From Synechococcus sp. LTW-R (lineage in GTDB: Bacteria > Cyanobacteriota > Cyanobacteriia > PCC-6307 > Cyanobiaceae), in assembly GCF_014217875.1 (NCBI RefSeq), contig NZ_CP059060.1:1302001-1366000 (forward strand): DNA of 64,000 bases, written 5' to 3'. The first letter of the stretch is position 1; every line of letters begins with the position of its first letter. The translations under genes were made by a program, and so were the position numbers. The notes under the pieces were generated by a model, which saw only the letters and a program-made list of their open reading frames with translations, had not been told where the DNA came from and searched no databases. This document shows, piece after piece, positions 1 through 64,000 of this stretch.

Positions 1-2
1 CG

Positions 3-818
3 ACCTTGATCGGCGGCTTGGTGGTGGTGCTCGGGCGCTCCCGGGGGTGGCTCGTGGCGGACCTCGCCCCCGAGGCGATCCAGCCCCCCGCGACACCCAC
101 CGAGGCCAGCGACGGCCCTGGACATCCGCTGGCCGCGTGGCTCTGCAACCTCGGCCTGGTGGGCGTCGCCGTTGGCGTGGGCTGGCTCCTGCAACTGCTG
201 CTGCGGCAGCTGACAGGCTGGATCGGGGGCGGGGTAGCCACAGTGGGACAGGCCCTACCGGTGTTTCCCCTGGCGATCCTTGGGTCCCTGCTGGTGCGCT
301 GGCTGCTGCAGCGCAGCGGGCGGAGCCAATGGGCGTCGGCGCCCATCCAAAGCGAAGTCAGCACCCTGGCGGCCGATCTACTGATCGCCTCGGCCACCGC
401 CGGTCTCAACCTGCAACTGCTGCAGGCGAACTGGCTACCGATCAGCCTGCTGGCCGGGGCCGGCTTGGCCTGGAACCTCCTGATCAGTCTCTGGCTCGCC
501 CCCAAGCTGCTGCCCAAGGACTGGTTTGAGCGGGCCCTGGTGGAATTCGGCCAGGCCACCGGCGTGGCCGCGTCGGGCCTGCTGCTGCTGCGCATGGCGG
601 ACCCGGAGGACCACAGCGACGCCCTCCCGGCTTTCTCGCTGAAGCAGCTGCTGCTGCAACCCCTGCTGTCGGGCGGGGTGATCACCGTGGTGGCCCCCCT
701 GGCCGTGACGGGCTGGGGGCTGCCCCTCTGGACCCTGGTCTGCGCCGGCGTGATGCTGCTGGCCGCGGGCGCGGGCCTCTGGATCGCTCAGCTGCCGGAG
801 CTCGAGGAGGCCCGGTAG
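3..818 (+). CDS. Sodium/glutamate symporter family protein (GltS-like), 5' end outside window
   Basis: C-terminal part of a multi-pass inner-membrane carrier of the GltS (sodium:glutamate symporter) family. What I see is a run of hydrophobic segments and a stretch at about 515-660 reading WFERALVEFGQATG, then GLLLLRMADPE, then a KQLLLQP segment. These match the conserved second half of GltS proteins, which import glutamate with Na+. The frame is open to the first base, so the N-terminal half lies upstream and the first in-frame TTG is not a credible start. The last 31 bases overlap the convergent aldolase gene. Family assignment comes from remembered motifs; the transported substrate in this organism is inference. 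Confidence 0.75.
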   Translation, partial: TLIGGLVVVLGRSRGWLVADLAPEAIQPPATPTEASDGPGHPLAAWLCNLGLVGVAVGVGWLLQLLLRQLTGWIGGGVATVGQALPVFPLAILGSLLVRWLLQRSGRSQWASAPIQSEVSTLAADLLIASATAGLNLQLLQANWLPISLLAGAGLAWNLLISLWLAPKLLPKDWFERALVEFGQATGVAASGLLLLRMADPEDHSDALPAFSLKQLLLQPLLSGGVITVVAPLAVTGWGLPLWTLVCAGVMLLAAGAGLWIAQLPELEEAR

Positions 819-1465
819 AGGAGGGTGCGGAACTGATGGCGCACCTGCTCCATCTGCTCAGCACTCAGCAGCGGCGGCTCGCCAAGGGCGAGGGCCTGCA
901 GGTAGATCCGCGCCAGGGTTTCCACCTCGACGGCCAGGGCGAGAGCCTTGTCGAGGGTGGGGCCCACCGAGACCTGACCGTGCTGGGCCATCAGGCAGGC
1001 CAGCCGTCCCTCAAGGGCTTGGACCACACCGTCGGAGAGCTCCTGGGTTCCAAAGGTGGCGTAGGGGGCACAGCGGATGTCGTGACCGCCGGCCACCGCC
1101 GTCATGTAGTGGAAAGGAGGAATGTCCCGGCCATGGCAGGCCAGGGCGGTGGCGTGGATGGAGTGGCAGTGCAGCACCGCCTGCACCTCCGGGCGGCTGG
1201 CCAGGACGTCGGCATGCAGACGCCACTCCGAGGAGGGCCGGCGTTGGGGACGGCCATCGGCGGGGATGAAGAGGGGCTCACCCTTGAGATCCAGCGCCAC
1301 CAAGTCGTTGGGCTGCATCTGCTCATAGGGCAGGGAGCTGGGGGTAATCAGCATCCCGCCGGGGATGCGTACCGAGAGGTTGCCGGAGGTGCCCTGGTTG
1401 ATCCCGCTGGCCTGCATGCGCCGGGCGCAGTCGACGAGTTGCTCGCGCAGATCCAGATCAGACAT
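788..1465 (-). CDS. Class II aldolase, FucA type (probable 5-deoxyribulose/methylthioribulose-phosphate aldolase)
   Basis: 225 aa class II aldolase close to E. coli FucA along its whole length. It has GTSGNLSVR near the N-terminus, SSEW (the Glu contributed to catalysis in FucA), the HCHSIH zinc ligands, the CAPYATFGT block and the third zinc His in AQHGQV. The gene follows mtnA and overlaps its end by 8 bp, so the two are co-transcribed. A FucA-type aldolase beside MtnA is the signature of the DHAP shunt, which cleaves 5-deoxyribulose-1-phosphate (and can take the methylthio analogue) to DHAP plus an aldehyde. MtnB dehydratase of the ordinary methionine salvage pathway belongs to the same fold and is the main alternative; the residue pattern favours FucA. 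Confidence 0.8.
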   Translation of the reverse strand: MSDLDLREQLVDCARRMQASGINQGTSGNLSVRIPGGMLITPSSLPYEQMQPNDLVALDLKGEPLFIPADGRPQRRPSSEWRLHADVLASRPEVQAVLHCHSIHATALACHGRDIPPFHYMTAVAGGHDIRCAPYATFGTQELSDGVVQALEGRLACLMAQHGQVSVGPTLDKALALAVEVETLARIYLQALALGEPPLLSAEQMEQVRHQFRTLLYRASSSSGS

Positions 1466-2573
1466 CGGCGTAGAGCTCCTGGAGACCTTCGGCGCTGGCG
1501 GCGACGACGCCGCGCTCGGTGATCAAGGCCGTCACCAGGCGGGCCGGGGTGACATCAAAGGCGGGGTTAAAGCCAGGGCTGCCATCGGGGCTGAGCTGCA
1601 CGCTGGTGATCTGCCCATCGGGGCTGCGGCCCTGGATGTGGGTGACCTCCTCAGGGCTGCGGGCCTCGATGGGAATCTCGGCGACCCCGTCATCGATCTG
1701 CCAGTCGATCGTGGAGGCCGGCAGGGCGACATAGAAGGGGACGTTGTTGTCGCGCGCCGCCAGGGCCTTCAGGTAGGTCCCGATCTTGTTGCAGACATCG
1801 CCGCGGCGGGTGGTGCGGTCGGTGCCGACGATCACGGCATCCACCTGGCCGTGCTGCATGAGGTGCCCGCCGGCGTTGTCGACGATGACGGTGTGGGGAA
1901 CCCCTTCGCGGCCGAGCTCATAGGCGGTCAGCGAGGCGCCCTGGTTGCGGGGGCGGGTCTCATCGACCCAGACGTGAATATCGAGGCCAGCGCGGTGGGC
2001 CTTGTAGATCGGCGCGAGGGCCGTGCCCCAATCGACGGTGGCCAGCCAACCGGCATTGCAGTGGGTCAGGACGTTGAAGGTCTTACCCGGCCGAGCCGCG
2101 GCCAGCTCCTGGAAGATCGCGAGGCCGTGGTCGCCGATGGCCTCACACATCGCCACGTCCTCATCGGCGATGGCCGCTGCCTCGGATTGCGCCGCCTCCG
2201 CCCGCTGCTCAGGGGCCAGCGGCGCGACACGATCCCGGACCCGCTCGAGGGCCCAGCGCAGGTTCACGGCCGTGGGGCGGGTGGCATTGAGTTGCTCGAA
2301 GGCGGCCGCCAGGGCGGCATCGCTGGGGTCCACCTGCAGAGCGAGCATCAGGCCGTAGGCCCCGGTGACCCCGATCAGGGGGGCGCCGCGCACCACCATC
2401 GTGCGGATGGCCTCGGCGGCCTCATCGCAGCTGCTCAGGCGGCGGGTGGTGAAGCGGTGGGGCAGCAGGGTCTGATCGATGACCCCAACCGAGCGACCAC
2501 CCTCTTCGAGCCAGATGGTGCGCCAGGCCTGGCCGTCGATCTTCATGGGTGCTGCCCGCGCAAAGGACTGCAC
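1458..2573 (-). CDS. mtnA: S-methyl-5-thioribose-1-phosphate isomerase
   Basis: 371 aa, the usual length for MtnA, which isomerises 5-methylthioribose-1-phosphate (and 5-deoxyribose-1-phosphate) to the ribulose form. Visible landmarks are VVRGAPLIGVTGAYG in the N-terminal third, VLTHCNAGWLAT carrying the catalytic cysteine, and VIVGTDRTTRRGD with the catalytic aspartate, followed by NKIGTY. Its stop overlaps the start of the FucA-type aldolase, implying an operon that disposes of the 5'-deoxyadenosine left by radical-SAM enzymes and of methylthioadenosine. No mtnK, mtnP or other methionine salvage gene is in the window. Confidence 0.93.
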   Translation of the reverse strand: MQSFARAAPMKIDGQAWRTIWLEEGGRSVGVIDQTLLPHRFTTRRLSSCDEAAEAIRTMVVRGAPLIGVTGAYGLMLALQVDPSDAALAAAFEQLNATRPTAVNLRWALERVRDRVAPLAPEQRAEAAQSEAAAIADEDVAMCEAIGDHGLAIFQELAAARPGKTFNVLTHCNAGWLATVDWGTALAPIYKAHRAGLDIHVWVDETRPRNQGASLTAYELGREGVPHTVIVDNAGGHLMQHGQVDAVIVGTDRTTRRGDVCNKIGTYLKALAARDNNVPFYVALPASTIDWQIDDGVAEIPIEARSPEEVTHIQGRSPDGQITSVQLSPDGSPGFNPAFDVTPARLVTALITERGVVAASAEGLQELYADV

Positions 2574-2594
2574 CGATCATCTCCTCCAGCCCCC

Positions 2595-3140
2595 TCAGAT
2601 CGGGCGATAGCCCTGCCAATCGGGCACCTGGGGCTGACTGACGCCCGCCGGGTCGGGGCTGAGCTGCACATGCCAGCGCTCGCCTCCGAGCAGGTCCAAC
2701 TGCTCGAGGGCCAAGCAGTCATCGACCGCACAGAGGTCGTCCTTGTGTTGCTGCAGGGAGCCCTGGAGCCACTGGCGTTTCGCCGCGGCCTTGGCCGCCT
2801 GGGGGCTGCGGGCCACCACGAGACCGAACTGGTGCAGTTCCGCGAGGGAGTCCGGGCGGTAGGCGCCCAGGTTGACGAACCAGAGCTTCTCGGGCCGGGG
2901 CGCGGCGGGCTCGCGCCCCAAGCGCACCGTCCAGCCATCGATCGCGCGCACCGCCATGTAGGCATCCAGGTGCAGACCCTCACGCCTCCCGAACCACTGG
3001 CGCTTCAGCTCCGGGATGGTGGCCTCGAGGGTCGATCCAGCCACAAAGCGGACGTCATGGAGCTCGATCAGGCTGGAGGCAGTGCGCCCACCTAGGACCA
3101 CCAGAAATAGGGTTGGGGCGCTGGGGGATGGCGGCGTCAT
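2595..3140 (-). CDS. DUF1543 domain protein
   Basis: 181 aa. The N-terminal block LFLVVLGGR followed by SLIELHDVRFV is the DUF1543 signature, and the domain appears twice: the second copy starts around LWFVNLGAYRP with FGLVVARSPQAAK. The function of the family is unknown. The only usable start is the ATG whose complement occupies 3138-3140; it shares the bases CATG with the start of the methyltransferase on the other strand, so the two genes diverge with no intergenic DNA. Confidence 0.8.
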   Translation of the reverse strand: MTPPSPSAPTLFLVVLGGRTASSLIELHDVRFVAGSTLEATIPELKRQWFGRREGLHLDAYMAVRAIDGWTVRLGREPAAPRPEKLWFVNLGAYRPDSLAELHQFGLVVARSPQAAKAAAKRQWLQGSLQQHKDDLCAVDDCLALEQLDLLGGERWHVQLSPDPAGVSQPQVPDWQGYRPI

Positions 3141-3828
3141 GGACCTGTTTCAGCAGCAGTGGGCCACCTACCGGGCCGTGCTCGATCACGACCTGATGGA
3201 GCACCAAGCCATGAGCGCGGCCTGCGGGCAGCAGCTGCGGCAGTGCTGCGCGGAAGCCGAGGCCCCCAGCCTGGTGGATTTGGGCTGTGGCGATCTTGCC
3301 TTGCTGGCGCCGCTGCTGCGGGAGCTGCCCTTAGCGAACTACACCGGCTTGGATCTCTGCGCCGAAGTGCTGCCCCTGGCGCAGGCGGCCCTGGAGGGGG
3401 CGGCCTATCCCCGCCGCTGGATCGCCGGCGACCTACTGGGCTGGGCCTGCGATCCAGGCGGGGCCGCCGTGGACGTCATCCACAGCAGCTACGCGGTGCA
3501 CCACCTCCAGGACGCCGAGAAGGAGGAGTGGCTCGCCGGCTGCCGGCGGCGCATCGCCCCGGGCGGGTGCTTGATCTGGATCGATGTCTTCCGCGAGGCC
3601 GGGGAGAGCCGGTCGGACTACCTGGCCCACTACGGGGCCCGGGTGGGGAGCTGGAGCGACCTCAGCCCGCAGCAACGCCAAGCGGTCCTGGGACACATCC
3701 AGCGCTTTGACTACCCCGCCGAGCGGGGTGCCATTGAATCTATGGCGGCGGCCGCCGGCTGGTCATGGCAATGGGCCTGGCAAGGGCGCCACGGCGCCGA
3801 GGCCATGGCCGTGCTCAGCCCCGTTTAG
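3139..3828 (+). CDS. SAM-dependent class I methyltransferase
   Basis: 229 aa when started at ATG 3139 (MDLFQQQW). Motif I is VDLGCGDLALLAPLL, followed by an acidic loop (YTGLDLCAEVL) and IHSSYAVHHLQD with CLIWIDVFREAGE, the pattern of small-molecule methyltransferases such as the UbiE/Tam type. The substrate is not evident. The frame is open further upstream but lies antisense to the DUF1543 coding region, so the 3139 start is preferred. The stop overlaps the stop of sufS by a few bases (convergent). Confidence 0.8.
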   Translation: MDLFQQQWATYRAVLDHDLMEHQAMSAACGQQLRQCCAEAEAPSLVDLGCGDLALLAPLLRELPLANYTGLDLCAEVLPLAQAALEGAAYPRRWIAGDLLGWACDPGGAAVDVIHSSYAVHHLQDAEKEEWLAGCRRRIAPGGCLIWIDVFREAGESRSDYLAHYGARVGSWSDLSPQQRQAVLGHIQRFDYPAERGAIESMAAAAGWSWQWAWQGRHGAEAMAVLSPV

Positions 3829-5102
3829 CTGTGCTCGCGCAGGAAGCTGATCGTTCCCTGGAGTTCATCGGCGAACCGATCGATCTCCTCGAGCGTCGTC
3901 GTAAAGCTGAGGCTGGCCCGCGCTGAAGCGCTGAGGCCGTAATGGCGGTGCAGGGGCTGGGTGCAGTGGTGGCCGCTGCGAATGCAGATGCCCGCGGAGT
4001 CGAGCAGGGCCGAGATGTCGTTGGCATGGACACCCTCCACGTGGAAGGCCGCCAGCGCCGCCCGATCCGGCTGTTGCTCGGGTGTTGGCCCGAGCACGGT
4101 CAGGCCATCAATGGTCTGCAGCCGTGTAAAGAGATGGGCTGTGAGCTGCTGCTCCCAGGCGTGGATGCGATCAAGGCCCAAGGCCTGGAGGTAATCCAGG
4201 GCTGCCCCCATGCCGATCGCCTCGCCGATGGCGGGGGTCCCGGCTTCGAACTTGTGGGGCAGGCCGGCCCAGCTGCTGTGGTCCAGGTAGACGTCCTGAA
4301 TCATCTCGCCGCCGCCGAGGAAGGGCGGCATCGCCTCGAGCAGGGCCTCTTGGCCCCAGAGGAAGCCCATGCCCGTCGGGCCGCAGAGCTTGTGGGAGCT
4401 GCCGACCAGGAAGTCAGCGCCCAAGTCTTTGACGTTGACCGGCAGGTGCGGAAGGCTCTGGCAGGCATCCACCAGCACCAGGGCACCAGCGGCATGGGCG
4501 AGGTCGGCCACCGCACGGATCGGGTTGAGGCAGCCCAGGGTGTTGCTGACGTGTACCAGGCTCACCAGCCGGGTGCGCTCGTTGATCTTGCTGCGCAGGT
4601 CCTCGAGATCCAGTTCACCGCTGCCTGTCAGTCCGGCGTGGCGCAGGACGCAGCCGGTGCGGTCCGCCAGCAGCTGCCAGGGCACGAGGTTGCTGTGGTG
4701 CTCCATCACCGTCAGCAGCACCTCATCGCCAGGGCGAAGGTTCGCTTCCCCCCAGCTGCGGGCCACAAGATTGATGGCCTCACTCGCATTGCGGGTGAAA
4801 ACGATTTCGTTCGGGGTCGAGGCGTCCACAAAGGCAGCAGCTTTGGCCCGCGCACCCTCAAAGCCCTCGGTGGCCCGGGCACTCAGCTGGTGGGCGCCGC
4901 GATGGACGTTGGCGTTGTCGTGGTCGTAGTAGTGCTGCAGCGCCTCAAGCACCTGGCGGGGCTTTTGGCTGGTGGCGGCGTGATCGAGGTAGATCAAGGG
5001 CTGGCCCAGGCAGGCCTTCTGCGCCAGCAGGGGGAAGTCCTGGCGGGTCTGGGCCGCCAGATCCACCGCGGGAACGCTCATCAGGCCGGCGGAGCTGCTC
5101 AT
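3825..5102 (-). CDS. sufS: Cysteine desulfurase SufS
   Basis: 425 aa PLP enzyme that mobilises sulfur from cysteine for Fe-S cluster assembly. The PLP lysine sits in VGSSHKLCGPTG and the persulfide cysteine in IRSGHHCTQPLH. The N-terminus (DFPLLAQKACLGQPLIYLDHAATSQKP, in two halves around LDHAATSQ) is typical of group II desulfurases. The frame stays open upstream inside sufD, but the ATG at 5100-5102 overlaps the sufD stop as ATGA and gives the normal family length. It is the last gene of the ftrC-sufBCDS operon. Confidence 0.95.
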   Translation of the reverse strand: MSSSAGLMSVPAVDLAAQTRQDFPLLAQKACLGQPLIYLDHAATSQKPRQVLEALQHYYDHDNANVHRGAHQLSARATEGFEGARAKAAAFVDASTPNEIVFTRNASEAINLVARSWGEANLRPGDEVLLTVMEHHSNLVPWQLLADRTGCVLRHAGLTGSGELDLEDLRSKINERTRLVSLVHVSNTLGCLNPIRAVADLAHAAGALVLVDACQSLPHLPVNVKDLGADFLVGSSHKLCGPTGMGFLWGQEALLEAMPPFLGGGEMIQDVYLDHSSWAGLPHKFEAGTPAIGEAIGMGAALDYLQALGLDRIHAWEQQLTAHLFTRLQTIDGLTVLGPTPEQQPDRAALAAFHVEGVHANDISALLDSAGICIRSGHHCTQPLHRHYGLSASARASLSFTTTLEEIDRFADELQGTISFLREHS

Positions 5103-6337
5103 GCCGACTCCAGCTCCAACTGATCCAGGGGGCACCACTGGCGAGCGGGCTCCGGCAGGGTGCGCAGGACCTCTTCGCAGAAGGCGCGCTTCAGCAGGCC
5201 GGCGGCTTGCTCGGCCCAAATGCCGCGGCTCTGGAGGTAAAATAGCTCGTCGGGGTGCAGGCTGCTGACCGTGGCGCCGTGGGCGCACTTCACGTCATCG
5301 GCCACGATCTCGAGCTCGGGCTTGGTATCGATCCGCGCCCGGTCCGAGAGCAGCAGGTTGCGGCTCAACTGGGCCGCATTGGTCCGCTGGGCTTCACGGG
5401 GAACCCGCACCGCACCGTTGAAGACGCTCCGGCCTTGGCCGGCCGCCACGGCCTTGTGCACCTGATCGAGCTCCCCTTCCGGGCCCGAGAACTGCACGAA
5501 GCTGTGGGTGTCAGCGATCTGCTGCCCCCCGACCAATTGCAAGCCCCGCAGGGTGGAGTGGGCCTGGCCGTCCACCTGCACCAGCCGGGGTTCATGGCGG
5601 GCCAGTCCCCAGCCCGCTGCGACGTTGCTCAGGGCCGCTTGACTCTCCGGCTCTTGCTCAACCGCAATGTGGCTGAAAAGGGCGGCATCGCTGTTGCCCA
5701 AGGCCACCAGGCCATGGCGCAGCTGGGCGCTGCGGGCCAGATGGGCTTCGATCACCACGCTGACCAGCCCCGCCCCCTGGGCCTCAATCAGCTGGGAGAG
5801 GTCCAGCTCGGCCTTCTCCTCCAGCACCAGGAGGATGCGCAGCGGGAGCATCCCGCCGGCGCAGGCACTGACCAATTCCAGGGCAACCGACGTGCGGCTT
5901 TTGACCCGCAGGGCGAGCAGCTGTGTGGCGCTGGCGTGGTTCAACTCCACCGGCCAGTGCTGCTCGCAGCTGGTGGCCGCCAGGGTGTGGCCCAACCCTT
6001 GGGCCACCTCGGAGGCGCTCAGGGGCTCCAACCCCTCCGGCAGGGTCGCGCCAGCGAGGGGATCGCTGGACCCATCCAGCTGGAGCTGAAGACCTGAGCC
6101 GCTCGCGCCAGCGCTCGGCTGGGCCGCCTGTGGGGCACCCAGGGGAAGCCCCTTCAAGAGGCTGAGGTCGGTGAAGCGCCAGTCCTCCATGCGCGAGGAG
6201 GGCACACCCTGCTGGGCCAAGGCATCACGGCCGCGCTGCTGCACGGCAGCCAAGGAACCCGAGGCTGGGGGGAGCTCGGAGAGCCAATGCTCCAGCCAAG
6301 CTGACCGCTGGGTGGGGGCGCTGAGGCTGGCGGTCAT
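5099..6337 (-). CDS. sufD: Fe-S cluster assembly scaffold subunit SufD
   Basis: 412 aa member of the SufBD family that forms the SufBC2D scaffold. Support comes from MEDWRFTDLSLL near residue 50, VPREAQRTNAAQLSRN, and the C-terminal core CAHGATVSSLHPDELFYL with QSRGI, all standard in SufD. Its start overlaps the sufC stop by one base and its stop overlaps the sufS start, so the operon is translationally coupled through sufC-D-S. Confidence 0.94.
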   Translation of the reverse strand: MTASLSAPTQRSAWLEHWLSELPPASGSLAAVQQRGRDALAQQGVPSSRMEDWRFTDLSLLKGLPLGAPQAAQPSAGASGSGLQLQLDGSSDPLAGATLPEGLEPLSASEVAQGLGHTLAATSCEQHWPVELNHASATQLLALRVKSRTSVALELVSACAGGMLPLRILLVLEEKAELDLSQLIEAQGAGLVSVVIEAHLARSAQLRHGLVALGNSDAALFSHIAVEQEPESQAALSNVAAGWGLARHEPRLVQVDGQAHSTLRGLQLVGGQQIADTHSFVQFSGPEGELDQVHKAVAAGQGRSVFNGAVRVPREAQRTNAAQLSRNLLLSDRARIDTKPELEIVADDVKCAHGATVSSLHPDELFYLQSRGIWAEQAAGLLKRAFCEEVLRTLPEPARQWCPLDQLELESA

Positions 6338-7134
6338 CAGGCCACCTCCGCTGCGGCCAAGGCGGCCAGCTCCTGGTCGACCCAGTCGTAACCGCGCTCT
6401 TCCAGTTCCAAGGCCAGCTCTTTGCCGCCCGTGCGCAGCATCCGGCCCGCGGCCATCACGTGGACGTAGTCCGGGGTGATCGCATCGAGCAGCCGCTGGT
6501 AGTGGGTGATCAGCAGGGTCGCGTTGTCGGGGCTCGCCAGCTGATTGACGCCACCGGCCACGATCCGCAGGGCATCGATGTCCAGGCCGGAATCGGTCTC
6601 ATCGAGGATCGCCACCATGGGATCCAGCAGAGCCATCTGCAGAATCTCGTTGCGCTTTTTCTCGCCGCCGCTGAAGCCCTCGTTGACGGAGCGATCCAGG
6701 AAGGCGGGATCCATCTGAACCACCTGGAGGCGCTCGCGAACGAGGTCCTCAAAGGCAAAGGTGTCGAGCTCCTCGTCGCCCTTCTCGGCGCGGCGGGCAT
6801 TGGTGGCGACCCGCAGGAACTCCAGATTGCTCACGCCTGGGATTTCGACCGGGTACTGGAAACCCAGGAAGACCCCTGTGCGCGCCCGTTGTTCGGGGTC
6901 CAGCTCCAGCAGGTTCTCGCCGCGGTAGGTGACGCTGCCGCCGGTGACGGTGTAGGCGGGATGACCCGCCAGCACCTTGGAGAGGGTGCTCTTACCGCTG
7001 CCGTTGCGGCCCATCACCGCGTGGATTTCGCCGGCACGAATCGTCAGATTGACGCCCTTGAGGATCTCCTTGTCCTCGACGCGAGCGTGGAGATCCCGGA
7101 TCTCAAGCAGCACTGGAGCGTCAGGGCGAATCAC
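6337..7134 (-). CDS. sufC: Fe-S cluster assembly ATPase SufC
   Basis: 265 aa ABC-type ATPase that drives the SufBCD scaffold. Walker A is [13 protein letters not shown], the signature is [13 protein letters not shown] (the modified SufC form), and Walker B is [13 protein letters not shown]. The conserved [11 protein letters not shown] block of SufC is also present. A gap of 74 bp separates it from sufB upstream; it abuts sufD downstream. Confidence 0.96.
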
Positions 7135-7208
7135 GGAGGAAGGGAGACGAAGGGAAACAGAGAAAGGAATGGGAGCGGCCGAACCGGGGCCGCCCTCAGC
7201 GTTGGGAT

Positions 7209-8651
<1,443 letters not shown>

Positions 8652-8660
8652 TGGCGAGCC

Positions 8661-9014
8661 TCAACCACCGGTGTGGGCTTTGACGTCTTCCATGGAGATG
8701 GTCTGGTTCTCGCCGCGGAAGGGGTTGTCCTCGGTCAGGAACAGCATGCAATGGCACTCCTTGCGCTCACGCATGGGCACACAGGGGCAGTTCCAGAAGG
8801 CTTGGGCGACTTCGGCTTCCTTGTCTTCGTAGTGGCGGCAAGGGCAGAGAGCGCCGCCCAATTCATCCTTGTGACGGGCCAGCCCCTCGAGCACAACAGC
8901 GGTGACGCTGGGATCGCTGCAGAAGTAGGTCCCCGTGCGCTGCGCGTAGGTCTCCGCAAACTTGCGGATCACCTCAAGGCTGTCGCTGGCTGACGGGGAG
9001 GGGGCTGCAGACAT
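8661..9014 (-). CDS. ftrC: Ferredoxin-thioredoxin reductase catalytic chain
   Basis: 117 aa catalytic beta subunit of ferredoxin:thioredoxin reductase, which passes electrons from photosynthetic ferredoxin to thioredoxin through a 4Fe-4S cluster and an active disulfide. The family cysteine pattern is present: YFCSDPS, then LCPCRHYED, then FWNCPCVPMRE and ECHCMLFL. It is the first gene of the suf transcription unit (9 bp before sufB), tying an Fe-S enzyme of redox regulation to cluster assembly. The variable chain (ftrV) is not in the window. Confidence 0.93.
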   Translation of the reverse strand: MSAAPSPSASDSLEVIRKFAETYAQRTGTYFCSDPSVTAVVLEGLARHKDELGGALCPCRHYEDKEAEVAQAFWNCPCVPMRERKECHCMLFLTEDNPFRGENQTISMEDVKAHTGG

Positions 9015-9067
9015 GAGCGCAGGGACGAAGCTTGAACGTGCGGACCGGCGACCCGTCCACCACCAAC

Positions 9068-9091
9068 TTACGAAACACCACGGTTTCGTAA
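9068..9091. promoter_or_regulatory. Perfect palindrome between ftrC-suf and sufR, probable SufR operator
   Basis: TTACGAAAC, six bases, GTTTCGTAA: both 9-base arms match perfectly. It lies in the 217-bp divergent region between ftrC and sufR, about 54 bp upstream of the ftrC start. In Synechocystis SufR binds a CAAC-N6-GTTG repeat between sufB and sufR; here the inner arms are AAAC-N6-GTTT with the same six-base spacing. Assignment to SufR is inference from position and spacing. Confidence 0.7.
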
Positions 9092-9231
9092 TTCGACGAT
9101 AGAGACCAAGGGCGTCGCCAGTGAAAGGCCATTGTTGCGCGTTGCCGGCGCCAATCGGGGCCTGGAGCCGTCAGCCCACACTCGCCAGTGCCCGTTGGGC
9201 CGTGGCATGGTGTGGTTGACCGCCTCAAACC

Positions 9232-9867
9232 ATGAGCGTCTCCGCCCAGGCACCTACCCGCGAAGCCGCTCTGAGCCTGATGTTGCGGCAGGGTGAGCTC
9301 ACGGCAGCCCAGCTCGCCGAGACCCTGCAGGTGTCCGTCCAGGTCATGCGGCGCCATTTGCGCTCCTTAGAAGAAGAGGGATTGGTCGAGGCCAGTCCAT
9401 CCAGCGAAGGCCAGGGCCGGCCCAGCAACCGCTGGCGACTCACCACCCGTGGCCGCGGGCATTTCCCCAACGGCAGCGAGCACTTCGCCTTGGGTCTCCT
9501 CAGCTCGATGACCGCCAATCTGCCCAGCGGCATGGTGGAAGAGCTGCTCGAGCGGCAGGCCAGCGAGAAGGCCGAGGACTACCGCCAGCAAATCGGAGAG
9601 GGCACGGTTCCCGAACGGCTGGAGCGGCTGGTGGAGCTGCGGCGGGGCGAGGGTTACGTCGCCGAATTCCACGCCGAACCCGGGCAGAACAGCTGGGTGC
9701 TCAGCGAGTTCCACTGCTCGGTCCAATCCATTGCCCAGCAATTCCCCTGCGTCTGCGAGCAGGAACTGGAACTGATTCGCCACACCTTCCCGGACTGCCA
9801 GGTCGATCGGGTGCACTGGTTACTCGAAGGCAACCAGGCCTGCGGCTTCCGGCTCGCGCCGAGCTGA
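9232..9867 (+). CDS. sufR: Iron-sulfur cluster biosynthesis repressor SufR
   Basis: 211 aa transcription factor, DeoR-like winged helix at the N-terminus (AQLAETLQVSVQVMRRHLRS, then LEEEGLVEA) and a C-terminal region with the cysteines that hold an Fe-S cluster (EFHCSVQS, FPCVCEQEL, FPDCQVDR, QACGFRL). SufR with a cluster represses the suf operon; losing the cluster lifts repression. The position, divergent from ftrC-sufBCDS across a perfect palindrome, fits this exactly. Confidence 0.93.
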   Translation: MSVSAQAPTREAALSLMLRQGELTAAQLAETLQVSVQVMRRHLRSLEEEGLVEASPSSEGQGRPSNRWRLTTRGRGHFPNGSEHFALGLLSSMTANLPSGMVEELLERQASEKAEDYRQQIGEGTVPERLERLVELRRGEGYVAEFHAEPGQNSWVLSEFHCSVQSIAQQFPCVCEQELELIRHTFPDCQVDRVHWLLEGNQACGFRLAPS

Positions 9868-9871
9868 CGCC

Positions 9872-10222
9872 GTGCTGAGCGAACAGGACCTGAGCGAGCT
9901 GGAGAGCACCCTGCTGCCCGCCCTCGAGCGCCACCACCTGCGCCTGCTGGCCCACAGCCTGCGCTGCCTCCAGCAGGCTTCTGCCCAAGCGGGTGAGCAG
10001 CCCGAGGGCGAGCGACTCAGGGCCTGGGCGGAACGTCAGCCGAACCTGGCGGTGGATCCCACCTTTATTCCGGTCTTGGTGGAGCAGCTCGGCAAAGCCT
10101 CCGCCCAGCTCGAGAGCATCGGCCAGGCCATCGGCAAACCCTCCCTGGAGCTGGACATCGCCGACCTTGTGCGCTGGGGGCAACAACAAGCCGACGAGCG
10201 GCTCAAACCACCACACAACTGA
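9872..10222 (+). CDS. Conserved hypothetical protein downstream of sufR
   Basis: 116 aa from a GTG start four bases after the sufR stop, so probably in the same operon. The sequence is mostly helical and charged (ALERHHLRLLAHSLRCLQQ near residue 15), has no signal peptide or membrane segment, and I recognise no domain. The tight coupling suggests a role linked to SufR or Fe-S homeostasis, but nothing in the protein shows it. Its 3' end overlaps the convergent EamA gene by about 20 bp. Confidence 0.65.
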   Translation: MLSEQDLSELESTLLPALERHHLRLLAHSLRCLQQASAQAGEQPEGERLRAWAERQPNLAVDPTFIPVLVEQLGKASAQLESIGQAIGKPSLELDIADLVRWGQQQADERLKPPHN

Positions 10223-11087
10223 CACCCGCCAGGCCCATCAGGGCCGCGCAGACCCCGCGCCAGCCAGGGTGATCCCCCTCGAGGGAGGCCAGCGGAAGGG
10301 CCATGACCGGAGCCGTGGCCAAGAGGGCAACGGCGAGCGCGCCCGGCAGATGCAGCAGCGCCGTCTGCTGGAGGGCGATCCCGGCCGTTGTTCCCAGCAG
10401 GGTGGCGAGCAGGCCGAGGGGCCAGCGCCGCTCAAGCGGCCGAGGGCCCTGGGGTCGATGCAGGAGTGAGGGCAGCAGCGGGAGCAACACCAGGGCTGCG
10501 GCCACCAGGCGCAGGGCGGCCGCATCCAGCGGAGCGATGGCACCGGAACGCAGCGCCGCCCGGGCGAGCACGGCCCCGCCGCTCCCGCAGGCCAAGGCCC
10601 CAAGGGCGAGGGCGATCCCGAGACCCCAATCCCTAGAGCGCGGCCCCTCCACATCGCGTCCCGCCACCAGCCAGAGGGCGGCCGTGATCAGGGCAATGCC
10701 AAGCCATTGCAGCGGGCTGGGGCGCTCCGAGAGGGCCGCCATCCCGAGCAGCGCCGTGACGGCTGGACCGCCGGCGTCCAGGGTCAAAGTGCGGCGGGTG
10801 CCAATCCGGCGGAGCGCCGCGAAGAAGAGGCTGTCGCCGAGCGCAATCCCCAGAACCCCACTGGCGGCCAACAGCAGCAAGGCCCGGGGCTCCTGACCCC
10901 AGGCCGCCTCACCGGAGCGCCCGACGAGCGGGAGCAGGAACAGGAGGGCTAAGCCGTTTTTGAGCAGGTTGAGCTGGCTGGCGCTCAGGGCCGTGGGCAG
11001 GCGCCGCCAAAGGCTGCTGGCCAGGGTCCAACAGAGGGCACCCGCCAAGGCCGCCAGGACTCCGCTGAGCACCGCTGCAGGGAACAT
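10203..11087 (-). CDS. EamA/DMT family transporter
   Basis: 294 aa inner-membrane protein with about ten hydrophobic segments in two repeats, the hallmark of the drug/metabolite transporter superfamily. The first repeat begins AALAGALCWTLASSLWRRL and ends GIALGDSLFFAALRRIGTRR; the second begins LGIALALGALACGSGGAVLAR and carries a matching PVMALPLASL segment near the end. Substrate unknown. No partner genes are adjacent. Confidence 0.85.
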   Translation of the reverse strand: MFPAAVLSGVLAALAGALCWTLASSLWRRLPTALSASQLNLLKNGLALLFLLPLVGRSGEAAWGQEPRALLLLAASGVLGIALGDSLFFAALRRIGTRRTLTLDAGGPAVTALLGMAALSERPSPLQWLGIALITAALWLVAGRDVEGPRSRDWGLGIALALGALACGSGGAVLARAALRSGAIAPLDAAALRLVAAALVLLPLLPSLLHRPQGPRPLERRWPLGLLATLLGTTAGIALQQTALLHLPGALAVALLATAPVMALPLASLEGDHPGWRGVCAALMGLAGVSCVVV

Positions 11088-11125
11088 CTACGGCTTGCGA
11101 TCATCGCTGCAACTGCTCCGGCGCC

Positions 11126-11731
11126 GTGACCCTTGCGATTGAGAATGCCCTCAGCTTTTTCCAGCTGAGCTGCGGTCGCTGGCGCTCCCAGCGCAGCGTC
11201 CATCACCTGCTGCACCGTCGCGCCGAAGCCGGTGGATCGCTGATCGTGGTCGAGGAACTGGAGCGCAGCGACAAGCGCCTAGCTGACATTGCGGCACTCC
11301 ACGGTCAAGATCCCGCTCGCCTCGTGGGGGGCTGCTGGGTGCGCTGGAGCGCCTCGATGGCTTGGGACAAGGCCGGCGAAGACCACACCGGAGAAAGCCT
11401 CTTTGGCCTGATCCCCACCGATGAACGGGGACGCTCAGGGATCCTGCTGCGCGATCAGGGCTACGCCGAAAAGGCTCCAGCCAGCTCGGAGTTCTCGATG
11501 GATGAACGGGACGGGCTGCTGCTAATCACCGGCTACGAAACCATGAGCGTTTGGGAACGCTTCTCGTTCTCCGGCCCTAACGTCCGGGTTCGCAGTAGCA
11601 CCGTCGAGGGCCTCTCGAATAACGCGTCCTTCTGCGTCGAGATCCGATGCGACGACGAGACGGTGGCCCCGCCAGATTCGAACCCCAGTGAACAGAGGCC
11701 TTTCGAGGCCATCTCCCCCCTGGGCTGGTGA
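11126..11731 (+). CDS. Phycobiliprotein lyase of the CpcS/CpeS family
   Basis: 201 aa. The N-terminus (FFQLSCGRWRSQRSVHHLLH, then RRAEAGGS) and the lipocalin-like core with YETMSVWERFSFSGPNVRVR and NASFCVEIR are typical of CpcS/CpeS lyases, which attach bilins to phycobiliprotein cysteines. It sits just upstream of cpcG. About 26 residues follow the usual end of the family (after FCVEIR), reading through a GC-rich hairpin at 11697-11710, so the tail may be a recent extension. Which bilin and subunit it serves cannot be told. Confidence 0.82.
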   Translation: MTLAIENALSFFQLSCGRWRSQRSVHHLLHRRAEAGGSLIVVEELERSDKRLADIAALHGQDPARLVGGCWVRWSASMAWDKAGEDHTGESLFGLIPTDERGRSGILLRDQGYAEKAPASSEFSMDERDGLLLITGYETMSVWERFSFSGPNVRVRSSTVEGLSNNASFCVEIRCDDETVAPPDSNPSEQRPFEAISPLGW

Positions 11732-11830
11732 GCCCTCAGAAACGTTACGGACTGTGATCCCTCGCTCAGCGCAAGCGGTATCTGAAACGACACCCCGCTT
11801 AGGGTCGCATCGTTGGATTGCGAAGCTCGA

Positions 11831-12589
11831 GTGGCCATCCCTCTTCTGGAGTACGCCCCCACTACTCAAAACAACAGGGTTGCTCCCATCCGAGTGAATT
11901 CGGATGAGACAGCGCGTGCGAATTCAATGGAATTCGCCAGCGATAGCGAGAACTGCAAGACCGTTATCTACAGCGCCTATCGCCAGGTCTTCTTCCACGC
12001 CTTCAAGTCGGACCGCAATCCATACCTGGAATCCCAGCTCAAGAACGGTCAGATCACCGTTCGCGACTTCATCCGTGGCCTGTGTCTCTCCGACACCTTC
12101 AAGCGCAGCTTCTACGGGATGAACAGCAACTACAAGGTGGTTCAGCACCTTGTTGAGAAGTTGCTGGGCCGCAAAACCCATGGCAAGTCCGAGGAAATCG
12201 CCTGGTCCATCGTGATCGCCACCCGTGGCGTCGAAGGCCTAGTCGACACCATCCTCGACAGCGAGGAATACCTCGACAACTTCGGCTACCACACCGTTCC
12301 TTATCAGCGCGCCCGGGTTCTGCCCGGCCGCGACCTGGGCGAAACCCCCTTCAACATCACGAGCCCCCGGTACGACGAGTACTACCGCGGCATCCTGGGC
12401 TTCCCCCAAATCGTCTACACCGGCACCGCCAAGAGCGTTCCCGCACGCGCCAAGCAGCGCCGTGGTGGCTACATCCAGGACTACACCGATTGGGTGCGTT
12501 CCATGCCCGCAGCACGCGGAGCCAGCCCCCGTGGCAACAGCGACATGGATTACCTCTCGAAGGTCCCTTACCGCAGCATCGGCCGCTGA
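11831..12589 (+). CDS. cpcG: Phycobilisome rod-core linker polypeptide CpcG
   Basis: 252 aa from a GTG start that gives AIPLLEYAPTTQNNRV, the standard CpcG N-terminus. The PBS linker domain occupies roughly residues 25-170 (TVIYSAYRQVFFHAF, ITVRDFIRGLCLSDTFKRSF, EEIAWSIVIATRGVEGLVD, EYLDNFGYHTVPYQR). CpcG joins phycocyanin rods to the allophycocyanin core on the thylakoid surface. An upstream ATG (11813) is in frame but lengthens the conserved N-terminus by six unsupported residues. A strong terminator follows. Confidence 0.93.
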   Translation: MAIPLLEYAPTTQNNRVAPIRVNSDETARANSMEFASDSENCKTVIYSAYRQVFFHAFKSDRNPYLESQLKNGQITVRDFIRGLCLSDTFKRSFYGMNSNYKVVQHLVEKLLGRKTHGKSEEIAWSIVIATRGVEGLVDTILDSEEYLDNFGYHTVPYQRARVLPGRDLGETPFNITSPRYDEYYRGILGFPQIVYTGTAKSVPARAKQRRGGYIQDYTDWVRSMPAARGASPRGNSDMDYLSKVPYRSIGR

Positions 12590-12608
12590 TTCGCGGACCC
12601 AGAGCTCT

Positions 12609-12637
12609 AAAGCGGCGGTTCATCCGCCGCTTTTTTT
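12609..12637 (+). terminator. Rho-independent terminator after cpcG
   Basis: Ten-base arms AAAGCGGCGG / CCGCCGCTTT with a five-base loop, running into a T tract, 20 bp after the cpcG stop. Confidence 0.92.
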
Positions 12638-12742
12638 GTGTTTCAACAGCAGAAGCAGTCACGGGATCCTGACCCCGACTGCCGATTGCCTTTGGGATCG
12701 GGGAGAGTGAGCCCATTGATCCCGAAAGGAATCCGAAGAGCT

Positions 12743-13807
12743 GTGACGCAAGCCCTGTCTTCACTGGCCCGCATGACCCTGCGCCAACTGCGGCAGGTGG
12801 CCAGCGAACTCGGGGTGACGCTCTACAGCCGCAAGACCAAGGCGGAATTGATGAACGCCATCGGCGAGCGCCAGGCGGACATCAGCAGCGTCGAGCAGGA
12901 GCACAGCCCCCCGCCCAAAAGCATCGACAGCACCCGCGTGGTGTTTCTGCCGCGTGATCCCCAGTGGGCCTACGTGTTCTGGGAAATCTCAGAAACGGAT
13001 CGCCAGAAGGCGTTCAAGGACGGTGCCAACCAGCTCTGCCTGCGCGTGGCCGACGTCACCGGCGTGAGCGACGGTGGCGTGCACCCGCACACCCTGCAGG
13101 AAGTGCCGGTCGATAGCCATGCCACCGAGTGGTACCTGCCGGTGCCCCTCAGCGATCGGGACTACCGCGTCGAACTCGGCTACCGGGTCAACGCCGGTGG
13201 CTGGATCTCCCTGGCCTACTCCTCGGTGGCCCGCGTTCCGGCGCTCCATCCCAGCGAGCAGATCCTGGATCAGTTCGTTCCCTTCTCCCTCGATGCCCCC
13301 CTGGGCTCGAGCGACGCTGCCGGGATCACGACCCAACCGAGCAGCGGTCCCGACAGCGGGCTCCACGAGCGGCTCTACCAGACCGCAACGAGCTTCGGGC
13401 GCACCATGGGGCGCGGCTCGGAGGCCTTCCACGAACTGGATAGCGATAGCAGCGCCGGCCTGAATGCCTCGGGTGCCGGCCTCTGGGCCAGCGGCCGCAA
13501 CGAATCCGGCAGCGGCATGGTTGGTCAACGCAAGCGCGCCTTCTGGCTCGTCGCTGATGCCGAGTTGATCGTCTACGGCGCCACCGACCCGTCGGCTCGC
13601 CTGAGCATTGGCGGCGAGGACGTGCCCCTCTCCAGCGACGGCACCTTCCGCGTCCAGGTGCCCTTCCGCGACGGCGAGCAGGTCTACGCGATTGAGGCGA
13701 TTGCGGCCGACGGCGAGCAGAAGCGCAACATCACCTTGAATTTCGATCGCAGCACACCGGAAGACAACAGCAACCCCAGCGACCAAGCTGTGGCCGAGTG
13801 GTTCTGA
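12743..13807 (+). CDS. DUF4912 protein with N-terminal Rho/SAP-like domain
   Basis: 354 aa from GTG 12743 (TQALSSLARMTLRQLRQVAS), which is the conserved beginning; the frame is open upstream through the cpcG terminator and is not used. Residues 10-45 form a helix-extended-loop-helix of the Rho N-terminal/SAP kind (LRQVASELGVTLYSRKTKAE). DUF4912 follows (DSTRVVFLPRDPQWAYVFWE), then a beta-rich C-terminus (RKRAFWLVADAELIVYGATD) to about 340. The function is unknown; the fold suggests nucleic acid or peptide binding. Confidence 0.85.
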   Translation: MTQALSSLARMTLRQLRQVASELGVTLYSRKTKAELMNAIGERQADISSVEQEHSPPPKSIDSTRVVFLPRDPQWAYVFWEISETDRQKAFKDGANQLCLRVADVTGVSDGGVHPHTLQEVPVDSHATEWYLPVPLSDRDYRVELGYRVNAGGWISLAYSSVARVPALHPSEQILDQFVPFSLDAPLGSSDAAGITTQPSSGPDSGLHERLYQTATSFGRTMGRGSEAFHELDSDSSAGLNASGAGLWASGRNESGSGMVGQRKRAFWLVADAELIVYGATDPSARLSIGGEDVPLSSDGTFRVQVPFRDGEQVYAIEAIAADGEQKRNITLNFDRSTPEDNSNPSDQAVAEWF

Positions 13808-13820
13808 TCACCGATCCGCG

Positions 13821-13994
13821 ATGAAAGCCGTTGTCGCCTTCACCCCGCTTGCAGGAGCCGTTCTCCTTCCCATCGCCGTCCCCCTGTTGATGGTCAAGGT
13901 GAGCATCGGCGCCGGGGTGTTGGCGGCGGTGGTCCTCAGCAGCCTTTGGTTTGGCTCGATGCTGCTCACCTCGGAGATGCCGGAGCACGGCTGA
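13821..13994 (+). CDS. Small two-helix membrane protein
   Basis: 57 aa, ATG 13 bp after the DUF4912 stop. Two hydrophobic stretches (AGAVLLPIAVPLLMV and GAGVLAAVVLSSLWFG) are separated by a short KVSIG turn and followed by an acidic tail ending MPEHG. The spacing suggests co-transcription with the DUF4912 gene. I do not recognise a family; reality rests on start position, composition and absence of any competing gene. Confidence 0.55.
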   Translation: MKAVVAFTPLAGAVLLPIAVPLLMVKVSIGAGVLAAVVLSSLWFGSMLLTSEMPEHG

Positions 13995-14038
13995 GCCCGA
14001 CCGGGAACACTGGTCCTGAACCCGTCTTGGCATCCCCC

Positions 14039-15458
14039 ATGGCGCCGTGGCCCAGGTTGAACGGGATACTCGCCCTGGCGGCCCTCCTCCAGGGATGCAG
14101 CACGGCGGGCCAACTGATCGGTGCCGAGCGTGTCCCCTCCCTCCACCAGCACCCGCAGATCCAGGTCGTCTTTAACCAACGGGAAGACAGCCATTACCGC
14201 AGCCCCATTAGCGGCCAATGGCGAGCAGGGGACAACCTCGAGGCCCTGATCCTCGAGGCGATTGGCGCCGCTCGATCCGAAATTCTGGTGGCGGTTCAGG
14301 AGCTCTCCTTGCCCGCCATCGCCCAAGCCTTGGCCCAACAACACCAGCGGGGCGTCCAGGTGAAGGTGGTGCTGGAGCACCTCTACAGCCAACCCTGGAG
14401 TGGGGAGCATGATGCGGCGCTCACGCCCCATCAACGCCAACGCAAACGACAGCTGATGGCACTCGCGGACCGCAACGGCGACGGCCAGCTCTCCGAGGAC
14501 GAGCGCCAGCAGGGGGATGCCATCGCGATCCTTCAGCGGGCAGGGGTGCCGCTGCTGGATGACACCGCCGATGGCAGCAAGGGCAGCGGGCTCATGCACA
14601 GCAAGTACGTGGTCGTGGATGGCCGCACCGTCATCACGGGATCGGCCAACTTCACGGCCTGCGGGATCCATGGCGACCCCGGAGCGCCGCAAACCCGGGG
14701 CAACGCCAACCATCTACTGCGGATCGAGAGCCCGGAGCTGGCCGCACGCTTCCGAGAGGACTTCGAGCAGATGTGGGGCGACGGCCCAGGCGGGCGAAGC
14801 GACAGTCGCTTTGGCCTCGCCAAGGGCCAGGGCGGAGCCGAAAGCCTGCGCGTCGACGACACCCCGGTTCAACTGCTCTTTGCCCCCCCATCGCCGCAGT
14901 GACCCCGGCAACGGCCTCGCCCTGATCGCCTCGGTCTTGGCGGAGGCGCAAGAGCAGATCGATCTGGCGCTCTTTGTATTCTCCGCCCAATCGCTCACCA
15001 ACCAGCTGGCCGAGCGCTTGAACCACCAGGTCAGGCTGCGACTGGTGGCGGATCCGGGCTTCGCCAGCCGACCCTTCTCGGAAGTTCTCGACCTGCTGGG
15101 GGTGGCAATGGCCGATCGCGACTGCAGGATCGAGCGGGACAACCAACCGCTGCAACGCGGAGCCGAAGGAGTTGGCACGCCGCAGCTGGCCCGCGGCGAC
15201 AAGCTCCACCACAAGTTCGCTGTGATCGATCGCAAGACCGTGATCACCGGCAGCTTCAACTGGAGCCCAAGTGCTGCCCATCAAAACGACGAGGTGCTGC
15301 TCGTGATCCGCTCAGCGCAGGTCGCTGCCCACTTCAGCCGCGAGATGGATCGCCTCTGGCGCAGTGCCGATCTGGGCATCACCGAACGGTTGCGGCGCAA
15401 GCTGGAACGCAACCGCCAGCGCTGCGGCAATGGGATTGAGCCAGGGCAGAGAAGCTGA
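14039..15458 (+). pseudogene. Phospholipase D-like lipoprotein, two HKD domains, one frameshift (element target gene)
   Basis: Starting at ATG 14039 the protein has a lipoprotein signal (LALAALLQGC, lipobox LQGC) and a first PLD domain with HSKYVVVDGRTVITGSANFT. Inside that domain DRNGDGQLSEDE matches a 12-residue EF-hand calcium loop. The frame ends at 14902, but the second PLD domain continues in the next frame from about 14890, with HHKFAVIDRKTVITGSFNW and a basic C-terminus. One base too many in the C7 run at 14883-14889 explains the break. Intact, it would be about 472 aa, a normal size for a cardiolipin synthase/PLD-type enzyme. The 3' end is copied five more times downstream and appears to be the integration target of the element array. 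Frameshift could be real, phase-variable, or a base-calling error. Confidence 0.85.
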
Positions 15459-15477
15459 GTGGCTTGGGGAGTGGCTT
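15450..15477 (+). repeat. Left-end repeat, copy 1
   Basis: About 28-30 bases beginning AGAAG and ending GGAGTGGCTT; also at 29146, 36325 (partial) and 39632, each 8-18 bp after the end of a PLD 3' copy. In this copy the PLD stop codon (15456-15458) lies inside the repeat, which is why this copy ends GQRS while the other intact copies end in ERD. Confidence 0.75.
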
Positions 15478-15853
15478 CGGTGGGCATCACCAAAGACTTA
15501 TCCACTCTTTTCACGCAGTGGTGAATGCCATAGCTCACATAGACGTAAAAACGCCCTGGCTCACCAAAGAGCGTTTCGTTGCTGGGGGAGCGGCGGCGGT
15601 AGCCGTGGCAGGCGGGGTCGTCCTGGGAATACGCCTCCGTTTCCACCACCACACCCCAGAGCAGGCTGCCGCCTGTTTGGCGTTTCACCAACTTGCAGCC
15701 AATCAGCTCAGGGGCAACAACCTCCGCTGGACGGCAGAAGAAGGCGTGGGGCAGGGCTGGGAAGTCCTTTGTGATGGGCTGGGTGGCTACGGGAGTGGCT
15801 TGTCTTCTCCCAGCTTGCCGCCGCAAACCGAAGTGCTCTAAGCCCAGTTGCAA
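15470..15853 (-). pseudogene. 3-methyladenine DNA glycosylase 5' fragment, copy 1
   Basis: The N-terminal half of a Mpg/AAG-family DNA glycosylase: [40 protein letters not shown] and [18 protein letters not shown]. The catalytic Glu region (ETEAY) is there, but the protein runs out of homology after HHCV, roughly half the family length; the frame then runs on antisense to the PLD gene. It points away from the beta-barrel gene and forms the barrel gene's upstream region. The same fragment, cut at the same place, recurs at 29165. Confidence 0.8.
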
Positions 15854-15901
15854 TGGCGGATTTCCTGGCGAAACTCCCGCCAGAAGTTGAGCGTGTCTGT
15901 G

Positions 15902-16885
15902 ATGCGGCAGTCCCTTCGTTTATCGCTGGCGGCACTCGGCACCGCAGCTCTCTCAATCGCCTCACTGCCTGCGGTCAGCGCCAAACCTGCTCAAGTCGCC
16001 CAAGGGTCTGCCAGTGACCTGGGCGTGATGAGCATTCAGCTCAAGGACATCGTCACACCACAAGTTGGTGTCCAGGCTCAAACCCAAGCGGCTGGCACCC
16101 CCAACCAAGCAGGTCTGGGTGGCTTCCTTCCCCTGGTCATCGGCAGCAACAGCGTCTTCTATGCCGATGTCCTGGCGAATGCCAACTTCTCGGACTGGGG
16201 TAACAGCAGCAGCATCATCAACACCACCGTTGCTGGCACCACCATCTCCACCTCATCCCGCCTGGGCTATCGCTGGCTCAATGGTGACCGCAGTTGGATG
16301 TATGGACTGAATGCGGGCTATGACACCCGACCAATGAGCACGGGTCCCTCTGACACAGGTATCCCTGTTTATGCCTCACGCACGGCTTTCTTCCAGCAGG
16401 CGGCTGTCAATGCAGAAGCTGTTGGCGAGAAGTGGCGTTTTAACGCTTACGGGCTCATTCCAACTGGCGAAGTCGACCAACAGCTCAACTCCGTCTACAA
16501 GGGAGGCGTGCTGACAACTGTTGGTTTAGACGCTGGCTACAACGTCACTCCGTCACTGTTGGCATCACTCGGTGGCTACTACCAAAACGGAGACGTTGAT
16601 GACGATGGCAATCCAGAGGTGGACAACGTCGGCATCCTGGGACGCCTGGCTTACGCCATCAACAACGAGGTCTCTATTGGTGCCAACCTCTCCTACGACG
16701 CATCGTTTGACACTCGCTTCTCAGCTGACATCAAGTGGCGCTTTAATACCAATGGTGGTCCTGGCAAAGAAACACCGAAATCCAATGCTGCAATTGCTGC
16801 CCTAACATCAACACCGAGCAATCGGGATGTGCGGGTGCACGATTATAGACGCCTCATTAGAGGTAGACACACGAAGCGAGGTTAA
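15902..16885 (+). CDS. Outer-membrane beta-barrel protein, copy A (inverse-autotransporter-like)
   Basis: 327 aa from the ATG that opens a signal peptide ([18 protein letters not shown], cleavage near AVSA-KP). The mature part alternates short polar and aromatic strands ([46 protein letters not shown]), as in the barrel of inverse autotransporters, and ends the barrel with [10 protein letters not shown] short Pro/Ser/Thr tail follows to a unique C-terminus after VRVHD. The first 150 residues are nearly identical to copies B and C; the rest differs, including a [10 protein letters not shown] insertion. A terminator follows. Family is judged by pattern only; function (adhesion, porin or phage receptor) is not shown. 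Confidence 0.75.
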
Positions 16886-16932
16886 CTTCTGTTTACAAAA
16901 CTACTTATTAGTGTTGTCTAGGCTAACCACAC

Positions 16933-16962
16933 AAAGCCCCTGCAGCCGCAGGGGCTTTTTAT
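16933..16962 (+). terminator. Terminator after beta-barrel copy A
   Basis: Arms AAAGCCCCTGC / GCAGGGGCTTT, four-base loop, T tract. The same hairpin follows copies B and C. Confidence 0.9.
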
Positions 16963-17145
16963 TTCTTCAATCAACCTCAACCAGCCCCAAAACTCCATCC
17001 AATACCTGGCACCACCTCCCACCTCCACCGCAGGCATTGAGCCGCTTTCTCCGCCAAAGTAAATCCCAAATATTTCAACCCACAGCAAAGCCAGGCGTCT
17101 CCATCTCTTATCACTACTGATACACCTATCTCCTTAACACCACTA

Positions 17146-17429
17146 CTAGATACTTCGCTCTCTATCACCATCACGGATGCCATTGGCGCGTCTAAATCTC
17201 ACTGCTATCTGGTGCCACTCGTCAGGGATTTGGTTGAGCCGCACATCAAACGCAAACGGTAGTTGCTGCTGCCCAGGCGATACACGCTTTTTCTTGCTTC
17301 TTTGATGACCTCTTGCCTCAACCAATCGCTGCAGCATCCTTGAGCCCCAGTGGCACTTGGCTGCTCCTTTGGCGTGATGGCGATACCGCTGGCAAAACCG
17401 CTCATAACGCTTGGAGCATCCCTGCCGCC
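17146..17429 (-). pseudogene. Y1 (REP-associated) transposase C-terminal remnant 1
   Basis: C-terminal third of the transposase found whole at 30841-31626: KRYERFCQRYRHH-like residues in part, then RLVEARGHQRSKKKRVSPGQ and FRRANGIRDGDRERS. The HUH catalytic motif is missing. At about 17429 it is fused directly to an mpg fragment, marking a deletion/recombination junction between two cassettes. Confidence 0.75.
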
Positions 17430-17582
17430 AATCAGCTCAGGGGCAACGACCTCCGCTGGACGGCAGAAGAAGGCGTGGGGCAGGGCTGGGAAGTCCTTGG
17501 TAATGGGTTGGGTGGCTATGGGAGTGGCTTGTCTTCTCCCAGCTTGCCGCCGCAAACCGAAGTGCTCTAAGCCCAGTTGCAA
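17427..17582 (-). pseudogene. 3-methyladenine DNA glycosylase 5' fragment, copy 2 (shorter)
   Basis: Encodes only the first 52 residues of the fragment seen at 15470 (up to APELIG) before running into transposase sequence. It lies immediately upstream of, and divergent from, beta-barrel copy B. Confidence 0.75.
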
Positions 17583-17630
17583 TGGCAGATTTCCTGGCGA
17601 AACTCCCGCCAGAAGTTGAGCGTGTCTGTG

Positions 17631-18620
17631 ATGCGGCAGTCCCTTCGTTTATCGCTGGCGGCACTCGGCACCGCAGCTCTCTCAATCGCCTCACTGCCTG
17701 CGGTCAGCGCCAAACCTGCTCAAGTCGCCCAAGGGTCTGCCAGTGACCTGGGCGTGATGAGCATTCAGCTCAAGGACATCGTCACACCACAAGTTGGTGT
17801 CCAGGCTCAAACCCAAGCGGCTGGCACCCCCAACCAAGCAGGTCTGGGTGGCTTCCTTCCCCTGGTCATCGGCAGCAACAGCGTCTTCTATGCCGATGTC
17901 CTGGCGAATGCCAACTTCTCGGACTGGGGTAACAGCAGCAGCATCATCAACACCACCGTTGCTGGCACCACCATCTCCACCTCATCCCGCCTGGGCTATC
18001 GCTGGCTCAATGGTGACCGCAGTTGGATGTATGGACTGAATGCGGGCTATGACACCCGACCAATGAGCACGGGTCCCTCTGACACAGGCATTCCTGTTTA
18101 TGCCTCACGCACCGCTTTCTTCCAGCAGGCTGCCGTCAATGCAGAAGCAGTGAGCGATAAGTGGAACTTCAATGCCTATGCACTCATTCCCACTGGCACC
18201 ACCAACGCCCAACTCAACACCGTGTATCAAGGCGGCTCGCTTGATACCTATGGCTTGGATGCGGGCTACAACCTCACGAAAGCTCTAAAAGCTTCTGTTG
18301 GTTACTACTACCAAAACGGCGATGCAGGCGATGCCGATGGCTCTGGTGTCTTGGCTCGCCTTGCTTATGCCATCAACAACGGACTAACGGTTGGCACCAA
18401 CCTGTCTTATGACAGTGCCTTCAAGTCACGCTTCTCGGCAGACATCAAGTGGCGTTTCAATACGAATGGCGGTCCTGGCAAAGAAACACCGAAAACCAAT
18501 GCTGCCGCTACTGCCCTAACATCAACGCCAAGCAATAGGGACGTGCGGGTGCACGACAACGTATGCCAAACAGACAATTGGCGGTGCGGACACCGGAGAT
18601 CCATAAACGTAGTTAGGTAG
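17631..18620 (+). CDS. Outer-membrane beta-barrel protein, copy B
   Basis: 329 aa; same signal peptide and N-terminal half as copy A. The DNA from about 15795 to 16350 and its counterpart here look almost base-for-base identical. After VNAEAV the sequences part: this copy reads [20 protein letters not shown] and lacks the [10 protein letters not shown] insertion of A, resembling copy C instead. The barrel ends FSADIKWRF and the tail after VRVHD is unrelated to A and C. Mosaic structure points to recent gene conversion. Confidence 0.75.
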   Translation: MRQSLRLSLAALGTAALSIASLPAVSAKPAQVAQGSASDLGVMSIQLKDIVTPQVGVQAQTQAAGTPNQAGLGGFLPLVIGSNSVFYADVLANANFSDWGNSSSIINTTVAGTTISTSSRLGYRWLNGDRSWMYGLNAGYDTRPMSTGPSDTGIPVYASRTAFFQQAAVNAEAVSDKWNFNAYALIPTGTTNAQLNTVYQGGSLDTYGLDAGYNLTKALKASVGYYYQNGDAGDADGSGVLARLAYAINNGLTVGTNLSYDSAFKSRFSADIKWRFNTNGGPGKETPKTNAAATALTSTPSNRDVRVHDNVCQTDNWRCGHRRSINVVR

Positions 18621-18631
18621 CCTAACCACCC

Positions 18632-18660
18632 AAAGCCCCTGCAACCGCAGGGGCTTTTTA
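18632..18660 (+). terminator. Terminator after beta-barrel copy B
   Basis: Arms AAAGCCCCTGC / GCAGGGGCTTT with loop AACC and a T tract. Confidence 0.9.
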
Positions 18661-18850
18661 TTTCTTTATTCACACCAGTAAGCCAACAAATCAGCCTCCA
18701 ATACCTGGCACCATCGCCCTCGGCTTAGCCCAATGGCAGGTCACTCACGGCATTCTTTACCTCATCGCAAGACCGCAAGACACACCAAAGCCTCCCTAGC
18801 CTCCCTCAATATCTCTTCTCCCTACTTCTATCCTTATTGCCTCAACGCAT

Positions 18851-19030
18851 TCACCAGCCACTTCGCTCTCTATCGCCATCACGGATGCCATTGGCTCGTC
18901 TAAATCTCACTGCTATCTGGTGCCACTCGTCAGGGATTGGGTTGAGCCGCATATCAAACGCAAACGGTAGTTTCTGCTGCCCAGGCGATACACGCTTTTT
19001 CTTGCTTCTTTGATGACCTCTTGCCTCAAC
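18851..19030 (-). pseudogene. Y1 transposase C-terminal remnant 2
   Basis: Last 60 or so residues of the transposase (VEARGHQRSKKKRVSPGQQK, then FRRANGIRDGDRERSGW). The N-terminal catalytic part is gone; homology stops about 45 bp before the PLD remnant at 19076. Confidence 0.75.
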
Positions 19031-19075
19031 CAAAGTGCAGGGGCAACAATAAGAAGCCATTTATCAATCAGCATT

Positions 19076-19166
19076 GATCGCCTCCAGCGCAGTGTCGATC
19101 TAGGCATCACTGAACGGTGGCGGCGAAAACCCGAGAGCACCCGCTAGCACTGCGGCATTGGAATTG
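19076..19166 (+). pseudogene. Degraded PLD 3'-end copy (fossil junction)
   Basis: By hand alignment 74 of 91 bases match the last part of the PLD gene (from GATCGCCTC to GGAATTG, matching 15349 onward), without gaps. It is the most diverged copy in the array and marks an old boundary between the beta-barrel segment and the next one. The frame has changes that remove the coding function. Confidence 0.75.
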
Positions 19167-19432
19167 ATTGTGAGTAAGCCGGAAGGGTCTCGAGCTCCGG
19201 GCAGGCTTAAACTATGGCTATGCCATAGAATATCCGAACGAATAAGTCCCTTCCATGAAAAACAAGAGACTATGGAGGAGATTTTCATACTCGCAAATGA
19301 CGGCGTCCACCCACTGAGCTTGGGTATAGGCGTTAGCCATGAGTTTTTTCGCCGCATCAGAGTAGGACAACTACAGTAGCGAACAATCATTCAAAGTCAG
19401 AGAATGATAGGACTACCGAACCTTCGCGATTA

Positions 19433-19966
19433 TCAGCCATCAGCCCAACTAGCCACACAAACGTCAACACTTGATTCATCTAGGAGTTCGACAGGGAAGT
19501 CACACCACCAAGCAACAAAGCCTTTATCTCCGATTTGACCATGCGGAGTCATACTGTGATAGCCACTATTGCTGCGATCACTTGTCAGCGAATATCCAGT
19601 ACAGTGATCGATGATTATCACCTGAGACCACTTAGACTTCATTTCTTCTAGATACTTGAGCTGCTCTTCATCGTCCTCATACTCAATCTGCTCCTCATAC
19701 CATTTTTCGATAGGGGTATGGTCAAGAGAGTACTTGTCTACCATTCTTTGAGAGACGAAAACCGTTCCAAAGTGCTCTGTATCTTCAAAGTAATAGCCAC
19801 TTTCGTGACGTCGATACACATCAGTGAATTCGAGAACCTCGTCGATTCCACCATCCCAAACCACTACTTCAACAGGCTTTCCTGTGAGGTTATTAGATGA
19901 ACGATCATCATCGGATAAGCCGAGTCGATCAGCGGCAGCCGCCATTCGCTTGATTAAGTCACTCAA
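19433..19966 (-). CDS. Hypothetical acidic protein
   Basis: 177 aa, soluble, acidic and rich in aromatic residues (ESGYYFEDTEHFGTVFVSQR, then WYEEQIEYEDDEEQLKYLEE). No signal peptide or membrane segment and no domain I recognise. An N-terminal amphipathic helix (IKRMAAAADRLGLSDDDR) precedes a beta-rich body. It lies first in segment 2, transcribed toward the left end. AT-richer than the flanking core genes, as expected of cargo. Confidence 0.6.
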   Translation of the reverse strand: MSDLIKRMAAAADRLGLSDDDRSSNNLTGKPVEVVVWDGGIDEVLEFTDVYRRHESGYYFEDTEHFGTVFVSQRMVDKYSLDHTPIEKWYEEQIEYEDDEEQLKYLEEMKSKWSQVIIIDHCTGYSLTSDRSNSGYHSMTPHGQIGDKGFVAWWCDFPVELLDESSVDVCVASWADG

Positions 19967-20031
19967 ACCACAAACCTCTCAAGAAGAACTGATACATCTT
20001 GCTCAGTGAGTTCATGCAGTAGCGATTCGAA

Positions 20032-20397
20032 TCAAGCCTCATCACCGGAAGAGCCCACCGGAATCAGTCGGATTGACTTCCTGCCCAATTTGATTTCAAA
20101 GTCGTCGCCTGGTTTCAGATCAAGCATGGCGGTGTATGCCTTGCCGACCATGAGGTTGCCGTTGAACTGAACTTTTGATGTGTAGGAAAGCTTCCTGCCA
20201 CCCTTCCCAACACCCTTGCCTCCAGCACCGAGGTCGATGCCCTTCGCATTCAGGAGTGCCTCATAGAAGGCAGTGAAATTCACACGGTCAGAACCGTCCT
20301 TCTTCTTGGAGACGTATCCACATGCGGTTGCCAGCTCCGTCTTTGGAGCATCACCCATCTCCTTGACCTTGGCGAGCAGCTCTTGTCCGGTCAGCAT
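20032..20397 (-). CDS. Cyanobacterial AbrB-family transcriptional regulator, copy 1
   Basis: 121 aa cyAbrB protein: GQELLAKVKEMGDAPKTELA, CGYVSKKKDGSDRVNFTAFY, then the C-terminal AbrB/SpoVT swapped-hairpin domain (GNLMVGKAYTAMLDLKPGDD, FEIKLGRKSIRLIPVG). cyAbrB proteins are DNA-binding regulators of carbon/nitrogen and stress genes in cyanobacteria. This one is carried inside an integrative segment, and a close relative sits at the equivalent place in segment 3 (34108), so it may regulate the element itself. Confidence 0.88.
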   Translation of the reverse strand: MLTGQELLAKVKEMGDAPKTELATACGYVSKKKDGSDRVNFTAFYEALLNAKGIDLGAGGKGVGKGGRKLSYTSKVQFNGNLMVGKAYTAMLDLKPGDDFEIKLGRKSIRLIPVGSSGDEA

Positions 20398-20476
20398 GGG
20401 CTTGGGTCATTTATGACCACAACATATCAAAGATACTGTGGGGGATCAAGAAAGAGTGAGGGGTTAGAAGATATTC

Positions 20477-20902
20477 CTACTTATAAGACGACATCCCAGC
20501 ATAGTTAACATCTCTGGTCGGTCCCATGAACCAGATCCACAGCACCAGTGAACCAAAAGGTACGAATACAAGGAGAAGCCAGACTGTAGAGCGTGCGGTA
20601 TCCCTTAGCCTTCTAACAGCCAGTGCAATCCTGGGAAGCATTGTAAGAAGCAAGAGAATGACGAACAGAAAGGATGAACTCTTCTCCATCAAAGAAGCAA
20701 CATCTGTAAAGAGCGCGAGATTCGGATTGGCTCCTTCAGCTTTCAAGGAAGAAAGGGATAGATGATCAAATGCAGATACCGACAATAGAAGAATCAGCAG
20801 AATCAAGCAGTCCCAAAAGACGAACCACCAGAACTGGTTTCTTCCGCTTCGTCCTTTGAAGTCAAAAGACTTACGCCATCCTTCAAAGTAATACCTAATC
20901 AT
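20477..20902 (-). CDS. DUF805 membrane protein
   Basis: 141 aa from an internal ATG (IRYYFEGWRKSFDFKGRSGR), the conserved DUF805 opening, followed by NQFWWFVFW and three to four membrane helices. The closing WFMGPT is also typical. An upstream extension of the frame gives a further 49 residues but no conserved sequence. The function of DUF805 is unknown; it is a common inner-membrane family. Confidence 0.8.
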   Translation of the reverse strand: MIRYYFEGWRKSFDFKGRSGRNQFWWFVFWDCLILLILLLSVSAFDHLSLSSLKAEGANPNLALFTDVASLMEKSSSFLFVILLLLTMLPRIALAVRRLRDTARSTVWLLLVFVPFGSLVLWIWFMGPTRDVNYAGMSSYK

Positions 20903-21033
20903 GCGCTCGGATTTTCTAAGTTGCAGTATCGCAAGACCCTTGTGTTGATTCAACCAAAAGAAAGAACTCGCTACAAAGCAGGGCAAGAATATCGCACACG
21001 TGATAAGATTAGCTCTCAAGAGTAGTCGCACGC

Positions 21034-23037
21034 ATGAAAGCACCGGCACTTATAAGGCTGGCTTGTATAGCTTGTGCTGGCATGTTGACTGCTAGCCCTG
21101 CGTATTCAACAGCTTCAAGCCCAAAGGCGACAATCAAGACAGAAGATGTTGGTAAAACACGAAAGAAGTCAACTGAAGAGGAGACCAAGAAGGCGAAAAG
21201 CTATGTAAGTGATGTCAATATGATGATCCTCTTTCTTTGGAAGAATTCGCGCTTTAAGGATCAGCCAATTCCTCGTGGAGTCATGAGTGACAACGAAGAT
21301 GGTCGCTACAACTTTTCTTATTATGGGAAGTCTGCATCATCCTTTTATACGGTAGACAGCAAAGGGAGGCTTACGACAAAAGGGACGACGGAAACAAGCG
21401 ATCTTACAAACACCTCGGAGAAGTATGCTGTCGCTATCAATATATTATGTGAGATCACTCAGGCAGACTGCGCTGAACTTACAAAAGAAATCACCTCTTC
21501 ATTTCAGGATATAGTCTCAGAATCCATAGCCGAGCATAATAAAGACCAATGGCGAGAGGCTATTGAACAAAACTCAGCACTCTCTGCACTAGTAGGAGAA
21601 GCACGAAGACTAGAAAAGTCAGGGAAGCTGGTCGAGGCAATAACCAACTACACCAAGGCATTAGAGATAGATCCAGATAATCCTTACAACCTCAATAGCA
21701 GAGGGGTTGTTCTTTCACGGAGTGGTGATCCAAAGAATGCAATAAAAGACTTCAATAAAGCACTTGAGATTGCTCCAGGGGACACCCTTATCTTGATGAA
21801 TAGAGCGTTGGCTTGGGATAGGTTATTCAACTATAGAGAGGCGATTAGGGATTTAGACAAGCTCTTAGAGGTCAACCCTGAAGATGCACAAGCTTTGGCA
21901 TATCGAGCCTCTCTGTACCTAAAGGTTGGCGAGATAGATAGAGCTTTTTTAGACTTTAAGAGGGCGAGACGGCTTGAGAATGTAGAGGCATACTATAAGT
22001 TGTATGACTACATTGATTCCCTTACAGACACCTCTCAAAAGCAAAGACTCTTATCCAAGATAATTCGTGATTCACCAGAGGAAACCCCTGCCTACTTTGA
22101 CAGAGGGAATCTCCATTACCAAAAAGGTGACTATAAGAGTGCTCATAGAGACTTTAAGCAGGTCACTCTGGCTGCGTCAAAGTTTGCCCCTGGATTCATG
22201 ATGCTTGGGATGGCTTCGCACAGTCTTGGAGACACAAAGAACGCACTGGTTAACCTTGCCAAAGCCGTAAGGATCAAGCCAGACTATGCAGACGCGATCA
22301 ACAATAAAGGCATTGTATATATGGCTCTTGGCGATTACAAGGCTGCAATCTTAGAGTTCACAACTGCAATTGAAATCAATCCTGATGACAGCGCATACTA
22401 CCGAAACCGTTGTGATACCTACCTTTTAATATCAGAGCATGAGAAGTCTATTGCTGACTGCTCGAAAGCAATCTCTATCGATGGCGATCAGTCTGGTCCG
22501 TATCTTGCCAGAGGTAGGGCGCAGCTTGCCCTTGGTAATCATAGAGATGCCAAAAAGGATATAGACAGATCTATAGAGAATGGCAATGAGACGCTGGAAG
22601 TATTCTACTGGAGTGGAATAACTGAATACCAATTAAAAGACTATAAGAAAGCTATCCGACGCATGCATCAAGTCCTTCGTCTTAACCCACGTGCTGATGG
22701 TGCATTAGTTGCTCGTGCTCAGTCCTGGCTCCAGCTTAAAAAGCTTGATTATGCACTAGAGGACCTAAGACAGGCGATAAAGGTGAATCCTCAGAGTCAT
22801 TACGCTTATGCAAATGAAGGGTATATACTAAAACAACTGAATAGATTCGAAGATTCAATCCTCTCTTACGACAAAGCCATCAAGATTGCTCCCCGGCATG
22901 CAGATTCCTACACTGGCAGGGGCGCTTCAAAATATGAACTCAGTCAAACAGAGTCAGCCTGCAAAGATTGGCAGATTGCCAATAGTCTTGGCAGCAACGA
23001 GGCTAGCGGATTATACGAGAAGTACTGCTCTAAGTAG
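21034..23037 (+). CDS. Secreted tetratricopeptide-repeat protein
   Basis: 667 aa with a signal peptide (ALIRLACIACAGMLTASPAY) and, from about residue 190 to the end, about thirteen TPR units with the usual A/G-Y-A/P spacing (AITNYTKALEIDPDNPYNLN; AILEFTTAIEINPDDSAYYR; SILSYDKAIKIAPRHADSYT). Residues 50-180 form a non-repeat N-terminal domain without a recognised family. TPRs are protein-binding scaffolds; partner unknown. The gene diverges from the DUF805 gene and its base composition is lower in GC than the core. Confidence 0.85.
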   Translation: MKAPALIRLACIACAGMLTASPAYSTASSPKATIKTEDVGKTRKKSTEEETKKAKSYVSDVNMMILFLWKNSRFKDQPIPRGVMSDNEDGRYNFSYYGKSASSFYTVDSKGRLTTKGTTETSDLTNTSEKYAVAINILCEITQADCAELTKEITSSFQDIVSESIAEHNKDQWREAIEQNSALSALVGEARRLEKSGKLVEAITNYTKALEIDPDNPYNLNSRGVVLSRSGDPKNAIKDFNKALEIAPGDTLILMNRALAWDRLFNYREAIRDLDKLLEVNPEDAQALAYRASLYLKVGEIDRAFLDFKRARRLENVEAYYKLYDYIDSLTDTSQKQRLLSKIIRDSPEETPAYFDRGNLHYQKGDYKSAHRDFKQVTLAASKFAPGFMMLGMASHSLGDTKNALVNLAKAVRIKPDYADAINNKGIVYMALGDYKAAILEFTTAIEINPDDSAYYRNRCDTYLLISEHEKSIADCSKAISIDGDQSGPYLARGRAQLALGNHRDAKKDIDRSIENGNETLEVFYWSGITEYQLKDYKKAIRRMHQVLRLNPRADGALVARAQSWLQLKKLDYALEDLRQAIKVNPQSHYAYANEGYILKQLNRFEDSILSYDKAIKIAPRHADSYTGRGASKYELSQTESACKDWQIANSLGSNEASGLYEKYCSK

Positions 23038-23069
23038 ATCACAACCACGCACTGTCTGTGCTCAAAGCA

Positions 23070-23528
23070 ATGTACACGGTTAACTTAAGAAACCGGATCT
23101 GCTCTCGTGCATTTCTTGGGTTAGCCTTACTCTTCTCAGTAACGTCATTACCACCATCTTCTATAGCATCTCTTCCCCCTCTCATCCTCGACTCATTATC
23201 CTGGCGTGATCTGCCTATCGGATGTAGCCTTTACTTCTACCAGAAAAGCCTCAACAGCCCACTTCTTTGGACATACTATTCCCCTAGCACCAAAGGCAAT
23301 ACTTTATTACTTCTCAATGTAAATGGTATCCCCACACAAGCAGACATCTTTTCTTATTCGAATCTTCAGCTTAAAGCACGTTTTGACGACTATTCTCTTG
23401 TTTTGTCCACTCCTCAATGGGTTCGGATAGGGTATGAGTTGCAGAAGTCAAAAGGTCGTCTATCGATCTTTGATAAGACAGGGAAGATGATTCTCTCTCT
23501 TGCTGGTTCCGCAGAGCGGGGATGCTAG
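23070..23528 (+). CDS. Hypothetical secreted protein
   Basis: 152 aa from ATG 23070, with a probable signal peptide (RAFLGLALLFSVTSLPPSSI). The body is short beta strands (CSLYFYQKSLNSPLLWTYYS, then WVRIGYELQKSKGRLSIFDK). It starts 33 bp after the TPR gene on the same strand, so the two are probably co-expressed and both exported. A GTG four codons upstream is an alternative start. No recognised family. Confidence 0.6.
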   Translation: MYTVNLRNRICSRAFLGLALLFSVTSLPPSSIASLPPLILDSLSWRDLPIGCSLYFYQKSLNSPLLWTYYSPSTKGNTLLLLNVNGIPTQADIFSYSNLQLKARFDDYSLVLSTPQWVRIGYELQKSKGRLSIFDKTGKMILSLAGSAERGC

Positions 23529-23668
23529 TACTTGTTAAGCAGATACTTCCTCTAGAATTAGAATATCAACTTATTTCGTAGAACCTAAGTCTGCAACGTC
23601 ATTGGCTCAAGCAAGCTGATGTTCAAATGTACCCTACAATAGAACGAATCAATGCTTGGATAGCATTT

Positions 23669-24499
23669 CTATTGTTGCGTGTCAGCTCTCTTTTCTTTTA
23701 CAGCCTGTTCAATATTCCACTTGTCGAACAACTCTGACTCTTCGCGTTTCCCTCTTGGGATAGAAAAGACAGTCTGGTAGTAGACCACGCAAAGACTAAT
23801 CCCAAGCAGGAAATACCACCAAGGTGCAGCCGCTATCGTTAGTAATACGCCAATAGTAATCGTGGGCAAGTAAACCAGTAAACCGCCTCCCCTAACGGCA
23901 AACCCCATGGAGAATACAGATATAGGAAAGAGCAATAAGAGTAAAAGCTTCAGTGGATCACCTAGCACCATCGCATAGTAAAGCGGTAGAGCAATTGAAG
24001 CTAAAGCCAACAGTGTACTTGATATATTGACTATAAGTTCTCGCCTTGACGTCCGTATCTTTAGACGAAGTAGATATTCCACCTTGGCATCAAGGGGCGA
24101 ATCCTGTCCAGGGGGATGCTCCTCTGCATTAGCCCCCTTATGTGTTCCCTTAATTGCTGCTAGTAATCCCGTAATCCAGGCAATGTTGGAGAACGCAAGT
24201 GAAACCGCATCTCCCGTACCTGCATCCCCAACTGTGATTGAGACCAATCCTCCTTTGTCGATGATCCAGTTGCCCAGCAGAAGAAGTCCTATCCCTACCA
24301 GTGATGTAAACACCTTTGTAAGAAGTTGCCGATGCTCCTTTCCAGGATTTCCCCACACGCCAATGATGACTCCTATTGAAGTCATCGAGAGTAAATACCC
24401 TAAAAAACTAACCAGCCCAAATGGAAATCCTGAAAAAGAAAGGAGAATAGAGACAGTCAGCAGCGCCAGGTTTATTAAAGAAAAAGCAGCTTCAATCAT
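23669..24499 (-). CDS. Hypothetical multi-pass membrane protein
   Basis: 276 aa with about eight hydrophobic helices in two groups (N-terminal NLALLTVSILLSFSGFPFGL; C-terminal WWYFLLGISLCVVYYQTVF) separated by a soluble loop around residues 118-140 (KGANAEEHPPGQD) and ending in a charged tail (EKRADTQQ). No recognised family or transport motif. Convergent with the preceding secreted-protein gene. Confidence 0.6.
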   Translation of the reverse strand: MIEAAFSLINLALLTVSILLSFSGFPFGLVSFLGYLLSMTSIGVIIGVWGNPGKEHRQLLTKVFTSLVGIGLLLLGNWIIDKGGLVSITVGDAGTGDAVSLAFSNIAWITGLLAAIKGTHKGANAEEHPPGQDSPLDAKVEYLLRLKIRTSRRELIVNISSTLLALASIALPLYYAMVLGDPLKLLLLLLFPISVFSMGFAVRGGGLLVYLPTITIGVLLTIAAAPWWYFLLGISLCVVYYQTVFSIPRGKREESELFDKWNIEQAVKEKRADTQQ

Positions 24500-24540
24500 A
24501 GTTTTCAGGCGTGATTGACCATGGGTTGACCATTTACCTC

Positions 24541-24750
24541 TTAGTCTTCACCTTTCCAATTCTCAATGAACTCTTTTAGGTCCTCGTCGTCATCCCATCC
24601 TGTTTCTTCAATCAGTTGTTCAATAGTAAGAGTGTTAAACCATGCTCTGCGTTCTTCGACCGTCATATCTCCCGGCTCTTCTCCATCATGGAGCAAATGC
24701 TCATACTCATTTGTCAAGCATTTAACAAGTAGTTCCTTGCTGTAGTTCAT
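24541..24750 (-). CDS. Small acidic protein, FIExW family member 1
   Basis: 69 aa, acidic and probably all helical, ending DLKEFIENWKGED. It has the same plan as the 76-aa protein at 24844: basic N-terminal helix (KELLVKCLTNEYEHLL), acidic middle, then a closing FIExW helix. The resemblance argues that both are real genes. Function unknown. Confidence 0.55.
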   Translation of the reverse strand: MNYSKELLVKCLTNEYEHLLHDGEEPGDMTVEERRAWFNTLTIEQLIEETGWDDDEDLKEFIENWKGED

Positions 24751-24843
24751 GCATCACACCATATAACAAGAATAAGCTAAGGCTTCGCTTCTCTGTTGGC
24801 AACCCCATTGGAATCCTTGTGGCTTCAGAGCTGATCAGTAGAT

Positions 24844-25074
24844 CTATAACCACTCTTCAATAAACTCTGATAGCGCTCGAGGATCTGTAACGCCAGCTTC
24901 CCTCCATAAATCAGCGTTGCCTAGCTTCTGAAGGTTCGCGCTGTATCCAGCTTTTATTATTTCAGCCTCATGTTCCCAGGATGCGTCCTCCTCTGGCAGA
25001 GGGGCACCCATATCCTCGTCACCTCGCTGATTAACCAACGCTCTGATCAAGTGCTCTCGTTGGATGCTGTCCAC
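24844..25074 (-). CDS. Small acidic protein, FIExW family member 2
   Basis: 76 aa, ending ALSEFIEEWL. The opening REHLIRALVNQRGDED and close parallel the protein at 24541, 94 bp downstream on the same strand. No membrane segment or known motif. Probably a diverged tandem duplicate. Confidence 0.55.
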   Translation of the reverse strand: MDSIQREHLIRALVNQRGDEDMGAPLPEEDASWEHEAEIIKAGYSANLQKLGNADLWREAGVTDPRALSEFIEEWL

Positions 25075-25444
25075 ATCTACTCAACAACTCCTTGTAATAC
25101 TAGATTGGTCATGCCAGCAATAAACAGAGACATTTACATAAGCCGATCACAAGCGAAACTACATAGACCACAATACTCATAAAAACAATCCAGAAAATAG
25201 CCTTTCTCGCTGCAGCAATCGCAAGCTAAGCCTTCACTAGGTCAACAGATGACATCGGAGCCATCAAGCTATATATTTTATAAATAATAACTGAAACCAA
25301 CTTCAAGTCTCTAGCAGAGGCAAGAGATGCGAGCTTGTCATTAATCCCTCACCCCCCAATGCCATCAAGGCAAACAAGGGACTCGGTGTACCAAGAGATA
25401 CTTCTTAAATCTCGAAAAGACCGCATAAAAAACCAGTGATATCA
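25075..25444. other. AT-rich intergenic stretch in segment 2
   Basis: I see no coding frame of convincing composition, terminator or tandem repeat here. It is the divergent region between the FIExW pair and the HUH-like gene and must hold both promoters. Confidence 0.5.
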
Positions 25445-26116
25445 ATGAGTTACCCCAAATTAGCTAAGACGAATCACCAGATCGGAACCGAGCGAGAAGG
25501 AGTTCATTCACGACCAACGGGAGTGAATCGTTCTGATCACTCAAGGACACTCCTGAACCAGAGACTCCAGAGGATCCATCAGAAGACCAGATCACAACCA
25601 AAGGTCTTCAAGGAACTCATCAGAGACCAATGGGAGAACAACTTCCAACCCATGTGGTTCATCACTTTGCTTTGGAACGATCTACCAACTCGATCTGAGA
25701 CTGTCATCAGTCACTCCAAACACTTCAGGAACGTGTTCTTGACCTCGCTCTTGAAGCAACGCCTCAAGAAACTTCCAGAACCACCCTTAAGACCTCAGCT
25801 GGTGTTCTTCCATGAACGCAAACCAGTGGTCCGTCATGGTCGTCAGATCCTTGCCTTCCATACTCATCTCCATCTGGGTGCTTTACCTGACCCTCTGAAC
25901 GACCTCTGGTACATCGACAACCTGGTCCACCAAAAGGTCCGTCCAAGGGTCCAGAAACTCCTCAAGACCACCTCAGAGGAGAACAGGGGTGTGGTGATCA
26001 AACCCTGGGTCTGGGAGCATCACGCGTCCTACAACCTGAAGGACTACTACTCCTACAGACACCATCAGGATCCAGACCTCGTTCTTGATTACCAGAATTC
26101 AGACCTGTTGTTCTAA
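25445..26116 (+). CDS. HUH-like endonuclease / Rep candidate
   Basis: 223 aa. Three blocks resemble the order of motifs in HUH replication initiators and relaxases: WFITLLWNDLPT at about 71-82 (motif 1-like strand), FHTHLHLG at 138-145 (metal-binding H-U-H), and YNLKDYYSY at 196-204 (candidate catalytic tyrosine near lysine). The protein is basic, with an N-terminal tail of about 50 residues. If right, it would nick single-stranded DNA during element replication or transfer. I do not recognise the exact family; motif spacing is the whole argument. The GTG at 25436 is an alternative start. Confidence 0.5.
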   Translation: MSYPKLAKTNHQIGTEREGVHSRPTGVNRSDHSRTLLNQRLQRIHQKTRSQPKVFKELIRDQWENNFQPMWFITLLWNDLPTRSETVISHSKHFRNVFLTSLLKQRLKKLPEPPLRPQLVFFHERKPVVRHGRQILAFHTHLHLGALPDPLNDLWYIDNLVHQKVRPRVQKLLKTTSEENRGVVIKPWVWEHHASYNLKDYYSYRHHQDPDLVLDYQNSDLLF

Positions 26117-26336
26117 AGAGGATAAATAGAACTATCAAGCAACAGGAATCCTCGTACAAGTAAATGCCAGAAACGAACCAGAGGTGTATCAGCTTATTCT
26201 TCGGTAAACGCAATCAGAGTACACTCAGAAAACTAGACTCTTTATCAATAAAGCTAAGGAGGTCGAGAACAGGAACTATAGACTTCCTAATTACTCATTA
26301 CGAGTGGTTCCGGCACAACCATAGCGAGGTAGTCGA

Positions 26337-26495
26337 ATGAATATTTCGATACAACTAGGGAGAGTCGAATATGAGATGCTCAAAGAGTTGCAGCTGAAGG
26401 ACAGTCGGTACAGAAAAGGGCTATCAAAAAAGATAGCCCTAGACATCAACAGCGACTACAGCTCATTCAAGCTAAGAAAGGGAAAGCGAGAATGA
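26337..26495 (+). CDS. Small basic peptide
   Basis: 52 aa, lysine/arginine-rich (RKGLSKKIALDINSDYSSFK), starting at an ATG 220 bp after the HUH-like gene on the same strand. Size and charge fit a small DNA-binding or accessory protein, but there is no homology to cite. Reality is uncertain. Confidence 0.3.
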   Translation: MNISIQLGRVEYEMLKELQLKDSRYRKGLSKKIALDINSDYSSFKLRKGKRE

Positions 26496-26514
26496 CTAAA
26501 TGAAATTACACTTA

Positions 26515-27084
26515 TCAGAGATCTTCAAGTGACTTATCCATAAAGGCAACAAATTCACTCTGTCTGCCAGAAGCCGCCAGTTGCAATGCTTCCCTAAATT
26601 GTCGCTGTTCAATAAGATTGCGGCAGTCTTGAACCTTAGCTACGCTCTTGATCAAGCCTTGGCAAGCTTCCACAATCTCTTCAATACAATTGAAATAGCC
26701 GAGCGGATCAAATACTCCTCTGACATCACTAGAGATTGCGCGCTGAGTGCTATAAGGCTTTCTAAAGCAACACTGCTTTTCAAGGCGATCGATAAAACCG
26801 CTTACCCTATTGGTTACGGTATTCTCATTAAATTTACTAAATTTTCCAAGGGAACAAGAAAACTCTCTTGAATCCAAGAAAGCCTGCTTAGCAACAGCAT
26901 ATGCCGTCTCATATTCTTTTCTTCGATTCGAGGCTACATAGGTTCGAATCATCTGAATGGCAAGGTCAAAATCACGACTTTCCAGGCAAACAAAGTCTTC
27001 CAGGATCGCCTGTTTTTGAGACCAACTTGCAGGATTATCGATAATGTCAGCAAAGACATTCTGAGCATTGTCAACTAGGTACAT
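26515..27084 (-). CDS. Hypothetical helical protein
   Basis: 189 aa, almost entirely helical, without signal or membrane segments. It begins YLVDNAQNVFADIIDNPASW and ends SEFVAFMDKSLEDL; cysteines occur in pairs (CSLG, QCCF). No recognised domain. The next small gene (27137) is on the same strand 52 bp upstream, so they may form a two-gene unit between the HUH-like gene and the integrase. Confidence 0.55.
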   Translation of the reverse strand: MYLVDNAQNVFADIIDNPASWSQKQAILEDFVCLESRDFDLAIQMIRTYVASNRRKEYETAYAVAKQAFLDSREFSCSLGKFSKFNENTVTNRVSGFIDRLEKQCCFRKPYSTQRAISSDVRGVFDPLGYFNCIEEIVEACQGLIKSVAKVQDCRNLIEQRQFREALQLAASGRQSEFVAFMDKSLEDL

Positions 27085-27136
27085 AAGCAGTTTTCGGGTA
27101 ATTTGGCAGACACATCAAGAGTCGAGAAGCGGAGAC

Positions 27137-27373
27137 TCAGCTCTCTTTCCATTCAAGATAATCATCGAAATCAATTCCAGCGCGGTGAAGGATAGACTCC
27201 TCAAATGCATTAATGTCGTCATCACGCAAAAGGTTCATGTCCATTAAGCGGTACATCGCCTTACGCGTTTCAACAATTGCGAAGAAAAGCTTTTCTTGGT
27301 TCACGATGAAAGAAGTAATTAGCTCTAGAAGGGCAGGGAGAAAATCCCGCTTGACTTGATCCCTTTCGGGCAA
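27137..27373 (-). CDS. Hypothetical small protein
   Basis: 78 aa, helical, with a hydrophobic face (FLPALLELITSFIVNQEKLF) and an acidic C-terminus (AGIDFDDYLEWKES). Same strand as the 189-aa protein downstream; possibly a pair. No family recognised. Confidence 0.5.
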   Translation of the reverse strand: MPERDQVKRDFLPALLELITSFIVNQEKLFFAIVETRKAMYRLMDMNLLRDDDINAFEESILHRAGIDFDDYLEWKES

Positions 27374-27640
27374 GATGTATTAGGTAGATTTCGCAGAGAG
27401 GGTTGCTCAATTCACCCCGTTTCGATGAGACAATTATAAGGCTGCACAAGCACCCCAGAAGCGCCTCTGTGCCAGTTCTTTTGTGCCCGAATGGCGCCAG
27501 GATTTAACCCCTAAGAACGCAGGCTGTACAGGGGTTTTCAGCGGTCATTTCTGGGCAACGTAAAACCTAGAAAAATTGGCACAAGGGGCGTCTCAAGCGC
27601 ACGAACATGAACGAAGCCGATGAACTCTGAATATCAGCAT

Positions 27641-28711
27641 TTAGCTCTCCTCCCAGTACGGCAAAACCACTCGACCTGTTGGCTTGGCATAGGTATTCAG
27701 TAGCTGCTCGGTCCTGTGCCCTGCCACTGCCGCCAGATCAGCAGGACTATTACCCATTGCCAGGGCATGGCTCAGAAATGAATGCCTCTGGGCATACAAA
27801 CGCCTAGGCGCCAATCCAACCCGCCTTTGACTGCGCTTCCACACGAGCTCCAGTCCTGAGTCATACAAGTGCCCATAGGTCTTAGGGGTGACAAACACCA
27901 GTCCCTTATGGGTGTCCAGACCAAGTGCCGCCATCTGGTCCTTGTGATCCTTCAGCAGTGCCACCAGATCCCCACGTAATGGCACAACCCGACTCTTCCC
28001 CGTCTTGGTACCAGCCCAGTGCCTTTTGTGCGTGTAGACGCCGTCGCGCCTCAAGGTCTTGGTGATCAACAGCTCACCTGCCTCCAAGCGAACACAATCC
28101 CAAGTCAGCCCTATGAGCTCAGCGTTCCTGAGTCCTGTGCCTAGCCAGACGGCAAAGCAGGCATAAAACCACTCCTCATTGGTCCTGATCTCCTCCAGCA
28201 CCATCTGGATCTCCCCTTTGCTCAGGACTTCCTCCTGAACGCTGCGGTGAGGAACTTTGATGAATGCGACAGAGAGAGCCTTGTTGTTGGGTTGAACGGT
28301 CCTGATCGTGCTCAAGATCGTGGAGCGGGTGGAGGCTGCAAGTCCTTCAGCTTCCATCCACCGCAAGAACTCCCTGACCTCTCTTTCAGTCCGCAAAGCA
28401 CCGCCATACCGCTTGAGCACCCGATAGGCATGGGTGGTCCTGCCTTGACGCTTCCGCAGCATCAGCTCCTCCATTGCCTTCAGGAGGTCGGGGTCTTTCC
28501 CCTCCACAAGCGGCTTGTATCGGGAGAGGCTCCAGTCCAGATTCCCCTCCCGATAGTCCCTCCAGATCTCCGCAGAGATCGCCTGAGCTCGTGCCCTCGC
28601 AATCGGATCCTCGAACCTGCCCAAACGGTTGATGAAATGGTCTTTGCCATCCAGGCGGACCCGAACCTGTAGGGCACCGTTGTTATTCCGCAGGGTTGGT
28701 GCTTTCCTCAA
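27641..28711 (-). CDS. int: Tyrosine recombinase (integrase), segment 2
   Basis: 356 aa site-specific recombinase. An arm-binding N-terminus (TLRNNNGALQVRVRLDGKDH) and a core-binding domain (about 75-165) precede the catalytic domain: Arg in GTGLRNAELIGLTWDCV, Lys around AGTKTGKSRVVPL, the HxxR-like box in YAQRHSFLSHALA, AGHRTEQLL and nucleophile Tyr in NTYAKP. It reads away from the PLD 3' copy that begins 176 bp upstream, the usual place for an integrase beside its attachment site. Very similar to the enzyme at 34827. Confidence 0.93.
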   Translation of the reverse strand: MRKAPTLRNNNGALQVRVRLDGKDHFINRLGRFEDPIARARAQAISAEIWRDYREGNLDWSLSRYKPLVEGKDPDLLKAMEELMLRKRQGRTTHAYRVLKRYGGALRTEREVREFLRWMEAEGLAASTRSTILSTIRTVQPNNKALSVAFIKVPHRSVQEEVLSKGEIQMVLEEIRTNEEWFYACFAVWLGTGLRNAELIGLTWDCVRLEAGELLITKTLRRDGVYTHKRHWAGTKTGKSRVVPLRGDLVALLKDHKDQMAALGLDTHKGLVFVTPKTYGHLYDSGLELVWKRSQRRVGLAPRRLYAQRHSFLSHALAMGNSPADLAAVAGHRTEQLLNTYAKPTGRVVLPYWEES

Positions 28712-28770
28712 GATCCAGCTCTTTGACTGGAATCTGGCTTAAAGCCGCCCCTAACCAAGAGCCAAGTTCA

Positions 28771-28790
28771 CTTAGCCATTCGTAGCCGCG
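28771..28790 (+). repeat. Right-end repeat, copy 1
   Basis: CTTAGCCATTCGTAGCCGCG; the same core occurs at 35948 and 39255, each 116-133 bp before a PLD 3' copy. Only this core is conserved here, whereas the other two share the whole right end. Confidence 0.7.
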
Positions 28791-28886
28791 TCCGAACTCA
28801 GGGGAGTAATGGATAGGAGTGGCTCAGCTACTGGCTCAAAGACCCTGAGCATCCCTGAGAATCCAAGCTGGGAGACCCATCTCAAG

Positions 28887-29135
28887 GACCTGCATCACAA
28901 GTTCGCCGTGATCGATCGCAAGACCGTCATCACCGGCAGCTTCAACTGGAGCCCGAGTGCTGCCCATCAAAACGATGAGGTGCTGCTGGTGATCCGCTCA
29001 CCGCAGGTCGCTGCCCACTTCACCCAAGAGATGGATCGTCTCTGGCGCAGTGCCGATCTGGGCATCACCGAACGATTGCGGCGCAAGCTCGAACGCAACC
29101 GCCAGCGCTGCGGCAGTGGGATTGAGCGGGATTAA
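28887..29135 (+). pseudogene. PLD 3'-end copy C
   Basis: About 249 bases matching the second HKD motif to the stop of the PLD gene: LHHKFAVIDRKTVITGSFNW, then [15 protein letters not shown] and the basic tail ending GSGIERD. It has no start or upstream domain, so it cannot be a functional enzyme. Presumed attachment-site duplicate at the junction of segments 2 and 3. Confidence 0.9.
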
Positions 29136-29145
29136 GCGAGGGCGC

Positions 29146-29175
29146 AGAAGGACTGAGTGGCTCAGGGAGTGGCTT
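29146..29175 (+). repeat. Left-end repeat, copy 2
   Basis: AGAAGGACTGAGTGG followed by CTCAGGGAGTGGCTT, 10 bp after the stop of PLD copy C; compare 15450, 36325 and 39632. Confidence 0.8.
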
Positions 29176-29551
29176 CGGTGGGCATCACCAAAGACTTATC
29201 CACTCTTTTCACGCAGTGGTGAATGCCATAGCTCACATAGACGTAAAAACGCCCTGGCTCACCAAAGAGCGTTTCGTTGCTGGGGGAGCGGCGGCGGTAG
29301 CCGCGTGTGGCGGGGTCGTCCTGGGAATACGCCTCCGTTTCCACCACCACACCCCAGAGCAGGCTGCCGCCTGTTTGGCGTTTCACCAACTTGCAGCCAA
29401 TCAGCTCAGGGGCAACAACCTCCGCTGGACGGCAGAAGAAGGCGTGGGGCAGGGCTGGGAAGTCCTTGGTAATGGGTTGGGTGGCTACGGGAGTGGCTTG
29501 TCTTCTCCCAGCTTGCCGCCGCAAACCGAAGTGCTCTAAGCCCAGTTGCAA
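29165..29551 (-). pseudogene. 3-methyladenine DNA glycosylase 5' fragment, copy 3
   Basis: Same N-terminal half and same cut-off as the fragment at 15470, with one local change (DPATRGYRR in place of DPACHGYRR). The shared breakpoint shows that the truncation came before the cassette was duplicated. Confidence 0.8.
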
Positions 29552-29599
29552 TGGCGGATTTCCTGGCGAAACTCCCGCCAGAAGTTGAGCGTGTCTGTG

Positions 29600-30568
29600 A
29601 TGCGGCAGTCCCTTCATTTATCGCTGGCGGCACTGAGCACCGCTGCTCTCTCCATCGCCTCACTGCCTGCAGTCAGCGCCAAGCCTGCTCAAGTCGCCCA
29701 AGGGTCTGCCAGTGACCTGGGTGTGATGAGCATTCAGCTCAAGGACATCGTTAAACCGCAGGTCGGCATCCAGGCTCAAACCCAAGCGGCTGGCACCCCC
29801 AACCAAGCAGGTCTGGGTGGCTTCCTTCCCCTGGTGGTCGGCAGCAACAGCGTCTTCTATGCCGATGTCCTGGCGAATGCCAACTTCTCGGACTGGGGTA
29901 ACAGCAGCAGCATCATCAACACCACCGTTGCTGGCACCACCATCTCCACCTCATCCCGCCTGGGCTATCGCTGGCTCAATGGTGACCGCAGTTGGATGTA
30001 TGGACTGAATGCGGGCTATGACACCCGACCAATGAGCACGGGTCCCTCTGACACGGGTATCCCTGTTTATGCCTCACGCACCGCTTTCTTCCAGCAGGCG
30101 GCTGTCAATGCAGAAGCGGTGAGCGATAAGTGGGCATTCAATGCTTATGCGCTCATTCCAACGGGTGACACCGAGCAACAGCTCAACACCGTCTATCAAG
30201 GCGGTGCACTGGACACCTATGGCTTAGATGCTGGTTACAACCTGACGCCAGGACTAAGAGCCTCTGTTGGTTACTACTACCAAAACGGTGACCTCAATAC
30301 AGCAGATGGCTCTGGTGTCTTGGGTCGCCTCGCCTATGCCATCAACAACGGACTAACGGTTGGCACCAACCTCTCTTATGACAGTGCCTTCAAGTCACGG
30401 TTTTCGGCTGACATCAAGTGGCGTTTCAATACGAATGGCGGTCCTGGCAAAGGTGCTGCCGTTACTGCCCTAACATCAACTCCAAGCAAGAGGGATGTGC
30501 GGGTGCACGATTGTAATTGCGATTTATCTGGTGCTACGAATTCATGTTGCTACTATCAACCGTGGTAG
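29600..30568 (+). CDS. Outer-membrane beta-barrel protein, copy C
   Basis: 322 aa with the same signal peptide design ([18 protein letters not shown]). The N-terminal half differs from A and B at only a few residues (IVKPQVGIQ); the second half follows copy B in outline but with its own loops ([25 protein letters not shown]). The tail after VRVHD is cysteine-rich ([18 protein letters not shown]) and unlike the other two. Promoter must lie in or before the mpg fragment upstream. Confidence 0.75.
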
Positions 30569-30622
30569 TAGAGAATGTGTGATTGAGTGTAGATTGATTG
30601 ATAAGTGATAGGCTAACCACCC

Positions 30623-30652
30623 AAAGCCCCTGCAACCGCAGGGGCTTTTTAT
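30623..30652 (+). terminator. Terminator after beta-barrel copy C
   Basis: Arms AAAGCCCCTGC / GCAGGGGCTTT, loop AACC, T tract; same as at 18632. Confidence 0.9.
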
Positions 30653-30840
30653 TTCTTTATTCACACCAGTAAGCCAACAAATCAGCCTCCAATACCTGGC
30701 ACCATCGCCCTCGGCTTAGCCCAATGGCAGGTCACTCACGGCATTCTTTGCCTCATCTCAAGACCGCAAGACACACCAAAGCCTCCCTAGCCTCCCTCAA
30801 TATGTTTCTCCCTACTTCTATCCTTATTGCCTCAACACAT

Positions 30841-31626
30841 TCACCAATAACTTCGCTCCCTTTCGCCATCACGGATGCCATTGGCTCGTCTAAATCTCAC
30901 TGCTATCTGGTGCCACTCGTTAGGGATTTGGTTGAGCCGCATATCAAACGCAAACGGTAGTTGCTGCTGCCCAGGCGATAAACGCTTTTTCTTGCTTCTT
31001 TGATGACCTCTTGCCTCAACCAATCGCTTCAGCATCCTTGAGCCCCAGTGGCACTTGGCTGCTCCTTTGGCGTGATGGCGATACCGCTGACAAAACCGCT
31101 CATAACGCTTGGAGCATCCCTCCAATGTTGGCGCCAGTTGCAGGAAACTTGGGTGCCATTCGCTGATGCCATCACTCGCCAACCTCCCGTAGTGCCCGTA
31201 GTTGCTGTAGGGGTCATAAAACCCCTTTCGCACTCCAGCTGCTTTGGGGTTGGCGTGGATATACCGCAAGGTATTGAGCACTCGTCTGTGGTCTTTAGGC
31301 GCAATGGCAGTGGCGTAATACCTGGCTTCCCAAAAGTGCCCGCAGCGACCCGTTAGGCGATTGAGTGCCATTGCTGAATACCAGCCAAACCAGTGCATCA
31401 GCCTTGGCAGTTGGCGTGCATCATCAGGTTTGATGAGCAGGTGCAGGTGATTTGCCATCAAACAAACGGCATACAACCTGTGAGGGACCTTGGCTTGTGC
31501 CTTGGCGAGCACTGCTAAAAGCACATCCCGCCTCAATCCCTTAGCAATCAAAAACTGACGGCTGTTGCACCGCAGCGTGATGTGGAAGGAATAGCCCTGT
31601 GGCAGGCAGCGTGGTGAGCGTGACAT
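30841..31626 (-). CDS. REP-associated tyrosine (Y1) transposase, full length
   Basis: 261 aa from an internal ATG (SRSPRCLPQGYSFHITLRCN). HUH motif NHLHLL within YAVCLMANHLHLLIKPDD, catalytic-tyrosine region in HFWEARYYATAIAPKD and LNTLRYIHANPKAAGV, then a basic C-terminal domain (RLVEARGHQRSKKKRLSPGQ). This is the TnpA_REP/IS200-like family, single-strand transposases often domesticated with REP hairpins. It is the only intact copy; C-terminal remnants lie at 17146 and 18851 in equivalent positions after beta-barrel genes. Confidence 0.88.
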   Translation of the reverse strand: MSRSPRCLPQGYSFHITLRCNSRQFLIAKGLRRDVLLAVLAKAQAKVPHRLYAVCLMANHLHLLIKPDDARQLPRLMHWFGWYSAMALNRLTGRCGHFWEARYYATAIAPKDHRRVLNTLRYIHANPKAAGVRKGFYDPYSNYGHYGRLASDGISEWHPSFLQLAPTLEGCSKRYERFCQRYRHHAKGAAKCHWGSRMLKRLVEARGHQRSKKKRLSPGQQQLPFAFDMRLNQIPNEWHQIAVRFRRANGIRDGERERSYW

Positions 31627-31651
31627 TTGGAATGTGAGGGCATCTTGGCTT

Positions 31652-31807
31652 TCACCTTGATGCTCTGCCCTTAGGGGTCTTGGCGTATTCCTGTTGGATT
31701 TGACTGATAAGAAGACCCTGCCGGTCTCTATAAGCCCGATTGACCTTCTGCACCTCAACCAGCATCGCTGCCTCTACATCAGGCAGCCGTATGGCAAGCG
31801 TTTTCAT
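31652..31807 (-). CDS. Small ribbon-helix-helix-like protein upstream of transposase
   Basis: 51 aa starting KTLAIRLPDVEAAMLVEVQK, a strand followed by helices as in ribbon-helix-helix DNA binders, with a basic end (YAKTPKGRASR). It stops 25 bp before the transposase start on the same strand, so is probably co-transcribed. Its ATG overlaps the stop of another frame (31804-31962) as ATGA, a sign of translational coupling. Confidence 0.6.
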   Translation of the reverse strand: MKTLAIRLPDVEAAMLVEVQKVNRAYRDRQGLLISQIQQEYAKTPKGRASR

Positions 31808-31962
31808 TTGTTTTTCTCCAGTCGCTCCAACTTCTCCACAATCGCTGCACGACAGAATGCCGACACATTGAGATGCTGGCTTCTTTTCAGCAGGAGCAAT
31901 GCCTGGTGGAGTTGTTGGGCGTCGCCTTCTGGGTAGGTGATGGTGAGTCTCTGCCACTTCCT
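31804..31962 (-). pseudogene. Start-less reading frame coupled to the RHH gene
   Basis: 52 codons open between an upstream stop (31963-31965) and TGA at 31804-31806, with no ATG or early GTG. It reads RLTITYPEGDAQQLHQALLL, then NVSAFCRAAIVEKLERLEKN, again strand-plus-helices like a small DNA binder. The ATGA overlap with the next gene suggests it was once the first gene of the operon; its beginning seems lost or frameshifted. Confidence 0.45.
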
Positions 31963-32450
31963 TCAGGCGGCATCGGCAGTTGAACCCTTGGGCACGGGAT
32001 GACACATTCAGGTACTCCAGAGCGATCTTGCGGATGTAGTCATGGGCATGGGAAATCCAGAACGGTTCCTGTTCAGGAAACCCGTGAACCTGATTAGCCG
32101 TCCTTGCACCAGATCGTCCAGTCAGATCAGGATTGAAAGAGAAAAATCGTGGGTGGTACAAGAATGACGAAGGCGTGGTCGCCATTGACCTCAACAACCT
32201 TGAGAAGGACTGACCAATAACGGAATAACAAAATAACAAAAGGCTCTGTGATTCTGAAAGCGTTTTTTGGGGAGTTTGTGCCTCTAAGGATCGATTAAGT
32301 CCAGAAGGGCACCGTCATCACTAATGAGTCGATGCCTCTTGCCAGTGCTTGGTGCTCGACGTAAGGCAACACGGAAGGCATCTGCTTCATTGTGCTTGGT
32401 CTGCCGATGTAACCACTGACCCCATTAGTTCTGATATTGGATGTGGACCT
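31963..32450. other. No confident gene
   Basis: A minus-strand frame from 32239 begins ATTPSSFLYHPRFFSFNPDL and includes FWISHAHDYIRKIALEYLNV, which looks like possible protein sequence, but it runs out of frame into the small-gene operon below 31970. It may be the decayed front of that operon. Otherwise nothing seen. Confidence 0.35.
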
Positions 32451-32648
32451 TCATTGGTTCCCCCATTGCTGAAAGTGCTGCAAACACAGGACTTCAACGT
32501 CGTCACAGTCGTTGCTGAACCAACCCTGGAATTCCCGCCTGAGTGCCTTCCTGTCACCTTTGGAGACCTTCTTCATGCGTCGGTGGATGTCGTTGAGGGT
32601 CTTGTCGAACACAAGTTCCAGACGGCGTTCTGATGCCCAGGAGGTCAT
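32451..32648 (-). CDS. Small protein coupled to integrase remnant
   Basis: 65 aa, basic and helical (SERRLELVFDKTLNDIHRRM, KKVSKGDRKALRREFQGWFS). Its ATG overlaps the stop of the integrase remnant as ATGA, so it was translated together with the recombinase. It could be a directionality or accessory factor by position; that is inference. Confidence 0.5.
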   Translation of the reverse strand: MTSWASERRLELVFDKTLNDIHRRMKKVSKGDRKALRREFQGWFSNDCDDVEVLCLQHFQQWGNQ

Positions 32649-32860
32649 GACGCCACCTCCATCCGTTGCCTGAATTTGTCGACAACCTTTTCCTTGTCGA
32701 TGTCCAGGTAATCCTGCAGGGACTGAAGAGAACGGTGTCCAGAGATGTGCTGGATTTCTCTGAGGGACCAACCATCCCGATACAACTCCGTCAGTTGGGT
32801 ATGGCGGAAGGAGTGGGAAGAGACACTGGATACAGCGTTCCGCCTCTCTGGCGAGTCTGC
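32645..32860 (-). pseudogene. Third tyrosine recombinase, C-terminal remnant
   Basis: 71 residues open after an in-frame stop at 32861-32863. They carry the closing catalytic boxes of a tyrosine recombinase: SSHSFRHTQLTELYRDG (HxxR), REIQHISGHRSLQSL and the nucleophile in QDYLDI, ending EKVVDKFRQRMEVAS. The front of the gene is missing. It differs clearly from the enzymes at 27641 and 34827, so it comes from another element. Confidence 0.72.
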
Positions 32861-32988
32861 TCAGTCCAGTGGCAAGACATGACCAGTGGTCGCTTCCCGT
32901 GAGGACAGGTGCTTGTACTGATGCCTTCTGTATCCCGAGGAACTAGAACAGGGTCAGATGCCACTTGCTGAGTTGCGTCTAGGGGAGG

Positions 32989-33015
32989 AAGGCGGTGTTG
33001 GCGCACCGCCTTTTT
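32989..33015 (+). terminator. Plus-strand terminator with no gene upstream
   Basis: Arms AAGGCGGTG / CACCGCCTT, six-base loop, T5. No plus-strand coding frame precedes it, so it may end a small RNA or be a leftover. Confidence 0.75.
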
Positions 33016-33096
33016 ATGTTCCTTGTCAGCACTTGAGGAACAGACTCCCGACAGAACGGGGGTTCGGTTTATGTTCGCCACGATTCACTGCTTTTG

Positions 33097-33309
33097 ATGG
33101 CGACATATCTGCTGAGAGACGGAAGTAAAGTCACTGCCGACATCATCCTCCCCCAGATGGATGTCTTCGTTTATGAAACCGATGGAGGGAAGACCGTTCA
33201 GGTTGTCCTAAGTGTTGAGGCGGAGCAGTTCTTGCTTAACTCACTCTCCTCAAAGGTTGTTCCCCTTCGCAGAAGAATGGAAACTGCCTACAAGAAGTGC
33301 TCTGCCTGA
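33097..33309 (+). CDS. Small hypothetical protein
   Basis: 70 aa from ATG 33097: ATYLLRDGSKVTADIILPQM, then a beta-rich middle (VQVVLSVEAEQFLLNSLSSK) and a basic end (RRRMETAYKKCSA). No known family; the alternation of strands and the clean start make it plausible. Confidence 0.45.
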   Translation: MATYLLRDGSKVTADIILPQMDVFVYETDGGKTVQVVLSVEAEQFLLNSLSSKVVPLRRRMETAYKKCSA

Positions 33310-33423
33310 CCTGAGGGCATTCCCATAAGTTGAGTGCTTTTGCTGGTGTCGTCTGCCTGCTGGGCGACCTATCAAGGGTTTAGACACCAACAGACCCACT
33401 GCTGTTCTGACGGGTCGGGTGCC

Positions 33424-33447
33424 AAGGGCGGCGTAACTGCCGCCCTT
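33424..33447 (+). repeat. Inverted repeat
   Basis: AAGGGCGGC / GCCGCCCTT, nine-base perfect arms and a six-base loop, followed by CTC rather than a T run; not a classical terminator. Confidence 0.7.
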
Positions 33448-33564
33448 CTCAATGGGCGGTTTCCTGGGGTGAGTGTTCTTGACCGAACCCCCAGTGACGG
33501 TTGTCCTACTCCTGTGGATACAAGACCCCGAATAGAACTGTTGGGCGTCGTCTGAGGAGACCGC

Positions 33565-33601
33565 AAACCTCCGTGGTCAGTCATCCCACGGAGGTTTTTT
33601 T
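33565..33601 (+). terminator. Strong plus-strand terminator
   Basis: Arms AAACCTCCGTGG / CCACGGAGGTTT, nine-base loop, T run. No convincing gene ends before it. Confidence 0.85.
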
Positions 33602-33624
33602 CTTGCCTCACCTGACCCAGCGAA

Positions 33625-33659
33625 AGTCCCTGTCAGCAGAACCCCCACTGACAGGGACT
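33625..33659 (+). repeat. Long inverted repeat
   Basis: AGTCCCTGTCAG / CTGACAGGGACT, 12-base perfect arms with an 11-base loop; no T run. Confidence 0.8.
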
Positions 33660-34077
33660 GGAGTGTCGAAGGAGTGACCATCGGTCACTTGAACACTGTC
33701 AAATGACCCGATCTCAAGCGATACCCCCAGATGGGAACAAAGCATCCAGACCTGCTCTTCTTCAGCAAATCTTCCAGGAGCGCTGCCACGACACGCGTTA
33801 CCACGCTTCTAAATTCAAAAAAATGCGACCAAGAGACCTATGTGCCCCCCAGAGTTATCCAGTCTCAAGTGGGGTGATGACGGTGAACTCTCTTCGCAAG
33901 ACACCTGGAATCTGGTCAAACGATTAACCAAGGTCGAGGAGGAGACCAAGGCGTCTGACCTACTGCACCTCTCCTCAAAGCACTCACACGGGAAGCAAAG
34001 GAAGAATCCTCAAGGGACACAACTCAACCCGAGTCCTGCCTCACTAGAACATTCCTGATCAAGGTTCATGCAGCATT

Positions 34078-34103
34078 GAGGGGGCGTGTGCCCCCTCTTT
34101 TTT
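34078..34103 (+). terminator. Plus-strand terminator facing cyAbrB copy 2
   Basis: Arms GAGGGGGC / GCCCCCTC, four-base loop and T6. It lies just past the end of the cyAbrB gene on the other strand but has its T run only on the plus strand. Confidence 0.75.
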
Positions 34104-34107
34104 GCGC

Positions 34108-34476
34108 CTATTCCTCCTCGTCAGAACCACCGACAGGGACCAGGCGAATTGACTTCCTGCCCAACTTGATTTCGAACTCCATGCCAGGTTCAAGACCAAG
34201 CATGGCGGTGTATGCCTTGCCGACCATCAGGTTGCCGTTGAACTGAACCTTTGCCGTGTAGGAGAGTTTCCTGCCGCCCTTACCGACTCCTTTGCCACCA
34301 CCACTGCCAAGGTCAATTCCCTTGGCATTCAGAAGTGCCTCATAGAAGGCAGTGAAGTTCACGCGGTCTGATCCGTCCTTCTTCTTGGACACATATCCAC
34401 AGGCGGTTGCCAGTTCGGTCTTAGGAGCATCACCCATCTCCTTGACCTTAGACAGCAGTTCTTGACCAGTCAGCAC
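34108..34476 (-). CDS. Cyanobacterial AbrB-family transcriptional regulator, copy 2
   Basis: 122 aa from a GTG start that aligns with the ATG of copy 1 (LTGQELLSKVKEMGDAPKTE). It differs from copy 1 at few positions, including one extra residue in the glycine linker and the tail SDEEE. The C-terminal AbrB domain is whole (AYTAMLGLEPGMEFEIKLGR). It lies 350 bp before the integrase in the same orientation. The frame is open upstream for 15 more residues without conservation. Confidence 0.87.
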   Translation of the reverse strand: MLTGQELLSKVKEMGDAPKTELATACGYVSKKKDGSDRVNFTAFYEALLNAKGIDLGSGGGKGVGKGGRKLSYTAKVQFNGNLMVGKAYTAMLGLEPGMEFEIKLGRKSIRLVPVGGSDEEE

Positions 34477-34539
34477 GAGTCTTGGGAGTAACGACTCAGT
34501 CAGTTCTAGCGAATCAACCACACTCCCAACAAGTCCAAA

Positions 34540-34734
34540 TCAGATATTGGTTGTCAAAAGTATGGACTCAATCAAGTCGTGCTGAATCCCATTGAGAACC
34601 CATGCCTTGGTCTTATTTGGAATATGACGCAAGCGCATTGCCCCAAGAAGACCCCGTAGTTCCTCCTCCAGGCGATCGGTACTAGTGGGATAGTTGCCCA
34701 TTCGATCGGAATACCCCGAAAGATTGCCTCTCAT
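34540..34734 (-). CDS. Small hypothetical protein between cyAbrB and integrase
   Basis: 64 aa, helical in its second half (RLEEELRGLLGAMRLRHIPN, KTKAWVLNGIQHDLIESILL). Same strand as its neighbours. No recognised motif; position could suit an accessory protein of the element. Confidence 0.4.
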   Translation of the reverse strand: MRGNLSGYSDRMGNYPTSTDRLEEELRGLLGAMRLRHIPNKTKAWVLNGIQHDLIESILLTTNI

Positions 34735-34826
34735 TCTCGAAAACCGTTTGTTATTTTGTGATTCTGTTACGCCTCTCCCGCCAAGAGAGTCCTCCCCCTC
34801 CTAAATGCATCGTTGCCCCTAAGCCC

Positions 34827-35888
34827 TCACCACTGGGGCATGACTACTCTGCCTGTTGGTTTCGCATAAGTATTGAGGAGCTGCTCAGTCCGATGTCCTG
34901 CCACTGCAGCTAGATCAGCAGGACTATTACCCATTGCCAGGGCATGGCTCAGAAATGAATGCCGCTGGGCATACAACCGCCTAGGCACCAAGCCCACTCG
35001 CCTCTGACTGCGCTTCCAGACGAGCTCTAGACCGCTGTCATACAGATGCCCATGTGTTTTGGGAGTGACAAACACCAGTCCCCTGTGGGTGTCCAGACCA
35101 AGTACCGCCATCTGCTCCTTGTGCTCCTGGAGCAGAAGCACCAGGTCATCACGCAGGGGCACCACCCGACTCTTCCCCGTCTTGGTGCCTGCCCACTGCC
35201 TCTTGTGTGTGTAGACGCCGTCACGCCTCAAGGTCTTGGTGATCAGCAGCTCTCCGTCCTCCAGCCTCACGCAATCCCAGGTCAAACCAATCAGTTCTGC
35301 GTTCCTCAGCCCTGTACCCAGCCAGACGGCAAAGCAGGGATAGAACCATTCCTCATTGATCCTTAAGTCCTCAAGAACCTTCTGGATATCGCCTCTACTC
35401 AGGACCTCCGCCTGGACGCTGCGGTGAGGCACCTTGATCGCCGCGTCCGATAGAGCCTTGTTGTTGGGTTGAACGACACGGATGGTGCTCAGGATCGTGG
35501 CTTGCGTGGATGCAGCCAAGCCTTCCGCATCCATCCAGCGCAGAAATGCCTGAACTTCCGCGTTGTTGCGCAGTGCCCCGCCGTATCTGCGGACCACTCG
35601 ATACGTGTGCGTGGTTCTGCCCTGGCGCTTGCGCTCCATCAGCGCCTCCAGTGCTTTGAGCAGATCAGGGTCTTTGCCCTCAACCAAAGGCTTGTAGCGA
35701 CACAAGCTCCAATCCAATTGCCCCTGCTGGTAGTCCCTCCAGATCTCCGCAGAGATCGCCTGAGCTCGTGCCCTCGCAACAGGGTCATCGAACCTGCCTA
35801 AGCGGTTGATGAAATGGTCTTTGCCATCCAGGCGGACCCGAACCTGAAGGGCACCGTTGTTATTCCGCAGGGTTGGTGCTTTCCTCAA
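34827..35888 (-). CDS. int: Tyrosine recombinase (integrase), segment 3
   Basis: 353 aa, nearly the same protein as at 27641 throughout (same first 33 residues and the same catalytic boxes: GTGLRNAELIGLTWDCV, YAQRHSFLSHALA, AGHRTEQLLNTYAKP). Differences cluster in the core-binding domain at about 75-165. It starts 193 bp from PLD copy D, reads away from it and has the right-end repeat between. Two such enzymes with the same genetic position are the main sign that the segments are related elements. Confidence 0.93.
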   Translation of the reverse strand: MRKAPTLRNNNGALQVRVRLDGKDHFINRLGRFDDPVARARAQAISAEIWRDYQQGQLDWSLCRYKPLVEGKDPDLLKALEALMERKRQGRTTHTYRVVRRYGGALRNNAEVQAFLRWMDAEGLAASTQATILSTIRVVQPNNKALSDAAIKVPHRSVQAEVLSRGDIQKVLEDLRINEEWFYPCFAVWLGTGLRNAELIGLTWDCVRLEDGELLITKTLRRDGVYTHKRQWAGTKTGKSRVVPLRDDLVLLLQEHKEQMAVLGLDTHRGLVFVTPKTHGHLYDSGLELVWKRSQRRVGLVPRRLYAQRHSFLSHALAMGNSPADLAAVAGHRTEQLLNTYAKPTGRVVMPQW

Positions 35889-35947
35889 GATCCATCTCCC
35901 TGACTGGGATCCTGACTAAGGCTGACCATCTCCAGAAGCCAAGCTGA

Positions 35948-36080
35948 CTTAGCCGTTCGTAGCCGCCTTCCGTCTCAAACAAGCCTCAATCGCGGGACTG
36001 GCTTACCCAACGGCTCAGCTGCACTAGGGGCGTCTCAGAACCATGGCTGGGCTTGTCCTTCTCAAGTTCAGCCAGCTCAG
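35948..36080 (+). repeat. Right-end repeat, copy 2 (full)
   Basis: 133 bases from CTTAGCCGTTCGTAGCCGC to the first base of PLD copy D; about 90 percent identical by hand count (13 mismatches) to 39255-39387. Confidence 0.85.
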
Positions 36081-36314
36081 TTCGCTGTGATCGATCGCAA
36101 GACCGTGATCACGGGGTCCTTTAACTGGAGCCCGAGTGCCGCCCATCAAAACGACGAGGTACTGCTCGTGATCCACTCGCCGCAGGTCGCTGCCCACTTC
36201 AGCCGCGAGATGGATCGTCTGTGGCGCAGTGCCGATCTGGGCATCACTGAACGGCTGCGGCGCAAGCTGGAACGCAACCGCCAACGCTGCGGCAGTGGGA
36301 TTGAGCGGGATTAA
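36081..36314 (+). pseudogene. PLD 3'-end copy D
   Basis: 234 bases from FAVIDRKT to the stop, ending GSGIERD. It carries its own silent changes (GGGTCCTTT for GGCAGCTTC; IHSPQ for IRSPQ), so it is not a fresh copy of any other. No start or signal; presumed attachment duplicate. Confidence 0.9.
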
Positions 36315-36324
36315 ACGCGCGTTA

Positions 36325-36353
36325 AGAAGGACTGAGCGGCTGAAATACTGGCT
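36325..36353 (+). repeat. Left-end repeat, copy 3 (partial)
   Basis: AGAAGGACTGAGCGGCT is kept, the second half is changed (ends TACTGGCTT). Confidence 0.65.
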
Positions 36354-36851
36354 TGCAAAGAGATGCACAGGCGAATAGGCAGCTCCGCACTTTCCTGATA
36401 ATCAAAGAGCATGAACACACGTACGGACAAGCTGTCTGCCGACATCGCCAACGCAGTCACATCAGCAAGAACCTAGAATCATAAAATCAAAACTCTGGAT
36501 TGTCGCTCTTGTCTTTTACGCGATTGGTGGCGTTGATTCGCTGATGTCAGCAGTCAGGAGAAGATAGGGATGAGGGGCGCTGGCGCCATGCATACAGTAC
36601 TCCCATCACGAGGAATTCGTTGACAATTTCTTGATGAGCCCAGGAATTAGATACTTTCCTGAACAACTATTTAAGGCGTCGAGAATTAATAGCGATAGAC
36701 CTTGGCTGATTCCACATTGCACCTTCTTCAATCACTTCCAGTCATAGCATACGATGATCCAGATGTCCCGTCGCATTAATCGACAACCAGCAAAGAGACA
36801 AGCGTCTAACCTTGTTTTTTGCGAAGCTTTGACCCCAAAAATGCCGATAAG
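36354..36851. other. AT-rich stretch without a gene
   Basis: No frame of credible composition, hairpin terminator or repeat seen between the left end of segment 4 and the acyltransferase stop. Confidence 0.5.
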
Positions 36852-38942
36852 CTACTTCTTTTTAGCATTAATACTGGCGATCATTGAGAGCAGATCTCCT
36901 GAAATCAACAGGGAACCGTCTTTGCTCAGGTGATTATCATCGCTATACAGAAAGACGCCTCCTTTCGCTACGTAGCAATATTCAGAACTGCAGAACCTCT
37001 CAAAAGGGTCGAATACATAAATATTCTTAGTTTTTTCCGCTGCTAATTCTAATTTTGAAATTATGTGTTTTCGTTCCCTCTCGAGAAAACTCTTCTCGGT
37101 TTTCTGGCAGGCGGCTGATGGTGAAGGTCTAAACCACTGACGCGAACAAAGCTCAGGAGTGAACCCAGGATGCCGAGGGAGTGGCGCAACCAAAATCAAT
37201 GAAGCATCAATCGTTTCTAGTTTGCTTGCAAGCTCATTAGATGAAGTAATAAAGTCATCCAAGTTTTTATTCACAGCACTTCTTGAACCATTTGCATGCT
37301 TCTTAAATTGTTTTCGATGTACGCCACCATATCCAAAGTGCGAATTCAAATACGACGTCGCCACAAAAATTGAACCATGCTTTCTCTTGCTCATCTCATC
37401 AATGATTGTTTCAGCAACAGATGATTGAACCTCGAAACAACCCTTCCTAAAAGTTTCGCCTTGGGAAGGGAATGCACAACCATCTCTGCTGTGCGAGAAA
37501 ACATCAAATTCAGACGTAGATGCAATCACCTCGCTGATTGGAAATAATGAAAGAGTATGACTGTCTCCACTAAACGCTACTAGAGGTTTGTGGGTTGATG
37601 CAGATAAACAGTTATCCAAGAATTGTTCTGTCATTGCCATGGCACCTGAAATGGCATCATCATTCTTGACATCAGAACTGTGGCAGTACTTCGCAGAACG
37701 CCTGGTGAATTCTCCTTGAAAATCCATTGGCTTGTTGATAACATTGCTGAAATCTTCGCTTGCTTCACCACTATAAAGTTTTCCTGCGAGTGGCGCGCCA
37801 AGAGCAACTAGTCCACTAGAAAGAGTAACCAATACACCTCCACCAACTACCAAGGTCTTCCATCGCTTTCCAAACCAGTTCCCCATACGCAGTGGTGTTT
37901 CAATCCAGCGATAGGAAGCAACTGCTAGACCAAGCATTATGGCGATCTGGAAGGGCACTGACCACCAGTGGATACCAATAGTCCAACGACTGATTGATAG
38001 CACCCCCCAGTGCCATAGATACAGCGAGTAGGAGATCAAACCGATATAGACGACACTGGGATTGGTGAACACATTGAATGCTGCTGTCTTCTTCTTTAGG
38101 CAGGCAATCAGGATGGATGACAAAACAACAATTGCAATGGTGGATGCAGCTGCCATCGACATCGGCAGATACATCACACTAACAATCAGTGCCATCACCA
38201 GAAGAGGTGGCACCTTCTCCAGCAATTGTTCAACTGATGCTCGCTTCTGAAATCCAATAAAGATCAGACATCCTGCTGCCATCTCCCAAAATCGGGACGG
38301 CATCATGAAATATGCTGCTGGTTGATTTGTTGGGTAGAGACAGATAAATCCAACCAGCGAAGCAATTGTCAGTAATCCAACTACAAAGAAAAGATTTCTG
38401 GCACCGTTCTTTGTCTGTCGCCCAAATCCTGAAATCCAAATCAGGAATGGGAATAATATGTAGAATTGCTCTTCAACTCCCAAGGACCATGTGTGAGTGA
38501 AAACATTTAGCTCTGTTGATTGCGCAAAGTAGTCTGTCGATTGCTTGAGAAGGTAGAGATTTGAAAGCCCAAATAGTGATGCCAGACCAGTCAGCAAAGA
38601 CAATCTTGGCAATGGATTAAATAAGCAGATCGCAATACTTGCTATCAGCACAAAAACCGATAGCGCTGGGACTAGTCGCTTGATCCTTCGCTCATAGAAC
38701 CCGCTGATGAAGTCCTTGAAATCTTTGCTGGGTCGCCCAAACAACGATGAAGTAATGACATATCCAGATATGACAAAGAAAATATCAACACCCAGATACC
38801 CGCCTGGCAGGATGTCTTTATTAAAATGATTGATGATGACCGCGACTACGGCAAATGCTCTTAGCCCATCAATCTCTGGTCGATAGCGACTGATTTTTGA
38901 TGCGCTGTTCGCCTGGACGGTGCTTTGACTTACTAGCGCCAT
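36852..38942 (-). CDS. Acyltransferase-3 / SGNH hydrolase fusion (OafA-like O-acetyltransferase)
   Basis: 696 aa. Residues 20-380 are an acyltransferase-3 membrane domain with ten or so helices (SRYRPEIDGLRAFAVVAVII with the catalytic-type His in INHF, GGYLGVDIFFVISGY, TWSLGVEEQFYILFP). From about 430 follows a periplasmic SGNH domain (VAFSGDSHTLSLFPI; DDNHLSKDGSLLISGDLL). Such proteins acetylate lipopolysaccharide or other surface glycans. As the only gene of segment 4 it is a plausible surface-changing cargo. ATG 38954 is a possible earlier start. Confidence 0.9.
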   Translation of the reverse strand: MALVSQSTVQANSASKISRYRPEIDGLRAFAVVAVIINHFNKDILPGGYLGVDIFFVISGYVITSSLFGRPSKDFKDFISGFYERRIKRLVPALSVFVLIASIAICLFNPLPRLSLLTGLASLFGLSNLYLLKQSTDYFAQSTELNVFTHTWSLGVEEQFYILFPFLIWISGFGRQTKNGARNLFFVVGLLTIASLVGFICLYPTNQPAAYFMMPSRFWEMAAGCLIFIGFQKRASVEQLLEKVPPLLVMALIVSVMYLPMSMAAASTIAIVVLSSILIACLKKKTAAFNVFTNPSVVYIGLISYSLYLWHWGVLSISRWTIGIHWWSVPFQIAIMLGLAVASYRWIETPLRMGNWFGKRWKTLVVGGGVLVTLSSGLVALGAPLAGKLYSGEASEDFSNVINKPMDFQGEFTRRSAKYCHSSDVKNDDAISGAMAMTEQFLDNCLSASTHKPLVAFSGDSHTLSLFPISEVIASTSEFDVFSHSRDGCAFPSQGETFRKGCFEVQSSVAETIIDEMSKRKHGSIFVATSYLNSHFGYGGVHRKQFKKHANGSRSAVNKNLDDFITSSNELASKLETIDASLILVAPLPRHPGFTPELCSRQWFRPSPSAACQKTEKSFLERERKHIISKLELAAEKTKNIYVFDPFERFCSSEYCYVAKGGVFLYSDDNHLSKDGSLLISGDLLSMIASINAKKK

Positions 38943-39254
38943 TTCTGACACCAAATCCTACAAGGGTGGACCTACTTTACCATGAGAGCAAATAGATCTT
39001 GGCAAAGATATTCCGAGTCAATATCGCGAAAGTTTCTCTGGGCATCCCAGGCGCCCCTAAAGCGTCCTCTTTAGCTCGAGTTGCAGCAGTGTGAAATTAA
39101 TTCTTTGACCGCCTGAGGGCGCTGAAGAGAGCTTTCCATAGAACCTCCTTCTGGTCACAAACGAAACATCATCGAACCTCAGACCCCGCTGCTGTCTGAT
39201 GCTGCTTGCCTTGGTCTTTGCCTAATCAAATCCTCTTGCTGTTCCAAGAGCTCA
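38943..39254. other. No gene seen
   Basis: Upstream region of the acyltransferase up to the right-end repeat. An integrase would be expected here by analogy with segments 2 and 3; I find no remnant of its catalytic boxes in any frame. Confidence 0.5.
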
Positions 39255-39387
39255 CTTAGCCGTTCGCAGCCACATCCGGTCTCAAACCTGCCTCAATCAC
39301 GGGACTGGCTTCCTCAACGGCTCCGGTGCACTAGGGGCGTCTCAGAACCATGGCTGGGCTTGTCCTTCTCAAGGTCAGCCAGCTCAG
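39255..39387 (+). repeat. Right-end repeat, copy 3 (full)
   Basis: Starts CTTAGCCGTTCGCAGCCAC and runs to the start of PLD copy E; about 90 percent identical to 35948-36080. Confidence 0.85.
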
Positions 39388-39621
39388 TTCGCCGTGATCG
39401 ATCGCAAGACCGTGATCACCGGCAGCTTCAACTGGAGCCCGAGTGCTGCCCATCAAAACGACGAGGTGCTGCTGGTGATCCGCTCACCGCAGGTCGCTGC
39501 CCACTTCAGCCGCGAGATGGATCGTCTCTGGCGCAATGCCAATCTGGGCATCACCGAACGGCTGCGGCGCAAGCTGCAACGCAACCGCCAGCGCTGCGGC
39601 AGTGGGATTGCGCGGGATTAA
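39388..39621 (+). pseudogene. PLD 3'-end copy E
   Basis: 234 bases from FAVIDRKT to the stop with its own substitutions (WRNANLGI, KLQRNRQ, ending GSGIARD). No start; presumed attachment duplicate. Confidence 0.9.
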
Positions 39622-39631
39622 GCCGACGATC

Positions 39632-39661
39632 AGAAGAACTGAGCGGCTCAGGGAGTGGCTT
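39632..39661 (+). repeat. Left-end repeat, copy 4
   Basis: AGAAGAACTGAGCGG followed by CTCAGGGAGTGGCTT, 10 bp after the stop of PLD copy E. Confidence 0.8.
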
Positions 39662-39737
39662 GCAGTGCCACTCACATCCACCTCACGACGAGCGCCCCTC
39701 TGAACGGCTGACTTGTTCAGTTGATCGCCCTGAGGGA

Positions 39738-40031
39738 TCAGAGCCTAAAAACCCGTTGGAGATGAACAATCGGGTTGTCATGATCCTCTCCACGCACCTC
39801 CCAGTGCTCGGTGCTACCGCTTCTCAGCAGGGCACGAAAGTCATCAGCATCAATCAGGATCCCTGCATCTACCGCCAGAGCGACCATCTCTTCAGGAGTG
39901 CTAGCGGCATAGAAATCTCTGGCGAACTCAGGGTCACCATCCGCCTGAGTGCAGAAATGATCCAAGGCGTCAAGCAAGGGTTGCGAGGCAGAATCCACGC
40001 TGGACCGCAAGTGATGAAGGAACGCTATCAA
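39738..40031 (-). CDS. Nif11-domain-like protein
   Basis: 97 aa. The core DPEFARDFYAASTPEEMVAL followed by AVDAGILIDADDFRALL resembles the Nif11 domain found in leader peptides of cyanobacterial lanthipeptides and in stand-alone proteins. Here a C-terminal tail without a double-glycine site follows (EHWEVRGEDHDNPIVHLQRV), and there is no modification enzyme nearby, so a precursor-peptide role is unlikely. It is the sole gene of segment 5. Confidence 0.65.
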   Translation of the reverse strand: MIAFLHHLRSSVDSASQPLLDALDHFCTQADGDPEFARDFYAASTPEEMVALAVDAGILIDADDFRALLRSGSTEHWEVRGEDHDNPIVHLQRVFRL

Positions 40032-40096
40032 GGCACCTTCACCTCAGTGCCCCGACAAGGTTCAGCCTGGACAAGAGGTTGTTGACGCCGTTGTCG

Positions 40097-40302
40097 TTAC
40101 CGGCAGCTTCAACTGGAGCCCGAGTGCTGCCCATCAAAACGATGAGGTGCTGCTCGTGATCCGCTCGCCGCAGGTTGCTGCCCACTTCAGCCGCGAAATG
40201 GATCGTTTCTGGCGCAGTGCCGATCTGGGCATCACTGAACGGTTGCGGCGCAAGCTGGAACGCAACCGCCAGCGCTGCGGGAGTGGGATTGAGCGGGATT
40301 AA
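40097..40302 (+). pseudogene. PLD 3'-end copy F (distal boundary of the array)
   Basis: About 206 bases from [20 protein letters not shown] to the stop, ending GSGIERD. It starts about 30 bp later than copies D and E, and the DNA after it is ordinary chromosome: no left-end repeat, and the LysR-like pseudogene stop overlaps its stop. It is the best candidate for the original end of the PLD gene, displaced by the insertions. Confidence 0.85.
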
Positions 40303-41175
40303 GCCGGCAGGATCTCCAGCTCCAGGCAGGCCGGAGCCATCTCCACCAGCCGCTGGCGCAGGTGAGCCACCAGGGCAAGAAAACGCGGGTGCTCGGCAAA
40401 GCGACGCGGCACCACCAGACTGTCCCCCACGGTGAGCGGGATCTCAATCGGCAAGATCACTTTCTCGGTGGGATACCACCCAATCGAGAAGGCCGAGGCA
40501 TAGGCCACCGTGACCTCGTCATCGGTGCGTCCTTCCCAGGCGTCGTAGGAGTAACGGCGCACAGCTGACTCGGAATTCCACAGCCCTAATCCCTCGAGCG
40601 CCGCCTGGCATTTCGGGAAGGCGCCATCGGGCAGGGCCAACGCCGGGAATTGATGGACTCCTCCAGGGTGATCGCATCACCCAAGCGCGTCAAAGGGTGC
40701 CCCGGAGAAACCACCAGATGGGTCGGCAATCGATCCAAATGGACGACGGCAAAGTCGTCATCATCGTCATCCGGCACATCCGGGTATCCAGCAATCCAGA
40801 CATCAAGAACACCACGCCGCAACAGACTCAATGGAGTCGCGAGATTGAGGACGCCAAAAGCACCGCAGAGCCACCCTTGTGGTGGCTGCTTGAGCAATAA
40901 CGGACCGGAATAATATTGCGCGTCAATCCGTAGAGGAAGGTCCCGCTTCCAGCGGCAGTCTTGATGCACCTGCCGCTCCATATTCAGCAGGCTGAGATCA
41001 CCCTCGACGTCCCATTCACCGGATGCTTCTTGACGTCAAGCCCGAAGGCCGTCACCGCGCGCCGCGCTTTGCGGGAGACCGAGGCCTGATCCATGTTCAG
41101 CCGCTTGGCTACTCGATCCCCGGTGCGCAACCAGATCAAGTAGTCGAGGCAGTCCAGTTCATCGAGACCAATCAT
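40299..41175 (-). pseudogene. LysR-like regulator, decayed tandem copy
   Basis: Three frames together match the intact protein at 41183. An N-terminal part starts at ATG 41175 (LDYLIWLRTGDRVAKRLNMD), shifts frame near 41010 into GEWDVEGDLSLLNMERQVHQ and LRIDAQYYSGP, then shifts again near 40655 into FPALALPDGAFPKCQAALEG and the closing VGDSLVVPRRFAEHP. Two single-base indels would restore it. It lies 7 bp downstream of the intact paralogue. Confidence 0.82.
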
Positions 41176-41182
41176 GGACGTC

Positions 41183-42052
41183 TCAGCAGCACTCCAACGC
41201 TGACCGCGATTCGGACAGGAACTGCGCCCGCCCGCGCAACTGAGTGACGAGCTGCTGAAAGACCTCGCTTTCAGCAAAACGGCGCTTCACCACCAGGGAA
41301 TCCCCCAAGGTCAGTCCCGTGGAGAGGGGCAAAGGGACCTTGGCACCGCCAAAGCACGCCACGGTGTGGGGGCTGCCGTAGCTGATGGTGAGTTGATCCT
41401 CGGTGCGCCCCTCCCAACGCCTGGGCTCATGGCGTGTGGCACCCACCGGCGCGCGCTCAAGCCCCAGGCCCTTCAAATGCACTTGCATCTTGGGGAAGGC
41501 ACCCTCGGGGAGTGCGAGCACCGGGAACCCCCGCAAATCCTCGAGCTCAAGAGCCTCGGGATGCTCCAACAGGGGGTGGGCCCGGTCCACCAGGAAAAAC
41601 GCCGGATAGCGGCTGAGGTGGATCACGGCAAAGTCGGGGTCCTCCTCGGGAAGATCTGGATAGCAACCGATCCAGACATCCAGGATGGAGTGCCGGAGCA
41701 ACGCCAGGGGGTAGGTGATCCCCATGAAGTCGGAGCGCCCGCCAACCCAGGGCGCAGCCAACCCCTCGAGATAGGGGGCACCCACGCCATAGATGGCATC
41801 AATCCGCAGTGCTTCGCCCTTGGTCCAGCGGTAGAGCTGATGTACCTCCCGCTCGGCATTGAGCAAAGAGAGATCACCACCCAAGGTCCACTCGCCCTCG
41901 AGCTTGCGGGCATCGAGCTCGAGGAAATCAGCGACGGACTTGGCGTTGCGCGAAACCGTGGCCTGGTTGCAGGCCAAGCGGTTGGTTGCCTCCTGGCCAG
42001 AACGCAGCCAGATCAAGTAATCCAGGCAGGACAGGCGGAATGGATCAAACAT
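41183..42052 (-). CDS. LysR-like transcriptional regulator
   Basis: 289 aa. An N-terminal helix-turn-helix (LIWLRSGQEATNRLACNQAT, VSRNAKSVADFLELD) is followed by a periplasmic-binding-like effector domain (ILDVWIGCYPDLPEEDPDFA; VLALPEGAFPKMQVHLKGLG; VGDSLVVKRRFAESEVF-like end). Layout and size match LysR regulators, though the DNA-binding part is atypical. The effector is unknown. A decayed duplicate follows directly. Confidence 0.68.
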   Translation of the reverse strand: MFDPFRLSCLDYLIWLRSGQEATNRLACNQATVSRNAKSVADFLELDARKLEGEWTLGGDLSLLNAEREVHQLYRWTKGEALRIDAIYGVGAPYLEGLAAPWVGGRSDFMGITYPLALLRHSILDVWIGCYPDLPEEDPDFAVIHLSRYPAFFLVDRAHPLLEHPEALELEDLRGFPVLALPEGAFPKMQVHLKGLGLERAPVGATRHEPRRWEGRTEDQLTISYGSPHTVACFGGAKVPLPLSTGLTLGDSLVVKRRFAESEVFQQLVTQLRGRAQFLSESRSALECC

Positions 42053-42183
42053 GACTTGCCATCCCTGGCGCTAATCGATGGCGCCAGTCCGCTTAGATCG
42101 AAGGCGGTCAAGCTACGGATGGGCCCAGCACTTTTGGGATTCCCGCAACAAAGCGATGGAGCCCCAGTCAGCACCAGCCGCTG

Positions 42184-42357
42184 CTAACGCCGCGTCCAGC
42201 TCCAAAGCCCCCAGGCCACCAGAACCAAGACCATCCAAGGCAGCAGAGTCCGCAGCAACAACGCCACCAGCACCAAGGCAACGGCCGACACAGCAACCCG
42301 CTTGGTCAGGGCCTTGGCCTCGTCGGTCATAAAGCGCCAGCGCGGCAGAAGAGACAT
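42184..42357 (-). CDS. Small membrane protein
   Basis: 57 aa: a charged N-terminus (SLLPRWRFMTDEAKALTKRV) then one or two hydrophobic helices (SAVALVLVALLLRTLLPWMV, LVLVAWGLWSW) and a terminal TRR. GC content matches the core. No family recognised. Confidence 0.5.
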   Translation of the reverse strand: MSLLPRWRFMTDEAKALTKRVAVSAVALVLVALLLRTLLPWMVLVLVAWGLWSWTRR

Positions 42358-42693
42358 CGCTCCCACGGCTATGGAGTCCCACTTCTAGCGAGCCGCCATG
42401 AAGAAGGGCAACTTGTTGATGTCTGACGCTGTTCTAGGCGCCAGCGAAAGCGAAGCCGACCGACATGGATGGGTCGGCGAAGGTACTGGAAGATACACAA
42501 GCTAAAGCAGAGGGTCTAGAAAAAGCGAGCAAAGAAAACCCGTTAAAATAGGACCAAGAAATAATTACAAACTCGACAATCACACCACACAACATCAACT
42601 CCTGCACGACTTCAATTAGTGACGACCAGAACCTTAGGGAAAAGGACGAACTTTAATCATTAAGCTGGAGGGGAGGATTTACAGATCCAATAT
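42358..42693. other. No gene seen; start of AT-richer region
   Basis: Base composition drops here. One modest hairpin (GCCGACC / GGTCGGC, around 42455-42480) has no T run. Nothing else is evident. Confidence 0.45.
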
Positions 42694-44325
42694 CTATAGC
42701 CTATCAAGCTGTAGCTCAGCGGCAGGATTCTCTACTCCCTCAGCAGCAGATGTTCCTTCGCTCTCAATAACCTCGTCTTCCTTCACCTCTACCTCAACTT
42801 CAGGATTCTCCGCACCCTCAGGGGCAGATGTTCCTTCGCTCTCAATAACCTCGTCTTCCTTCACCTCTACCTCAACTTCAGGATTCTCCGCACCCTCAGG
42901 GGCAGATGTTCCTTCGCTCTCAATAGCCTCGTCTTCCTTCACCTCTACCTCAACTTCAGGATTCTCCGAACCCTCAGGGGCAGATGTTCCTTCGCTCTCA
43001 ATAGCCTCGTCTTCCTTCACCTCTACCTCAACTTCAGGATTCTCCGAACCCTCAGGGGCAGATGTTCCTTCGCTCTCAATAACCTCGTCTTCCTTCACCT
43101 CTACCTCAACTTCAGGATTCTCCGCACCCTCAGGGGCAGATGTTCCTTCGCTCTCAATGACCTCTGCTTCTTTGACCTCTACCTCAGCCGCAGGATTCTC
43201 CAATCCCTCAGGGGCAGATGTACCTTCACTCTCAATGACCTCTGCTTCCTTAACCTTTTTGTCATATCCTTGCCGCGTCTGGACCACAATTTCATCAAGG
43301 TCACCTACGATGCAAGAACCATCATAAACAGTGCTCTCCACCCAATCAGTAAGGCCAGGAGTACGTGAGCTCACGCTGAGAGATGCCAACCCCGCAGAAG
43401 AGACCGTTACAGCTCGCTTTAGCTCAATAGAAAATATATTTTCAGTGAACACCGCAAACAGCATTCCACCAGAAGAATAACCGGTAGCAGAGACCGGACG
43501 AGGAGGAATACGCCCCGAAGACGACTGATAACGGACCGCCAGAGGAGTGGAGCCAAAACTAGAGCCGTCTATATACACATAACTGGACAATCCTTCCTTC
43601 TCTTGGAAAGAGCACCTCAACCACTGTTGTGTCTGCAATATTGAATTAATGGGGACAACTGGAGCAACCCCAGGAGACGAAGATCCCGCATCTTGCTCAG
43701 GCGAAGGATTCACTACTCCCTCAGGAGCAGATGTTCCTTCGCTCTCAATAACCTCTGCTTCCTTAACCTCTACCTCAGCCACAGGATTCTCCACTCCATC
43801 AGGGGCAGATATTTCTTCGCTCTCAATAACCTCTGCTTCCTTAACCTCTACCTCAGCCGCAGGATTCTCCACTCCATCAGGGGCAGATGTTCCTTCACTC
43901 TCAATGACCTCTGCTTCTTTGACCTCTACCTCAGCCGCAGGATTCTCCACTCCATCAGGGGCAGATATTTCTTCGCTCTCAATGACCTCTGCTTCTTTGA
44001 CCTCTACCTCAGCCGCAGGATTCTCCACTCCATCAGGGGCAGATGTTCCTTCGCTCTCAATAACCTCGTCTTCCTTAACCTCTACCTCAGCGGCAGGATT
44101 CTCCACTCCATCAGGGGCAGATGTTTCTTCAATCTGGACAACTTCAAATTCGCTAGAATTCACCGCGACAGCAAGTAAGCCATGCTGGACCGGGTCGTGA
44201 ATAACATCCTCAATGCCAGTCCCAAATACATCAAATCGAGCATCTTCGGACAAAGCAGCTGCCGGACTGACAGCCACAGAGCGAGCCAACGAAGCGAAGA
44301 CGAGAAGCAGACCCAGGCGTTTCAC
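42694..44325 (-). CDS. Secreted acidic repeat protein
   Basis: 543 aa with a signal peptide (KRLGLLLVFASLARSVAVSP, cleavage near AAALS). Residues 66-208 and 358-537 consist of 24-residue repeats such as EVKEDEVIESEGTSAPEG followed by ENP; I count six units in the first block and seven in the second. They surround a non-repeated beta-rich domain (209-357: WLRCSFQEKEGLSSYVYIDG, FAVFTENIFSIELKR, VYDGSCIVGDLDEI). The repeats are strongly acidic, suggesting a surface or periplasmic spacer or calcium-binding stalk. Central domain not recognised. Confidence 0.78.
   Translation of the reverse strand: MKRLGLLLVFASLARSVAVSPAAALSEDARFDVFGTGIEDVIHDPVQHGLLAVAVNSSEFEVVQIEETSAPDGVENPAAEVEVKEDEVIESEGTSAPDGVENPAAEVEVKEAEVIESEEISAPDGVENPAAEVEVKEAEVIESEGTSAPDGVENPAAEVEVKEAEVIESEEISAPDGVENPVAEVEVKEAEVIESEGTSAPEGVVNPSPEQDAGSSSPGVAPVVPINSILQTQQWLRCSFQEKEGLSSYVYIDGSSFGSTPLAVRYQSSSGRIPPRPVSATGYSSGGMLFAVFTENIFSIELKRAVTVSSAGLASLSVSSRTPGLTDWVESTVYDGSCIVGDLDEIVVQTRQGYDKKVKEAEVIESEGTSAPEGLENPAAEVEVKEAEVIESEGTSAPEGAENPEVEVEVKEDEVIESEGTSAPEGSENPEVEVEVKEDEAIESEGTSAPEGSENPEVEVEVKEDEAIESEGTSAPEGAENPEVEVEVKEDEVIESEGTSAPEGAENPEVEVEVKEDEVIESEGTSAAEGVENPAAELQLDRL
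42715..43254 (-). repeat. 72-bp tandem repeats, block 2 (C-terminal)
   Basis: About seven and a half in-frame 72-bp units, several nearly identical at the DNA level; copy number is likely to vary by slippage or recombination. Confidence 0.85.
43702..44130 (-). repeat. 72-bp tandem repeats, block 1 (N-terminal)
   Basis: About six in-frame 72-bp units, of the PDGVENPAAEVEV type, with alternating GTSAP and EISAP forms. Confidence 0.85.
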
Positions 44326-44438
44326 GAAAACAATGACCGCTTAGTGAATATTTCGCAGGATCTTAACGCAAGAGGCCCAAACACGCAATCCAGCATTACA
44401 CACGATCAAGGATCAAGCTCCCAGCTCGAGGAAGCCGC

Positions 44439-44816
44439 TCAAGGATACTGCTCCAGCGATATGTTTTGAAGAACAACCAATTCCTCACTGTCAAAGTTTT
44501 CTGGCCGAGAAGCGAGATTAGAATCACGCCTAAAATGCAGGTACCAATAACGGCCACATTGGTGAGTTAAGTAATGACTCCACCCCCTTTTACCGTATAT
44601 CGTCAATAACCGCTGAATTTGCAACGCTGGATTAGAAGACGGTTTGGGCAAGTCAGAAAACTGCTTCTCAAGACTACCCAGACTTTTTTTTAATTCTTCG
44701 GAAGATTCCAACATTTGCGCGCCTGCAGTGCTGGCAGGGGTTTCATCAAAGAAATACATCGCAATCACACGATAGTCAAAATTGCCCTCAGAAATAAGTT
44801 CACCGTGCTCCATCAT
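44439..44816 (-). CDS. Hypothetical protein
   Basis: 125 aa, soluble, aromatic-rich in its second half (YGKRGWSHYLTHQCGRYWYL), with a helical middle (ESSEELKKSLGSLEKQFSDL). Begins MM, so the start is uncertain by one codon. No recognised family. It lies between the repeat protein and the FkbM-like gene, all on the minus strand. Confidence 0.55.
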   Translation of the reverse strand: MMEHGELISEGNFDYRVIAMYFFDETPASTAGAQMLESSEELKKSLGSLEKQFSDLPKPSSNPALQIQRLLTIYGKRGWSHYLTHQCGRYWYLHFRRDSNLASRPENFDSEELVVLQNISLEQYP

Positions 44817-44862
44817 TCAAGCAGCCCGCACGTCAAAGCGAGGTTTGCATCTGTCATAGAGA

Positions 44863-45642
44863 TTAAAAATCAACCCTCTGAAGACGAGTATCGATACAAT
44901 CATCCCTAAAAAAGAAGGCCTCATAGATACAGCCGCTTTCGCTTACTTGATCTGGCAAAATATCTATCACAAATCCCTGTGACTCGAGGAGCTCTCGGAT
45001 GCAAGCGGGAGGATTCTTGTGAAGAAGTATCCGCTTCATAGCAATATCGACCCTGGACGCCGGGGAAATCAATACAGGACCCGAGAGCCTGAAGCCTTCT
45101 CTTTCTAGAAAAGAGACCACTACACAAATATCGGAAGACCAGTTGTGCGTTTCGAAATCAGCAACTTTGACGCGGATAGAGCTAAACTTACGCAAAAATT
45201 CACCGCAGCCCTGCAATATCTCCAGCGTATTGCCAAGGGCCGAAATAACCAAGCACGTATTTGACTGCACATCAAATCCGCGCTCCCGCAAGACATCTGG
45301 AAGAACTCGCTTTTGAACAGATTCAATTTTGGATACAGAGACACCCGGATACAGCTTGGGAATATCAGCCAAATCGTAGGTAGAAGAAAAACGGCCTCCA
45401 GTATTACAATAGAAAAACCAATCCCTCGAAGACTTACTTCCCAAGACAGCACATACAGAGGCCTGCTTCTCCGAAGCTGTCAACTTATCATTCAAAGATT
45501 CGCACACATCCTCTCGAGCGTCTATCCATAAGACCTCCAACCCAAGACAGTCATACAGAGCAGTTTCGAGCGCGCCTCCGACTCCAACATGCACAACCGA
45601 GTCGATGAGGACTGGCGCAAAACCTGAGGCCACGCTAAGCAA
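44863..45642 (-). CDS. FkbM-like methyltransferase
   Basis: About 259 aa. Landmarks of the FkbM type are VVHVGVGGALETALYDCLGL with VLWIDAREDVCESLND (SAM-binding region), then NTGGRFSSTYDL and the distal SSIRVKVADFETHNWSSD and IYEAFFFRDD. These enzymes O-methylate sugars or other surface molecules. The frame opens with TTG 45642 just after a stop; GTG 45633 is an equally good start and the true N-terminus may be longer and broken. AT-richer than core genes. Confidence 0.6.
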   Translation of the reverse strand: MLSVASGFAPVLIDSVVHVGVGGALETALYDCLGLEVLWIDAREDVCESLNDKLTASEKQASVCAVLGSKSSRDWFFYCNTGGRFSSTYDLADIPKLYPGVSVSKIESVQKRVLPDVLRERGFDVQSNTCLVISALGNTLEILQGCGEFLRKFSSIRVKVADFETHNWSSDICVVVSFLEREGFRLSGPVLISPASRVDIAMKRILLHKNPPACIRELLESQGFVIDILPDQVSESGCIYEAFFFRDDCIDTRLQRVDF

Positions 45643-46224
45643 TTACAATCTTTACCACTCTACCAGAACTGCAACATTCCTGCCATCGTCTGCGTGAGAA
45701 ATGAGCCGAAGTTCCGCATAAGTACGCTATGCGATTTGCTGCATAGGTGCCAACAAGCCTCTCTCCCGTAAGAAAGCCTGACAAACGCCCTAGACCGCAG
45801 CGCTCAAAGGGAATCCATAGAGCGCGAGCGTCTAAGGACAATCGACGCAAAAATCGCAAAACTGCCATTTAGGCAACGGTCTGAGCTCCAGCCTGGCATT
45901 CATTTCTTAATAAAACTCTCCTTTCAAGCCTCTTAAAACTCTCTTCCGCCGAAAAGTCGCAAGGATTAGAAATAGTCCTGGCGGGCATATTAATGCTGAA
46001 AAGGACATCCTCCACTGCGACTTGCCTTAATCATCCCACCTCGGTGATCACAACATGTCTTCCAGGCGAAATTACTACAAAATCACTCCCCACACAGGAA
46101 GGATTGAGCAGCCGAAACAACCTCGTCTTCGAACATGTTAACAGCAGCGAGCACGGGACTATTTTCCGCTACCACAGTACAAAAGGTGTTGAAATAAAGT
46201 CAAGGTTTCACTATTGTCTTACCT
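45643..46224. other. No confident gene
   Basis: A minus-strand frame at 45635-45868 and a plus-strand frame at 45993-46319 are open but show no recognisable protein. No terminator or repeat noted. Confidence 0.4.
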
Positions 46225-48350
<2,126 letters not shown>

Positions 48351-48356
48351 TCGGCG

Positions 48357-51300
48357 TTAGCCCCGAGCCGTAGGAGCGCCAAACCAGCGCTCCTCCAGGT
48401 TTTTGATCGCGACGTAGAACGGCGGCACAACGCCGAGGGAAAGCACTGTGGCGACCAAGAGGCCGCCAAAGATGACGGTTCCCAGGGACTGCTGGCTGTT
48501 AGCGCCTGCTGTGGTCGCCACCACCAACGGGAAGAAGCCCGCAAGTGAGGCGATCGCCGTCATCAGGATCGGCCGCATCCGCGACTCAGCCGCAGCGATC
48601 GCCGCCTCGCCGTAGGACATGCCTGATTCGAGGTGCTGCTCAGCGACCTCGACAATCAGGATCCCGTTTTTGGCCGCCAAACCAATCAAGGTCACCAAGC
48701 CCACTTGGGCATAGATGTTGAGATCAATCGAGCGCAGCGAGAGGAAGGCCAACGCACCCAACATCGCCAAGGGGACGGTCATCAAGATGATCACCGGGGT
48801 GACATAGCTCTCGTACTGCGCCGACAGCACGAGATAGACAAACAACACCCCGAGGCCAAAGACCAACACGCTGGCACTGCCGGCCGAAAGCTGGAGTGCC
48901 GCAATCCCCGTGAAGGCATAGCCGATGTTGTTGAAATCCATCGCCTTGAATTGCTGTTGGATCGCACTCAGGGCCTGCCCCGAACTCTTGCCCAAGGCCT
49001 GAACACCCTGAATCAAGACCGTTCGGTAGAGGTTGTAGTGGCTGATGACCGGCGGAGCACTGGACAGTTCAGAAGAGGCAAACTCCGAGACCTGGACCAA
49101 CTTGTTGTCGCGGTTGCGGACGTAGTAGCTCAGGATGTTCTCCAGCCCCTGGCGACCAGCCGGCTCGGCCTGGACATAAATGTTGCGGACCTGACCGCTC
49201 TCGTAGGTCAGACCTGAATAATTACCGCCGGCTAAGACGGCGATCGTTTGCATCGCCTGCTGAAAGTCGACGTTCAAGGTGCCCAGAATCGATCGATCGA
49301 TCTTCAGGCCAAAGGCAGGGGCACTCGGAACGAACTGGGTATAGAGGTTGGCGTAGGCACCACTGGCCTGCCCCTGGCTCACCAGCTGTTCCGCCAGCTG
49401 ATCCAACTGGGTGAAGGTGTAAGCGCCGTTACTGAGGTCGTTGAACTGGAAATAGAAACCCCCTTGCGCCGAGAAACCGGGAATGGCCGGGGGCTGGGAG
49501 GCAGCCGCTAAGCCAGTGCTGAACCGCGACAACTTGGCGTTCAGCCGATCAACGATGGCGGGGGCTTTGTTTTCGGAGCCCGAGCGCTCATCCAACGGCT
49601 TCAGACCAAAAAAGAAGAGGCCCTGATCGGGGCTGTTGCCGTTGAAGCCTGCACCGCTAATCACACTGGCGGCGGTGATGTTCTTCTCCTGCTTGAGCAC
49701 CTCCGCGATCTGCATCCCCACCTGTTGGGTCTGCGAGAGCGAGGCTCCGTTCTGCAGCTGGAAGATCCCCAAGCCGTAGCCCTGGTCCTCCTCAGGGATG
49801 AAGGCCGTAGGCAGCGCATTAAAGGCGATCGCGGTGGTGACAATCCCTGTCCCCAAGCCCATCAAGATCCAACGCCGGCGATCAATCAGCCAATGGAGCA
49901 GACGGCCGTAGCCCTGCTCCAAGCGCGCAAAGAAGGCGTTGAAGCGATCAAAGATCAACGCCAGGCGACTGCCTGCAAAACCGAAGCCCGCAATGCCAAC
50001 GACATAGGCCAGGGGGCCAAAGGAGGCGGCGCTGAATTTGCCAAACCCCAGGCCAATCACGAGCCCAGCCACCGTCCAACGCCAACCTTCCGGGCGGGGT
50101 GGCTTCTCGGTCTTGAGAATCAGCCCCGCCATCATCGGCGAGAACGTCAAAGCATTAAACGTCGAGATCGCGATCGAAAACGCAATCGTCAAGGCGAACT
50201 GCCGGTAGATGATGCCGATCCCACCGGGATAAAACGCCACCGGCACAAACACCGCCATCAGGACCAGCGATGAAGCGATGATCGCGCCGATTAATTCGCC
50301 CATGCATTCCAGGGCCGCCTGCCGCGGCTTCATACCCTGTTCGAGGTTTTTGGCGACCGCTTCGATCACGACAATCGCGTCATCAACAACCAAGCCCGTG
50401 GCCAAGACCAAACCCAGCAAGGTGAGCTGATTGATCGAGAAACCAAAGGCCTTCATGAAGGCAAAGGTCCCCACCAAGGAAATCGGAATCGCCAGGCTGG
50501 GCACCACCGTGGCGCGCCAGTCCTGCAAAAACAGGAACAGGATGACGAGCACCAGGACAATTGCCAAGCCCAGGGCATCGGTGACGCCACCGACGGCTGA
50601 TTCAATGAACTGGCCAACGTTGTAGATCTGCTGAACCGTCACCCCCGGGGGAACCTGAGCACGGAACTGCTCCATCAGGTTCACGACGGCCTCGCTCACC
50701 TGCAAGGCGTTGCTTTCTGGGGTCTGATACACCCCAACGGTGATCGCGGGGTAGCCATGGATATCGCTCCCTTCGGTCGCAAACGTGTTGAAGCCATAGG
50801 TGGCCTCACCGACATCCTGTAGGCGCAGCAGATTGCCCTGGGGAGAGCGACCGACGATCAACTGGTTGAGCTGATCAACCGAGACCAAGTTGCCGTTGTT
50901 CTCCACCAAGATCGGATAGGTGAAGCGCTGGTTGCCGCCGGCCGGTGGGCCGCCGACTAAACCACCAATCGCCACCGCGTTCTGACTGCGCACGGCACTG
51001 ACCACCTGATCAGCCGTCAACTGATTGGCGGTGAGCTTGTTGGGGTCAACAAACAGCCAAAACGCAGGATTGCTGCCGCCGAAGAGCGTGGCCTGGGCCA
51101 CCCCTGGGATGCGCTCGAGCTGGTAGTACAGCTGCTCGTAGATCAGGCCATTGAGATAGGAACGGTCGAACTGACCCGCAGACGAAGAGACCTGGTAGGC
51201 CAGCAAGATCGAAGGGGTGGTTTGAATGACCGAAACGCCGGTGCTGCTCACCTGTGAGGGCAGCTGGGGCATCGCCAACGACACCCGGTTCTGCACATTG

Positions 51301-51620
51301 ACCTGGTCAATATTGATGTCCGTGCCCTCGTCAAAAAACACGTTGACCGTGCTGGCACCGGTGTTGGTGGTCAGCGAGGAGATGTAGGCCGCCCCAGGCA
51401 CCCCGTTGATCTGCTGTTCCAGAACATTGGTGACGGCCTGCTCCGTCACCAGGGAGTTCGCACCGCTGTAGTTGGCACTCACCTGAATCTGAGGCGGCGC
51501 AATGTTGGGCAGGTTTTCAATCGGCAGGGTGGGAATCGCAATGACGCCCACCAGCACGATCAAGATGCTGCACACCGTGGTGAGTACCGGGCGCTTGATA
51601 AACCGATCCGAGAGCGACAT
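48357..51620 (-). CDS. RND efflux pump inner-membrane subunit (HAE1/AcrB family)
   Basis: 1087 aa, standard size. First helix and porter start SLSDRFIKRPVLTTVCSILI; the NLPNIAPPQIQVSANYSGAN segment; the proton-relay aspartates in LATGLVVDDAIVVIEAV; a second half with QYESYVTPVIILMTVPLAML and GLAAKNGILIVEVAEQH. It exports hydrophobic compounds across the inner membrane and periplasm with the adaptor encoded 12 bp upstream. No TolC-type channel gene is in the window. One added region around 505-560 with extra hydrophobic segments lengthens the middle loop. Confidence 0.94.
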   Translation of the reverse strand: MSLSDRFIKRPVLTTVCSILIVLVGVIAIPTLPIENLPNIAPPQIQVSANYSGANSLVTEQAVTNVLEQQINGVPGAAYISSLTTNTGASTVNVFFDEGTDINIDQVNVQNRVSLAMPQLPSQVSSTGVSVIQTTPSILLAYQVSSSAGQFDRSYLNGLIYEQLYYQLERIPGVAQATLFGGSNPAFWLFVDPNKLTANQLTADQVVSAVRSQNAVAIGGLVGGPPAGGNQRFTYPILVENNGNLVSVDQLNQLIVGRSPQGNLLRLQDVGEATYGFNTFATEGSDIHGYPAITVGVYQTPESNALQVSEAVVNLMEQFRAQVPPGVTVQQIYNVGQFIESAVGGVTDALGLAIVLVLVILFLFLQDWRATVVPSLAIPISLVGTFAFMKAFGFSINQLTLLGLVLATGLVVDDAIVVIEAVAKNLEQGMKPRQAALECMGELIGAIIASSLVLMAVFVPVAFYPGGIGIIYRQFALTIAFSIAISTFNALTFSPMMAGLILKTEKPPRPEGWRWTVAGLVIGLGFGKFSAASFGPLAYVVGIAGFGFAGSRLALIFDRFNAFFARLEQGYGRLLHWLIDRRRWILMGLGTGIVTTAIAFNALPTAFIPEEDQGYGLGIFQLQNGASLSQTQQVGMQIAEVLKQEKNITAASVISGAGFNGNSPDQGLFFFGLKPLDERSGSENKAPAIVDRLNAKLSRFSTGLAAASQPPAIPGFSAQGGFYFQFNDLSNGAYTFTQLDQLAEQLVSQGQASGAYANLYTQFVPSAPAFGLKIDRSILGTLNVDFQQAMQTIAVLAGGNYSGLTYESGQVRNIYVQAEPAGRQGLENILSYYVRNRDNKLVQVSEFASSELSSAPPVISHYNLYRTVLIQGVQALGKSSGQALSAIQQQFKAMDFNNIGYAFTGIAALQLSAGSASVLVFGLGVLFVYLVLSAQYESYVTPVIILMTVPLAMLGALAFLSLRSIDLNIYAQVGLVTLIGLAAKNGILIVEVAEQHLESGMSYGEAAIAAAESRMRPILMTAIASLAGFFPLVVATTAGANSQQSLGTVIFGGLLVATVLSLGVVPPFYVAIKNLEERWFGAPTARG

Positions 51621-51632
51621 CGCGAACGCTCC

Positions 51633-52754
51633 CTAGGGCTGGCTGGCTGGAGCGATGGTCACGGGCAAACCGGTCCGCAACAGTGCCGTATTGCTCACCA
51701 CCACCTGATCCCCGGCCTTCAAGCCAGAGCGCACGGGGTAGCGGTTGTGTTGGAGATTGCCGAGTTGAACCGACGTCTGAACCACGATCGGCGTCGAGCC
51801 GGGCATGGAGGCCAATCGTTTCTTTTGTTTTTCGGGGACGGTCTTGGAAGCCTTGATCTTGGGCAACGCCTCCGAGAGGCGAACAATCCGATAGACGAAG
51901 GGCTGCTGGGCTTGCATCAACACCGCCGAGACCGGCACCGAGAGGGCCTGCTGGCTCCCGGTGATTATCCGGTTCAAGACGTACTGCCCTGTCTTGAGCT
52001 TGCCGGTCAGGTTGGGGAACGCCGCTTTGACGAGGACCGTGTTGGGTGAGGAGCTGCTCCCACTGACGCCGAAATAGGGGGAAATAAACACCACCTTCCC
52101 GCTCCCCTCAACAGGTGGATTGCCCTGGGTACGAAGCAGAACTTCCTGGTTGAGTGCCACGCGCGAGGCTTCGGTCGCGGGGACATCCATCAACGTCCAA
52201 AGGGTGGAGTTGTCGACGATCCCGGTAATCGCCTGCCCCTTGCGGACGTAATCACCAAGCTTCACCGTATCGAGGTCGCCAATCTCCCCATCAATGGGTG
52301 AGGTGACGTACTTGTATCCCAAGGTGGCGGCATCGGAGCGCACCCGATCGGCGCTTTGAATCGCCTGGGTGACATAGGCATCGCGCTGTTTGGTGGACAC
52401 AGCGCCCTGTTCGTTCAAAAAGATGTAGCGCTCGGCATTGAGCCGGTCCTTGCGCGCTTCTGCCTTGGCGGAGTCCAGCGCCGCGGTCTGTTGCACGTTG
52501 TCGAGCACCAAGATCGGCTCGCCCGCTTTCACCGTCTGGCCCTGCTTCACCAGGATCTTCACGACCCGTCCATCCGCCTCCGGCCTCAAGGAGACATCCG
52601 TGGTGGAGCTCAGGCGACTGATGACGTCAATCGAGGGATTGAATTCAGCGCTGCCAATCGTTTGGACCTGCACCGCGGTGGGCTGACGCTGGGGTTGCTT
52701 GGGGCCACAGCCCAGCAAGAACAGCAACGGCAGGGGTGCCAGCAGGCGCCGCAC
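51633..52754 (-). CDS. RND efflux adaptor (membrane fusion protein), lipoprotein
   Basis: 373 aa HlyD/AcrA-type adaptor. Lipoprotein signal RRLLAPLPLLFLLGCGPKQP (lipobox LLGC), the barrel-sandwich half (VSLRPEADGRVVKILVKQGQ, TVKAGEPILVLDN), a coiled coil (around 90-140), and the second half YVTSPIDGEIGDLDTVKLGD. It bridges the RND pump to an outer channel. Cotranscribed with the pump gene downstream. Confidence 0.93.
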   Translation of the reverse strand: MRRLLAPLPLLFLLGCGPKQPQRQPTAVQVQTIGSAEFNPSIDVISRLSSTTDVSLRPEADGRVVKILVKQGQTVKAGEPILVLDNVQQTAALDSAKAEARKDRLNAERYIFLNEQGAVSTKQRDAYVTQAIQSADRVRSDAATLGYKYVTSPIDGEIGDLDTVKLGDYVRKGQAITGIVDNSTLWTLMDVPATEASRVALNQEVLLRTQGNPPVEGSGKVVFISPYFGVSGSSSSPNTVLVKAAFPNLTGKLKTGQYVLNRIITGSQQALSVPVSAVLMQAQQPFVYRIVRLSEALPKIKASKTVPEKQKKRLASMPGSTPIVVQTSVQLGNLQHNRYPVRSGLKAGDQVVVSNTALLRTGLPVTIAPASQP

Positions 52755-52839
52755 GACGGTGACTCGGAGATCCGCAAGCTAGGGAGGTCGAGACGGTTTG
52801 GCCCGAGGATGATGGGGATCGAGACCCATCCGGCGCGGC

Positions 52840-55023
52840 GTGAGCGATCTCTTCAGTCATCACGGTGAGCAGCTGCGCCAGCTCCACGCTCCTCTGGCCG
52901 ATCGTCTCCGGCCCCGAAGCCTCGATGACTTTCAAGGCCAAGAAGAGATCCTTGGCCCCGGTCGACTCCTGCGGCGCGCCATCACGGCCGATCGGGTCGG
53001 CAACCTGATTTTCTACGGTCCGCCGGGGGTCGGCAAAACCACCCTGGCCCGGATCATTGCGGCCACCACCCGGGCCCACTTCAGCAGCCTCAATGCCGTC
53101 CTCGCCGGCGTGAAGGACCTACGCCACGAGGTCGATGAAGCCAAGCGCCGGCTCGATCAGCACGGCCTGCGCAGCCTGCTCTTCATCGATGAGGTCCATC
53201 GCTTCAACAGCGCCCAGCAGGATGCCCTGCTGCCTTGGGTCGAGAACGGAACGGTAACCCTGATCGGGGCCACCACCGAAAACCCGTTCTTTGAAGTCAA
53301 CAAGGCCCTCGTCAGCCGCTCCCGGCTGTTTCGGCTGCAGCCTCTACAAACCAAACATCTGCACCAACTGCTCGATCGGGCCCTGCGGGACCGCGAGCGG
53401 GGCTATGGCGATCGGCTGGTCCAGATCACGCCGGAGGCCGCGGCGCATCTGGTGGACGTCGCAGGCGGCGATGCTCGCAGCCTGCTCAATGCCCTCGAGT
53501 TGGCCGTGGAGACGACGGAGCCCAATGGCGACGGGCAGATCGTCATCAGCCTGGCGATCGCCGAAGAGTCCATTCAGCAACGGGCCGTCCTCTACGACAA
53601 ACAGGGGGATGCCCATTTCGACACCATCAGTGCCTTCATCAAGTCCCTCCGCGGCAGTGATCCCGATGCCGCCCTGTTCTGGCTGGCCAAGATGATCGAG
53701 GCGGGGGAGAACCCCCGCTTCATCTTCCGGCGGATGCTGATTTCAGCCGGGGAAGACATCGGTCTGGCGGACCCCCAGGCCGTCGTCGTGGTGGAGGCCT
53801 GCGCGGCGGCCTTCGAGCGAGTCGGCTTGCCTGAAGGCCTCTATCCCTTGGCCCAGGCCGCGCTCTACCTGGCTTCCACGGAGAAGAGCAACAGCCTGCT
53901 CGGCTTTTTTGATGCCCTCAAAAACGTCAAGGCCAGCAACCGCCAGGCGGTCCCCTCCCACCTGCGCGACGCCAACCGCGATGGCAAGGCCTTCGGCGAT
54001 GGCGTCGGCTACCGCTACCCCCATGCCTACGCCGAGCACTGGGTCGCCCAGCAGTACCTGCCCAGCGATCTGCAGGGGCAAGTCTTCTGGCAACCCGGAA
54101 CCCTGGGTTGGGAAGGGGAACGGCGCCAACGGCTCCAGCAACGGCGGGCCGCCCAGCTCGCCGCGGCCGTCGAGCATCAGCAGGAACTTGGCGAGATGCT
54201 CAGCAGCGGGCCCGATGACCCCGAGCTGGAACGCTGGATCCAGCGGCAATCCGGCAGCGAAGGGGAGCGGCTTGATCGCCTGCGCCAGGAGCTCTGGGCG
54301 GAGGCCAACTGGCAGCGGCATGACCGGGTCCTCATCCTCGAGGCCCGCTCCTTGCTCTGGGCCCTCGATCCCCTGCAGCGCTGCCCCGAAGGCGGGGTCG
54401 TCATCCAAGCAGCCAGCACGGCCGATCAAAGCAGGCTCACCACCCAACTGGCGGTGCTCGACAGCCTCGATCGCCCCCAACTGATCCCCGAGCTGAACGC
54501 GCTTGAGGGCAGCGGCCAACGTTTCGAATGGATCGCCAGCCGGCATCCCTGGAAGCATTGCAGCCAGCCGGATCTGGAGGCCGCGGTGGCCAGCCTCACG
54601 GGCTTGGCCGCCCCCAAAGCCCAACTGCGCCTGCTCTTCAGCCAGCCGCGCCTTGGCCCGGCCGCCGCCTTAAGGCAAGGGAACACCGCCCAAGAAGAGC
54701 TCGGTCCACTGCTTGAGCAAGCGGTCGCGATCGAGACCGAGATGCTCGCGCCCGATCCCGACCCCACCAGCCTCGAGGCAGCCCTCAAGCAGCAGGGTTG
54801 GGCGCTGGCGTGGCGCAGCTGGGAGGAGCGGCTGGAGCTACCGATCAACGACGGCCTGATCAACCGTTGGTTTGCGGCGGAAGCCCCCTACCGCGAAAGG
54901 CTCAGCAACCAACTGAGCGCGAAGGAGATCGAGTGTCTGGCGGCCGCGCTGCAACAACGCCGCAAGGGACAGCTGCCGCAGTTGCTGCAGCATCAACTCC
55001 TTGTTGCTCGTCGTTCGACCTAA
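52840..55023 (+). CDS. rarA: RarA (MgsA) AAA+ ATPase with C-terminal domain fusion
   Basis: 727 aa. Residues 1-430 are a replication-associated recombination protein: [20 protein letters not shown], Walker [14 protein letters not shown], Walker [21 protein letters not shown], sensor [13 protein letters not shown], and the tetramerisation end with [20 protein letters not shown]. RarA acts at stalled forks. An extra region of about 290 residues follows ([30 protein letters not shown]; a C-terminal [14 protein letters not shown]). Such fusions are typical of cyanobacteria; the added part resembles a degenerate methyltransferase in outline only. Confidence 0.9.
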
Positions 55024-55032
55024 GACGACAAA

Positions 55033-55057
55033 AAAGCCCCGGCGATGCCGGGGCTTT
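55033..55057. terminator. Bidirectional terminator between rarA and the DUF1400 gene
   Basis: Arms AAAGCCCCGGC / GCCGGGGCTTT with a three-base loop and A/T tracts on the outer sides; serves both convergent genes. Confidence 0.85.
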
Positions 55058-55082
55058 GGCGTGGATCAAGCGATCGATTGGA

Positions 55083-55763
55083 TCACCAGAGGCCGCGAAC
55101 GGGCTGCTTGACCGGCTCGGGAGCTTCGGCGGTGTAGGCCGCGATGCAAGCCGGGGTGTTCATGTACCAGCTGAGCAGCGAGGTGGCCTGCTGGCTGTTC
55201 TCGATGCTGTTCACATCACAGACCTTCATCGAGCCTTGGAGGCGCTGGTCGGTGGGGAGCTGCTTCATCATCCCGTAGCTCGACAGCTTGCCGTCGGCGG
55301 AGTCGAGGATGATGGCGCTACGCACGGCCTGCAGGCTGTTCTGCTGGCTGTAGAAGGGGGTGTAGTTGTTCTCCTGAATGCTCTCTTTCAGGAACTGCTC
55401 ACCCTTGGGGGAATACAGGAAGCGAGCCACAGCGGCCACATCCACGCTGTACTCCTGCTGGAGACCAGCCTGGAGCTGCTCGTGGGACCAACCGGAGAGG
55501 TCGGAGAGATTGCGAGGAACGGGGTTGTCGATCACCTCATTACCGCCCAGGGGCAGCAGGGTGTTGGAGCGGACGAAACCGTTGCTCACCGTCCGGGCGG
55601 TTTGCGTGGGCAGACCGGAGGGCTGAATGAAAGTCGGAGCGCCAAAGCCGACGCCGGACTGGTCCGAATTGATGGTGGTCGGGCCGTTCTGAGGGATAGC
55701 CTGCGCAGACAGACCTGCCATCAGGAAACCAACGCCAGCCAAGGGAAGGAGTGCCTTGCGCAT
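55083..55763 (-). CDS. Secreted DUF1400-type protein
   Basis: 226 aa with a signal peptide (RKALLPLAGVGFLMAGLSAQ, then AIPQN). The body YSVDVAAVARFLYSPKGEQF and SLQAVRSAIILDSADGKLSS matches the alpha-helical DUF1400 domain that precedes lipase domains in cyanobacterial esterases, but no hydrolase domain follows here. Two cysteines near the end (KVCDV, TPACIA) may pair. Function unknown. Confidence 0.72.
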   Translation of the reverse strand: MRKALLPLAGVGFLMAGLSAQAIPQNGPTTINSDQSGVGFGAPTFIQPSGLPTQTARTVSNGFVRSNTLLPLGGNEVIDNPVPRNLSDLSGWSHEQLQAGLQQEYSVDVAAVARFLYSPKGEQFLKESIQENNYTPFYSQQNSLQAVRSAIILDSADGKLSSYGMMKQLPTDQRLQGSMKVCDVNSIENSQQATSLLSWYMNTPACIAAYTAEAPEPVKQPVRGLW

Positions 55764-55865
55764 GGGTTTGCAGAGGAAGACATCCCCGGTATGGCGAGTC
55801 CACCGAGACGCGACACGGCAACTGTGGTTTGTTTTAAGAATCGGCTGCGCAAAAAAAAAACAAAT

Positions 55866-56540
55866 TCAGTGGTGCTCGCCCCACTGCACCGCAGCGGCAC
55901 CCTCCCCCACGAGGCCGCAGAACCAGCCGGCGGACTCCAGACAGAGCGAGGGGGGCTTCAGCCCCTGCTGCAGGTGGCTCAACTCCTGCCGGGTGGCATC
56001 CCAAAACCAATGGCGCAAGTCCTGAGCGATGGAGGAGCCCATCCACTTAATGGCCGCCTCCTTGCGCACCCAACTGCACAAAACCGCGAGGCGGCGTTCC
56101 TCGGCAGGCAGGGCCAACAACGCCTCACTCTCCTGGGCCGGGAAGAAACGCTCGGCCAAGAGATCCGCCTGCAGCACGCGGTCACGGCGCTCGAGATCCA
56201 CACCCACCGCCCACGGGGACCAGGCCAGCAGCAGTTGCTCGCCGCTATGGCTGATGCTGACGAACCCCCAGCCCTGCTCCAGACGGGGCGGCTGGGCCGG
56301 CGGGCTGTGGAGCGGAACGGTCGCCGGCGGCACCGCAAACAAGGAGGCCAGGCGCGCCCGCAACTGCTGGCGGGTAGCCCGGTAGCGGGGCTGGAGTGCC
56401 GCGGGTAAGGCCGCACACCACTGCTCTTCCTGCGGCGACAGACCAACGCCAGAGGGCGCAGCCAACGGGGAGAGCCAGAGCAGGGGCGCCTGCGCCGGCA
56501 CGCCTTCTAGGCTCCCGCGAGTTGAACCCTCACCCCCCAT
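55866..56540 (-). CDS. 4'-phosphopantetheinyl transferase (Sfp/HetI type)
   Basis: 224 aa. The magnesium site AVGVDLERRDR and the second motif SWVRKEAAIKWMG are diagnostic; WGFVSISHSGEQLLLA is the preceding strand. The enzyme moves phosphopantetheine from CoA to acyl carrier proteins. The ATG at 56540 overlaps the ATG of the divergent prxQ as CATG; a GTG thirteen codons in (VPAQAPLLWLSPL) is an alternative start closer to the family beginning. Confidence 0.88.
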   Translation of the reverse strand: MGGEGSTRGSLEGVPAQAPLLWLSPLAAPSGVGLSPQEEQWCAALPAALQPRYRATRQQLRARLASLFAVPPATVPLHSPPAQPPRLEQGWGFVSISHSGEQLLLAWSPWAVGVDLERRDRVLQADLLAERFFPAQESEALLALPAEERRLAVLCSWVRKEAAIKWMGSSIAQDLRHWFWDATRQELSHLQQGLKPPSLCLESAGWFCGLVGEGAAAVQWGEHH

Positions 56541-57006
56541 GGCCCTGCAGGTCGGAGACGTCGCACCGGAATTCAGCCTGCCTGATCAGAGCGGCAACAG
56601 CGTCAGCCTGAGCAGCTTCCGCGGGCAGCGCGTGGTCATTTACTTCTATCCCAAGGACGACACCCCGGGCTGCACCAAAGAGGCCTGCAACTTCCGCGAT
56701 CAGTGGGCCAGCTTTGAGAAGCACGGCATCGCGGTGCTGGGGATCAGCAAGGACGGCGCCACCAGCCACAGCAAGTTCATCAGCAAATACGACCTGCCCT
56801 TCACCCTGCTCAGCGACGCCGAGCCCTGCCCTGTGGCGGAGAGCTACGGCAGCTATGGCCTCAAGAAATTCATGGGCCGCGAGTACATGGGGATGATGCG
56901 CCACACCTTTGTCGTGGACGCCGAGGGGAAGATCGAGAAGGCTTACCTCAAGGTCAAGGCGGCCTCCATGGCCGACGACATCCTTCAGGACCTCGGCCTC
57001 AGCTGA
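56539..57006 (+). CDS. Peroxiredoxin PrxQ/BCP
   Basis: 155 aa thiol peroxidase: GDVAPEFSLPDQSGN, then YFYPKDDTPGCTKEACNFRD with peroxidatic and resolving cysteines five residues apart, and FMGREYMGMMRHTFVVD. It reduces peroxides with thioredoxin, which links it to the ftrC gene in function though not position. Its stop lies inside the end of coaX (convergent). Confidence 0.94.
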   Translation: MALQVGDVAPEFSLPDQSGNSVSLSSFRGQRVVIYFYPKDDTPGCTKEACNFRDQWASFEKHGIAVLGISKDGATSHSKFISKYDLPFTLLSDAEPCPVAESYGSYGLKKFMGREYMGMMRHTFVVDAEGKIEKAYLKVKAASMADDILQDLGLS

Positions 57007-57649
57007 GCTGATCCAGGGCCTCCAAGCACAGGTTGGGGGCCTCAACAAACCGGCCCGGCTCCAACCAGGGGGCGAGACGCGGAGCGTCCCCCCCGGTCAG
57101 CCAAACGGTGCACTCCTCCTCGAGCTGCTGCTGGGCCTGCTTGATCGCACCCACCATCGCCTGGAGGCAGCCCACTTCCATCGCCGCGGCGGTCTCCTTC
57201 GGCCAGGGCGGCAGGGCGCGATCCACCCCATCGGTCTGCGGTAACTGGGCTGTGCCTTGATGCAGGCTGCGCAACTGCAGGGCCAGTCCGGCACTCAGGC
57301 GACCGCCGGCAAACGTCCCCTGGGCATCCACAAGGGTGAGGCTCAAGCTCGTGCCGGCATCCGCCACCAGGACGGGGCCCTGCTGCTGCCGCCAAGCCCA
57401 CCAGCCCGCCAACGCCCGATCAATGCCGAGCCAAGCGGGGGCTCCAGCCAGGGGAACCTGCGCGAACGGCAGCCGCCGCTCCTCCGGCAACGCCAGGGCG
57501 GCGGACACCGAACCCACTGCAGCCCAGGCCCGAAGTGGCGGCACGCACCAGGGGGGCTCAGGGGATGCCGTATCCCAGCAGCGCAATCCCGAGGGCGAGC
57601 GCTCCGCCCAATGCCAACGGCTGTTGCCCACCAGCAACAGCTGGGCCAT
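56999..57649 (-). CDS. coaX: Type III pantothenate kinase
   Basis: 216 aa, at the short end for CoaX. It has LLLVGNSRWHWA (phosphate 1 loop, with Asn in place of the usual second Asp), PAWLGIDRALAGWWA, VADAGTSLSLTLVD and the GGRLSAGLALQLRSLH and LTGGDAPRL segments. It makes 4'-phosphopantothenate in CoA synthesis. Its ATG adjoins the cysH stop, so the two are probably one operon. Confidence 0.88.
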   Translation of the reverse strand: MAQLLLVGNSRWHWAERSPSGLRCWDTASPEPPWCVPPLRAWAAVGSVSAALALPEERRLPFAQVPLAGAPAWLGIDRALAGWWAWRQQQGPVLVADAGTSLSLTLVDAQGTFAGGRLSAGLALQLRSLHQGTAQLPQTDGVDRALPPWPKETAAAMEVGCLQAMVGAIKQAQQQLEEECTVWLTGGDAPRLAPWLEPGRFVEAPNLCLEALDQLS

Positions 57650-58387
57650 TTAGATGCCCTCGCCGGCCATCCCGGGAAGGTGAATGCCGCATTCCTGCTT
57701 CAAGCCGCCGAAGCGCGTGGCCCGTCCGCTGGCGCTGCCGTCGTCGGGGGCACTGGAATGCCAATCGCCGACCGTGGAATAGCCCTTGTCAAAGAGCGGG
57801 TGCTGGGGCAGGTCGTTCTCCTGCATGTAATAAAAGACGTCGCGGTTGTTCCAATCCAGCAAGGGGCGCAAGGCCCAGCGGCCGCGGATGAGCTGAACGG
57901 GATCCATCGCCTTGCGGTGGTCGGTCTGGCCGCCGCGGACGCCGCTGGCCCAGCAGCTGACCTTGAGGTCGTTCAGGGCCCGATCGAGGGGCTCGACCTT
58001 GCGAATCCGGTGGTAGGTCTCCAGGTCCTCCACCTGCCCGGTTTCCCACAGGCGACCGTGGAGGGCCTCCATGCGAGCGGGGCTCATGCCGGACTGGGCG
58101 ACATGCAGCTGGAGACCAAGCCGCTCCACCAGAGCCTGGGAGTACTGATAGGTCTCGGGCGGCAGATAACCGGTATCCACCCAAATCACGGGAACCTGGC
58201 GATCCAACTGGCTGATCAGGTGCAGGGACACCGCGGCCTGAATGCCAAAGCTCGTGGTGAGGGCAAAGCCGTCACCGAAGGTCTCCAGTCCCCAACGCAT
58301 GCGCTCCAGCGCACTCAACGACCGCAGCTGCTCACAGGCCTGCTGCGGATCGAAGCTGGGTGCGGAGGGGGAGGCAGACGTGCTCAT
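57650..58387 (-). CDS. cysH: Phosphoadenylyl-sulfate reductase
   Basis: 245 aa from ATG 58387 (STSASPSAPSFDPQQACEQL). Features: ALTTSFGIQAAVSLHL, VIWVDTGYLPPETYQYSQAL, and the C-terminal catalytic cysteine in KQECGIHLPG. The paired cysteines of the Fe-S APS reductases are absent (ALNDLKVSCWASGVRGGQT instead), so this should reduce PAPS with thioredoxin. Divergent from the NDH-2 gene. Confidence 0.92.
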   Translation of the reverse strand: MSTSASPSAPSFDPQQACEQLRSLSALERMRWGLETFGDGFALTTSFGIQAAVSLHLISQLDRQVPVIWVDTGYLPPETYQYSQALVERLGLQLHVAQSGMSPARMEALHGRLWETGQVEDLETYHRIRKVEPLDRALNDLKVSCWASGVRGGQTDHRKAMDPVQLIRGRWALRPLLDWNNRDVFYYMQENDLPQHPLFDKGYSTVGDWHSSAPDDGSASGRATRFGGLKQECGIHLPGMAGEGI

Positions 58388-58454
58388 CGCACCATCTTCC
58401 AATGCGGGGGGAGATGGTTAGGGTTCGCCCTGGTCTTCTTCTCCACCGTCTGCC

Positions 58455-59654
58455 GTGCCCCCATCCGAGGTTGAGCCCGCAGCTGTTGTGGTGATCGGCG
58501 GTGGCTTCGGTGGTCTCAATACGGCTTTGCAGCTGGCGGCCTCCGCAGAGCACCCGTCGGTGGTGCTGCTCGAGCCCCGCGAGCACTTTCTCTTCCTGCC
58601 CCTGCTCTACGAACTGCTCAGCGCTGAGCTGAAACGCTGGGAGATCGCCCCCCGCTACAGCGAACTCCTGGCGGGGTCCGGCGTGGTTTGGATCCAAGAG
58701 CGGGCCGCGCGCATCGACCGCGCTAACCGCACGATCACGACGGATAGCGGACGCCAACTGCCCTACAGCAGCGCCGTGATTGCCAGTGGCGGGCAACTGG
58801 AGACCTATGGCGTCCCTGGGGTCCGCGAGCACGCCATCGGCTTTCGCACCCTGGAGGACGTGGCCCAGATCCAGGGCTGGATTGACCAGCTCAACACCAA
58901 GCAATCGCCCCTGCAGCGGATTGGGATCGTGGGGGCCGGCGCCAGCGGCGTCGAACTGGCCTGCAAGCTGGCCGATCTGTTGGCGGGCAGCGCCATCGTC
59001 GAATTGGTGGAGCAAGGCCCCGAGCTGCTCCCGATTGCCAAGGCCTTCAACCGCGAGCAGGCCGGCAAGGCCCTACAGCAACGGGACATCCGGCTGCGCC
59101 TCAACACCCGTGTGGCCAGCGTGGAGGCCAACGGGCTGCAGTTGAAGCGACTCGGGGATGGCACGACCAGCGTGGAGACCCTGCGCTGCGATGGCGTGAT
59201 CTGGACCGCCGGCTTGGCCGCCAGCGTGCCGGAGCTGGAGCCGCCCCTGCCCCTCGACCCGCGGGGTCGGCTGCGCTGCGCGCCCTCGCTCCAGGTGGAG
59301 GGCAGCGAGGACCTCTTTGTCCTGGGGGATGCCGCGGCCTGCCCGGACCCCAGCGGCGAGCACCCAAGCGGCGCCCTCTATCCCGCCAATGCCCAGGTGG
59401 CCTATCAGCAGGCCAGCTGCATTGCCCGCAACCTGCAACGCCTGCGCATCGGTGCCCCCCTGGACAGTTTCATCTGGAAGGATCTGGGGGAAATGATGGG
59501 CCTCGGGATTGGCCAGGCCAGCCTGACGGGCATGGGAGTCACCCTGGCCGGCCCCGCGGCCTTTCAACTGCGGCGCCTGGCTTACCTGGCGCGGATGCCC
59601 GGCCTGCCCCAACAGCTGAAGGTGGCCGGCGGTTGGCTGGCGAAGTGGTTGTGA
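58455..59654 (+). CDS. Type II NAD(P)H dehydrogenase (NDH-2)
   Basis: 399 aa flavoprotein. FAD site VVVIGGGFGGLNTALQLA at the N-terminus, second dinucleotide fold RIGIVGAGASGVELACKLAD, a FAD-closing VLGDAAACPDPSG near 290, and the AQVAYQQASCIARNL and GMGVTLAGPAAF segments seen in NDH-2. It oxidises NAD(P)H to quinone at the membrane without pumping protons. Its stop overlaps the next start as GTGA. Confidence 0.88.
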   Translation: MPPSEVEPAAVVVIGGGFGGLNTALQLAASAEHPSVVLLEPREHFLFLPLLYELLSAELKRWEIAPRYSELLAGSGVVWIQERAARIDRANRTITTDSGRQLPYSSAVIASGGQLETYGVPGVREHAIGFRTLEDVAQIQGWIDQLNTKQSPLQRIGIVGAGASGVELACKLADLLAGSAIVELVEQGPELLPIAKAFNREQAGKALQQRDIRLRLNTRVASVEANGLQLKRLGDGTTSVETLRCDGVIWTAGLAASVPELEPPLPLDPRGRLRCAPSLQVEGSEDLFVLGDAAACPDPSGEHPSGALYPANAQVAYQQASCIARNLQRLRIGAPLDSFIWKDLGEMMGLGIGQASLTGMGVTLAGPAAFQLRRLAYLARMPGLPQQLKVAGGWLAKWL

Positions 59655-60304
59655 CCCGGCCCAGCGGCCTGCTGCTGGATGCGATGGGCACCCTGATTGG
59701 CCTGCGCCAGTCCGTCGGGGAGAGTTACGCCGCCATCGCCCAGGACTTTGGGCTGGAGGTCGCCCCCGAGGAGATCAATGGCGTCTTTGCTGGCCTCTTT
59801 CGCCAGGCGCCGGAGCTGGCCTTTCCCGCGCTGAGCGGAGAGGAGCTCGCCCAAGCGGAGGAACGGTGGTGGACCGATCTGGTGGCCAAAGTCTTCCAAG
59901 CCTGCGGTCACGACGCTCCGTTGCCGGACGGGTTTGGAACAACCCTCTTCCAGCACTTCGCCGATGCGGAACCCTGGCTGGTCTATCCCGATGTGGCCGC
60001 GAACCTGCAGCGCTGGAAGCAGCGGGGCTTGAAGCTGGCGGTGGTCAGCAACTTCGATCAGCGGCTGCTGGCCCTGCTGGAAGCACTCGAGCTCAGCCCC
60101 CTGCTGGATGCAGTGGTGGTCTCCTCTGTGGTCGGGGCCGCCAAACCCAGCCCCTTGCCGCTGCAGGTGGCGCTCGAGCAACTGGAGCTCAACGCTGATC
60201 AGGTCTGGCACATCGGCGATAGCCCAGAGGATCAGGCCAGTGCGGCGGCCGCAGGCCTCCGCTGCCTGCTGATCAAGCGCCCGAAACCCAAGGGCACCCC
60301 TTGA
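59651..60304 (+). CDS. HAD-family hydrolase
   Basis: 217 aa from GTG 59651. HAD motif I is LLLDAMGTLIG (second Asp replaced by Met-Gly, nucleophile Asp kept), motif II LAVVSNFDQRL, motif III lysine in GAAKPSPLPLQ, motif IV HIGDSPEDQASAAAAGL. A phosphatase of the REG-2/HDHD3-like group; substrate unknown. Coupled to the genes on both sides by 4-base overlaps. Confidence 0.85.
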   Translation: MTRPSGLLLDAMGTLIGLRQSVGESYAAIAQDFGLEVAPEEINGVFAGLFRQAPELAFPALSGEELAQAEERWWTDLVAKVFQACGHDAPLPDGFGTTLFQHFADAEPWLVYPDVAANLQRWKQRGLKLAVVSNFDQRLLALLEALELSPLLDAVVVSSVVGAAKPSPLPLQVALEQLELNADQVWHIGDSPEDQASAAAAGLRCLLIKRPKPKGTP

Positions 60305-61917
60305 AGCAATCCGCGTTGATGGGCCGCACCGCTGGATTGCGGCCCGCTCAAACCCGGCGCTTGGAGCGGCTCAGCCATCGGCGCCACCCGGAGAGCGCCG
60401 GGGTCGACTGGATCAGCCTGCAGCGCCTGGCGGCCGAAAGCGCGGAGCTGGATCTCCCCCTCAGCCTGGTCCTTGATGAACGGGGCCTCTGCCGTCTGCT
60501 CTGGGTCGGCCCCCTGGAGCAATCGGGACGCCTGCTCGAGCGCCTGCCAGGGGGCCCCCGCCGGCAGGGCAACGCCCTGCGCTTGATCACCTGCGTCGGC
60601 CGGGCCAAGCACCTAGAGCCCCATGGCCATGAAGCCGTCGTGGGGCTCGACCTGCAGCCGGGTTTTTGGCTGCGCTTCGGCAACAGCCCCCAGGCCGGCG
60701 GCCACTGGCCCGCCGCGGCCTTCAGCCCGAGCAGCGACCCCCACTGCCCCTGGCGGACCTTGGAGGAGGACGATCTGGCGGCCCTCTGTGGGTTGGCGCC
60801 GCCGGAGACCCGTGAGCCCACGCACGCCCAAGCAACACCGGGAATCGAGCAGGTGCTGCTGCTGGTGCTCAGCCCCAGCGACCCCGAAGCGGCCCGCCGC
60901 GAAATCGCGGAGCTCGAAGGCCTCGTGCGCAGTGCGGGGGCCAAGCCCCTGGGCCTGGTGGTGCAGCGTCAGTCGAACCGCGTCGGCCAGAACCTTTGGG
61001 GTGAAGGCAAGGTGCAGGAGGCCGCTCTGGAAGCCCGGCGTCTGGGGGCGTCGCTGGTGGTGACCGATCGGGAACTCACCCCAGCCCAGGCCAGGAACCT
61101 GGAGGCACGGCTCGAGCTGCCCGTGAGCGACCGCAGTGAGCTGATCCTGGACATCTTTGCCCAACGGGCCGCCAGTGCCGCCGGGCGTCTCCAGGTGGAA
61201 CTCGCGCAGCTGCGCTACCGCCTGCCCCGGCTCGCCGGCCGGGGCCTCTCGCTCTCTCGGCAAGGGGGGGGGATCGGCACCCGCGGCCCGGGGGAGACCC
61301 AGCTGGAGAAAGACCGGCGGGCCATTGCCCGCCGCATCGACAAATTGCAGCGGGATGTGCAAAAGCTCCGGGAACACCGGGCGCGGCTGCGCAGCAACCG
61401 GCGCTCCCAACGGCGCTTAGCCCTGGTGGGCTACACGAACGCCGGCAAAAGCTCCCTGCTAAACGCCCTGAGCAAGGCACCACAGCAGGAGGCGGTACTG
61501 GCGGAGAACAAGCTTTTCGCCACGCTGGATCCGACCACCCGGCGGATCGTGCAGCCCCATCCGGAGGGGGGTGCCCCGGCCCATTTGCTCCTGACGGACA
61601 CGGTGGGCTTCATCCGCGACCTGCCGCCCCCGCTGGTGGAAGCCTTCCGCTCCACCCTGGAAGAAACCCTGGATGCCGATCGGCTGCTGCTCGTGGTCGA
61701 CCTCTCCGATCCCGCCTGGAGCGAGCAGCTGCGCACCGTCCACGCGATCCTCGATGAGCTGGGCAGTGAGGTGCCCCGGCAGCTGATCGCCAACCAAATC
61801 GACCGCTGCCCCGCCGGAGCGATCGATCAGGCCAAAGCCCTGGACCCCAAAGTGCTGTTTGTCTCCGCCACCGGTGGGCTGGGCCTCGAGCACCTGAAGA
61901 GCAGCCTCTTCGCCTGA
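60301..61917 (+). CDS. hflX: GTPase HflX
   Basis: 538 aa. From the TTG at 60301 the protein begins KQSALMGRTAGLRPAQTRRL, the conserved cyanobacterial start; ATG 60319 would cut it. The HflX domain has NLWGEGKVQEAALEARRLGA and GGGIGTRGPGETQLEKDRR; the G domain has GYTNAGKSSLLNAL (G1), LTDTVGFIRDLP (G3) and ANQIDRCP (G4). HflX splits stalled or hibernating ribosomes. Start overlaps the HAD stop as TTGA. Confidence 0.93.
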   Translation: MKQSALMGRTAGLRPAQTRRLERLSHRRHPESAGVDWISLQRLAAESAELDLPLSLVLDERGLCRLLWVGPLEQSGRLLERLPGGPRRQGNALRLITCVGRAKHLEPHGHEAVVGLDLQPGFWLRFGNSPQAGGHWPAAAFSPSSDPHCPWRTLEEDDLAALCGLAPPETREPTHAQATPGIEQVLLLVLSPSDPEAARREIAELEGLVRSAGAKPLGLVVQRQSNRVGQNLWGEGKVQEAALEARRLGASLVVTDRELTPAQARNLEARLELPVSDRSELILDIFAQRAASAAGRLQVELAQLRYRLPRLAGRGLSLSRQGGGIGTRGPGETQLEKDRRAIARRIDKLQRDVQKLREHRARLRSNRRSQRRLALVGYTNAGKSSLLNALSKAPQQEAVLAENKLFATLDPTTRRIVQPHPEGGAPAHLLLTDTVGFIRDLPPPLVEAFRSTLEETLDADRLLLVVDLSDPAWSEQLRTVHAILDELGSEVPRQLIANQIDRCPAGAIDQAKALDPKVLFVSATGGLGLEHLKSSLFA

Positions 61918-61975
61918 AGCCCGTCAGGGCCCCGGGCGGATGTGCCACCATCAGCGCCTTCAACCGGCCACGGCC

Positions 61976-62611
61976 ATGCCTCTGCAGCTCGGCGACACCG
62001 TTCCCGATTTCACCCAGGACTCCCAGCTGGGTCCGATCAACCTCTACGACTTCGCTGGTGACAGCTGGGTTGTGCTGTTCTCCCACCCCGCTGACTACAC
62101 CCCGGTCTGCACCACCGAACTGGGTGAGGTCTCCCGCCTGCGCGCGGAATGGGACAAGCGCAATGTCAAAACCATTGCGCTGAGCGTCGATTCCGCCGAG
62201 AGCCACAAGGGCTGGATCTGCGACATCAACGAGGTCCAGAACACCACCGTTGACTACCCGATCCTCGCCGACGAGGACAAGAAGGTGAGCGATCTCTACG
62301 GGATGATCCATCCCAATTCGCTCAACAACCTGACGGTGCGCTCGGTCTTTATCATCGACCCGAGCAAGAAGCTGCGCCTGCAGATCACCTATCCCGCCAG
62401 CACCGGCCGGAACTTCAACGAGATCCTGCGGGTGATCGACTCCCTGCAACTCACCGACCACCACCAGGTCGCCACCCCGGTGAACTGGACCGACGGTCAG
62501 GACTGCGTCGTGGTGCCTTCGATCCCCACGGACGAAGCCCGCAGCAAGTTCCCCAAGGGTGTCACCGAGATCAAGCCCTACCTGCGCATGACCCCGCAGC
62601 CCAACAAGTGA
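61976..62611 (+). CDS. 1-Cys peroxiredoxin (Prx6 type)
   Basis: 211 aa from ATG 61976 (PLQLGDTVPDFTQDSQLGPI). Peroxidatic cysteine in FSHPADYTPVCTTELGEVSR, then IALSVDSAESHKGWICDINE and the long Prx6-type C-terminus (TPVNWTDGQDCVVVPSIPTD). No resolving cysteine in the 2-Cys position. It destroys peroxides in the cytosol. Followed by a terminator. Confidence 0.93.
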   Translation: MPLQLGDTVPDFTQDSQLGPINLYDFAGDSWVVLFSHPADYTPVCTTELGEVSRLRAEWDKRNVKTIALSVDSAESHKGWICDINEVQNTTVDYPILADEDKKVSDLYGMIHPNSLNNLTVRSVFIIDPSKKLRLQITYPASTGRNFNEILRVIDSLQLTDHHQVATPVNWTDGQDCVVVPSIPTDEARSKFPKGVTEIKPYLRMTPQPNK

Positions 62612-62644
62612 CAGTGAGTCGCTGAACCCTCGTCAGAGGCGCTG

Positions 62645-62673
62645 GCCCTCGGGAGAATTCCCGGGGGCTTTTT
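62645..62673 (+). terminator. Terminator after the 1-Cys peroxiredoxin gene
   Basis: Arms GCCCTCGGGA / TCCCGGGGGC (one G-T pair), four-base loop, T5. Confidence 0.88.
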
Positions 62674-62681
62674 GCTGGGCG

Positions 62682-63827
62682 ATGCGGGTCTTGGGACTGA
62701 TGAGCGGCACCAGCGCCGATGGCGTTGATGGGGTGCTCGCCAGCTTCCATGGACCGGTTCACCGGCCCCACTGGCAGATCCACGGCCGAGCCTCGGTGGC
62801 CTACCCGGCCCGCTTGCGCGATCAGATCGTGGCGGTCGGCCAGGGGCAACCCACCACGGCGGCGGACCTACTGGAACTCGGCGAAGCCCTGACCGAGGTG
62901 CAGGCCGAGGCGGCCCTGGCTTGCGATCCGAAGGGCAGCGCTGAGCGGGTGGGCTGCCATGGCCAGACCCTCTGGCACCGTCCCCCCAGCCCTGAGCGGG
63001 CCGGGAACAGCTGGCAACTGCTGCATGCGCAGCGCTTGGCCCACCGGCTGGACACGCCCGTGGTCTTTGATTTCCGTGCCGCCGATCTCGCCCTGGGCGG
63101 CCAAGGGGCGCCGCTCGTGCCGGCCGCGGATGCCGCCCTCCTTCCCCCCATTGGCGGCTGGCGGGCCCTGCTGAACCTGGGAGGCATCGCCAACTTGACC
63201 CTGCTGCCGCCCGGCTCGGGGCCTGAGCGGGGCGCGGCGGTGCTCGGCTGGGATTGCGGCCCCGCCAACACGCTGCTGGACCTGGCGGTGCGGCACTTCA
63301 GCCAGGGTGCCCAGAGCTTTGATGCGGGCGGGGCCTGGGCAGCCAAGGGCCAGGCCGATGAGGTCCTGATCAGCCGCTGGCTGCAGGAGCCCTACGTCCA
63401 GGGCCGGCCCCCAAAATCGACGGGCCGGGAGCTCTTTGGCGCCGCCGATCTCGAGCGCCGCCTGCGGGAGATCCATCCAGCCGAACCCGCCGATGCCCTC
63501 GCCACCTTGACGGGCTTCACCGCCGCGGTGGTCGCCCAGGATTTGCAGCACGGGACTCCCCCCTTGGAGCTGCTCGTGGCGGGGGGAGGCGTGCGCAACG
63601 CCACCTTGATGGCGGAACTGCGGCGACGCTGCCGCGGCCTGCGCCTGCGCCCCCTGGCGGAGCTTGGCATCGCCGAGAGCGATCGCGAGGCCTTGGCCTT
63701 TGCCCTGCTGACCTGGTGGCACGCCCGGGGCGTAAGTGGCTCGCTGACCTCGGTCACCGGAGCACGCCGCCCCTCGGTGCTTGGACTCTGCGCAGATCCA
63801 CCGGGGCGGGCAGGCCAGCGGCCCTGA
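62682..63827 (+). CDS. anmK: Anhydro-N-acetylmuramic acid kinase
   Basis: 381 aa, usual length. N-terminal phosphate loop VLGLMSGTSADGVDGVL, GCHGQTLWHRPP, VVFDFRAADLALGGQGAPLV, LLNLGGIANLTLLP and GWDCGPANTLLDLAV are all standard AnmK blocks. It phosphorylates and opens anhydroMurNAc during peptidoglycan recycling. The ATG lies 9 bp after the preceding terminator. Confidence 0.93.
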   Translation: MRVLGLMSGTSADGVDGVLASFHGPVHRPHWQIHGRASVAYPARLRDQIVAVGQGQPTTAADLLELGEALTEVQAEAALACDPKGSAERVGCHGQTLWHRPPSPERAGNSWQLLHAQRLAHRLDTPVVFDFRAADLALGGQGAPLVPAADAALLPPIGGWRALLNLGGIANLTLLPPGSGPERGAAVLGWDCGPANTLLDLAVRHFSQGAQSFDAGGAWAAKGQADEVLISRWLQEPYVQGRPPKSTGRELFGAADLERRLREIHPAEPADALATLTGFTAAVVAQDLQHGTPPLELLVAGGGVRNATLMAELRRRCRGLRLRPLAELGIAESDREALAFALLTWWHARGVSGSLTSVTGARRPSVLGLCADPPGRAGQRP

Positions 63828-63901
63828 GATCAACTTCCGTCGCGAAGGATCGGCAAGAGGCGATGCCATCCATAAGGTGAGAGGGACCGGCCGAAGAATC
63901 G

Positions 63902-64000
63902 ATGAGTTCCGGCAATGCCCCCGCGCTCTACGAGCGCATCCGCAGCGACCACGACCTCACCCAGGAGCTATTCCGGCAAGCCCTGCAGGACCCCTCAGGC
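63902..64000 (+). CDS. Unrecognised gene, 3' end outside window
   Basis: 33 codons from ATG 63902 run to the window edge: SSGNAPALYERIRSDHDLTQ then ELFRQALQDPSG. Helical and charged. Too short to assign; it could be a Nif11-like small protein. Confidence 0.45.
   Translation, partial: MSSGNAPALYERIRSDHDLTQELFRQALQDPSG

Follow-up and report, generated by a model that had tools for sequence, protein, structure and literature searches.

Locus and gene content

The window analysed here is a stretch of 64,000 nucleotides from Synechococcus sp. LTW-R, and positions are counted from its first letter (Table 1). Inserted in the 3′ part of its phospholipase-D-like (PLD) gene are 24.6 kb of DNA, in which six copies of the PLD 3′ end delimit at least five integrated units. 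In the relatives G023 and G020, the PLD gene is uninterrupted and contiguous across this site, which represents the empty state; positions 1-1741 of L091 correspond to window positions 13700-15441, and positions 1540-3244 to 40093-41795. The unit of interest runs from 19073 to 28890, and G+C drops to about 44% at 19-27 kb of the window. It carries the gene here called rep, whose product is probably a replication initiator, and a tyrosine integrase gene that adjoins the right attachment (att) site.

The left PLD copy of this unit is without the att core, and exact excision of the rep unit alone therefore looks impossible. Recombination between 15204 and 28890 would excise it together with the neighbouring unit, and the window element may be stuck unless it leaves jointly in this way.

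The array carries further genes. Cargo of the rep unit includes a gene for a 667-aa secreted-looking TPR protein (21034-23037), near which lie AbrB-like (20032-20397) and DUF805 (20477-20905) genes. Porin-like genes occur at 15848-16882, 17577-18620, and 29546-30568; two of the three are ∼96% identical in parts, and they are accompanied by truncated copies of a 3-methyladenine-glycosylase gene. A second integrase-like stretch was seen at about 34846-36000. By eye, 30841-31758 encodes an HUH-like REP-associated (RAYT-like) Y1 transposase (NHLHLLI, YIHANPK), and parts of its DNA recur at 17108-17407 and 18816-19115.

Table 1. Features of the rep unit and the surrounding array, in window positions
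Feature	Position	Strand	Basis or remark
Tandem array of integrated units in the PLD gene	15200..40093	.	Comparison with G023 and G020; G+C
PLD 3′ copies	15200-15441, 19073-19206, 28890-29137, 36079-36314, 39386-39625, 40093-		
Left edge of rep unit, degraded PLD 3′ copy	19073..19206	+	78% match to PLD 3′ end, from the equivalent of 29031
Conserved upstream block GGGACTCGGTGTACCAAGAG	25378..25397	+	Second candidate origin region
Probable HUH-type replication initiator (Rep)	25445..26116	+	223 aa; ORF, invariant catalytic columns, profile-profile links, AlphaFold2 models, dN/dS
Hairpin inside rep, ATTCAC-GA-CC-AAC-GG-GA-GTGAAT	25506..25528	+	Candidate double-strand origin or nick hairpin, or rep mRNA control
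58-aa small ORF beside rep, RHH-like by eye (KLDSLSIKLRRSRTGTIDFLI)	26164..26337	+	Conserved 3′ of rep; alignment A13
Second small ORF, 52 aa (MNISIQLGRVEYEMLKELQ...), RHH-like start	26337..26492	+	DNA alignment
Tyrosine integrase of the element, 356 aa	27641..28711	-	PF00589, E 2.7e-16; 52% identical to L110 integrase
Right attachment site, duplicated 3′ end of phospholipase-D-like host gene	28890..29137	+	99% identical to intact G023 PLD; PLDc_2

Catalytic motifs and selection

A preliminary description of the rep ORF had pointed to three peptides in the order of HUH endonuclease motifs and proposed a replication or mobilisation protein. The ORF (protein P0001, with a possible alternative GTG start at 25436) is real and contains all three in order, namely W71-FITLLWNDLPT, F138-HTHLHLG, and Y196-NLKDYYSY. 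Only 14 columns are invariant across 13 type-A homologues, which are 31-79% identical to the window protein, and six of these are E124, H139, H141, H143, Y196, and K199. Because the catalytic residues fall among so few invariant columns, the match of the peptides is more than chance. Pairs of rep copies have dN/dS of 0.13-0.33, so the reading frame is under purifying selection.

The peptides correspond to the motifs of Rep proteins in the order I-II-III. Motif 1 is F72ITL, a hydrophobic strand (residues 69-75) with a threonine, in a context resembling WF[IG][TS][ILF]xW in which F72 is invariant. Motif 2 comprises H139 and H141, one residue apart and kept in all four subfamilies of the family (types A to D, below), with T or S, not a hydrophobic residue, between them. 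The glutamate expected before motif 2 is E124, invariant in type A, and by analogy with known Reps it may serve as a metal ligand. Motif 3 is Y196-x-x-K199, likewise invariant in type A and present as YxxK in types B, C, and D.

Two residue assignments of the preliminary description needed refinement. It had named H141 and H143 as the metal pair; the pair is instead H139 and H141, since H-[TS]-H persists in the distant subfamilies, which have lost the third histidine. It had placed the catalytic tyrosine around 196-202, and within that range Y196 is retained because it alone is invariant, whereas Y201, Y202, and Y204 are discarded and the tyrosines near motif 3 other than Y196 vary among type-A members. 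Nicking through Y196, with the metal ligands above, is the catalysis that these motifs predict.

A family known so far from picocyanobacteria

Direct profile searches with the window protein gave no Pfam, NCBIfam, PHROG, or PDB match, and no curated family recognises the protein itself. Searches for relatives returned homologues ranging from 80% down to 25% identity. Of 400 genomes in the same taxonomic family, 33 held matches to a profile built from ten members, and among 386 genomes sampled across the phylum the matches were confined to that one family; named records with homologues belong to Synechococcus, Cyanobium, and Vulcanococcus. So far, the homologue family is restricted to picocyanobacteria. 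Searches with tblastn of phage and plasmid collections gave chance matches only, and no type-A or type-C rep turned up in the viral contigs searched.

The profile matches add three subfamilies to type A. The signature of B is WW[LF]ISFHY .. E..GTGQ[FY]H[TS]H .. SYLGKQ, that of C is YI[IV]TWHW .. HER..RFHTHLL .. YI[IV]KQ, and that of D is WMLTFHY .. FHEK..QYHTHILL .. YLTKE. E..HxH..YxxK is common to all four, and none of B to D retains the third type-A histidine. Profile-profile alignment with hhalign gave E-values, pairwise and with no database correction, of 9.3e-12 for A-B, 2.4e-9 for A-C, and 2e-10 for B-C, and the A-B alignments disagree on where motif 3 falls. As an observation in its own right, C and D (L051, L052, L053) look like two more unclassified HUH-like groups in the same bacterial family.

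The profile search proposed in the preliminary description thus gave nothing for the window protein directly, but its homologues lead to a PHROG replication-initiation family. Subfamily B matches phrog_3584, 'replication initiation protein', over the catalytic region (E 3.3e-7; members L044, L011, and L056), for which P0001 has no significant match. PF23343 (REP_ORF2-G2P), likewise approached through subfamily B, aligns over its full 99-position model with L039 at E 0.014 and a score of 16.1, below the gathering cut-off of 27.8, and does not match P0001. Matches of the family profile to 'dynein' structures in the PDB were judged to be chance, and a weak match to DUF6762 was set aside. The Reps of AAV and parvoviruses and RepB of pMV158 have no detectable sequence relation to the window protein.

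Many type-A copies are decayed (L002/L059, L017, L060, L018, L020, L069, L070), through an in-frame TAG right after YNLKD, a frameshift, or loss of all but the C-terminal part. The small ORF beside these broken copies is mostly still open.

Predicted fold

A first AlphaFold2 model of Rep had a pLDDT of 73, and a second, of residues 31-223, a pLDDT of 81 and a pTM of 0.77. Both models have the order b-a-b-b-a-b-a, in which strand 3 bears the two histidines and Y196 lies past strand 4; the helix at Y196 is the least confident part of each. Structural matches in the PDB include AAV Rep (Z 7.0 over 118 residues), MVM NS1 (Z 6.4 over 147), and B19 NS1, and the first model also matches SIRV1 ORF119 and pMV158 RepB. 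Among viral structures, a microvirus replication initiator is the best match (E 2.4e-4). Y1 transposases are absent from the best structural matches, which is an absence only.

Unrelated ferredoxin-like domains tie with these matches at Z 6-7, mostly over 80-105 residues, and in the Foldseek PDB search with the first model CutA ranks first. Rep matches span more residues and extend into the tyrosine region. Because unrelated domains score equally high, the predicted RRM-like fold is compatible with an HUH enzyme and is not proof of one. In the structural check suggested beforehand, the predicted topology thus fits the RRM-like HUH core, and Reps of AAV/parvoviruses and microviruses are among the matches, at scores shared with other ferredoxin-like folds.

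Small ORFs downstream of rep

The element had been described as otherwise having only an integrase, which overlooks two small ORFs conserved with rep. The first, 58-60 aa long, comes immediately after rep in at least 13 type-A loci, and conserved DNA extends into the second as far as about 26420. The type-B rep of L110 is also followed by a small ORF, where MKIITIKLTSVEATMLLELQ is the counterpart of the second window ORF. By eye, both window ORFs look like ribbon-helix-helix (RHH) proteins, and the profiles searched give no match; for the 58-aa ORF these were Pfam, NCBIfam, and PDB. The 58-aa product is probably a copy-control or accessory DNA-binding protein. The module of rep and RHH-like small ORF recurs in integrative elements at the PLD gene, tRNA-Cys, and uvrA. 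In L016, rep-downstream DNA occurs at 10711-10893 and 13046-13252; the element thus holds a second partial copy ∼2.3 kb further on, an arrangement that recombination between copies, with insertion of cargo, would give.

Candidate origins

A stem-loop nick site had been expected upstream of rep, in 25075-25444, where none is convincing (fold z -0.11). The search led instead to a hairpin inside the gene, at 25506-25528, as the best origin candidate. Within the genome, the window version (ATTCACGACCAACGGGAGTGAAT) occurs only once, and the hairpin is found at the same place in further type-A loci. Across ten distinct versions, two of which (L024 and L055) were picked by a stem search that slightly favours them, 97.5% of cells are paired and four of eight pairs have two-sided changes; none of 500 shuffles reached the covariation score. 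The first 156 nt of rep do not fold significantly better than shuffled sequence (z -0.82), so support for the hairpin comes from conservation, not raw stability.

The conserved block at 25378-25397 offers a second candidate. Its core, ACTCGGTG..A..GAG, resembles a covarying hairpin upstream of type-B rep, GCTT-A-CTC-GGTGGATT-GAG-AAGC, which recurs with compensatory changes in six distinct versions, giving weaker statistics than for type A. In type A, the upstream block retains hairpin form in some members only, and a strict origin motif common to types A and B was rejected since it failed for most type-A members. The nick site could lie in either the in-gene hairpin or the upstream block, and a role of the hairpin as RNA in rep control is possible.

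Related elements at uvrA, tRNA-Cys, and PLD

The smallest relative is L110, a 3,506-bp contig of uncultured origin from IMG/VR with identical 127-bp ends. A k-mer length of 127 is used in common metagenome assemblers, and because the identical ends match this length, the single contig is most simply, and very probably, a 3,379-bp circle; exact integrated repeats of 127 bp are a less likely alternative reading. Its clear genes are an integrase, a type-B rep, the small ORF, and an FkbM methyltransferase gene as cargo. The integrase of L110 was the only close relative of the window integrase found in a broader search.

The junction of L110 carries the 3′ end of uvrA. Genome G338 holds an integrated collinear relative, 83.6% identical over the whole circle, between two uvrA 3′ repeats; the tandem array around it holds more uvrA copies and another integrase, the same layout as in the PLD array of the window. 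Elements with integrase and rep thus exist integrated and, very probably, as circles. Contig 6 of G338 (L183) was seen to contain, at 300-10554, a uvrA 3′-end tandem array comprising five copies of uvrA and two integrases; one of its units carries a 72% relative of the window small ORF at 3016-3144, with no recognised rep there.

At tRNA-Cys, four elements of 6-8.5 kb (L059, L060, L018, L061) have the order tRNA-Cys, serine recombinase, rep, small ORF, cargo, and long integrase; at the far side, 26-33 bp of the tRNA 3′ end are repeated exactly and close the element. Rep is disrupted in the first three and intact in L061. The long integrase is invisible to Pfam; its sequence shows an RHTAFR box, together with TYLRY/F at the C terminus. 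In L071, a type-B rep lies next to several PLD copies.

Interpretation and alternatives

The catalytic set in Rep order, the PHROG link, and the compatible fold support the HUH reading, and 25445-26116 is likely to encode an HUH-superfamily rolling-circle replication initiator of a small integrative picocyanobacterial element.

The best-surviving alternative, itself unlikely, is that the window copy is a domesticated or decaying remnant without a present role. The left att of its unit is without a core and several relatives have stops or truncations, but the window ORF is intact, paired copies show the dN/dS values given above, and all catalytic residues are kept.

The preliminary description had set replication beside mobilisation, and motif order favours the former. 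As a relaxase, the HUH protein would nick an oriT, and the element would be mobilised in trans by a conjugative plasmid, without replication. Such integrative mobilisable elements (IMEs) likewise pair an integrase with a relaxase, and HUH relaxases use the same chemistry. Relaxases, though, have the motif order III-II-I and Reps I-II-III (PMC5714925); because the window protein has I-II-III, it is read as a Rep rather than a relaxase. It is also small and without a Mob family match, and in the elements, as read without dedicated profiles, no type-IV secretion gene stood out. A relaxase is accordingly improbable.

Similarity between window DNA and close relatives is confined to about 25375-26420, as would suit a ∼1-kb insertion sequence of rep and small ORF that jumps by itself through a single-strand transposase, with the integrase nearby by coincidence. 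This idea was dropped because att-bounded elements and a circle were found: rep recurs inside integrase-bounded elements at three att sites, and L110 holds integrase and rep together. Neither conserved outer ends nor 1-kb empty sites were seen, and rep is a single copy in its 2.42-Mb single-contig genome, leaving a self-jumping sequence very unlikely. Equally slim is the chance of an RRM/ferredoxin-like protein that keeps its histidines and tyrosine for some other reason: its fold scores tie with those of S6, CutA, and RND pump domains, but its invariant residues are those of HUH enzymes, correctly ordered and common to four divergent subfamilies, one subfamily matches a replication-initiator profile, and among the structural matches those to Reps are the longest, reaching the tyrosine region.

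For a rolling-circle initiator, the following cycle is proposed. The integrase would excise the element as a circle and restore the target gene. Rep would then nick one strand at a hairpin, for which 25506-25528 is the best candidate, and stay bound via Y196, while the free 3′ OH would be extended by host polymerase to yield single-stranded circles. These would become double-stranded copies able to reintegrate, and the RHH-like protein would probably limit rep expression. A wider proposal is that miniature integrative replicons, down to 3.4 kb and consisting of an integrase, a Rep of the new HUH family, a small regulator, and a single cargo gene, exit the chromosome as circles, replicate by rolling circle from the hairpin inside rep, and spread as single-stranded or circular DNA in helper-phage particles; put together in this form, it is speculative and rather doubtful.

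Relation to known systems

AICEs, such as pSAM2 with RepSA, combine a tyrosine integrase with an RCR initiator, integrate at gene ends, and have an excised circular replicative form (PMC3218068). The window element has an integrase (PF00589) and, in its probable HUH Rep, an RCR initiator, kinship to RepSA not being implied. The 3.4-kb circle is without an FtsK/SpoIIIE-type Tra, and the present elements differ from AICEs in being far smaller and cyanobacterial. The Rep family is new, on an element plan that is already known since AICEs combine integrase and RCR Rep.

A picocyanobacterial element at tRNA-Cys/tRNA-Phe has been described with an integrase and a serine recombinase, with no replication gene named and its mobilisation mechanism stated as unknown (PMC10187409). 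The four tRNA-Cys elements above share its site, a novel long integrase, and a small serine recombinase, and by site and gene content appear to be the same elements. The window element differs in its PLD site, its Pfam-recognised integrase, and the lack of any serine recombinase seen. Tycheposons, first found in Prochlorococcus, are tRNA-associated cargo elements of 4-200 kb with a tyrosine recombinase (PMC10872708); compared with that description, the PLD and uvrA elements lie at the 3′ ends of protein genes and range down to 3.4 kb. A literature search of limited scope turned up no earlier description of this Rep family, nor of the elements at PLD and uvrA.

Among known initiators, the phage family phrog_3584 resembles subfamily B over the catalytic region, with no match for the window protein. 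PF23343 and the microvirus initiators are approached by the sub-threshold alignment of L039 and by the best viral structure match of the window model. With the origin-binding domains of AAV/parvovirus Rep and pMV158 RepB, the window protein shares a compatible predicted fold and motif order, without detectable sequence relation.

Significance

Marine and freshwater picocyanobacteria dominate open-water photosynthesis, and the movement of their genomic islands is poorly known. The Rep family suggests how little-understood elements of these organisms copy themselves, and a defined catalytic tyrosine together with a candidate origin makes the replication hypothesis directly testable. The rep gene can serve as a marker for finding such elements, and the rep module might give these organisms, for which few are available, a native replicon.
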